From Vicinamibacteria bacterium (lineage in GTDB: Bacteria; Acidobacteriota; Vicinamibacteria; Fen-336): a DNA stretch of 36,089 nt. The notes under the pieces were generated by a model. That model was not told where the DNA came from. It saw nothing but the letters and a program-made list of their open reading frames with translations, and searched no databases. The translations under genes were made by a program, and so were the position numbers. The DNA lies in NCBI GenBank assembly GCA_023701125.1, contig JAMPXO010000045.1:1-36089 (forward strand). The letters run 5' to 3'. Positions 1 through 36,089 of the stretch are shown here, one piece after another (position 1 is the stretch's first letter; each line of letters begins with the position of its first letter).

Positions 1-1392
<1,392 letters not shown>

Positions 1393-1411
1393 GCCGGGCC
1401 CGTCGCGGCTT

Positions 1412-2956
1412 TCATCGCGTCCGGCGATCGGGGGGCTCCGCCTGCGGGTCAGGGTCGAGTCGCCCGCCGCGCAGCGCATAGAGTCGATAGCGGCGGGGCC
1501 CGACGTCCGTGGAGGGGAGTAGGGCGTAGCGTTCACGCAGCCAGGCGCCGAGCACGCGGTCGACCGGCAGCCCGCCACTCACGACCATCAGCACCGGGGG
1601 CTTCGCCTCCAGGTCGCGGCGCACGCGCCTGGCGAGTCGCCCCCGCAGCGGGCCCTGGATCAGCGGCATCGAGTAGATCACGCCGGTCGGCGGCCTGCGA
1701 CCGCTGTGGTAGTAGACGGCGGCGCTGTCGCCGTGGGCGTACAACACCTCGTCCCCGCGCAGTAGCGCCACGGCGTCGCGCGCCGCCTGCCGCGCCTCGA
1801 GGAACACTCGGCCGTACTTCTGCACGGACCACTCGTCGGGCGTGAGCGTGGAGTGCCTCGCCTGGACGCCGATCAGCGCGACGAGGGCGGCCGCGGCGCA
1901 CAGCCGCACCCGCCACGATCGCCACTCGCCCTCGCCGAGGTGGCGCAGCCCGAGACTCGCGGCCACCGCCAGCAGCGGCAGCCAGAGCTGGTAGTAGTGG
2001 GGGTGGTAGTGGCCCGGCGCGGCGACCGCGATCCACGTCGCGATCGCCCAGGCCGCGGCGAATCCCTCGACGCGGGTGACGGGCCGTCTCGCCCGCAGCA
2101 GCAGCAGGCCGCTCGCCGCGAACAGCGGCAGCACGTGGGTCAGGCTGCGCGACAGCAGGTGGTCCGGCGCGCGGCCGCGCCAGAGGTTCTCCAGCACGCT
2201 CCCCGCGTAGAAGCGGTTGTAGGCGACGATCGCGTCGGTGTAGTCGTCGAGGCGGCCCACGGCGGCGAAGTAGACGGCAGGCAGGGTGGGCACCGCGAGG
2301 GCGAGCCCGACGACGAGGCCCGCTTCGGCCAGGTCCCGGCGGCTCGGGCGCCTCGCCTGGCCGCCGCGGAGCAGGACGTGGGGCACGAGCAGGAGCAGTG
2401 CCGTCAGCGCCACCGGCTTGAACACGGCCGCCACGCCGAGCAGCAGCCCGGCGGCCGCGGCCCAGCGCCAGCGCCGGGCATCGGGCGCGTCCAGGGCGAG
2501 GGCCACCAGCACCCAGATCAGGCAGGCGTTGATGAAGGCCTCGACGTTGGGCTGGTTTGCCTCGAACACGAGGTGCCCGCAGACGGCGACCCAGAACGCC
2601 GCGGCCAGCCCGGCGGCGACGCGGTCGTGGCTCAGCAGGAGAGTGGCGACGTAGACGCCGACGAGGGTGGCCAGGGTTGCGGCCAGCCAGGCGAGGCACA
2701 GGCTCGCCGGGCCCGGGCCGGTGACGAGCTGCGCCGCGGCGTAGGCGAGGTGCACGCCCGGCGGCTTGTGGTCCCACAGGTCGGTGTAGAGCGCCCGGCC
2801 GTCGAGCAGGCCCTCCGCGATCACGGCATAGGCCGCGAGGTCGCGCTCGGGCGGCTCGCCGTAGGTGAGCGCGGCGCGCAGCACGACCAGCAGTGCCAGG
2901 GCGGCCAGAAGCCGCCAGTCCGGGCCCGGCCGCGACAGTCGGGGCTCAGCGTCCAC
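1412..2956 (-). CDS. GT39/PMT-like integral membrane glycosyltransferase
   Basis: This 514-residue protein is rich in hydrophobic segments: one at about residues 16-32 and many more to about residue 370, followed by a soluble C-terminal region. That is the plan of the ArnT/PMT (GT-C) family, which uses polyprenyl-phosphate sugars as donors on the outer face of the inner membrane. ERDLAAY at 37-43 places an acidic residue in the first periplasmic loop, where these enzymes carry a catalytic Asp. DHKPPG at 62-67 is a common signature of bacterial GT39-like proteins. The start is GTG at 2956, overlapping the end of the GT2 gene by 11 bases, so the two are probably translationally coupled. A GT2 enzyme that makes a lipid-linked sugar beside a GT-C enzyme that uses it is a sensible pair. 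The acceptor (glycan, lipid or protein) cannot be told. Confidence 0.85.
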   Translation of the reverse strand: MDAEPRLSRPGPDWRLLAALALLVVLRAALTYGEPPERDLAAYAVIAEGLLDGRALYTDLWDHKPPGVHLAYAAAQLVTGPGPASLCLAWLAATLATLVGVYVATLLLSHDRVAAGLAAAFWVAVCGHLVFEANQPNVEAFINACLIWVLVALALDAPDARRWRWAAAAGLLLGVAAVFKPVALTALLLLVPHVLLRGGQARRPSRRDLAEAGLVVGLALAVPTLPAVYFAAVGRLDDYTDAIVAYNRFYAGSVLENLWRGRAPDHLLSRSLTHVLPLFAASGLLLLRARRPVTRVEGFAAAWAIATWIAVAAPGHYHPHYYQLWLPLLAVAASLGLRHLGEGEWRSWRVRLCAAAALVALIGVQARHSTLTPDEWSVQKYGRVFLEARQAARDAVALLRGDEVLYAHGDSAAVYYHSGRRPPTGVIYSMPLIQGPLRGRLARRVRRDLEAKPPVLMVVSGGLPVDRVLGAWLRERYALLPSTDVGPRRYRLYALRGGRLDPDPQAEPPDRRTR

Positions 2957-3686
2957 GGCGCTCGCGCCGCGCCGCGATTGCGATCACCACGATCTCCACC
3001 AGCGCCCGCCACGCGGTGCGCCAGAGGCGCAGCCCGCGCAGCGCGCCGGTGGCGCTCGCCTTGCGCGCGACCGGCACGGGCAGCTCGACGACGCGCAGAC
3101 CCCGCGCGACCGCGAGGCCCGCGAGGGCGACGTTGGGGGCGAACGTGGAGGGCGGGATCGACGGCAGCAGCGCGTGCAACGTTTCGCTCCGGATCAGGCG
3201 AAACGGAACGTTCACGTCCCTCAGGCGAGCGCCGAACAGCATCCACGTCGCCAGCCGAGCCGCCGCGCTGACCTGGCGTCGGGCCGCGGACAGGTGGGCG
3301 ACGCTGCGCACGCCGAGCAGCAGGTCGGCTTCATCGCGTCGCCTCCAGAAGGGCTCGAACGCCGCGGCACCGATCTCGCCGTCGCCGTCCACCTGCAGCA
3401 GCCAGGCGCCGCGCGCTTCGCCGTAGCCGCGCAGGAGGGTGGGGCCGTGGCCGCGATTGGGGTGCGACAGCAGGACGAGGCTCGCGGGGCGCTGGGGCCA
3501 GGTCTCGAGCAGCGTTCGGCTGTCATCGGTGGAGCCGTCGTCGTACAGCCGCAGCTCGAAGCGCAACCCCAGGCGCCGCAACTCGTGATCCCACTCGGCG
3601 ACGACCTCGCGGATGCGCGCCGCCTCGTTGTGCACCGGCACCACGACCGACAGCTCGAGCAGGCCGTCGCTGCCGAGCGTGGTCAT
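2946..3686 (-). CDS. Family 2 glycosyltransferase (DPM/GtrB-like fold)
   Basis: The 246-residue protein has a GT-A fold signature: VVVPVHNEA at 14-22, DDGSTDDS at 49-56, and a DXD-type metal/nucleotide site DGDGE at 100-104. The first motifs match inverting family 2 enzymes such as polyprenyl-phosphate hexose synthases, and the C-terminal hydrophobic stretch (about 225-240) could anchor it to the membrane. I chose ATG 3686 because it forms a 4-base ATGA overlap with the stop of the upstream oxidoreductase. The longer frame upstream to 3845 lies inside that gene and encodes an Arg/Gly/Pro-rich stretch with no family resemblance. The likely role is transfer of a sugar from a nucleotide donor to a lipid carrier for the GT39-like protein encoded next. 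Donor and acceptor are unknown. Confidence 0.9.
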   Translation of the reverse strand: MTTLGSDGLLELSVVVPVHNEAARIREVVAEWDHELRRLGLRFELRLYDDGSTDDSRTLLETWPQRPASLVLLSHPNRGHGPTLLRGYGEARGAWLLQVDGDGEIGAAAFEPFWRRRDEADLLLGVRSVAHLSAARRQVSAAARLATWMLFGARLRDVNVPFRLIRSETLHALLPSIPPSTFAPNVALAGLAVARGLRVVELPVPVARKASATGALRGLRLWRTAWRALVEIVVIAIAARRERRGR

Positions 3687-4948
3687 GCTCCGGCCGCGAG
3701 CGCGCGGCCCGCGGCCAGGCCGTCGCGAATGGACTCGGCGATGCCCTGGAACTGCCAGCGCGCGTAGCGGCCCACCATGCGGACGCCGTTGGCCTCCAGG
3801 GCCGACAACGCCTCCGCGCGCCAGTTCGAGCGCGGCCACGCCCACGTGTAGGCCACGTCGATCCAGGTGGGGTCGACCACCTCGGCTTCACCGATGAACT
3901 GCCAGGCCTGCAACTCGGCGACCGTTTCGGCGCAAAGGCGCTCGACGGCCGGGCGCGCGGGCCGCTCGCCTCCCCGCCAGGCGAACTCGACGTAGAGGCT
4001 CGCGCGGTCCGGCCGCGCGGCGGGCGCGAAGTCGGGCGAGACGTTCGTGTAGAACCCGACACGGTGGAAGCCCGCGCGCGAGTCGGGCACGTAGAGCCAG
4101 TGATGGGCCGGGCATCGTGGACCTCGCGCCGCGCCGACGTTGATCACCAGCACGCTCGTGAACGGGTCGGGCCGCCCGGCCACCGCCAGCCCCGCGAGCT
4201 CCAGCGTGCGATTGAGCGGCAAGGTCGAGAGCAGGCGGCCGTAGCGCTCCACGCGGCCATCCGCGAAGCCGAGCGTCCGGGCCGCGGTGTCGATCGCCAC
4301 CACGCGGCTCCCGTAGCGGACGTCGGCCCGGTCCGCCATGCGCCGCGTGAGGTGGTCGAGGCCCCGCTCGGGGTAGAGGAAGTCGCCGTTGTAGCCGACG
4401 GGCGGCGACGCCGGCGGCTGCACCGCGGGAGCGGTCGGCGACTTGTAGGCGTCTTGAGAGGCGATCGTCGTCCACAGGCCCGCGGTGTATCGCTCGTGGA
4501 ACGGGCCGAAGAAGGCGGCGACGAGCGCGTCTCCGAAGCGATCCCGCAGCCAGCCCTGCATCGTGGCGTCGGGGGCGGGCTCCCGGGCGCCCATCTCCTG
4601 GCGGGCTCGCCGTGCGAGGTCCGCGGGCAACTGGTCGACGTGGAGCTGGAGCGGGTACGGCACGAAGCGGCCGTCCGCCGCGAAGTACACCGCGGAGTCC
4701 CGCGTGTAGCGTCGGCACGGGCTCAGGCCCTCGATGAAGCCGAGCGTCGCCGCGTCGCCGCCGAAGATCCAGTGCCCGCCGCCACGTTCGAAGCGGTACG
4801 CCGCCTCGGAGTCGCTCGCCCGGCGATGGTACGAGGAGCAGATGCCGCCCGGGTGCGACGTGGCCTCGTGGACGGGTGCTCCCGAGGCGATGCCGGCGGC
4901 GAGGCCGGTGACGCCAGCGCCCAGGACGTGGAGCGCGTCGGCGCTCAT
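3683..4948 (-). CDS. FAD-dependent amine-oxidase/UDP-galactopyranose-mutase-like protein
   Basis: The protein has 421 residues. It opens with a Rossmann dinucleotide-binding motif, GAGVTG at 10-15, and continues with HPGGICSSY and GGGHWIFGG motifs, which resemble the FAD-binding region of UDP-galactopyranose mutases and protoporphyrinogen-oxidase-like NAD(P)-binding proteins. YPERGLDHL in the middle is also typical of this group. In surface-polysaccharide clusters such proteins act on nucleotide- or lipid-linked sugars, and the downstream GT2 and GT39-like genes, coupled by overlaps, fit that setting. Whether it is a true mutase or a desaturase-like paralogue cannot be decided by eye. The ATG at 4948 is followed immediately by the Rossmann strand, so the start is good, although no strong Shine-Dalgarno sequence is seen. 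An 82-base gap separates it from the permease gene upstream. Confidence 0.82.
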   Translation of the reverse strand: MSADALHVLGAGVTGLAAGIASGAPVHEATSHPGGICSSYHRRASDSEAAYRFERGGGHWIFGGDAATLGFIEGLSPCRRYTRDSAVYFAADGRFVPYPLQLHVDQLPADLARRARQEMGAREPAPDATMQGWLRDRFGDALVAAFFGPFHERYTAGLWTTIASQDAYKSPTAPAVQPPASPPVGYNGDFLYPERGLDHLTRRMADRADVRYGSRVVAIDTAARTLGFADGRVERYGRLLSTLPLNRTLELAGLAVAGRPDPFTSVLVINVGAARGPRCPAHHWLYVPDSRAGFHRVGFYTNVSPDFAPAARPDRASLYVEFAWRGGERPARPAVERLCAETVAELQAWQFIGEAEVVDPTWIDVAYTWAWPRSNWRAEALSALEANGVRMVGRYARWQFQGIAESIRDGLAAGRALAAGA

Positions 4949-5030
4949 GGGGCGATGGGAATCGAGCGGGAGAGCAAGCTGGGAGCGGAGTGTAGCGCAC
5001 GGTCAACGCGCGCGGGTCGGCGGCAGCGCC

Positions 5031-7442
5031 TCAGCCCTCGCGCAGCACGGACGCGGCTGGAGTCAGCGCCGCGCGCCTGGCGGGCAGCGCCGTCGCCGCG
5101 GCGGCGAGTGTGGCCATCAGCGCCAGGGCGCCGAGCAACTCCATTGCGGTGAGGCCGGGCAGGCCCGGCAGCGACGCGCCGAGACCGCGGCCGAGGGCGA
5201 GCGCGGCCAGCGCGCCGGGGGCGGCGCCCAGCGCCACCACGCACAGCGTTTCTCGCGCCAGCAGCAGGCTCACGTCGCGCGGAGAGCCGCCCAGGGCCTG
5301 GCGCAGCGCGAACTCGCCACCCCGTTCGCGGCCGAGCGCGCTGAGCAGGCCGAACAGCCCCAGCCCCGCGAGGCCGAGTGCCAGCAGTGCGCCACCGCCC
5401 AGCACGCTGGCGGCCCGGGCGTGGCGTGAGAGCGCGCGCTGGCCGAGGGCCGTCAGCGGCTGCGGAGCGCGGATCGGCAACTGCGGCGCCAGCCGGCGGA
5501 CGCGGTCGCGGGCCGCGGCCGCGACCGCAACGGGCGCCGTGCCGTCCGCGGCGCGGACGACGAGGTGGACCCGGGTCAGCGCCTTGCGGTGCCACTGGGC
5601 CAGCGGCCTGTACAACTCGGCCGGCGGCGCCAGGCCCGGGCGCTCGTGCGGCGTGTCGGCGACGATGCCGACGATCGTGACCCAGTCGTCGTGGCCGTCG
5701 AGGCCGGTGCGCACCCGGCGCCCGATCGCGTCGACGCCGGGAAACACCTGGCGCGCGAGTGCTTCGTTGACGATCCCCACGCGCGGCGTGCCCACGCCGT
5801 CGCTGGCCGCGAAGTCGCGGCCGCGCAGCCGGGCGATGCCCATCGCTGCGAAGTAGCCCGGGCTCACGGCCCGCCATGCCGTGTCGGGGGACTCGTTGGG
5901 CGGGAACGTACGGCCCTCGACCACGAGGCCCGCGCCGGCCCCGGTGCCGGTCAGCGGCAGCCGGTCGGTGGCGCCCGCCGCCGTCACGCCCGGGGTCGCG
6001 GCCGCCACCTCCACCATCGAGCTGGCCAGCGCGCGCACCGCCTCCGGGGTCGTTTGCCGGGCCTCCGGCAGCCCCGCCTCGAAGGTCGCGGCTGCGCTGG
6101 CGTCGAAGCCCGCGCCGGTGTGCTCGAGCGTGACCAGCCCCCGCGCGGCCAGCGCCGCGCCGGCGGCCAGCGCGATGCCCGCCGCGACCTGGCCGGCGAC
6201 CAGCGCGCGCCGCAACGGGCCGGGGCCAGCGCCGGCTCCGACCGTGCGCCCGCGCAGCAGGGTGGACAGGTCGCCGCGCGCGTGGCGGGCGGAGAGCGCT
6301 GCGAGGCCGAGCGCGGTGAGCAAGGCCAGCGCCGCGCTGGCGCCGGCGGCGATCGGCAGCGGCAGCGGGACGTCGGCCTCGAGTCCCAGCCAGGGTGCGG
6401 CGACCCGCCCCGCCCCGCGGGCGATCGCGAGGCCGGCGACGCCGCCGACCATTGCGACGGCCGCGACCTCGATCCACAGCGGCGCCAGCGCGGCGGCGTC
6501 ACTCGCGCCCAGCGCGCGGCTGACCCCCGCCTCGCGCTGCGCGGCCGCGGCCCGGGCGACCAGCAGCAGCGCCACGTTCGCGGCGGCGACCAGCCACAGG
6601 GCGAGGGCGACGCCGCCGAGGGCCAGCAGCGCCGGGCGGCGGCGGCCGTGCAGGTCCTCGCGCAACGCCACGACCCGGGCGCCGACGCCCGCGTTCGTCC
6701 GTGGATGGGCAGCGCGCAGCCGCCCGGCCAGCGCGTCCATCTCGGCGCTCGCCTGCTCCAGCGGCACGCCGTCGCGCAGGCGGCCGAGCACGCCGAGGAA
6801 CCGTGCGTCGCGCAGGGTGGCGACGTCGATGCCCAGCGGGGTCTCCAGTTCGGGGACCGCGCCGCGCGCGGGCAGCCACAGCTCGCCGGGCGGGAACGGC
6901 AGGTCGGCCGCCAGCACGCCCACGATCCGCACGGGCTCGTCGCCGAGTTGGACGACGCGGCCGACGACGTCGGCGCCTGCGAAGGCGTCCCGCCACAGCC
7001 GGCGCGAGATCACGGCCTCGCGGGCGCCCGCGGGCTCCTGGCTCCAGCCGCTGCCGGCAGCGAGCGCGGGACGCAGCACGTCCAGGAACGACGGCGACGC
7101 ACTCAGCACCTCGACGCTGCGGGCCTCGCCAGCCCCGCTCAGCGTGCGCGACGACGTGCGCCACGCCGCGAGGCCGGCGAACGACCGCGCGTCGCGTTGC
7201 CAGTCGACGAAGTCCGCGGGGGCCACCGGTGTCGCCCCGTGTCGCGGGTGGGTTTCGTCCACCACGACCAGGCGCTCCGCCGCGCGATAGGGCAGCGGCG
7301 CCAGCAGCAGCGCCTGGGCGAGGGCGATCACCGCGGCGCCGCCGCCCAGGCCGAGCGCCAGGGTGAGTGCCCCGGCCAAGGCGAAGGACGGGTTGCGTCG
7401 GGTGCGGCGTGCGGCCTGGCGAAAGGCCATCTTCCAATTCAT
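5031..7442 (-). CDS. MacB/FtsX-type permease of the ADOP kind, short N-terminus
   Basis: The 803-residue membrane protein has the duplicated FtsX layout: a first transmembrane segment at about 20-45, a large extracytoplasmic MacB core domain (about 50-250), an FtsX domain of three helices (about 260-385), a second transmembrane segment followed by another periplasmic domain, and a final FtsX domain (about 690-800). The phrase ending in ALLLAPLPY near residue 50 is characteristic of these 'Acidobacterial duplicated orphan permeases', which lack an adjacent ATPase. Unlike the second ADOP in the window, it has no N-terminal helical region of about 85 residues and no PadR gene next to it. A Shine-Dalgarno-like GAGGAGCG lies just upstream of the ATG. 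The substrate is unknown. It may pair with an ATPase encoded elsewhere or work in mechanotransmission as MacB does. Confidence 0.88.
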   Translation of the reverse strand: MNWKMAFRQAARRTRRNPSFALAGALTLALGLGGGAAVIALAQALLLAPLPYRAAERLVVVDETHPRHGATPVAPADFVDWQRDARSFAGLAAWRTSSRTLSGAGEARSVEVLSASPSFLDVLRPALAAGSGWSQEPAGAREAVISRRLWRDAFAGADVVGRVVQLGDEPVRIVGVLAADLPFPPGELWLPARGAVPELETPLGIDVATLRDARFLGVLGRLRDGVPLEQASAEMDALAGRLRAAHPRTNAGVGARVVALREDLHGRRRPALLALGGVALALWLVAAANVALLLVARAAAAQREAGVSRALGASDAAALAPLWIEVAAVAMVGGVAGLAIARGAGRVAAPWLGLEADVPLPLPIAAGASAALALLTALGLAALSARHARGDLSTLLRGRTVGAGAGPGPLRRALVAGQVAAGIALAAGAALAARGLVTLEHTGAGFDASAAATFEAGLPEARQTTPEAVRALASSMVEVAAATPGVTAAGATDRLPLTGTGAGAGLVVEGRTFPPNESPDTAWRAVSPGYFAAMGIARLRGRDFAASDGVGTPRVGIVNEALARQVFPGVDAIGRRVRTGLDGHDDWVTIVGIVADTPHERPGLAPPAELYRPLAQWHRKALTRVHLVVRAADGTAPVAVAAAARDRVRRLAPQLPIRAPQPLTALGQRALSRHARAASVLGGGALLALGLAGLGLFGLLSALGRERGGEFALRQALGGSPRDVSLLLARETLCVVALGAAPGALAALALGRGLGASLPGLPGLTAMELLGALALMATLAAAATALPARRAALTPAASVLREG

Positions 7443-7538
7443 TGAACGCTCCTCGCCCGGCCACGACGGGCTCTACACAGGACGCAGGACGTGGTCGCGG
7501 GTTAGCGCTAGCATCTGCAGTTTTCAGGGAGCCCTCCG

Positions 7539-8882
7539 ATGCAGGTGTCTTGCCCCCATTGCAGTGGCCGGCTGACGGTGCCGGACGACCGGGCCGGGAA
7601 CCCGGCGCTCAAGGTTCGCTGCGGCGGCTGCAAGAACGTGTTCGCGCCGTTCGCTGCGGGGTCGGTGAGCGCGGCCGCGCCGACTCGTCCACCCGCGGCG
7701 GCGCTCGCCCCACGTCCGGTTCCAGTGCCTGCGGCGCCGGCTCCCACGCCGCCGCGACCAGCTGCGGCCCCTCGTCCTGCCGCGGCTCCGGTGCCCCGCG
7801 TGGCCAGTGCCGCCCCTGCTCCGCCGCGCGCGGCTGGCGCGGGCCAGTGGCGTCGCTGCGCGGCGCACCCGAAGGCGGCCTCCGACTGGTTCTGCGTGCG
7901 CTGCAACGCCGGTTACTGCGGAGCCTGCCCGCAGCGCGTGAGCCAGGCCGCGATCTGTCCCGGCTGCGACGGACCGCTGACCCCGGCCGCCGACCGGCTC
8001 GCGCACGAGGCGAAGGCCCGTGACCGCGCCCGCAGCATGCGCGACGAGGTCGCCTTCATCCTCCGCTACCCGCTCGTCGACGTGGCGGGCTACGCGATGC
8101 TGGCGGTCTTCGTCGGCATCTGCCGGGTGGTCGCGGCGATGGGCGGCGGCGGTGGCATGGGCGCGCTGTTGACCCAGGGCGTGCTGATGGCCTACTCGTT
8201 CAGCGCGCTGACCAAGACCGCCGGCGGCGACCGCAAGGCGTTCATGCCGCAGATCGACAACCCGCTCGACCTGGCGCTGCCGCTGCGGCTCGGTTTCGCC
8301 GCCGTCGTGATCAGCGCGGGCCCGCTGTTGGCGACCCTCCTGTTCACGCCGGCCGAGACGCTGGTCGCGTCCTCCTCGTACGAGGCGGTTGCCCATGCCC
8401 AGGAGCCGGCGCCCGCCGCCGCGGACGAGACGGGCGATGAAGGAGAGGAACTCGCGGCGGACGAGGCGGAGCAGGGGCCCGATGCCGCGGCCGCACCCGA
8501 GCCGGGCTTCGAGGCCTACGAGCCAGAGCCGACCGGCGTGCCCGCGTGGGCGTGGCTGCTGTTCGCGGTCTCGTTCGTGTGGTTCCTCGCCTATTCGCCG
8601 ATCGCGCTGATTGCGGCAGGACTCTCGCGCTCGGTGCTGCAGACGCTGAACCCGCTGGTCGGCCTCCACGCGATCCAGACCATGGGCGCCACGTACTGGC
8701 ACGCGGCGGCGCTGTACACGGGGCTCACGCTCGTCCAGGTCGTCGTCGGCTCGCTGCTCGAGTGGATCCCGCTGGCGGGCGTCTTCCTGCGCACGTTCCC
8801 GGACTGCTACCTGAGCCTGTGCATCGGCGCCACGCTCGGCCTGGCGGTGTTCAAGAAGGGACCCGAGCTCGGCTACGACTAG
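7539..8882 (+). CDS. MJ0042-type zinc-ribbon, B-box-like, multi-pass membrane protein
   Basis: This 447-residue protein has three visible parts. Residues 1-35 are a zinc ribbon of the MJ0042 kind, with C5/C8 and C28/C31 in a CxxC-x19-CxxC arrangement. A Pro/Ala-rich linker spans about 45-100. A second Cys/His cluster at 107-143 (C107, H110, C119, C122, C127, C130, C140, C143) resembles a B-box or double zinc ribbon. The rest is a membrane domain with hydrophobic segments near 183-225, 252-270, 336-361, 391-412 and 424-437, interrupted by an acidic Glu/Asp/Ala loop at about 285-330. The membrane part recalls Yip1/DUF4013-like proteins, but I cannot assign it firmly. The start is supported by AGGGAG seven bases upstream. 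It stands alone, divergent from the ADOP permease and 198 bases before the efflux operon. Function unknown. Confidence 0.85.
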   Translation: MQVSCPHCSGRLTVPDDRAGNPALKVRCGGCKNVFAPFAAGSVSAAAPTRPPAAALAPRPVPVPAAPAPTPPRPAAAPRPAAAPVPRVASAAPAPPRAAGAGQWRRCAAHPKAASDWFCVRCNAGYCGACPQRVSQAAICPGCDGPLTPAADRLAHEAKARDRARSMRDEVAFILRYPLVDVAGYAMLAVFVGICRVVAAMGGGGGMGALLTQGVLMAYSFSALTKTAGGDRKAFMPQIDNPLDLALPLRLGFAAVVISAGPLLATLLFTPAETLVASSSYEAVAHAQEPAPAAADETGDEGEELAADEAEQGPDAAAAPEPGFEAYEPEPTGVPAWAWLLFAVSFVWFLAYSPIALIAAGLSRSVLQTLNPLVGLHAIQTMGATYWHAAALYTGLTLVQVVVGSLLEWIPLAGVFLRTFPDCYLSLCIGATLGLAVFKKGPELGYD

Positions 8883-8929
8883 CGGCGTCGTTCGTCGCGG
8901 ATTCACGACGAGTGGCGTGAAACGCGACG

Positions 8930-8946
8930 GCGACCGCAGCGGTCGC
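8930..8946. promoter_or_regulatory. Perfect 8+8 palindrome, candidate activator (enhancer) site
   Basis: GCGACCGC and GCGGTCGC flank a single A, giving a perfect inverted repeat whose centre (8938) lies about 94 bases upstream of the transcription start predicted from the sigma-54 element at 9007-9020. That distance is usual for binding sites of Fis-type sigma-54 activators. A second, weaker inverted repeat (TCGTCG-N8-CGACGA, 8892-8911) lies further upstream and could instead belong to the 3' end of the preceding gene. Neither is followed by a T-run, so an intrinsic terminator is less likely. Confidence 0.4.
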
Positions 8947-9005
8947 GCCGCGTAGAAAGGGTCTGCAAGCCGGGGAACAGGCGGATCTGGGGTGAGGTGG
9001 CGACC

Positions 9006-9021
9006 CGGCACGGGGGTTGCC
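9006..9021 (+). promoter_or_regulatory. Sigma-54 (-24/-12) promoter of the RND efflux operon
   Basis: The bases read CGGCACG-GGGG-TTGCC, against the consensus TGGCACG-N4-TTGCW. The invariant GG (9007-9008) and GC (9019-9020) are exactly ten bases apart, and only the first T and the last W of the consensus are missed. The predicted start of transcription is about 9032, leaving a leader of roughly 49 bases with the ribosome-binding site GAAAGGA (9068-9074) before the ATG at 9081. The site lies in a true intergenic region directly upstream of a multigene operon, and the same window encodes a sigma-54 activator. Confidence 0.65.
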
Positions 9022-9080
9022 ATGAGTCGGGGCGAGGGCAAGCCGCGAGAGCGGCCTCGCCACGACCGAAAGGATCCCCC

Positions 9081-10229
9081 ATGCACCCCAGTCACCGGCG
9101 CCGCACGCGCCTCGTGTGCGGCCTCGCGCTGATCGCGGCCTCCGTGGCCTGCGGCGGAGCGCGCCCCGCCGCTGTGCCCGGCCCCGTCGAGGTCACCACG
9201 GTGACCGTGCAGCCCGAGCGCGTCGTGCTGACGACGGAGCTGCCCGGCCGCACGGCGCCCTACCTGGTCGCCGAGATCCGGCCCCGCGTCAACGGCCTGA
9301 TCCAGGAGCGCGCGTTCGAAGAAGGCGCCGACGTGCGGAAGGGCAGCCTGCTCTATCGCATCGATCCCGCGCCCTATCAGTCGGCCTACGAGCAGGCGAA
9401 GGCCGCGCTGGCCGTGGCCGAGGCCAACCTGCCCGCGGCGCGCTCGCTGTCCGAGCGGCTCGCGGGGCTGGCCGCGATCAGCGCGGTGGGCCAGCAGGAC
9501 GCCGACAACGCGGCCGCCGCTCTCGCCCGGGCCGAGGCCGCGGCGGACAGCGCGCGCGCGGTGATGGAGAGCGCCCGCATCCAGCTGGCCTACACGCCGC
9601 TGGAGGCGCCGATCTCGGGCCGCATCGGCCGCTCCGCGGTCACGGTCGGCGCGCTGGTCGCCGCCTACCAGCCCGTGCCGCTGGCCGTGATCCAGCAGCT
9701 CGACCCGATCTACGTCGACGTCACGCAGTCGTCCGCGGAGCTGCTCAAGCTGCGCCGGGCGCTGGCCAGCGGCGCGCTGACGAGCGCCAACGGCGCCATC
9801 CGCAAGGCCCGGCTGGTGCTCGAGGACGGCACGCCGTACGCGCACGAGGGCCGGCTCCAGTTCCGCGACGTCACCGTCGACCCGACCACCGGCTCGGTCA
9901 CGCTGCGGATGGTGTTCCCCAATCCCGAGCTGGTGCTGCTGCCCGGAATGTACGTGCGGGCCGTGATCGAGGAGGCGGCCCACGAGGCCGCGATCCTGGC
10001 GCCGCAGCAGGGCGTGACGCGCAACCCGCAAGGCGTGGCGACGGCGCTGGTGATCGGCGCGGACGGCACGGCCCAGGAGCGGCAGCTCGAGGTCGACCGC
10101 GCGATCGGCGACCGCTGGCTGGTGACGAAAGGGCTGGCCGCCGGCGACCGGGTGATCGTGGAGGGCCAGCAGAGGATCCGCCCCGGGGCGCCCGTCAAGG
10201 AGGCGCCGACCGCGGCGCCCGCGAAGTAG
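9081..10229 (+). CDS. RND efflux periplasmic adaptor (membrane fusion protein), lipoprotein
   Basis: The 382-residue protein belongs to the AcrA/MexA family that bridges an inner-membrane RND pump and an outer-membrane channel. A signal sequence ends in SVAC with the lipid-modified Cys at 24. It is followed by a barrel-sandwich segment (PGRTAPYLVAEIRPRVNGLI), an alpha-helical hairpin rich in Ala (about 100-165), and the returning lipoyl half TPLEAPISGRIGRS. ATG 9081 was chosen over the GTG at 8997 because it is preceded by GAAAGGA at six bases and begins a good lipoprotein signal, and because the sigma-54 element lies between the two. It is the first gene of the operon, with 12 bases to the pump gene. 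Substrates cannot be inferred; AcrAB/MexAB-like pumps export drugs, solvents and other amphiphiles. Confidence 0.94.
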   Translation: MHPSHRRRTRLVCGLALIAASVACGGARPAAVPGPVEVTTVTVQPERVVLTTELPGRTAPYLVAEIRPRVNGLIQERAFEEGADVRKGSLLYRIDPAPYQSAYEQAKAALAVAEANLPAARSLSERLAGLAAISAVGQQDADNAAAALARAEAAADSARAVMESARIQLAYTPLEAPISGRIGRSAVTVGALVAAYQPVPLAVIQQLDPIYVDVTQSSAELLKLRRALASGALTSANGAIRKARLVLEDGTPYAHEGRLQFRDVTVDPTTGSVTLRMVFPNPELVLLPGMYVRAVIEEAAHEAAILAPQQGVTRNPQGVATALVIGADGTAQERQLEVDRAIGDRWLVTKGLAAGDRVIVEGQQRIRPGAPVKEAPTAAPAK

Positions 10230-10241
10230 GGGAGCGACGCC

Positions 10242-13200
10242 ATGGCCCGCTTCTTCCTCGACCGCCCGGTCTTCGCGTGGGTGATCGCGATCGCGCTGAT
10301 GCTGTCGGGCGCGCTCGCGATCTACCACCTGCCGGTCTCGCAGTACCCGCCGATCGCGCCGCCTTCGATCGGCATCCGCGCGTTCTACGTCGGCGCCTCG
10401 GCCGAGACGGTCGAGAACAGCGTGGTCCAGATCATCGAGCAGAAGATGACCGGCCTCGACCGCATGATCTACATGCACTCGGTCGCCGACGCCTCGGGCA
10501 GCGCCGAGATCACGTTGACCTTCGCCCCCGGCACCGACGCCGACCTGGCCTGGGCCAAGGTCCAGAACAAGCTGCAGCTCGCCCTGCCCGCGCTGCCGGA
10601 GTCGGTGCAGCGCCAGGGCGTGACGGTGAGCAAGGCGACCCGCAACTACCTGCTGATCGTCGGCCTGGCCAGCGAGGACGGCCGGCTCAGCCGCGAGGAC
10701 CTGAACGACTACCTGGTGTCGAAGGTCGAGGCGGTGCTGGCCCGGGTGCCGGGCGTCGGCGACGTCGAGGTGTTCGGCACCGGCTACTCGATGCGGGTCT
10801 GGTTCGACCCCGACAAGCTGATGAAGTACGGGATGACATCGAACGACGTCGTGGCCGCAGTGCGCGCCTACAACGTCGAGGTCTCGGCCGGCCAGTTCGG
10901 CGGCGCGCCCGCCGTGCCCGGCCAGCGCCTCAACGCCTCGATCCTCGTCCAGTCGCTGCTGAAGACGCCGGAGGAGTTCGCGGCGATCCCGCTGCGCACC
11001 AACCCGGACGGCTCGGTCGTGCGCGTGCGCGACATCGGCCGCACCGAGCTCGGCACGGAGCTGCCCGACATCCGCATCTCCTTCGGCGAGGGCAAGCCGG
11101 CCTCGGCGCTGGCCATCCGCCAGGAAGCGGGGGCCAATGCGCTGGCGACCGCCGACGCCGTCAAGGCCAAGATGAAGGAGCTCTCCGCCGGCTTCCCGCC
11201 GGGCGTCAAGGTGATCTACGCGTTCGACACCAGCCCGTTCGTGCGGGTGGCGATCGGCGAGGTCGTGCGCACGCTGATCGAGGCCGTGGTGCTGGTGTTC
11301 TTCGTGATGTACCTGTTCCTCGGCAACCTGCGGGCGACGCTGGTGCCGACGATCGCGGTGCCGGTCGTGCTGCTGGGCACGTTCGGTGCGCTCGGCGCGC
11401 TCGGCTACTCGATCAACATGCTGACCATGTTCGCGATGGTGCTGGCGATCGGCCTGCTGGTCGACGACGCAATCGTCGTGGTCGAGAACGTCGAGCGGGT
11501 GATGTCCGACGAGGGGCTGCCGCCGCTGGAGGCGACCCGCAAGTCGATGGGCGAGATCCAGAGCGCGCTGGTCGGCATCGGCCTGGTGCTGGCCGCGGTG
11601 TTCGGCCCGATGGTCTTCTTCCCCGGCTCCACGGGCGTCATCTACCGCCAGTTCTCGGCGACGGTGATCGCCTCGATGCTGCTGTCCGTGGTCGTCGCGC
11701 TGGTGCTCTCGCCCGTGCTCTGCGCATCGCTGCTGAAGCCGGTGGCGAAGGGCCACGAGGCGGCGGAGACGGGCTCGCGGCGGCTGCGGCCGTTCTTCCT
11801 GTGGTTCGACCGCATGTTCTACCGGCTGCGCGATCGCTACCTCGCGTGGGTGACGCGCATCCTCGGCCACCGCGCGCGCTACGTGTTCGTGTTCGCGCTG
11901 ATCGTCGCCCTGCTCGGTGGCCTCTATTGGCGCATGCCCACCGGCTACCTGCCGGACGAGGACCAGGGCCTGCTGCTGACGATGGTGCAACTGCCGGTCG
12001 GCTCGACGCTGGAGCAGACCGAGGCCGTGATGGCACAGGTGCAGCGCCACTACCTCGTCGAGCAGAAGGAGGCGGTCGAGTCCTCGCTGTCGATCGCGGG
12101 CATGGGCTTCGCGGGCCGCGCCCAGAACCAGGGCATGGTCTTCGTGCGGCTGCAGGACTGGGAGCTGCGGCAGCGCCCGGACCTGCGCGCCAAGGCGATC
12201 GCGGGCCGGGCGATGCAGACGCTCGGCGCGATCCGCGGCGCGATCGTCTACTCGTTCCCGCCGCCGGCCGTGCCCGAGCTCGGCATCGCCACCGGCTTCG
12301 ACATGATGCTGCAGGACCGCGGCGACCTCGGCCACCAGGCGATGAGCGGCAAGCAGCTGCAACTGCTCGGCATGGCCGCCGCCGACCCGCGGCTGACCCG
12401 GGTGCGGCCCAACGGCATGTTCGACGTGCCGCAGTACAAGGTCGACATCGACTGGGAGAAGGCCGGCGCGCTCGGGGTGCCGGTCAGCGCGGTGCAGGCG
12501 TACCTCGCCACCACGTTCGGCAGCGCGTACGTCGGCAACTTCGTCCAGGGCGGGCGCGTCAAGCGCGTGTACGCGCAGGGCGACGCCCCGTCGCGGATGC
12601 TGCCGGGCGACCTCGAGCGGCTGCGGGTGCCGAACGTGCGCGGCGGGCTGGTGCCGCTCTCCGCGGTGGCCTCGGGGCGCTGGACCTGGGGCTCGCCGCG
12701 GCTCGAGCGCTACAACGGCTTCCCGGCGATGAACCTCCAGGGCGAGCCGTCGCCGGGCCACAGCTCGGGCGAGGCGATGGTCGCGATGGAGGAACTGGTC
12801 GGCCGGCTCGGCGCGGGCCTCGGCCTGGAGTGGACCGCGCTGTCCTACCAGCAGCGGATGTCGGAGTCGCAGGCCGGCCTGCTGTACGCCTTCTCGGTGC
12901 TGGTCATCTTCCTGGTGCTGGCGGCGCTGTACGAGAGCTGGACCGTGCCGATCACGATCCTGCTCGCGTTGCCGCTGGGCGTGATCGGTGGCGTCGCCGC
13001 CTCGTCGCTGCGCGGGATGACCAACGACGTCTACTTCCAGATCGGCCTGCTCACGGTGCTCGGGCTGACGACCAAGAACGCGATCCTGATCGTGCAGTTC
13101 GCGCAGGCCCACCGCGAGGAGGGCATGGAGCTGGTCGCGGCCACCTTGCAGGCGGCCCGGCTGCGGCTGCGGCCGATCCTGATGACCTCGCTGGCGTTCG

Positions 13201-13421
13201 GCTTCGGCGTGCTGCCGCTGGCGCTGGCCAGCGGTGCCGGCGCCGGCGCCCAGGCCGCGATCGGCACCAGCGTGCTCGGCGGCATGCTGACCGCGACCTT
13301 CCTCGCCATCCTGTTCATCCCGCTGTTCTACGTCGTGGTCGTCCGCCTGTTCGAGCGCCAGCCGGCCGCGGCCACCCTCGGCGCCCCGCCTGCGCAACCC
13401 GCGGCCGGGCAGGAGGTGTAG
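10242..13421 (+). CDS. RND multidrug efflux pump, HAE1 (AcrB/MexB-like) family
   Basis: At 1,059 residues it matches the full length of AcrB-type trimeric proton/drug antiporters of the inner membrane. MARFFLDRPVFAWVIAI is the canonical N-terminus. The proton-relay aspartates are D408 and D409 in GLLVDDAIVVVEN, equivalent to AcrB D407/D408, and the relay lysine is K945 in TTKNAILIVQF. Two large periplasmic loops follow TM1 and TM7, with NPDGSVVRVRDIGR in the first and GIATGFDMMLQDRG in the second, as in the family. A GGGGAGCG ribosome-binding site precedes the ATG. The gene is intact and sits between its adaptor and outer-membrane partner, which suggests one co-transcribed tripartite system. 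Confidence 0.97.
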   Translation: MARFFLDRPVFAWVIAIALMLSGALAIYHLPVSQYPPIAPPSIGIRAFYVGASAETVENSVVQIIEQKMTGLDRMIYMHSVADASGSAEITLTFAPGTDADLAWAKVQNKLQLALPALPESVQRQGVTVSKATRNYLLIVGLASEDGRLSREDLNDYLVSKVEAVLARVPGVGDVEVFGTGYSMRVWFDPDKLMKYGMTSNDVVAAVRAYNVEVSAGQFGGAPAVPGQRLNASILVQSLLKTPEEFAAIPLRTNPDGSVVRVRDIGRTELGTELPDIRISFGEGKPASALAIRQEAGANALATADAVKAKMKELSAGFPPGVKVIYAFDTSPFVRVAIGEVVRTLIEAVVLVFFVMYLFLGNLRATLVPTIAVPVVLLGTFGALGALGYSINMLTMFAMVLAIGLLVDDAIVVVENVERVMSDEGLPPLEATRKSMGEIQSALVGIGLVLAAVFGPMVFFPGSTGVIYRQFSATVIASMLLSVVVALVLSPVLCASLLKPVAKGHEAAETGSRRLRPFFLWFDRMFYRLRDRYLAWVTRILGHRARYVFVFALIVALLGGLYWRMPTGYLPDEDQGLLLTMVQLPVGSTLEQTEAVMAQVQRHYLVEQKEAVESSLSIAGMGFAGRAQNQGMVFVRLQDWELRQRPDLRAKAIAGRAMQTLGAIRGAIVYSFPPPAVPELGIATGFDMMLQDRGDLGHQAMSGKQLQLLGMAAADPRLTRVRPNGMFDVPQYKVDIDWEKAGALGVPVSAVQAYLATTFGSAYVGNFVQGGRVKRVYAQGDAPSRMLPGDLERLRVPNVRGGLVPLSAVASGRWTWGSPRLERYNGFPAMNLQGEPSPGHSSGEAMVAMEELVGRLGAGLGLEWTALSYQQRMSESQAGLLYAFSVLVIFLVLAALYESWTVPITILLALPLGVIGGVAASSLRGMTNDVYFQIGLLTVLGLTTKNAILIVQFAQAHREEGMELVAATLQAARLRLRPILMTSLAFGFGVLPLALASGAGAGAQAAIGTSVLGGMLTATFLAILFIPLFYVVVVRLFERQPAAATLGAPPAQPAAGQEV

Positions 13422-13423
13422 CC

Positions 13424-14875
13424 ATGAAGCGCTTCCTGCTCTTCGGCGCCGCGCTCGCACTCGCCGGCTGCTCGATGATCCCGAAGTACGACCGGCCGGC
13501 GGCCCCCGTGCCGCCGACCTGGTCGGCCGCGGAGGCCGCCCCGGCGACGGCCGCGAGCGTCGTCGAGACACCGTGGCGCGAGTTCTTCACCGAGCCGCGC
13601 CTGCGCTCGGTGATCGAGCTCTCGCTCGAGCACAACCGCGACCTGCGGGTGGCCACGCTGGCGATCGACCGCGCGAAGGCGATCCACCGCATCCAGGGCT
13701 CGGGGTTGACCCCGGGCCTCGGCATGCAGGCCGTGGGCGACGTCACCCGCATCCCCGAGAAGGTCGCCGAGGACGGCCAGGCCTACGACTCGAAGACGTA
13801 CTCCGTGCAGGTCGGCACGCTGGCCTGGGAGCTCGACCTGTTCGGGCGCATCCGCAGCCTGAAGGCGGCGGCGCTGGAGCAGTACATGGCCACGAGCGAG
13901 GCCCGCCGCGCGGCCCAGGTGTCGCTGGTCGCGGCCGTCGCCGCCACATGGCTTTCGGTAGCGGCCGACGCGGAGAACGTCCGCCTGTCCCGCTCCACGC
14001 TCGAGTCGCAACAGTCGTCGCTGGACCTGGTGCAGCGCAGCCGCGAGGCGGGCATCTCCTCGGACCTCGACCTGAGCCAGGCCCGCATCCAGGTCGAGTC
14101 CGCGCGCGCGGCGCTCGCCCGCTGGCAGGGGCAGCTCGCGATCGACCGCAACGCGCTCGACGTGCTGGCTGGCGGCGCGGTGCCCGCCGAGCTCCTGCCC
14201 GGCGGGTCTGGGGGCGGAGCCCCCAGCGGGCCTGGCGACGGGATTCACCCCCGGCGCCAGCCGCCCGATGACTGGGCGGACGTGGTCGACCCGAAGCTGC
14301 TCGCACCGGGGCTGCCCTCGGACGTGCTGCTGCTGCGGCCCGACATCCTGGCGGCCGAGCACGAGTTGCTCGCCGCCAACGCCAACATCGGCGCGGCCCG
14401 CGCGGCCTTCTTCCCGCGCATCTCGCTGACGGCCGCGTTCGGCACCATGAGCAAGGCGCTCGGCGACCTGTTCGGCGGCGGCACCCGGACCTGGATGTTC
14501 CAGCCGCTGGTCCAGGCCCCGCTGTGGGCCGGCGGCTACCAGCGCGCCAACCTGAAGGTGGCCCAGGTCGACCGCCAGATCGCGGTCGCCCGCTACGAGA
14601 AGTCGATCCAGGTCGCGTTCGCCGAGGTCGGCGACGGCCTCGCCCTGCGCGCCACGCTGGTCGCGCAGCGCCAGGCGCAGCAGGCGCTGGTCGATGCGCT
14701 GGCCGACAACCACCGGCTGCTGCTCGCCCGCTACGACGCCGGGCTCGACGGCCGTCTCGGCCTGCTGGTCGCCCAGCTCGGCCTGTTCAACGGCCAGCAG
14801 GCGCTGGTGGGCGTCCGCCTCGCGGAGCAGGCCAACCTGATCACCCTCTACAAGGCGCTGGGGGGCGGGGCGTGA
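13424..14875 (+). CDS. NodT/OprM-type outer-membrane efflux lipoprotein with an unusual in-frame insertion
   Basis: The 483-residue protein is the TolC-like exit duct of the efflux system. It has a lipoprotein signal with lipobox LAGC (Cys16), MIPKYDRP shortly after, two outer-membrane efflux repeats with long helices, and the family motif LPSDVLLLRPDILAAEHEL followed by NANIGAARAAFFPRISL. Just before that motif, about residues 258-283 form a Gly/Pro-rich stretch that I do not expect in relatives; it is encoded partly by a perfect hairpin at 14208-14226. The start at 13424 lies two bases after the pump's stop and has GGAGG upstream. The stop overlaps the GTG of the STAS-like gene (GTGA). Apart from the insertion the protein looks complete and functional. 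Confidence 0.94.
   Translation: MKRFLLFGAALALAGCSMIPKYDRPAAPVPPTWSAAEAAPATAASVVETPWREFFTEPRLRSVIELSLEHNRDLRVATLAIDRAKAIHRIQGSGLTPGLGMQAVGDVTRIPEKVAEDGQAYDSKTYSVQVGTLAWELDLFGRIRSLKAAALEQYMATSEARRAAQVSLVAAVAATWLSVAADAENVRLSRSTLESQQSSLDLVQRSREAGISSDLDLSQARIQVESARAALARWQGQLAIDRNALDVLAGGAVPAELLPGGSGGGAPSGPGDGIHPRRQPPDDWADVVDPKLLAPGLPSDVLLLRPDILAAEHELLAANANIGAARAAFFPRISLTAAFGTMSKALGDLFGGGTRTWMFQPLVQAPLWAGGYQRANLKVAQVDRQIAVARYEKSIQVAFAEVGDGLALRATLVAQRQAQQALVDALADNHRLLLARYDAGLDGRLGLLVAQLGLFNGQQALVGVRLAEQANLITLYKALGGGA
14208..14226. repeat. Perfect 8-bp hairpin inside the outer-membrane factor gene
   Basis: CTGGGGGC and GCCCCCAG pair perfectly around the loop GGA, and a further GCCCG (14197-14201) and CGGGC (14227-14231) could extend the structure. 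The element is in frame within coding sequence. Its core of twelve bases, GGCGGAGCCCCC (14213-14224), also occurs in reverse complement at 1431-1442 near the 3' end of the GT39-like gene. This suggests a small palindromic repeat family, but two partial copies are weak evidence. Confidence 0.5.
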
Positions 14876-15120
14876 TCCGGATCGACGCGGTGGCGCCGGG
14901 GCGAGTGCGGGTGATCGGCCGCCTCGAGGCGGCGGCACTGGACCTGCTCACCGAGGCCCTGGCCCACGGCGTGGTGGCGCTCGACCTGTCCGGAGTGGAG
15001 CAGGCCGACGAGAACGCCGTGAGGCTGTTGGCGGCGCTGCCGCCCGAGCGGGTGATGGTCGAGCACTGTCCGACCTGGCTCGAGTTGTGGATCGAGCGCG
15101 AGCGCCGCGGTCCGGGCTAG
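14872..15120 (+). CDS. Small STAS-domain-like protein
   Basis: An 82-residue protein starts at GTG 14872, overlapping the stop of the outer-membrane factor gene by four bases (GTGA), which implies translational coupling. It has the alternating strand/helix pattern of a STAS domain: IGRLEAAALDLLTEAL, then a hydrophobic strand with the conserved turn VVALDLSGVEQADENAVRLL, then VMVEHCPTWLELW. STAS domains are found in anti-sigma-factor antagonists and in MlaB of the phospholipid-transport complex. In antagonists a Ser/Thr after the Asp of the turn is phosphorylated. Here the corresponding segment reads ADENA and offers no Ser, so phospho-switching is unlikely. It may be an accessory or regulatory subunit of the efflux system. 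Its stop TAG shares the palindrome CTAG with the stop of the opposing PAP2 gene. Confidence 0.7.
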   Translation: MIRIDAVAPGRVRVIGRLEAAALDLLTEALAHGVVALDLSGVEQADENAVRLLAALPPERVMVEHCPTWLELWIERERRGPG

Positions 15121-15983
15121 AAGCTGAGGTGGACGCCGAGGCCGACGCCGGAGCCCGACGGGTCGGTCATCGGCGCGAGCTCGAGGCGACGGCCTTCGCG
15201 CGGCGACTCGCCGTTGCGACGGGTGACGGTCTTGCCCGCGACCCAGCCGATCGTGGCGCCCGCCAGCACGTCGCTCAGGTAGTGCTTGTTGCGCTCCAGC
15301 CGCGAGACGCCGATCAGGCCGGCCGTCGCGAACGCCGCGAGGCCCGCCTTGCGCCCGTAGTGGTGGTCGACCACGGCGGCCCAGGCGAAAGCCTGCGACG
15401 TGTGGCCCGACGGGAACGAGAGGTCGCTCGAGGCGTCCGGCCGGGTCCGACTCACGGCGTGCTTGAGGATCGACGTGTAGGTCCCGGCCACCAGCGTGGC
15501 CTGCATGCCGTCGTAGGTCAGCGCCCGGAAGCGGCTGTCGTGCGACGCGCGGCCCGCGAGGAACAGGCCGAGCGTCGCCGGCCCCATCACCGTGGCACCG
15601 CCCAGCGTCGCGCCCGCCTGCCCGAAGCCCCTGGCCCGCGGGCTCTCGACGAAATAGGAGCGTGCCTGCTGGTCGAACGTCGAGCCGGCGCCGGCCAGCG
15701 CCGCGCCGAACAGCAGCGGCCGGGCGTTGGCGGGCGAGAAGAAGCCGACCAGGTTGCGGCCGAGGTTGGGCACGAACGACTTCATCGTGCGCCGGCCGTC
15801 GCCCAGTCGCTCCAGCGGCGGGAGATCGTCGGCGAGGGCGCTCAGGTCCAGCGGACGCGCCGGTGCGTCGCCGGGGAACGCCTGCAGGTCGTCGGAAATC
15901 GGCGTCTCGGCAAGTTGCGCGCTGCACAGCGGCGCGCACGCCAGGGCGGCGGTGGCCAGGATCAGGCGAGTCGACACGAACAT
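15117..15983 (-). CDS. Exported PAP2-superfamily phosphatase
   Basis: The 288-residue protein carries all three signatures of acid phosphatases/vanadium haloperoxidases: K174-x6-R181P182, P191-S-G-H194, and S227R228-x5-H234-x3-D238. An N-terminal signal peptide (about 1-22, ending CSAQ) exports it, and hydrophobic segments around 90-100, 128-145 and 215-225 suggest it is at least partly membrane-embedded. Relatives remove phosphate from undecaprenyl pyrophosphate, phosphatidic acid, phosphatidylglycerol phosphate or lipid A; the substrate cannot be read from the sequence. I chose ATG 15983, which begins the signal peptide. The longer frame to 16217 runs into the neighbouring gene. It is the last gene of a close-packed minus-strand run, 19 bases after the kinase-like gene. 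The final residues GVGLGVHLSF resemble a beta-strand ending in Phe, which is unusual for a PAP2 protein. Confidence 0.9.
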   Translation of the reverse strand: MFVSTRLILATAALACAPLCSAQLAETPISDDLQAFPGDAPARPLDLSALADDLPPLERLGDGRRTMKSFVPNLGRNLVGFFSPANARPLLFGAALAGAGSTFDQQARSYFVESPRARGFGQAGATLGGATVMGPATLGLFLAGRASHDSRFRALTYDGMQATLVAGTYTSILKHAVSRTRPDASSDLSFPSGHTSQAFAWAAVVDHHYGRKAGLAAFATAGLIGVSRLERNKHYLSDVLAGATIGWVAGKTVTRRNGESPREGRRLELAPMTDPSGSGVGLGVHLSF

Positions 15984-16002
15984 CCGCAAATCATAACCGG
16001 CG

Positions 16003-17670
16003 TCAACGGGCCAGCGGAAGCCTTTCGAGGCCCACGGTCTCCCAACCGGCGCTCGTCCGGCGTAAATAGATGTGGACCGGATGGCTCCAGGACGGGGGCC
16101 TGGCGTGGCTGGCGGCGATGGCGACGAACACGTACTCGGCGCCCTCGAGCACCGAGGCGGGCGCCACCGCCCGTGGGGAAGTGACGCGCTGCTCGACGGT
16201 CGGCCCCACCCGGGCATCGGCCGCGTTGTCGAAGCGCGACCAGGTGAGCGTGTACTCGACGGGCCCGGTCGCCACCCCGGCCACGACGGCTGCGTTGTCG
16301 AAGCTCAGCGTGCCGTCCGCGGCGAGCGCCGGGTCGACGATCGGGTTGACGGCCGGGAGCCAGGTGCGGACCACCGCGTCGCGTCGCTCGATCAGCGTCG
16401 CGGTCAGGTACTCGCTGACGGCGGGGTCCGAGTAGCGGGCCTTGGCGACCACGGCGCGCAGCGCCTCGTCGGAGAAGCGGCTGACGATGCGGGCGGCCCA
16501 GAAGGCGTCGTCGGGCCGCATGTTGTCGAAGGCGCGGTTCGGGTACTCGGGCTTCCAGCTCGCCGGATCGAACGCGGCACTGCCGATGCGGCCCACCGCC
16601 GGCGGCAAGCGCCGCGGGTCGTCGACCCGCTGCCAGGGCCGCACCCGGAAGCCGAGCGTGAACAGGTCCTTCAGCAGCTCACGGTGCTCGAACATGTAGG
16701 CCTGGCCCGACCACCAGCGGTCGGGCGAGCTGCCGAGGATCGAGCCGAAGTCGAACATGTAGTGGCGGACGAAGCGGCGGCCCTCCTCGCCGGCCAGCAC
16801 GTCGAGGCTGTTCGGCGCCCGCGAGTCGTCGTGGTTGAGCCAGGCGGCGAACACGCGGTTGGCGCGCAGCTCGCGACGGTGCTCGTGGGGGTGGATGTCG
16901 TTGGGGTCGTCGGGCCGCGTGCCGTGGTGCTCGAAGTTGCCGAGGCTCTTGCCCACGAAGCGGCCGGCCGTCATCCGGTAGGTGCCGTCGGGGTTGGGCT
17001 TCGCCAGCCGCAGCACCTCCTCGAAGTCGTCGCGGGTGTACGGCCGGCGGCCCGAGGCGTCGCGGTCCTTCGCGTCCGGCGCGATGCGGACCTTGCGCGG
17101 GTCCACGTCCACCAGGTAGACGTCCACGACGTGGTAGCCGATCGCGTGATAGAGCGCGGTGCCGATGATCTCGGCGCCCGTGGCCAGCTCCGCGTGCTGC
17201 TCGAGGTCGACCTCGAGCTGGTACTGCACGTCCGGGCGGCGGGCGTCCACCGCGCGGAAACCGGGCTGGAAACCCGCGCGGCCCTTGCCGCCGGTGATCA
17301 CCCACTCCTGCACGTCGAGCTTCGGCGCCAGGTCGGGGCCGCGCACGATCTCGTCGACGCTCATCGGTCGCCGGCCGAGGCGGTTGACGAACCAGCTCGA
17401 GTCGGGCACCTCGTCGACGGTATTCACGTTCTGCGCGCGGCCGGGGTCCGCGGGTCGCGAAGCGGGGATCGAGTTCTCGATCATGTCCCACACTTCCGAC
17501 AGCTCGAACGGCTCGGCAGCGGAGGCGTCGAAGCGGTCGTCGCGGTCGACCCACAGCGGGTCGTCGGGGTAGAAGCGGGGCCCGCCGCCCTGGTCGGCCA
17601 GCGCCAGCGACAGCGCGGCGGCGAGCCACGGTCCGCGGCCGACGCACGCCCGCAGCAACTCAGAAGACAT
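16003..17670 (-). CDS. Exported conserved protein with protein-kinase-like catalytic signatures
   Basis: The 555-residue product has a probable signal peptide (1-26) and no clear further membrane span. I do not recognise a named family. Residues 280-287 read HDDSRAPN, in which D282 and N287 keep the D-x4-N spacing of the kinase catalytic loop, and DFGS at 307-310 follows 20 residues later with the fold-like order HYMFDFGSILGS. Upstream, YQLEVDLEQHAELATGAEIIG (150-170) sits where kinase-like folds carry the nucleotide-binding Lys and the helix-C Glu. Here a Glu (E153) occupies the likely Lys position, so ATP binding is doubtful or uses K241 (VGKSLG). TRPDDPNDIHPHEHRRELR (251-269) is strikingly rich in charge. 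The C-terminal part (about 440-555) looks beta-rich. It overlaps the Omp85 gene by 11 bases, suggesting a joint role at the outer membrane. Confidence 0.8.
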   Translation of the reverse strand: MSSELLRACVGRGPWLAAALSLALADQGGGPRFYPDDPLWVDRDDRFDASAAEPFELSEVWDMIENSIPASRPADPGRAQNVNTVDEVPDSSWFVNRLGRRPMSVDEIVRGPDLAPKLDVQEWVITGGKGRAGFQPGFRAVDARRPDVQYQLEVDLEQHAELATGAEIIGTALYHAIGYHVVDVYLVDVDPRKVRIAPDAKDRDASGRRPYTRDDFEEVLRLAKPNPDGTYRMTAGRFVGKSLGNFEHHGTRPDDPNDIHPHEHRRELRANRVFAAWLNHDDSRAPNSLDVLAGEEGRRFVRHYMFDFGSILGSSPDRWWSGQAYMFEHRELLKDLFTLGFRVRPWQRVDDPRRLPPAVGRIGSAAFDPASWKPEYPNRAFDNMRPDDAFWAARIVSRFSDEALRAVVAKARYSDPAVSEYLTATLIERRDAVVRTWLPAVNPIVDPALAADGTLSFDNAAVVAGVATGPVEYTLTWSRFDNAADARVGPTVEQRVTSPRAVAPASVLEGAEYVFVAIAASHARPPSWSHPVHIYLRRTSAGWETVGLERLPLAR

Positions 17671-18874
17671 TGCCGAACCGCATCAGCAGCCGCGTGCCGT
17701 CGGGGCCACCGACGGCCACCTCGGCGCGGAAGAAGACGTTCGACAGCAAGCCGACGCGCAGGCCGCCGCCCCAGTCCTGGTGCCAGTCGCCGAGGTCGCC
17801 GAGCCGGGGACCGACCGTGCCGGTCTCGTAGAAGAGCACGGCGCCGAGCACCGCGTTGAGGTCCCAGCGGTACTCCGCCTGCAGCAGCGCCGCGTTGCGG
17901 TCGCGCAGCCGCCACGGGATCAGGCCGCGCAGCGAGTCGGGGCCGCCCAGCGCCGGTTGCAGGTAGAACGGCACCTCGTGCCCCGCGTCGGGGCGCACCC
18001 CGACCAGTTGGCCGCGCAGCGCGAGCGTGCGCGTGCTGCCGAGCACCGGCAGGTACTGGCGCAGGTCCAGGTTCCAGCGCTGGAACGACCAGGCGCCGGG
18101 GTCGTTGTCGAGGACGCGGTCCCACGCGACCGTGTAGCGGCCCCCGTAATGGGGGCCGAAGGGCCGGTCGGTCGAGTCGAGCGAGGCCCGCAGTCCCAGC
18201 CGCACGAGGTCCGGGTTCGCGCCCAGGCCGGGCGCGGTCACCGGCGTGAACACGTCCTCGATCGACGGCACCTCGGGGTCGCGGCCCGAGCTCTGGCCGA
18301 CGAACGAGTACTCGACCTGGGCCGAAACCGACGTGCGGCGGGTCGGGACGACGCCGAACGAGCCGCCGATCGTGGTCGCCCGCAGCGAGTAGCTGGTCAG
18401 GTCGGACTTCGTCGACTGCGGCCCGAGGCCGTAGAAGTCCTCCTGCGTGTACTCGCGGCGGTTGATCGACACGTCGCCGAAGACCCGGGTCCTGCCCTGG
18501 CTGGTCAGCGCCAGCGTCGCGTCCGTCTGCCAGTAGCCGCGGGTCGAGGCCGCGCCGCGCAGGGTCAGGTCGACGTGGTGGTCCGAGTGGCGGAACGCCG
18601 GGCCGGCTGCGATGCCCGCGCCGTAGGGGAAGGCCCCGGACCACGGGAACAGGCCGCGCGGCGGGTTGAGCAGGCGCTCCAGCCAGTAGCGGTTCTCGAA
18701 GTTGTAGAGCAGCGTCTCCACCCGCGAGCGCTCGGGCGGGTGGAGCGCGGCGGCCTTGGCGGCCCGTTGCCGCTCGAGCAACGCGGCCCGTGACTCCTCG
18801 GCGTCGACGGCGGCGGGCCACAAGAGCAGCGCCGCGGCCAGCCAGAAGAGCATGGGCGAGGCTATTCGCGCCAC
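17660..18874 (-). CDS. Omp85/BamA-superfamily outer-membrane beta-barrel without POTRA domains
   Basis: The 404-residue protein has a signal peptide ending at about VDA (25) and then goes almost directly into amphipathic beta-strands. GGPDSLRGLIPWRLRDRN (310-327) contains the SLRG version of the VRGF/Y motif of barrel loop 6, followed by the strand LLQAEYRWDL, and the chain ends in RFGNVF with a C-terminal Phe, as BAM substrates do. FYGLGP (147-152) is common in bacterial surface-antigen-type Omp85 proteins. A full BamA has several N-terminal POTRA domains; here there is room for none, so it is a barrel-only member, possibly a transporter or a patatin/lipid-linked type. The start is GTG 18874; ATG 18853 would shorten the signal peptide and remove its only basic residue. 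It lies ten bases after the activator gene and overlaps the kinase-like gene. Confidence 0.85.
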   Translation of the reverse strand: MARIASPMLFWLAAALLLWPAAVDAEESRAALLERQRAAKAAALHPPERSRVETLLYNFENRYWLERLLNPPRGLFPWSGAFPYGAGIAAGPAFRHSDHHVDLTLRGAASTRGYWQTDATLALTSQGRTRVFGDVSINRREYTQEDFYGLGPQSTKSDLTSYSLRATTIGGSFGVVPTRRTSVSAQVEYSFVGQSSGRDPEVPSIEDVFTPVTAPGLGANPDLVRLGLRASLDSTDRPFGPHYGGRYTVAWDRVLDNDPGAWSFQRWNLDLRQYLPVLGSTRTLALRGQLVGVRPDAGHEVPFYLQPALGGPDSLRGLIPWRLRDRNAALLQAEYRWDLNAVLGAVLFYETGTVGPRLGDLGDWHQDWGGGLRVGLLSNVFFRAEVAVGGPDGTRLLMRFGNVF

Positions 18875-18884
18875 CGGCCCGGCG

Positions 18885-20504
18885 TCAATCCGGGGCCGCC
18901 CCCCGCCGGTCCCGCGGCCGGCTGCGGAACGCGTGCTTGTCGATGCCGAGCCGGCGGATCCGCGACTCCAGCGTGCTCGGCGCGATGCCCAGTGCCTCGG
19001 CCGCGCCGTCTGCGCCCGAGACCCGCCCGCGGCTCTCGCGCAGCGCCTGTTCGATCCGGACTTTCTCCGGCGCCCCGTTCCCCATCGGTTCGCGGGCCGC
19101 GGGGCGGGGCGCCTCCGGTCGCGGGCCGGGCAGCTCGAAGTCGATCGGCTCCAGCATCTCGTGGCGGGCCAGGATCACCGCCCGCTCGATCACGTTCTGG
19201 AGCTCGCGCACGTTGCCGGGCCAGCCGTACGCGCACAGCGCCTCCATCGCCCCCGGCGAGATGCCGCGAACCGGCTTGCCCACCCGCCGCGCGTAGTGGC
19301 TCGCGTAGTACTCGGCGAGCAGCGGCACGTCCTCGGTCCGCTCGCGCAGCGTCGGCATCCGGATCGGGAACACGTCGAGCCGGAACAGCAGGTCGGCGCG
19401 GAAGCGGCCCTCGCGCACCGCCTCCTGCAGGTTGCGGTTGGTGGCCGCCACGACCCGCGCGTCGGTGCGCAGCGTCTCGCTGCCGCCGACGCGCTCGAAC
19501 TCGCCGTCCTGCAGCACGCGCAGCAGCGCGACCTGGACCGCGGGCGGCAGCTCGCCGACCTCGTCGAGGAACAGCGTGCCGCCCTGGGCCAGCTCGAAGC
19601 GGCCGCGCCGCCGCTCGGAGGCACCCGTGAACGCGCCCTTCTCGTGGCCGAACAGCTCCGAGGCGACCAGGCCCTCGGCCAGTGCCGCGCAGTTGACGCG
19701 GATCAGCGCCCGCCGTGCCCGCCGCGAGGCGTTGTGCAGCGCGCGCGCCACCAGTTCCTTGCCGGTCCCGGTCTCGCCCGTGATCAGCACGGTCGAGTCG
19801 GTCGCGGCCACCAGCCGCACCCGTTCCAGCACGGCGTGCAGCGTGGGCGCGCTGCCGATGATGCCGCCGGTCGCGGCCGCCGCCGCGATTTCCTCCTTGA
19901 GGGCCAGGTTCTCGTCCTCGAGCCGCGCCCGCAGCGACTGGATCTCCTCGAAGGCGAGGGCGTTGGCGACCGCGCTGGCCACCGGCCGCGCGACGTCCTC
20001 CAGCACCCGCACCTCCTCGGGCAGGAACGACTGGGGCCGCGCACGCACGAAGGCGATGCCGCCGACGAAGGTGTCGCTCATCACCAGTGGCACCATCACC
20101 AGGTGCCGGGCGCCGACGCGGGCGAGCGCCTCGTCGCGGCCCAGCAGCGGGTGCGCGCGCACGTCGTCGACGACGATCGTGCGTCGCTCGTCCTCGAGCG
20201 CCGAGTGCATCGCCTGCGATGCCGGGTCGCGGCGGGCGGCCCCGCTGGAAGCGGCGACCCGCTGCACGTACTCGTGCTCGGACTCGTCCGGCCGCCGCGG
20301 GTCGCTCGGGAAGTGCACGGCCAGCGTGCGCAGCGCGACGCCCTCGCCGTGGACCACGCCGATGATGTCGACCGGCACCAGGTTCTCGAGGGCGAGGGCC
20401 AGCGCGTCGAGCACGCTCGACAGGTCGCGCCGCGCGTTGGCCGCCTCGGCCACGGCGAGCAGGGCCTTGTACTTGGCCTCACCGCTCCAGCGCGCGTCCG
20501 TCAC
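18885..20504 (-). CDS. Sigma-54-dependent activator with GAF sensor and Fis-type HTH
   Basis: The 539-residue protein has an N-terminal GAF-like sensor domain (about 15-185), a short coiled linker (185-210), a complete AAA+ domain, and a C-terminal Fis-type HTH (about 483-521). In the AAA+ domain the Walker A is GETGTGKE (243-250), the sigma-54 contact loop is GAFTGA (290-295), and the Walker B is FLDEVGELP (312-320). GWPGNVRELQN marks the end of the domain. It has the FhlA/NorR-like plan, not the two-component receiver type, so it should respond to a small ligand or redox signal in the GAF domain. The start is GTG 20504, four bases after the stop of the DUF2378-like gene, so it looks co-transcribed with rarA and that gene. 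The efflux operon's -24/-12 promoter is the obvious candidate target in the window. Confidence 0.95.
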   Translation of the reverse strand: MTDARWSGEAKYKALLAVAEAANARRDLSSVLDALALALENLVPVDIIGVVHGEGVALRTLAVHFPSDPRRPDESEHEYVQRVAASSGAARRDPASQAMHSALEDERRTIVVDDVRAHPLLGRDEALARVGARHLVMVPLVMSDTFVGGIAFVRARPQSFLPEEVRVLEDVARPVASAVANALAFEEIQSLRARLEDENLALKEEIAAAAATGGIIGSAPTLHAVLERVRLVAATDSTVLITGETGTGKELVARALHNASRRARRALIRVNCAALAEGLVASELFGHEKGAFTGASERRRGRFELAQGGTLFLDEVGELPPAVQVALLRVLQDGEFERVGGSETLRTDARVVAATNRNLQEAVREGRFRADLLFRLDVFPIRMPTLRERTEDVPLLAEYYASHYARRVGKPVRGISPGAMEALCAYGWPGNVRELQNVIERAVILARHEMLEPIDFELPGPRPEAPRPAAREPMGNGAPEKVRIEQALRESRGRVSGADGAAEALGIAPSTLESRIRRLGIDKHAFRSRPRDRRGAAPD

Positions 20505-20508
20505 GGGC

Positions 20509-21135
20509 TCAGGCCCCCGGCGGGGCCGGCTGCGGGATCGGCTCCCACTGGATCTCCATCTCGCAGCACGGGGCGCCCTCGGAGGCGCAGCCGAGTGGCC
20601 GCGCGCGGGCCCGCAACTCCGGGGTCGACAGCAGGCCCTCGAACGCGCCCAGGGTGCGCTGCCACAGCAGTGGCGTGCATGGGAACTCGGTGATGCGGAC
20701 CCGGCAGTGGAGCGGGCCCAGGCGCTCGATCGCGAGCTTGCCGACGTCGAAGATCGTGCGCCACAGCACCTGGCCCATCCGCATCGCGGCGTCAGGGGTC
20801 GCGACCATCGGGCCGTAGCCGCCGCGGCTGCGCTCGCGGGCGCCGGCGAACTCGCCCAGGCGGCGCGCGAAGCCCGGGTCGTCCGCGGCGAAGCGCCGCT
20901 GCGCGGCCTCGAGCCAGATCAGGAAGTCCGCGAGCGGCTCCCACGACGCCTCGCGCAACTGGGCGACGAAGGTCGCGCGCCGCCCGACGCTCAGGTCGCG
21001 CAGCACCAGGTCCGGGGCCGCGGCGCCGTACTGCTCGCGCAGGAACGCGATCGCGTTCATCACCACGACGCCGCGCACCTTGCCCGCGACCTGGACCCGG
21101 GGCGTCAGCCCCGGCCGCGGCGTGCGCCGGCTCAA
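20509..21135 (-). CDS. DUF2378/TIGR02265-like protein
   Basis: A 208-residue protein is predicted from a TTG at 21135 that overlaps the rarA stop by four bases (TTGA). The alternative ATG at about 21059 would cut off the segment VAGKVRGVVVMNAIAFLREQYGA, whose KxRG start looks conserved, so I prefer the TTG with moderate confidence. The rest shows helices with SWEPLADFLIWLEAAQRRF, an RLGEFAG stretch, and a Cys-bearing C-terminal part. The general pattern resembles TIGR02265/DUF2378, a family known mainly as multiple paralogues in myxobacteria with no established function. The C-terminus holds three Cys (GCASEGAPCCEM), which could bind metal. It sits between rarA and the sigma-54 activator, so it might be a sensor partner of the latter. 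Confidence 0.6.
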   Translation of the reverse strand: MSRRTPRPGLTPRVQVAGKVRGVVVMNAIAFLREQYGAAAPDLVLRDLSVGRRATFVAQLREASWEPLADFLIWLEAAQRRFAADDPGFARRLGEFAGARERSRGGYGPMVATPDAAMRMGQVLWRTIFDVGKLAIERLGPLHCRVRITEFPCTPLLWQRTLGAFEGLLSTPELRARARPLGCASEGAPCCEMEIQWEPIPQPAPPGA

Positions 21136-22511
21136 GTCCCGCCCCCCGTGCCGCCGCGGCGTTCCCGCAGCAACCGCGCGGCCTCCAGCCGGGCCGCGTA
21201 GTCCTTCTCGCGACCGCGCTCGGTGGGGCGGTAGTAGCGCCGGGCCCGCAGCGCCTCCGGCAGGCCGCTCATCGCGGCCACGCCCTCCGGCTCGTCGTGC
21301 GCGTAGCGGTAGCCCGCGCCGTAACCGAGGCCCTTCATCAGCGACGTCGGCGCGTTGCGCAGGTGCAGCGGCACCGGCTCCGCCCGCGTCTCCAGCGCGT
21401 CGCGCGCGGCCTCGCCGTAGCCGACGTAGAGCGCGTTGCTCTTCGGCGCGGCCGCCAGGTAGACCGCGGCCTGGGCCAGCGCCAGCGCCCCCTCGGGCAG
21501 GCCGACGAAGTGCACCGCCTGCTGGGCCGCGATGCACTGGACGAGCGCGCCCGGCTCGGCCAGCCCCACGTCCTCGCTCGCGAAGCGGACCAGGCGCCGC
21601 GCCACGTAGAGCGGGTCCTCGCCCGCCTCCAGCATCCGCGCCAGCCAGTACAGCGCGGCGTCGGCGTCCGAGTTGCGCAGCGCCTTGTGCAGCGCGCTGA
21701 TCAGGTTGAAGTGCTCCTCGCCCGCGCGGTCGTAAAGCAGCGCCTTGCGGGCGAAGGCGTCCCTCATGCCCGCTTCGTCGAGGGCCGGCCCCTCGCTGGT
21801 CGCGATCGCCAGCTCGAGCACGTTGAGCGCCGTGCGCGCGTCGCCGTCGCTGGCGCGGGCCAGGAACAGCAACGCCTCGTCCGCGACCGCCACGCCCGCT
21901 GCCCGCAGCGCGTCGTCGCGCTCCAGCGCGCGTCGCAGCACGGCCAGCACCGCGTCGGCGTCGAGCGGCTTCAGCACCACCAGCCGCGAGCGCGAGAGCA
22001 GCGCGCTGTTGACCTCGAACGACGGGTTCTCCGTGGTGGCGCCCACCAGCACGACGTCGCCCGACTCGACGTGGGCCAGCAGCGCGTCCTGCTGGGCCTT
22101 GTTGAAGCGGTGGATCTCGTCGATGAACAGCACGGTGCGCTGGCCCAGCTTGCGCCGCCTCTCGCTGGCGGCGCGCAGCACCTCGCGCACCTCCTTGACC
22201 CCCGAGTGCAGCGCGGAGAGCGCCTCGAACCAGGCCTTCGTGCGGTTGCGGATGACGTGGGCGAGGGTCGTCTTGCCCGAGCCGGGCGGCCCCCACAGGA
22301 TCAGCGAGCGCAGCTCGTCGCGCTCGATCGCACGGCGCAGCGGGCGGCCCGGGCCGAGCACTTCGTCCTGGCCGAACATCTCCGCGATCTCGCGCGGTCG
22401 CATCCGCTCCGCGAGCGGGGCATCGGCGGCCGGCAGCGGCGCGTTCGACTCCGCGGCGACGGACTCCTCCCCGAACAGATCGCGGACGGGGGACTCCGCC
22501 CTGTGACGCAT
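21132..22511 (-). CDS. rarA: Replication-associated recombination protein A (RarA/MgsA) AAA+ ATPase
   Basis: The 459-residue protein is a full-length clamp-loader-like AAA+ ATPase that acts at stalled forks. The Walker A is GPPGSGKT (74-81), the Walker B is VLFIDEIHRF, followed by NKAQQDALLAHVESG, and sensor 1 is LVGATTENPSF. The C-terminal tetramerisation region includes EEHFNLISALHKALRNSD and HDEPEGVAAM, both typical of the family. The extended N-terminus has DLFG (11-14) before PLAERMRP. The start ATG at 22511 lies 80 bases from the divergent SGNH gene, so a shared divergent promoter region is expected between them. It is the first gene of a minus-strand run that continues, with gaps of at most 19 bases, to the PAP2 gene. 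Confidence 0.96.
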   Translation of the reverse strand: MRHRAESPVRDLFGEESVAAESNAPLPAADAPLAERMRPREIAEMFGQDEVLGPGRPLRRAIERDELRSLILWGPPGSGKTTLAHVIRNRTKAWFEALSALHSGVKEVREVLRAASERRRKLGQRTVLFIDEIHRFNKAQQDALLAHVESGDVVLVGATTENPSFEVNSALLSRSRLVVLKPLDADAVLAVLRRALERDDALRAAGVAVADEALLFLARASDGDARTALNVLELAIATSEGPALDEAGMRDAFARKALLYDRAGEEHFNLISALHKALRNSDADAALYWLARMLEAGEDPLYVARRLVRFASEDVGLAEPGALVQCIAAQQAVHFVGLPEGALALAQAAVYLAAAPKSNALYVGYGEAARDALETRAEPVPLHLRNAPTSLMKGLGYGAGYRYAHDEPEGVAAMSGLPEALRARRYYRPTERGREKDYAARLEAARLLRERRGGTGGGT

Positions 22512-22591
22512 CTCACGGAGGAGCCTAGCGGAAAACGCGCAAGGCGTGCGCGATCGCCTCGACAGGCTGCGCCTGTGATACGTTCAAGACG

Positions 22592-23632
22592 ATGCGCATT
22601 TTTCGGTTTGTTCCGTGTCTGGCCGCAGTGTCGCTGGTGGCCTGCGGTGGTGGCGGAGGCTCCGCGGGCCCGTCGCCCGTCGCCACCCCGACTCCCGTTG
22701 CCGGGGCCACCGTCCAGGCGGTGGTCTTCTACGACGAGGACCGCGACGGCCTGCTGTCGGCCGACGAGCCGGTGCGGATCCCGGACGTCGAGATCGTCAT
22801 CTCCGGCCGCAGCGCGCGCAGCGAGCGCGGCACCGGGCGGGCCACCGTGACCGGCGTCCCGGACGGCAGCTTCACGGTGGAGATCCGCAGCGGCACGCTG
22901 CCGCCCTTCTACTCGGCGGGACGGCTGCCCAGCGTCAGCGTCCCGCAGGCCAGCGGAACCACCGTCAACGTGCCGCTGACGCTCTCGATCGGCAACAACA
23001 CGCCGAACGTGTACATGGCCTTCGGCGACAGCCTCACTCGTGGCCAGGGGGCGAATCCCGGCGGCGACTACCCGACCCAACTGCAGGCCCTGCTCGGCTC
23101 GTATCTCGGCGGCGCGGAGGTCGTCAACCGCGGGGCCGATTCGACCAACTCCTACGAAGCGCTCGAGCGCTTCCGCCGCAACTTCCGGGGCCACACCCCG
23201 GCCTACACCCTGGTCCTGTACGGCACCAACGACTGGAACGACCCGCTGTGCCAGGACATCGCGCCCTGCTTCACCATCGAGAACCTGCAGACCGTGGTGG
23301 AACTGATCAAGGACGCCGAGAGCCTGCCCGTCGTCGGCCTGGTGCCGCCGGCCAACCCTGCGATCAACGCGGGCCGCAACGTCTGGGTCCAGGACATCAA
23401 CCGCTTCATCCGGGCGATGGCGGAGTCCGAGGGGGCCGCGGTGGCCGACACGTACGCGACGTTCCAGGCCAAGGGCGGCGACCTCTCGCGCTACTTCGTC
23501 GACCACGTCCACTTCAACGACGCCGGCTACAAGGTGATCGCGGAGGCGTTCTTCGCGGGCATCGCGGGGCGGGGCGTGACGGCGTCGTCCTCGCCCGGGC
23601 TCGGGGTGCGACCCGGCGGCGGTATCTGGTGA
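22592..23632 (+). CDS. SGNH/GDSL-family hydrolase lipoprotein with EF-hand-like loop
   Basis: The 346-residue protein has a lipoprotein signal with SLVAC (Cys18), then a Gly/Pro/Ala linker, and a beta-rich domain (about 38-135) resembling SdrD-B or prealbumin-like folds. That domain starts with the loop DEDRDGLLSADE (48-59), in which D48, D50, D52, G53 and E59 fit a 12-residue calcium-binding EF-hand loop. The catalytic domain shows FGDSLT (nucleophile Ser147), YGTNDW (N213) and DHVH (D304, H307), the block I, III and V residues of SGNH esterases. It therefore looks like an outer-membrane or periplasm-anchored esterase, lipase or carbohydrate deacetylase of unknown substrate. It is ten bases upstream of the acyl-CoA ligase gene and is probably co-transcribed. 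Confidence 0.9.
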   Translation: MRIFRFVPCLAAVSLVACGGGGGSAGPSPVATPTPVAGATVQAVVFYDEDRDGLLSADEPVRIPDVEIVISGRSARSERGTGRATVTGVPDGSFTVEIRSGTLPPFYSAGRLPSVSVPQASGTTVNVPLTLSIGNNTPNVYMAFGDSLTRGQGANPGGDYPTQLQALLGSYLGGAEVVNRGADSTNSYEALERFRRNFRGHTPAYTLVLYGTNDWNDPLCQDIAPCFTIENLQTVVELIKDAESLPVVGLVPPANPAINAGRNVWVQDINRFIRAMAESEGAAVADTYATFQAKGGDLSRYFVDHVHFNDAGYKVIAEAFFAGIAGRGVTASSSPGLGVRPGGGIW

Positions 23633-23642
23633 GCGCGCGGGG

Positions 23643-25187
23643 GTGACCGGGCCGTTCGAGGTGCCCGAGGCGTTCAGCGTCGCCGACCACTTCCTCGACG
23701 CCCGCGTGCGCGAGGGGCGGGGCGACAAGACGGCCCTGGTCTGCGGCCAGCGACAGTGGACCTACGCCGAGGTGCAGGCGCTGTCCAACCGCTTCGCCCA
23801 CGTGCTGGCCGGGCTCGGCGTCGAGAGCGAGCAGCGGGTGATCGTGGCCCTGCCCGACTCGCCCGAGTACGTCGGCGCGCTGTTCGGCGCGTTCAAGCTG
23901 GGCGCGGTTGCGGTGATGCTCAACCCGCAGCACAAGGCCGAGGACCTGGCCTGGTTCATGGAACTCTCGCGGGCGCGCTGCGCGGTGGTCCACGCCGCGG
24001 CGCTGCCGGGCTTCGAGGCCGCGGCCCGCACCTCGCGCTGGCTGAAGAAGCTGCTCGTGGTCGGCGGCGACGCAGGGCCGCACGCGTCGTGGGACGCGCT
24101 CGGCCGGTCGGCATCCGACGCCTTCGACAACGTGCCGACCCATCGCGACGACCCCGCGCTGTGGTTGTTCTCCGGTGGCACCACGGGCCGGCCCAAGGCC
24201 GTGCCGCAGACCCACCGCTCGTACGCGAACACCACCGAGCTGTACGCGCTGCGCTGTCTCGGCTACCGCGAGAGTGACGTCACGCTGTCGGTGCCCAAGC
24301 TGTTCTTCGGCTACGCGACCGGCGCCAACCTGTTCTTCCCGTTCGCCGCTGGTGCCACCAGCGTGCTCTATCCCGAGCACCCGAGCGCGGAGGTGGTGTT
24401 CGAGCGCATCCGCGAGCACCGCCCGACAATCCTGATCAACGTGCCGACGGTCGTGAACCAGATGGTCTCGCACCCGCAGGCGGCGCAGCAGGACCTGGGC
24501 TCGGTCCGCTTCGCGACGTCCGCGGGCGAAGCGTTGCCGGCCGAGCTGTACCGGCGCTGGCGCGAGACCTTCGGGGCGACCGAGCTGCTCGACGGCCTCG
24601 GCACCGCGGAGATGTGGCACATCTTCATCACCAACCGACCGGGCGACGTGAAGCCGGGCACGCTCGGCCGCGGGGTCCCGGGCTTCGAACTGCGCGTCTG
24701 CGACGACGAGGGGCGCGACGTGGCAGATGGCGAGCCCGGCGCGTTGTGGGTCAAGGGCGGCTCCCGCGCCTTCGGCTACTGGCAGAACCTGGACCGCACC
24801 GCGGCGGCTTTCCGCGGCGAGTGGTACGTGACCGGCGACCTGGTCGCCCGCGACGCGGCGGGCTACTTCACCTACTGCGGGCGCGCCGACGAGATGCTCA
24901 AGGTCTCGGGCCGCTGGGTGGCGCCGCAGGAGGTGGAGAGCTGCCTGCTGGCCCACTCCGAGGTCAAGGAGTGCGCAGTGGTCGGCATCGCGGACGCGGC
25001 GGGTCTCGTCAAGCCGCGTGCCTACGTGGTGGCCGTCGTTCGTCGCGCGGGCCTCGAGGACGAGCTGAAAGCGTTCGTGCGCGAGCGGCTCGACGCCTAC
25101 AAGTACCCGCGCGAGGTCGTGCTCGTCGACGACCTGCCGCGCACCCACCTCGGCAAGGTGGACCGCGGCCAGTTGCGCCGCGCATGA
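23643..25187 (+). CDS. Benzoate-CoA-ligase-like AMP-forming acyl-CoA synthetase
   Basis: The 514-residue enzyme is a member of the ANL superfamily, which activates a carboxylate as acyl-AMP and then forms the thioester. The P-loop is SGGTTGRPK (177-185), the A5-like motif is GLGTAEMWHIF, the hinge and A8 region is YVTGDLVARDAAGYFTYCGR, and the A10 lysine is K505 in LGKVDRGQLR. The GxGTxEMxHIF form and QTHRSYANTTE after the P-loop resemble benzoate-CoA ligases and their relatives, so an aromatic acid is a reasonable guess, though other acids are possible. It starts at GTG 23643, and its TGA stop overlaps the ATG of the solute-binding lipoprotein gene (ATGA), suggesting coupled expression. No other degradation gene for aromatics is present here. 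Confidence 0.88.
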   Translation: MTGPFEVPEAFSVADHFLDARVREGRGDKTALVCGQRQWTYAEVQALSNRFAHVLAGLGVESEQRVIVALPDSPEYVGALFGAFKLGAVAVMLNPQHKAEDLAWFMELSRARCAVVHAAALPGFEAAARTSRWLKKLLVVGGDAGPHASWDALGRSASDAFDNVPTHRDDPALWLFSGGTTGRPKAVPQTHRSYANTTELYALRCLGYRESDVTLSVPKLFFGYATGANLFFPFAAGATSVLYPEHPSAEVVFERIREHRPTILINVPTVVNQMVSHPQAAQQDLGSVRFATSAGEALPAELYRRWRETFGATELLDGLGTAEMWHIFITNRPGDVKPGTLGRGVPGFELRVCDDEGRDVADGEPGALWVKGGSRAFGYWQNLDRTAAAFRGEWYVTGDLVARDAAGYFTYCGRADEMLKVSGRWVAPQEVESCLLAHSEVKECAVVGIADAAGLVKPRAYVVAVVRRAGLEDELKAFVRERLDAYKYPREVVLVDDLPRTHLGKVDRGQLRRA

Positions 25188-26731
25188 GATTCCGCCCGGC
25201 CTTCCGACGCGCCCGGGCCTGGGCCCGCGTCGCCGTGCTGCCGCTCGCCCTGGCCGGCTGCGCACCCGGGACGCCCGAGCCGACCGCCGCGAAGCGCCCC
25301 GCCGACACCCTGCGGGTGGCCCTGCGCGCCGACGTCACCGGCTTCTTCCCCAGCGCCACGATGGCGAACGAGGGTTTCAGCTTCGGCGTCAACTTCAACC
25401 TGTTCGAGGGCCTGGTCGCGTTCGATCGCCAGTTGCGGATCGAGCCCGCGCTGGCCGAGCGCTGGGAGACCCCCGACGACCGCACGTTCGTGTTCACGCT
25501 GCGGCCCGGGCTCAAGTTCTCGGACGGCACGCCGCTGACGGCGGCCGACGTCGTCGCCTCGCTGCGGGCGGCGACCGCGCGGCGCTGGGCCAACCGCGAG
25601 GCGTTCCAGGCGGTGACCTCGGTGGAGGCGCTCGACGAGCGACGGGTCGAGCTGCGCACGCGTTCTCCGTACCTGGTGCTGTTGTCGCGCCTGCCCCGCG
25701 GCTTCGTCGTGCCCGCTTCGGCGATCGAGCGCGGGACCGTGCCCCCGCCGGGCACGGGTCCCTACGTGCTGGCCTCGCGCGAGCCCGGCCGCCGCTTCAC
25801 GTTCGAGCGCAACCCCCACTACCGCGGAGCGCAGCCGGCCTTCGCGCGGATCGAGTTCGAGATCGTCGCCGACGACGCCGAGCGCGAGCGCCGGTTGCGC
25901 GCCGGCGAGGTCGACCTGATCAACGACGTCGATCCGGCCGCCGGGCGACGGCTGCGCCTGGACCCCGCCGTGCGGGTGGCCGCGGGCGCGGGCACGCGCG
26001 TGCTGTTTCTCGGCCTGTCCGCGAAGGTGAAACCGTTCTCGGATCCCCGCGTGCGCGAGGCGTTCGACCGGGCCATCGACCGTGGCGAACTGGCCCGCCG
26101 CGTCTACGGCGGCGAGATCGAGCTGGCCAACCAGGTGGTCAGCCGCGGCATCGTCGGCTTCGACCCCGACATCGTCGTGCCGGCCGTGGACCGCGAGCGG
26201 GCCCGCGCGCTGCTGGCGGCGGCCGGCTTCGCGGCGGGGCTCGAGGTCACCCTCGACGGATCGAACAACCGCTACGTCGGCGACTCCGCGATCCTCGTGG
26301 AGGTGGCGCGCCAGCTCGCCCTGGTCGGCGTGCGGGTGAAGGTGAACGCCGCCGACAAGGCCGAGTTCTTCGCCCGCCTCGACCGGCGCGAGTCGCCGTT
26401 CCACCTGCTCGGCTGGTCGGTCGAGACCGGCGAGGCCGGTGACGCCCTCGAGTACCTGTTCCGCACGCCCGACGGCGGCGTGCTCGGCACGGAGAACACG
26501 ACCGGGGTGTCCGACGCGGAGCTCGACCGGTTGATCGACGAGGCCTCGCGAGCGACCACGATCGAGGCGCGCACCACGCTGCTGATGAAGGCGATGCGGC
26601 GGGTTGCGACGCTGCGCCCCGCGATCCCGCTCGTCGTCCAGCCGGAGGCCATGGCGCTCTCCGCTCGCATCGCGTGGGAGCCGCCGCTCGGCAACGCGCT
26701 GCAACTGGCCACGGCCCGCCCCGCGCGCTGA
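25184..26731 (+). CDS. Family 5 extracellular solute-binding lipoprotein (Dpp/Opp-like), orphan
   Basis: The 515-residue protein has a lipoprotein signal with lipobox LAGC (Cys26) and the SBP_bac_5 fold, seen in the segments FNLFEGLVAFD, LRPGLKFSDGTPLTAADV, GTGPYVL and NPHYRG. These proteins bind peptides, nickel, or other solutes for ABC importers. No permease or ATPase gene is adjacent, so the permease is encoded elsewhere or the protein works in sensing or delivery. ATG 25184 forms an ATGA overlap with the upstream ligase gene and opens with a good signal sequence. It converges on the alcohol dehydrogenase gene with 63 bases between. The length is normal for the family and no key region looks missing. 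Confidence 0.9.
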   Translation: MRFRPAFRRARAWARVAVLPLALAGCAPGTPEPTAAKRPADTLRVALRADVTGFFPSATMANEGFSFGVNFNLFEGLVAFDRQLRIEPALAERWETPDDRTFVFTLRPGLKFSDGTPLTAADVVASLRAATARRWANREAFQAVTSVEALDERRVELRTRSPYLVLLSRLPRGFVVPASAIERGTVPPPGTGPYVLASREPGRRFTFERNPHYRGAQPAFARIEFEIVADDAERERRLRAGEVDLINDVDPAAGRRLRLDPAVRVAAGAGTRVLFLGLSAKVKPFSDPRVREAFDRAIDRGELARRVYGGEIELANQVVSRGIVGFDPDIVVPAVDRERARALLAAAGFAAGLEVTLDGSNNRYVGDSAILVEVARQLALVGVRVKVNAADKAEFFARLDRRESPFHLLGWSVETGEAGDALEYLFRTPDGGVLGTENTTGVSDAELDRLIDEASRATTIEARTTLLMKAMRRVATLRPAIPLVVQPEAMALSARIAWEPPLGNALQLATARPAR

Positions 26732-26770
26732 CGACGCCGGCTCAGCGACCGAAGCCGGTGTCGAAGCCGC

Positions 26771-26802
26771 GGGCCGCTGCTGCGGCGCGGCCCTTCAAGG
26801 GC
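26771..26802. terminator. Inverted repeats between convergent genes, possible bidirectional terminator
   Basis: GGGCCGC (26771-26777) pairs with GCGGCCC (26787-26793) across nine bases, and this is overlapped by a second palindrome GCCCTT-C-AAGGGC (26790-26802) that includes the last codons of the dehydrogenase. The position between the converging stops at 26731 and 26795 suits a terminator, but no T-run follows on either strand, so Rho-dependent or structure-only action is possible. Confidence 0.4.
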
Positions 26803-27892
26803 GGACCAGGGCCTTCACGACCCGGGCGTGCTCCATGTCGTCGAGTGCCTCGGCCGCGCGCGCGAGCGGGTACTCGCGGCTGATCAACTGCTCGAAGCGG
26901 AAGCGCTCCGCGTGGCGCGCCATCATCAGCAGCGCGCGGTGCAGGTGGGTGTACTCGTAGCCCCAGCAGCCGCGCAGCTCGACGTGGCGGCGGTTCAGGT
27001 GGCGGTGCGGGTTGATGGCGACGTCGCCGACGTCCGTGTACTGGCCGACGACGACGTAGCGGCCCGCGTCGCGGGTCATCTCCAGGCCCTCGGGCACGGC
27101 CTTCGGGTTGCCGGTGGCCTCGATCACGACGTCGCCGCCGCGGCCGTGGGTGCGCTCGCGGACCCACGCCACGCGCTGTGCGGGATCGCTGATCGTGGTG
27201 ATGTCGAGGGTGTCGTCGGCGCCCAGCGCGCGGGCGACCGCGAGACGATCGGCGGGAGCGCCGACCACCAGCACGCGCACCGCACCCGCGAGCTGCGCGA
27301 AGGCGAGCGCCGAGAGCCCGACCGGGCCCGAGCCCTGCACGACGACGGTGTCGCCGAGCGCGATGCCCGCGCGCTCGACGGCGTGGAAGCCGGTCGGCGC
27401 GCCGCAGCCGCCGCCCATGAAGGCCTCGACCGACAGCCCCTCGGGCAGCGCCACGAGCCGCACGCCCGGCCGGATCTCGATCCGCTCCGCCCAGCCGCCG
27501 AGCAGCCCCTCGTCGGCGCTGGTGGTGATGCCGTACACGCGGCGGCTCGGGCAGCGGGTGCCGGCCTTGGCCACCGTGCAGTGCCAGCAGGAACCGCAGA
27601 TGCCGAACACGTCGTAGAAGGTGACGATCGCGCCCGGCTCGATCGCATGGCCCTCGACGTCCGCCAGCGGCCCGCCCGTCTCCAGCACGCGGCCGACGCT
27701 GACGTGGCCGGGGATCAGTGGCCACGGCACGGTGCCGAGGTGGCCGCGGTGGAGGTGGACGTCGGTGCCGCAGACCTCCGACACGATCGTCTCCAGCACC
27801 GCGCCGCCGGGCAGCGCCCGTGGCTCGGGATAGAGGCGTTCGACGAGGGGCAGATGCGGCCCCGGCATCACCACGGCGCGGACCTGGCTCAT
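26795..27892 (-). CDS. Zinc-dependent medium-chain alcohol dehydrogenase family protein
   Basis: The 365-residue protein has the GroES-like domain and Rossmann domain of the MDR superfamily. Candidate catalytic zinc ligands are C41 (in EVCGTD) and H63 (in IPGHVS), with E71 nearby. Structural zinc cysteines are C99, C102, C105 and C114; the last spacing is eight residues rather than the usual seven. The NAD(P)-binding glycine motif is VVQGSGPVGLSALAFAQ, and GCGAPTGFHAVERA precedes it. It is an oxidoreductase of unknown alcohol or sugar substrate. The ATG at 27892 lies 13 bases after the ADOP permease's stop, so it may be the third gene of the PadR operon. It converges on the solute-binding protein gene. 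Confidence 0.88.
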   Translation of the reverse strand: MSQVRAVVMPGPHLPLVERLYPEPRALPGGAVLETIVSEVCGTDVHLHRGHLGTVPWPLIPGHVSVGRVLETGGPLADVEGHAIEPGAIVTFYDVFGICGSCWHCTVAKAGTRCPSRRVYGITTSADEGLLGGWAERIEIRPGVRLVALPEGLSVEAFMGGGCGAPTGFHAVERAGIALGDTVVVQGSGPVGLSALAFAQLAGAVRVLVVGAPADRLAVARALGADDTLDITTISDPAQRVAWVRERTHGRGGDVVIEATGNPKAVPEGLEMTRDAGRYVVVGQYTDVGDVAINPHRHLNRRHVELRGCWGYEYTHLHRALLMMARHAERFRFEQLISREYPLARAAEALDDMEHARVVKALVRP

Positions 27893-27905
27893 GGCCGGAA
27901 GGCTA

Positions 27906-30560
27906 TCAGTCCCGGCGCAGCTCGCGCGCGGGGTCGAGGCTCGCGGCCCGCCACGCGGGCACGGCCGACGCGGCCAGCGCCACCAGCGCCAGCGCGGCCA
28001 GCACCCCCGCCGCGGTCACCGGATCGGCCGGGCCGACCCCGTGCAGCAGGCTGGCCAACGCCGGAGCCGTGGCCGCCGTCGCCAGCGCGCCGAGGGCCAG
28101 GCCGAGGGCGACCAGGGTGGTCGCCTCGCCCGCCACCAGTCGCATCAGCCGCGCGCGGCCCGCGCCGAGCGCCGCGCGCACGGCGAGCTCGCGCCGTCGC
28201 CCGTCGACCCCGTAGGCGAGCAGGCCGTACAGGCCGAGCGCGCACAGCGTGGAGGCGGCGACGCCGAAGCCGACCGCGAGTTGCATCGCCCGCCGCTCGC
28301 GCACGAACGTGGCGCCCAGCAGGTCCTCCAGGCGGTGCATGGCCTGCGGCGGCTGCTGCGCGTCCACCGCGCGGAACACCTGGCGCACGGCCTCCGCCAT
28401 CGGCGGCGCGCCGGCCGCGGTGCGCAGCGTGACGTTCATGATCAGGTACGAGCGCTGCGCGTGGGGGAGGAACAGCTCGTCGAGCGGCTCGCTGCGCGGG
28501 CCGCGGAAGCGCACGTCCGCGTACACGCCGACGACCTCGTACGAGTACGTGCCCGCGGTGCTGTAGTCGACGACCAGCGTGCGCCCGACTGCGTCGCCGG
28601 CCGGCCACAGGCGACGGGCGAGGGACTGGTTGACGGCCACCACCGGGCGGCTGTCGGGGGTGTCCGTCGCGTCGAATGCGCGGCCGGCCACCACCGGCAC
28701 CTGCAGCGTCTCCAGGTAGCCGGGGGTCAGCATGCGGACCCAGGCCTCGGTCTTCGGCGCCGTCGTGCCGGCTTCGCCCGCGGGCCACACCGGGCGCGCG
28801 AAGTCGGGGCCCACGGGACTCGCCGGGAGCCGGGTCGCCGCCCCCGCCGCCAGCACGCCAGGCAGCGCGCGCAGTCGTTCGAGCAACTGCGCGTAGTACT
28901 GGCGCGAGCGTTCGCCGGTCGCGTACTCCTGGGAGTCGAGGAAGACGGGGGCCACCAGCACGCCCTCGGCCTGGAAGCCCGGAGACGTCGACTCGAGACT
29001 CCGCACGCTGCGCAACAGCAGGCCGGCGCCGGTCAAGAGCGCCACGGTGAGCGCCACCTCTGCAACCACGAGTCCGCCGCGCACGCCCCGCTCGCGGCCG
29101 CCGACGACCCGCTGCGCGGTGTCGAGCGCCCTGCGCGGGTCCTGCCGGGTGGCACGCCACGCCGGCCACAGTCCCGCGACCAGCGCCGAGCCCAGGGTGG
29201 CGGCCAGGGCGAAGGCGGCGGCGCGCGTATCCAACTGCAGGGCGACCGCGCGCGGCAGGTCCGGCCACGCCTGCGGCACGATCGCCAGCAACGCGGCGGC
29301 GAGGAGCAGGCCCGCGAGGCCACCCGCCGCGCACGGGATCAGCGTCTCCAGCAGGCCTTCCCGCAGCACCCGGACCCGGCTCGCCCCCAGCGCCAGCCGC
29401 AGCGCCGCCTCCGGGCCCCGGGCCGAGGCTCGCGCCAGGAACAGCAGGGCGGCGTTGCCGCAGGCGATCGCCAGCAGCAGCACCGAGCCGGCCAGCAGCG
29501 CCAGCAGTGCCGGCCGCGCCGCGGCCGTGGCGTGGGGCTGGAGCGGTGCGACGTCGACGCTCCAGCCCGCGTTCGTCTGCGGTCGCTGGCGCGCGAGATC
29601 GGCGGCGATCGCCGCCAGCTCGGACTTCGACGCCTCGGGGGTGACGCCGGCGCGCAGCCGGCCGAGGGCGACGGTGTAGCGCTGGTCGTGGGGCATCGCG
29701 CCCTCCAGCTCCCACGGCAGGAACGCTTCGACACCGGGCTCGGGCAGGTCGAGCGGCGCGGCCAGCACGCCGATCACGCGGAACGTCCGACGCTCGAGGC
29801 TGACCGTGCGACCGACGACGCCCGGGTCGCCGCCGAAGCGGCGCTGCCACAGGCCGTGCCCGAGCACGATCACGGGATCGGCTCCGGTGGGTGCCGCGGC
29901 GCTGCTGTAGGTCGCCCGCCGGCACTCCTCGGCGTCGAAGGTGCGGCCGTGGCGCACGGCCACACCGAGCAGCGGGAAGAAGTCGCAGCTCACCTGGCCG
30001 GTGAGCAGCACCTCTGCCTCGGACCCGCCGCCGGCGATGGTCCGACCCGTCGCGTAGCCCAGAGCCAGTTGCTCGAAGGATCGAGCCTGTGCCCGCCACG
30101 TCGCCAGGTTGCCGCGAGCGACGCCGGTCTGCGCGACGCCGCGGCCGGGGCTCGTCTCGAACAGTCGCACCAGGCGCTCGGGAGCGGGGAAGGGCAGCGG
30201 CCGCAGCAGGACCTGGTCGACCAGCGTGAACATCGCCGTCGAGGCGCCGACGCCCAGCGCGACCAGCGCGATCACCGCCAGGCTGAACGCCGGCGCGTGG
30301 CGGAGCCGGCGCAGCGCCATTCGCGCGTCGCGCCGGATCGCCTCCAGCGTCGCCCCGGGGCGGCCGTCCGCGAGTTGCTCGGCGCACGGCTCGACCTCGC
30401 CAAGTTCCAGACGGGCCTCGCGCCGGGCCTCGGCCTCGGGGACCCCCGCGCGACGCTTCTCTTCGACCAGCATCTCGACGTGGAAGCGCAGTTCCTCGCG
30501 CGCCTCGTCGAACGCGGTCCGCTGCCGCCACCAGCCGGACAGGCCGCGCCAGGTGGCCAT
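27906..30560 (-). CDS. MacB/FtsX-type ADOP permease with PadR-linked N-terminal region
   Basis: This 884-residue membrane protein has the full ADOP layout. An N-terminal helical cytoplasmic region (about 1-85) contains REELRFHVEMLVEEKRRAG and LELGEVE, followed by a transmembrane segment (about 98-115), then LLRPLPFPAPERLVRLFE and a MacB-type periplasmic domain, a first FtsX helix domain, a second periplasmic domain, and a final FtsX domain ending at AWRAASLDPARELRRD. Such proteins lack their own ATPase and are numerous in Acidobacteriota, commonly beside a PadR regulator, as here. The PadR stop and this start overlap by one base (TGATG), a sign of translational coupling. The role is probably envelope export or mechanotransmission, with unknown cargo. 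Confidence 0.93.
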   Translation of the reverse strand: MATWRGLSGWWRQRTAFDEAREELRFHVEMLVEEKRRAGVPEAEARREARLELGEVEPCAEQLADGRPGATLEAIRRDARMALRRLRHAPAFSLAVIALVALGVGASTAMFTLVDQVLLRPLPFPAPERLVRLFETSPGRGVAQTGVARGNLATWRAQARSFEQLALGYATGRTIAGGGSEAEVLLTGQVSCDFFPLLGVAVRHGRTFDAEECRRATYSSAAAPTGADPVIVLGHGLWQRRFGGDPGVVGRTVSLERRTFRVIGVLAAPLDLPEPGVEAFLPWELEGAMPHDQRYTVALGRLRAGVTPEASKSELAAIAADLARQRPQTNAGWSVDVAPLQPHATAAARPALLALLAGSVLLLAIACGNAALLFLARASARGPEAALRLALGASRVRVLREGLLETLIPCAAGGLAGLLLAAALLAIVPQAWPDLPRAVALQLDTRAAAFALAATLGSALVAGLWPAWRATRQDPRRALDTAQRVVGGRERGVRGGLVVAEVALTVALLTGAGLLLRSVRSLESTSPGFQAEGVLVAPVFLDSQEYATGERSRQYYAQLLERLRALPGVLAAGAATRLPASPVGPDFARPVWPAGEAGTTAPKTEAWVRMLTPGYLETLQVPVVAGRAFDATDTPDSRPVVAVNQSLARRLWPAGDAVGRTLVVDYSTAGTYSYEVVGVYADVRFRGPRSEPLDELFLPHAQRSYLIMNVTLRTAAGAPPMAEAVRQVFRAVDAQQPPQAMHRLEDLLGATFVRERRAMQLAVGFGVAASTLCALGLYGLLAYGVDGRRRELAVRAALGAGRARLMRLVAGEATTLVALGLALGALATAATAPALASLLHGVGPADPVTAAGVLAALALVALAASAVPAWRAASLDPARELRRD

Positions 30561-30889
30561 CAGCGCGTCTCCAGCACGCGGGCGATGCCGGCGGCGGCCC
30601 GCTGCCAGTCGTCCTGCTCGCGCTCGAGCCGGGCCTGGCCGCGGCGCGTCAGCTTGTAGTAGCGGGCGCGGCGGTTGTTCTCGCTCGCCTGCCAGGACGC
30701 CGTGATCAGCCCGGCCTGCTCCAGCCGCTGCAGCGCGGGGTAGAGCGAGCCGATCTTGACGCGGAACACGCCCGAGACCTGCTCGATGCGCTGGCCGATG
30801 CCCCAGCCGTGGAGCGGGCCGGGCACCAGCGTGCGCAGGACCAGCAGGTCGAGCGTGCCCGGCAGCAGGTCGAGCGGCGGCGTGTCCAT
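30560..30889 (-). CDS. PadR-family transcriptional repressor
   Basis: A 109-residue protein with the winged-helix PadR fold: LLPGTLDLLVLRTL at the start, HGWGIGQRIEQVSG, the recognition region VKIGSLYPALQRLEQAGLI (45-63), and the wing RRARYYKLTRRG, followed by a C-terminal helix for dimerisation. Short PadR proteins of this type sit directly in front of ADOP permease genes. The Shine-Dalgarno sequence GGGGAGG (30895-30901) is five bases from the ATG at 30889. Two direct repeats at 30906-30932 and 30942-30968 overlap its predicted promoter, so autorepression is likely. It probably controls the permease and perhaps the dehydrogenase. Confidence 0.95.
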   Translation of the reverse strand: MDTPPLDLLPGTLDLLVLRTLVPGPLHGWGIGQRIEQVSGVFRVKIGSLYPALQRLEQAGLITASWQASENNRRARYYKLTRRGQARLEREQDDWQRAAAGIARVLETR

Positions 30890-30905
30890 GCGGGCCTCCC
30901 CGGTT

Positions 30906-30932
30906 CTCCTTCAGTCTGTCTGAGGGAAGAAG
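30906..30932. promoter_or_regulatory. PadR operator, copy 1 (start-proximal)
   Basis: A 27-base unit opening with CTCCTTCAGTCTGTCTGAGG is repeated at 30942-30968, 36 bases away, with 20 of 27 positions identical. It has inner half-sites TCAG-N5-CTGA and outer CTTC/GAAG arms, as expected for a dimeric winged-helix protein. It covers the predicted transcription start of padR. Confidence 0.6.
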
Positions 30933-30958
30933 CTAGGGCCGCTCCTTCAGTTTGTCTA
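30930..30958 (-). promoter_or_regulatory. Putative sigma-70-type promoter for padR-ADOP
   Basis: On the minus strand TAGACA (30953-30958) and TAGCTT (30930-30935) are separated by exactly 17 bases. The -35 element is close to consensus and the -10 is poor. The predicted start is near 30923, about 34 bases before the ATG. Both operator repeats overlap or abut these elements, a layout that would block RNA polymerase when PadR binds. Confidence 0.4.
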
Positions 30959-30968
30959 GTGAAGAAAG
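30942..30968. promoter_or_regulatory. PadR operator, copy 2 (distal)
   Basis: The second copy opens with CTCCTTCAGTTTGTCTAGTG, and its arms CTTCA and TGAAG form an inverted repeat. It includes the predicted -35 element of padR. Being repeated with the same orientation at 36 bases suggests two PadR dimers bound cooperatively. Confidence 0.6.
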
Positions 30969-31226
30969 GTGAGTCCAGGCCCGTGGACGCGCGCACCCGA
31001 ACGCTCCCGGGGCCGCAACTCGGGGGTGCCGCCTGCCGCCGGGCGCTCCGGCTCGGGAAAGTCGCCGTCCTGACCGAAGACGGCATTCTTCTTGCTGCGT
31101 GGCTGTCCGGGACTCTGGAGCCCGGCCGGCGCCGCGCCCGGTCGCGGCGATGCGGCGGAACCTGCGGTGGCGCGCGAATGCTGCACCCCGCCCGTGCCGC
31201 CCCGGCGCTGCCTCCGGGAGGACACC
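30969..31226. other. Leader region upstream of the phosphofructokinase operon
   Basis: The whole gap between padR (start 30889) and the PFK gene (start 31227) is 337 bases. Beyond the PadR repeats, the remaining part shows no convincing gene. It holds a modest stem (GCCGTC 31064-31069 with GACGGC 31079-31084) followed by ATTCTTCTTG, which might be part of a leader or a weak terminator. I see no clear promoter for the plus-strand operon, although one should lie here. No riboswitch is recognisable. Confidence 0.4.
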
Positions 31227-32549
31227 GTGGAAGAGAGCCATCGCAAGAGACTGGCGATCCTGGTCGGCGGCGGACCTGCGCCCGGCATCAACTCGGTGAT
31301 CGGGGCCGCCACGATCCGGGCGGCGCTCGAGGGCGTCGAGGTGATCGGCATCCAGGACGGCTTCGAGTGGATCTCGCAGGGCAACATCGAGCACGTCGTG
31401 CCGCTGTCGATCGAGACCGTCAGCCGCATCCACTTCCGCGGCGGCTCGTTCATCGGCATCTCGCGTGCGAACCCCACGCGGGACCCGCAACTGCTCGAGA
31501 ACGCCGTGCTGTCGCTGCTGCGGCTCAACGTCTCGCGGCTGGTCACCATCGGCGGCGACGACACGGCCTACTCGGCGATGCGGTTGTGCGAGCACTCGGC
31601 CGGCCGGATCAGCGTGGTCCACGTGCCGAAGACGATCGACAACGACCTGAACCTGCCGCCGTGGGTCGACACCTTCGGCTACCAGACGGCGCGCCACGTC
31701 GGCGTCGACATCGTCAAGAACCTGATGGTCGACGCTCACACCACGTCGCGCTGGTACTTCATCATCGCGATGGGGCGCAAGGCCGGCCACCTGGCACTCG
31801 GCATCGGCAAGGCGGCCGGCGCCACGCTGACGCTGATCCCCGAGGAGTTCGTCGGCCAGCCGCTGCGGCCGTCGACGATCGTCGACACCCTGGTCGGCGC
31901 GATCGTCAAGCGGCTGGCCTACGGCCGCCGCGATGGGGTCGCGGTGATCGCCGAGGGCCTGGTGCTGGGTCTCGACCCCGCGGAACTCGCGGGCCTCGAC
32001 CTGGCCGAGCACGACGCCCACGGCCACCTGCGCATCGACGAGGTCAACATCGGCGAGCTGCTCAAGGCCGAGGCCCACAAGCGGCTGCGAGCGCTCGGTC
32101 TCAAGACCACGATCGTGGCCAAGAACATCGGCTACGAGCTGCGCTGCGCCGACCCCATCCCGTACGACATGGAGTACACCCGCGACCTCGGCTACTGTGC
32201 GGTCAAGTACCTGCTCGACGGCGGCAGCGGGGTGCTGATCTCGATGCAGGGCGGCCACTTCGTGCCGGTGCCGTTCGTGGAGCTGATCGACCACGACTCG
32301 GGCCGCTCGAAGGTCCGCATGGTCGATATCGACTCCACGCGTTACGCTATCGCCCGGCGGTACATGATTCGACTGCGCCGGGACGATTTCGAAGACGCCC
32401 ACGAGCTGGCCCGTTTCGCGGCCACCGCCCACATGTCGCTGCAGCAGTTCCGCGACGAGTTCGCCTACCTCGTCGCCGACGAAAGACCGCCGATCCATCT
32501 GAAACAGACAGGAGGGCCCGAAGCGGCGGGCCCCGACGAACCCCGGTAA
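31227..32549 (+). CDS. 6-phosphofructokinase, probably pyrophosphate-dependent
   Basis: The 440-residue protein belongs to the phosphofructokinase A superfamily. Its phosphate-donor loop reads GGGPAPGIN (14-22). GGDDT (109-113) carries D112 where ATP-dependent E. coli PfkA has Gly104, and PKTIDND (134-140) carries K135 where PfkA has Gly124. Asp and Lys at these positions mark PPi-dependent enzymes. D138 is the catalytic base, and MGRKAGHLALGIG (182-194) is the substrate loop. It would reversibly convert fructose 6-phosphate and PPi to fructose 1,6-bisphosphate and phosphate in the cytoplasm. I chose GTG 31227 because GGGAGGA lies four bases upstream and the Rossmann strand begins soon after. 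The upstream frame to 31092 is Cys/Arg/Pro-rich and unlike the family. It is the first gene of a three-gene operon. Confidence 0.92.
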   Translation: MEESHRKRLAILVGGGPAPGINSVIGAATIRAALEGVEVIGIQDGFEWISQGNIEHVVPLSIETVSRIHFRGGSFIGISRANPTRDPQLLENAVLSLLRLNVSRLVTIGGDDTAYSAMRLCEHSAGRISVVHVPKTIDNDLNLPPWVDTFGYQTARHVGVDIVKNLMVDAHTTSRWYFIIAMGRKAGHLALGIGKAAGATLTLIPEEFVGQPLRPSTIVDTLVGAIVKRLAYGRRDGVAVIAEGLVLGLDPAELAGLDLAEHDAHGHLRIDEVNIGELLKAEAHKRLRALGLKTTIVAKNIGYELRCADPIPYDMEYTRDLGYCAVKYLLDGGSGVLISMQGGHFVPVPFVELIDHDSGRSKVRMVDIDSTRYAIARRYMIRLRRDDFEDAHELARFAATAHMSLQQFRDEFAYLVADERPPIHLKQTGGPEAAGPDEPR

Positions 32550-32566
32550 CACCAGGAGCCCCGTCC

Positions 32567-33784
32567 ATGAGCCTCAGCCAGCTCGCTCGATCGATCAAGG
32601 AATCGCCCACCCTCAAGCTCAACGAGATGGCCGCCAAGCTGCGCGCCAAGGGCGAGCCCGTGATCCACCTCGGAGGCGGCGAGCCGAAGAGCCGCGCCCC
32701 GCTCGACGCTGTCGTCCACTGCGCCAACCAGTTGAACGCGGGCGAGGTCCGTTACGCGCCGGTCGACGGCATGGCGGACATGAAGAAGGCCGTCATCCGC
32801 TACCACGAGGAGCACTACGGCCGAGCCGTGGCGCCCGAGAACGTGGTCGTCTCCAGCGGCGCCAAGCAGGCGATCATGGTCCTGCTGCACGCGATCCTCG
32901 ACCCCAAGGACGAGGTCGTGTTCCCGGCGCCGTACTGGGTCAGCTACCCCGAGATGGTCAAGCTGGCCGGCGGCGTGCCGGTGGTGGTGACGCCCGAGGA
33001 CGGATCGTTCCAGCCGCGGATCGAGGAGATCGCCGAGGCCTGCGGCTCGTACACGAAGGCCGTGATCCTCAACAGCCCGAACAACCCGTCGGGCGCCGTG
33101 TACTCGGCCGAGTTCGTCGCCCAGGTCGTCGAGTTCTGCGAAAAGAAGCACCTGTGGCTGATCATGGACGACCTGTACAACCGGCTCGTCTTCGACGGCC
33201 GCACGCCGCCCAACCCCTACGACTACGCGAAGCAGCCGGTCGACACCTCGCGCCTGGTGGTGATCCAGGGCGTGTCGAAGATGTACGCGATGACCGGCTT
33301 CCGGATCGGCTGGGGCGTCGCCAACCGCGAGGTCGCGGCGGCGATGGCCAACATCCAGGGCCACCAGACCTCCGGGCCGGCGACGCCGTCGCAGTGGGCG
33401 GCGATCGGCGCGCTCTCCGGCGTGCAGTCGTCGATCGAGGCGCTGCGGCTGACGCTCGAGAACAACCGCAACGTGATGCTCGAGCGGCTCGGCGCCTTCT
33501 CCGGCGTCAAGGTCCAGAAGCCGGGCGGCACCTTCTACTGCTTCCCCGACATGCGCGCCTACGGCCCGGACTCGGCGAAGCTGGCCGAGCTGCTGCTGCA
33601 GCGGGTGCGGGTGCTGGTGATGCCGGGCAAGGAATTCGGCATGGAGGGCCATCTCCGGCTGTCCTACTGCGGCACGATCAAGGAGATCACCGAGGGCCTG
33701 GAGCGCATGAAGTGGGCGCTCGACCCCGACGCGCCCAACGAGATCTTCATCGGCGAGCGCAAGCTGGTGAGGGACTGGCTGTGA
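32567..33784 (+). CDS. Class I aminotransferase, probably aspartate aminotransferase
   Basis: This 405-residue PLP enzyme has the fold-type I hallmarks: SSGAKQAI (97-104), the tyrosine/tryptophan stack region APYWVSYPEM, NNPSG (172-176), the MDDLY segment with the Asp that contacts the PLP nitrogen (200-204), and the PLP lysine K238 in GVSKMYAMTGFRIGW. The carboxylate-binding Arg is in HLRLSYC near the C-terminus. The general pattern fits the Igamma/Ibeta aspartate aminotransferases of many bacteria, but exact substrate use, including aromatic or prephenate activity, cannot be excluded. AGGAG lies about ten bases before the ATG, and 17 bases separate it from the PFK stop. The TGA stop overlaps the PEPCK GTG (GTGA). 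Placement beside PEPCK suggests supply of oxaloacetate from aspartate. Confidence 0.92.
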   Translation: MSLSQLARSIKESPTLKLNEMAAKLRAKGEPVIHLGGGEPKSRAPLDAVVHCANQLNAGEVRYAPVDGMADMKKAVIRYHEEHYGRAVAPENVVVSSGAKQAIMVLLHAILDPKDEVVFPAPYWVSYPEMVKLAGGVPVVVTPEDGSFQPRIEEIAEACGSYTKAVILNSPNNPSGAVYSAEFVAQVVEFCEKKHLWLIMDDLYNRLVFDGRTPPNPYDYAKQPVDTSRLVVIQGVSKMYAMTGFRIGWGVANREVAAAMANIQGHQTSGPATPSQWAAIGALSGVQSSIEALRLTLENNRNVMLERLGAFSGVKVQKPGGTFYCFPDMRAYGPDSAKLAELLLQRVRVLVMPGKEFGMEGHLRLSYCGTIKEITEGLERMKWALDPDAPNEIFIGERKLVRDWL

Positions 33785-35439
33785 ACATCTACCTGGACGT
33801 CCACTCGCCCGCGTCCGGGGAGGCCGCCGTCGCCGCCTCGCAGTTCGGCCTCCAGAACCACGGCCTCTCGGGCCTGCGCCGCGCCTACTGGAACCTGTCG
33901 ACGCCCGCCCTCTACGAAGAGGCGGTGTTTCGCTCCGAGGCCCGGCTCGGTCACATGGGGCCGCTGATCGTCGACACCGGAAAGCACACGGCGCGCGCGG
34001 CCGCCGACAAGTTCGTCGTCCGCGAGGACAGCACCGAAGAGAAGGTGTGGTGGGGCCAGTACAACCGGCCCTTCTCGCCCGCCGCCTTCTCGATGCTGCA
34101 CGCGCGGCTCGCCGGCTACCTGCAGGGCCGCGACGTGTTCGTGCAGGACTGCTACGCGGGCGCCGACCCCGAGCACCGGCTGCCGATCCGGGTCATCACC
34201 CAGAAGGCGTGGCACAGCCTGTTCGCGCGCACGATGTTCCTGAAGCCGGCCCACCTCGACGACTACCGGCGCCACGTGCCGGAGTTCACGATCATCGCGG
34301 CCCCCGGCTTCTCGGCGTCGCCGCTGGTCGACACCACCCGCTCCGAGACCTTCATCGTCGCCAACTTCCGCGAGAAGCTGGCGCTGATCGGCGGGTCCGC
34401 CTACGCAGGCGAGATCAAGAAGACGATCTTCACGGTGCTCAACTACCTGCTGCCGCTGGACGGCGTGCTGTCGATGCACTGCTCGGCCAACGTCGGCGCC
34501 GGCGGCGACACCGCGATCTTCTTCGGCCTCTCCGGCACCGGCAAGACGACGCTGTCGGCCGACCCGTCGCGGCGGCTGATCGGCGACGACGAGCACGGCT
34601 GGAGCGAGAACGGCGTCTTCAACATCGAGGACGGCTGCTACGCGAAGGTGATCCGGCTGTCGCCCGAGGCCGAGCCGCAGATCTACTCCTGCACCCGCCG
34701 CTTCGGCACCATCCTCGAGAACGTGGTGTTCGACCCCGTCACCCGCCACCTCGACCTCGACGACGACGCTCGCACCGAGAACACCCGCGGCGCCTACCCG
34801 CTCGACTTCATCGACAACGCGCTGCCGGAGAAGCACGCGGGTCACCCGAAGAACGTGATCTTCCTGACCTGCGACGCCTCGGGGGTGATGCCGCCGATCT
34901 CGCGGCTGACCCCCGAGCAGGCGATCTACCACTTCGTGTCGGGCTACACGTCGAAGATCGCGGGCACCGAGATCGGCCTCGGCCTGGAGCCGGAGATCAC
35001 GTTCAGCGCCTGCTTCGGCGGGCCGTTCATGGTCCACCACCCGTACGAGTACGCGCGGCTGCTGGCGCGCAAGATCGTCCAGCACGGCGCCCAGTGCTGG
35101 CTGGTCAACACCGGCTGGACCGGCGGCCCGTTCGGGATCGGCAAGCGGATCTCGATCCACCACACCCGCAAGCTGCTGAACGCGGCGCTCTCGGGCTCGC
35201 TCACCGACGTGCCCTACCGCAAGGACACGATCTTCGGCTTCGACGTGCCGACCGCGTGCGAGGGCGTGCCGTCCGACATCCTCGATCCCGCCAACACCTG
35301 GGGCAACCGCGACGAGTACTTCCGCAAGTACGACGCGCTGGCCGCCCGTTTCATCGAGAACTTCAAGCTGATGGCGGCGGGCTGCCCGAAAGAAGTCGTC
35401 CAGTCCGGCCCGCGGCGGCTCGAAGGCGCCGCCGTCTAG
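33781..35439 (+). CDS. pckA: Phosphoenolpyruvate carboxykinase (ATP)
   Basis: The 552-residue enzyme converts oxaloacetate and ATP to PEP, CO2 and ADP. The kinase-1 loop is GLSGTGKTT (249-257, K255). DDEHGWSENGVFNIEDGCY is the kinase-2/metal region, and RFGTILENVVFD and NTGWTGG complete the active site. SETFIVANFREK is also typical. The start is GTG 33781, which overlaps the aminotransferase stop by four bases and suggests translational coupling. The length matches the ATP-dependent family, slightly longer than E. coli PckA. It is followed after 32 bases by the M20 peptidase gene, with a CCGCCCGGGCGG palindrome (35444-35455) between them. Confidence 0.96.
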   Translation: MNIYLDVHSPASGEAAVAASQFGLQNHGLSGLRRAYWNLSTPALYEEAVFRSEARLGHMGPLIVDTGKHTARAAADKFVVREDSTEEKVWWGQYNRPFSPAAFSMLHARLAGYLQGRDVFVQDCYAGADPEHRLPIRVITQKAWHSLFARTMFLKPAHLDDYRRHVPEFTIIAAPGFSASPLVDTTRSETFIVANFREKLALIGGSAYAGEIKKTIFTVLNYLLPLDGVLSMHCSANVGAGGDTAIFFGLSGTGKTTLSADPSRRLIGDDEHGWSENGVFNIEDGCYAKVIRLSPEAEPQIYSCTRRFGTILENVVFDPVTRHLDLDDDARTENTRGAYPLDFIDNALPEKHAGHPKNVIFLTCDASGVMPPISRLTPEQAIYHFVSGYTSKIAGTEIGLGLEPEITFSACFGGPFMVHHPYEYARLLARKIVQHGAQCWLVNTGWTGGPFGIGKRISIHHTRKLLNAALSGSLTDVPYRKDTIFGFDVPTACEGVPSDILDPANTWGNRDEYFRKYDALAARFIENFKLMAAGCPKEVVQSGPRRLEGAAV

Positions 35440-35471
35440 GGGCCCGCCCGGGCGGTGGTAGGGTTCTTCCC

Positions 35472-36089
35472 ATGAGGAAGAGCCCCGCCGCCGCCCTGGT
35501 CGCCTCCCTGTCCATGGCCCTCCCCACCGCCGCGGCATCGCTGTCGTCCACCGAGCAGGACGTGGTCCGCCACGTCGATGCCCGCTTCGAGGACGCGATG
35601 GCGCTGTTGCAGCGCGCCGTCGACGTGCGGAGTGCGACCGAGAACCTGGCCGGCGTGCGCGCCTGCGGCGACGTGTTCGCTGCGGAGTTGAAGGCGCTCG
35701 GCTTCGAGACGCGCTGGGCCGAGATGCCCGCCGAGATGGGACGCGCGGGCCACCTGGTCGCCACCCGCCGTGGCAGCGGACCGGGCGTGCTGCTGATCGG
35801 CCACCTCGACACCGTGCTCGAGGGTGAGCCGTTCCGCCGCGAGGGGGACCGCGCTTACGGCACCGGAATCTCCGACATGAAGGGCGGCAACGTCGTGATC
35901 GTCGCGGCGCTGCGCGCGCTGCACGCGGCCGGCGCGCTCGAGGGCCGCGCGGTCGCGGTGATCCTGACCGGCGACGAGGAGAGCACGGGGCGGCCGTACG
36001 ATGTCGCCCGCCAGCCGCTGCTCGACGCCGCGCAGGGCGTGCAGTACGCGTTGGCCTTCGAGGGCTACGTGCCCGGCACTGCGGTCACC
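35472..36089 (+). CDS. Exported M20-family metallopeptidase, N-terminal part (3' end outside window)
   Basis: The frame is open to the last base and gives 206 residues. A signal peptide (about 1-22, ending PTAAA) directs export. The M20 zinc-peptidase motifs follow in order: GHLDTV with H111 and D113, GISDMKGG with the bridging D135, and TGDEES with E169 as base and E170 as zinc ligand. These are the aminoacylase-1/carboxypeptidase G2-type active-site residues. The substrate is probably a peptide or N-acyl amino acid. The ATG at 35472 is preceded by only 32 bases after pckA and has no strong Shine-Dalgarno, though GGTAGGG lies 11 to 17 bases upstream. The C-terminal dimerisation and catalytic histidine regions are missing because of the window edge. 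Confidence 0.93.
   Translation, partial: MRKSPAAALVASLSMALPTAAASLSSTEQDVVRHVDARFEDAMALLQRAVDVRSATENLAGVRACGDVFAAELKALGFETRWAEMPAEMGRAGHLVATRRGSGPGVLLIGHLDTVLEGEPFRREGDRAYGTGISDMKGGNVVIVAALRALHAAGALEGRAVAVILTGDEESTGRPYDVARQPLLDAAQGVQYALAFEGYVPGTAVT

Follow-up and report, generated by a model that had tools for sequence, protein, structure and literature searches.

The window, by which we mean the whole 36,089-nucleotide stretch of DNA analysed here, carries an adaptor-RND-OMF-STAS operon which, with a probability of about 0.66 judged from sequence, is transcribed from a sigma-54 promoter at 9007-9020 and has the enhancer-binding protein (EBP) encoded at 18885-20504 as its likeliest activator. 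The promoter element, an rpoN gene, the EBP, the gene content, the near-exclusivity of TetR and EBP genes beside related pumps and the absence of both blocks (operon and EBP gene) from two sibling genomes were all observed directly. Counting against the model are the absence of the exact element from the closest orthologs, the location of the EBP gene 9.8 kb away instead of next to the operon, and approximately 27 other EBPs in the genome. Under the proposed mechanism, RNA polymerase-sigma-54 would be held at the promoter as a closed complex until opened by an EBP, most likely the GAF-EBP of 18885-20504 acting through DNA looping from a putative enhancer within 8883-9000, and the operon (9081-15120) would then be read from a start near 9032. 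The pump would thus be induced when the GAF domain senses its signal, and not by relief of TetR repression.

The operon and the gene preceding it are organized as follows:

7539-8882, + strand: zinc-ribbon membrane protein (Pfam), upstream gene outside the operon, kept in both same-genus genomes
9081-10229, + strand: periplasmic adaptor lipoprotein of the RND pump (Pfam HlyD_D23 and CusB domains; lipobox)
10242-13421, + strand: RND inner-membrane pump of the AcrB family (Pfam ACR_tran, 1152 bits)
13424-14875, + strand: outer-membrane channel lipoprotein, TolC/OprM type (Pfam OEP, 6.5e-37; frame from GC3)
about 14872-15120 (start inferred), + strand: small STAS-like protein, last operon gene (Pfam STAS_2, E 5.8e-4)

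The adaptor, RND and outer-membrane channel genes are consecutive, as expected of a tripartite RND efflux operon, and the nearest relatives of this operon come from Acidobacteriota, which makes an acidobacterium, possibly from the class Thermoanaerobaculia, the likeliest host. The adaptor start at 9081 is backed by a Shine-Dalgarno-like AAGGA and by a lipoprotein signal peptide (...SVAC|G). The channel and STAS-like genes, both absent from the listing of the initial annotation, complete the operon, while the ORF at 13573-14271 was rejected as a gene by GC3, the true frame being that of the channel. Since the STAS_2 score of the last product (20.4 bits) is under the Pfam curated cut-off of 29.2, we refer to it as STAS-like only. 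Elsewhere in the window, two MacB/FtsX-type permease genes (5031-7442 and 27906-30560) are partly similar to each other.

Two features were localized in the 198-base gap (8883-9080) upstream of the adaptor gene:

8930-8946, unstranded: perfect 8+8 dyad GCGACCGC-A-GCGGTCGC, a candidate enhancer site or a 3' hairpin of the upstream transcript
9007-9020, + strand: -24/-12 sigma-54 promoter core GGCACG-GGGG-TTGC (GGCACGGGGGTTGC), with exact GG-N10-GC spacing

The near-consensus -24/-12 element described in the initial annotation was borne out, with 60 bases separating the GC end of the -12 from the adaptor ATG. It is the sole exact core match in the window when both strands are scanned, and a chance + strand occurrence of the exact core in the gap is improbable (P = 1.5e-4, 20,000 dinucleotide shuffles). 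Against the TGGCACG-N4-TTGCW consensus the element scores 10/12 with an exact core, the mismatches falling only at the outermost positions: a C for T before GG, which is common among the other exact cores of this genome, and a C for A/T after GC, which is rare. No sigma-70-like site was found in 8700-9200, and no terminator-like site between the upstream gene and the adaptor gene. Directly after the inferred start, a strong hairpin (9031-9061, GGCGAG..GCCGC-gaga-GCGGC-CTCGCC) folds no better than shuffled sequences; it was rejected as an intrinsic terminator or attenuator, having no T-run and a fold z-score of -1.0.

The genome encodes one rpoN and about 28 convincing sigma-54 EBPs. Exact -24/-12 cores number 25 genome-wide, versus 8 for a reversed-pattern control. 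According to a crude gene caller, 14 of the 25 are promoter-positioned, that is, before a same-strand gene start, compared with none of the eight controls; the same caller classed 9 of the 25 as coding. One of the 14, TGGCACG-TGGG-TTGCT (G000:C154:39931-39944), precedes a pilA-like type IV pilin gene (GFTLIELL) located 3' of an EBP gene. Since pilA is a textbook case of sigma-54 control, the same core rule recovers an expected sigma-54 target. A sigma-54 promoter of pilA has also been reported in the Nla28 study (PMC9765219).

RND pumps are usually described as repressor-controlled. The initial annotation had taken control by TetR or MarR repressors as the common arrangement of AcrAB-type pumps. 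Among the relatives of this pump, a TetR-like gene lies at most 1.8 kb upstream in 64 of the 87 operons whose upstream sequence is long enough. No TetR-like frame was found within 1.8 kb upstream of the window operon. Sorted by linked regulator, eight related operons had an EBP only, 57 a TetR only, one had both and 15 had neither (Fisher P = 1.1e-4, a value that ignores shared ancestry). Because a 12 kb downstream limit was used for the window operon, we repeated the test without this operon (P = 3.5e-4, again ignoring shared ancestry). Mapped onto the adaptor tree, the EBP label required eight changes for eight rows, at least five of them forced by well-supported branches; EBP-linked operons are hence not one inherited group. 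An EBP in place of TetR is a minority arrangement, seen repeatedly at related pumps of both Acidobacteriota and Verrucomicrobiota. The EBP-linked loci other than the window are arranged as follows:

L032: EBP divergent from STAS-adaptor
L059: EBP-STAS-adaptor, in line
L148: EBP-adaptor
L077, L085, L090 and L093 (Verrucomicrobiota): thioredoxin gene upstream of the adaptor, with a divergent EBP gene

Strong -24/-12 matches, defined as at least 10 of 12 consensus positions within 1.1 kb upstream, were found in four of the eight EBP-linked operons (three of seven with the window excluded), in 1 of 57 TetR-linked operons and in 1 of 15 others. The sites of L077, L090 and L093 are unlikely to be fortuitous (shuffle P ≤ 0.001), and the candidates of the other Acidobacteriota EBP-linked operons (L032, L059, L148) are weak (P 0.16-0.24). 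Between the EBP gene and the STAS-adaptor-RND operon of L059, three 14-base inverted repeats GCCAAT-N4-TGGC (3453-3499) stand 85-131 bases before a weak -24-like element, an arrangement matched in 0 of 5,000 shuffles. By analogy with known arrangements, this triple repeat is likely a triple EBP enhancer. Judged on arm length alone, the dyads upstream of L032 and L059 were not significant. In the four Verrucomicrobiota loci, the EBPs have a cysteine-rich N-terminal region and the divergent thioredoxin gene, upstream of the RND pump, has a -24/-12 element, which suggests thiol or redox control of these loci.

Conservation of the GG/GC pair in orthologous promoters, a check proposed in the initial annotation, gave a formally negative result: the pair is absent from most of them, and the exact element from the closest orthologs. 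These orthologs carry TetR, however, and therefore appear to be controlled differently. The -24/-12 match could be accidental, with the operon transcribed from a sigma-70-type promoter that escaped recognition or through read-through from the 7539-8882 gene; this would agree with the missing element in most orthologs, the cores classed as coding and the lack of a terminator-like site ahead of the adaptor. We consider it distinctly improbable in the face of the shuffle result in the gap, the concentration of exact cores at promoter positions, the absence of a sigma-70-like site from 8700-9200 and the recurrent linkage of TetR-less relatives to EBPs. The 15 related operons with neither regulator nearby leave room for another regulator, such as a two-component system or a TetR encoded far away, sigma-54 then serving a minor second promoter; with no TetR adjoining the window operon and no competing promoter seen in 8700-9200, this is very unlikely. 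Sigma-54 control of the pump is, in contrast to these alternatives, well supported in silico by the presence of rpoN, the promoter-concentrated cores and the exchange of TetR and EBP in related pumps, and we regard it as very probable.

The proposed activator and the blocks that are missing from the same-genus genomes (G001 and G002) are:

18885-20504, - strand: GAF / sigma-54 AAA+ / HTH_8 (Fis-type) EBP, proposed activator (Pfam; GAFTGA and Walker A intact)
8884-15116, unstranded: block of the 198-base control region and the whole pump operon, lacking at the corresponding position of both same-genus genomes
18797-20544, unstranded: second block missing from both same-genus genomes (EBP gene only)

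The Pfam domains, the GAFTGA motif and the Walker A motif establish the GAF-type sigma-54 activator of the initial annotation as genuine. In G002:C84 and G001:C16, window position 8883 abuts 15117 with 3 bases between, and in both genomes 18796 joins 20545, with flanks of 74-82% identity in an otherwise collinear stretch. By these junctions, G001 and G002 lack precisely the operon block and precisely the EBP gene, and searches of the remainder of both genomes gave no close copy of the one or the other. The pattern corresponds to two gains here or to two losses in the siblings, either direction being compatible with it. As approximately 3 of 17 other nearby window genes are also missing from G002, the shared absence alone is modest evidence for pairing. 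Other differences with G002 include the region 1391-5030, which is unmatched at the syntenic position, and about 3 kb of extra sequence in G002 at 30973-31151.

In a tree of AAA+ domains, the window EBP falls in a 14-row group (support 92/93) together with all eight EBPs located beside related pumps. This group takes in only 1 of the 27 other EBP rows of the same genome, namely a NorR-like protein encoded next to ScdA and NO reductase, and also includes NorR-type and PAS-type EBPs that are not beside pumps. The NorR-like gene is divergent from ScdA/RIC and quinol nitric oxide reductase genes (L207, G000:C128, 13955-18740). No star marks the position of the window EBP within the tree, and the rows nearest to it are EBPs of G007, from the same family, and not the pump-linked ones. 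These nearest relatives are two PAS-type EBPs. The gene for one of them has as its neighbour the nearest relative of the STAS-like gene that ends the window operon, and the two STAS-like products share 37% identity (E 4e-9). Small STAS-like proteins recur beside one EBP subgroup, whether or not an RND pump is present, at the following loci:

Window, 14872-15120
L059, 3625-3933
L201 (G068:C31), about 8478-8792
L193 (G007:C27), 6184-6483

A role for the small STAS-like protein as a signalling partner of the EBP is possible.

The action of this activator on the operon, put forward in the initial annotation, gained from the shared presence and absence, the pump-linked EBP group and the EBP-STAS pairing; the part that made the palindrome its binding site was not established. 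The palindrome is indeed a perfect 8+8 dyad, centred about 94 bases 5' of the inferred transcription start; enhancers bound by an EBP are expected 80-200 bases upstream. It is barely above chance in this GC-rich gap (shuffle P = 0.064 for arms of 8 and loops of 0-8; 0.018 for loops of 0-2), and no equivalent sequence was found elsewhere. Being present as a single exact copy in the genome, with near-copies little above control, it was not supported as a genome-wide repeated enhancer. As an intrinsic terminator or attenuator it was rejected, given the absence of a T-run and a fold z-score of -1.8.

With no diagnostic enhancer sequence, the activator gene 9.8 kb off and some 27 other EBPs encoded in the genome, the sigma-54 promoter might be activated by a different EBP, that of 18885-20504 serving other genes. 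We find this unlikely, since the operon and the 18885-20504 gene share their presence and absence, the product belongs to the pump-linked group and an EBP-STAS pair occurs in G007. The EBP of 18885-20504 is thus probably the activator of the operon. More tentatively, a control module made of an EBP from one subgroup and a small partner protein, mobile or repeatedly assembled, may have replaced TetR several times at the same RND pump family; the partner, STAS-like in Acidobacteriota and thioredoxin in Verrucomicrobiota, might then be part of the signalling to the EBP.

If true, a recurrent ATP-driven sensory activator switching on the pump would imply that off-states are tight and that different signals act as inducers, in phyla whose efflux control has hardly been studied. 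The exchange is directly testable, given that closely related pumps occur in TetR-type and EBP-type versions.

Sigma-54 control of RND pumps is already known in Myxococcus, and the window operon would represent a variant of it. In the Nla28 regulon of Myxococcus xanthus, the RND family efflux MXAN7147 and the CusAB-type MXAN989 have reported sigma-54 promoter elements, are bound by the EBP in vitro and are induced by starvation (PMC9765219). In an rpoN mutant of Paraburkholderia phymatum, expression rose for several RND genes and fell for one RND outer-membrane lipoprotein gene (PMC5979394). A cross-phylum sigma-54 survey mentions neither RND pumps nor Acidobacteriota (PMC12316311), and efflux is not mentioned in the Desulfovibrio sigma-54 regulome. 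The open-access literature gave us no account of a dedicated EBP-STAS-RND unit, or of STAS with an EBP.

The window resembles the Nla28 regulon in having an RND-type operon with a sigma-54 promoter element, and a candidate EBP for it. However, the EBP Nla28 belongs to the response regulators of two-component systems and governs a broad regulon, whereas the window EBP is a one-component GAF protein, apparently coupled to one pump and one STAS-like gene. With the TetR-controlled operons of the AcrAB-TolC or MexAB-OprM type, the window operon shares its adaptor-RND-OMF content and protein homology, and its nearest orthologs, 58-68% identical in the adaptor, belong to this TetR-controlled type; it differs from them in having no adjacent TetR and a sigma-54 promoter instead. 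Finally, the window EBP has the GAF-AAA+-HTH_8 layout and the AAA+ tree group in common with NorR-type GAF-EBPs, but its neighbours are not NO-detoxification genes, unlike the ScdA/RIC and quinol NO reductase genes beside the NorR-type EBP of C128.
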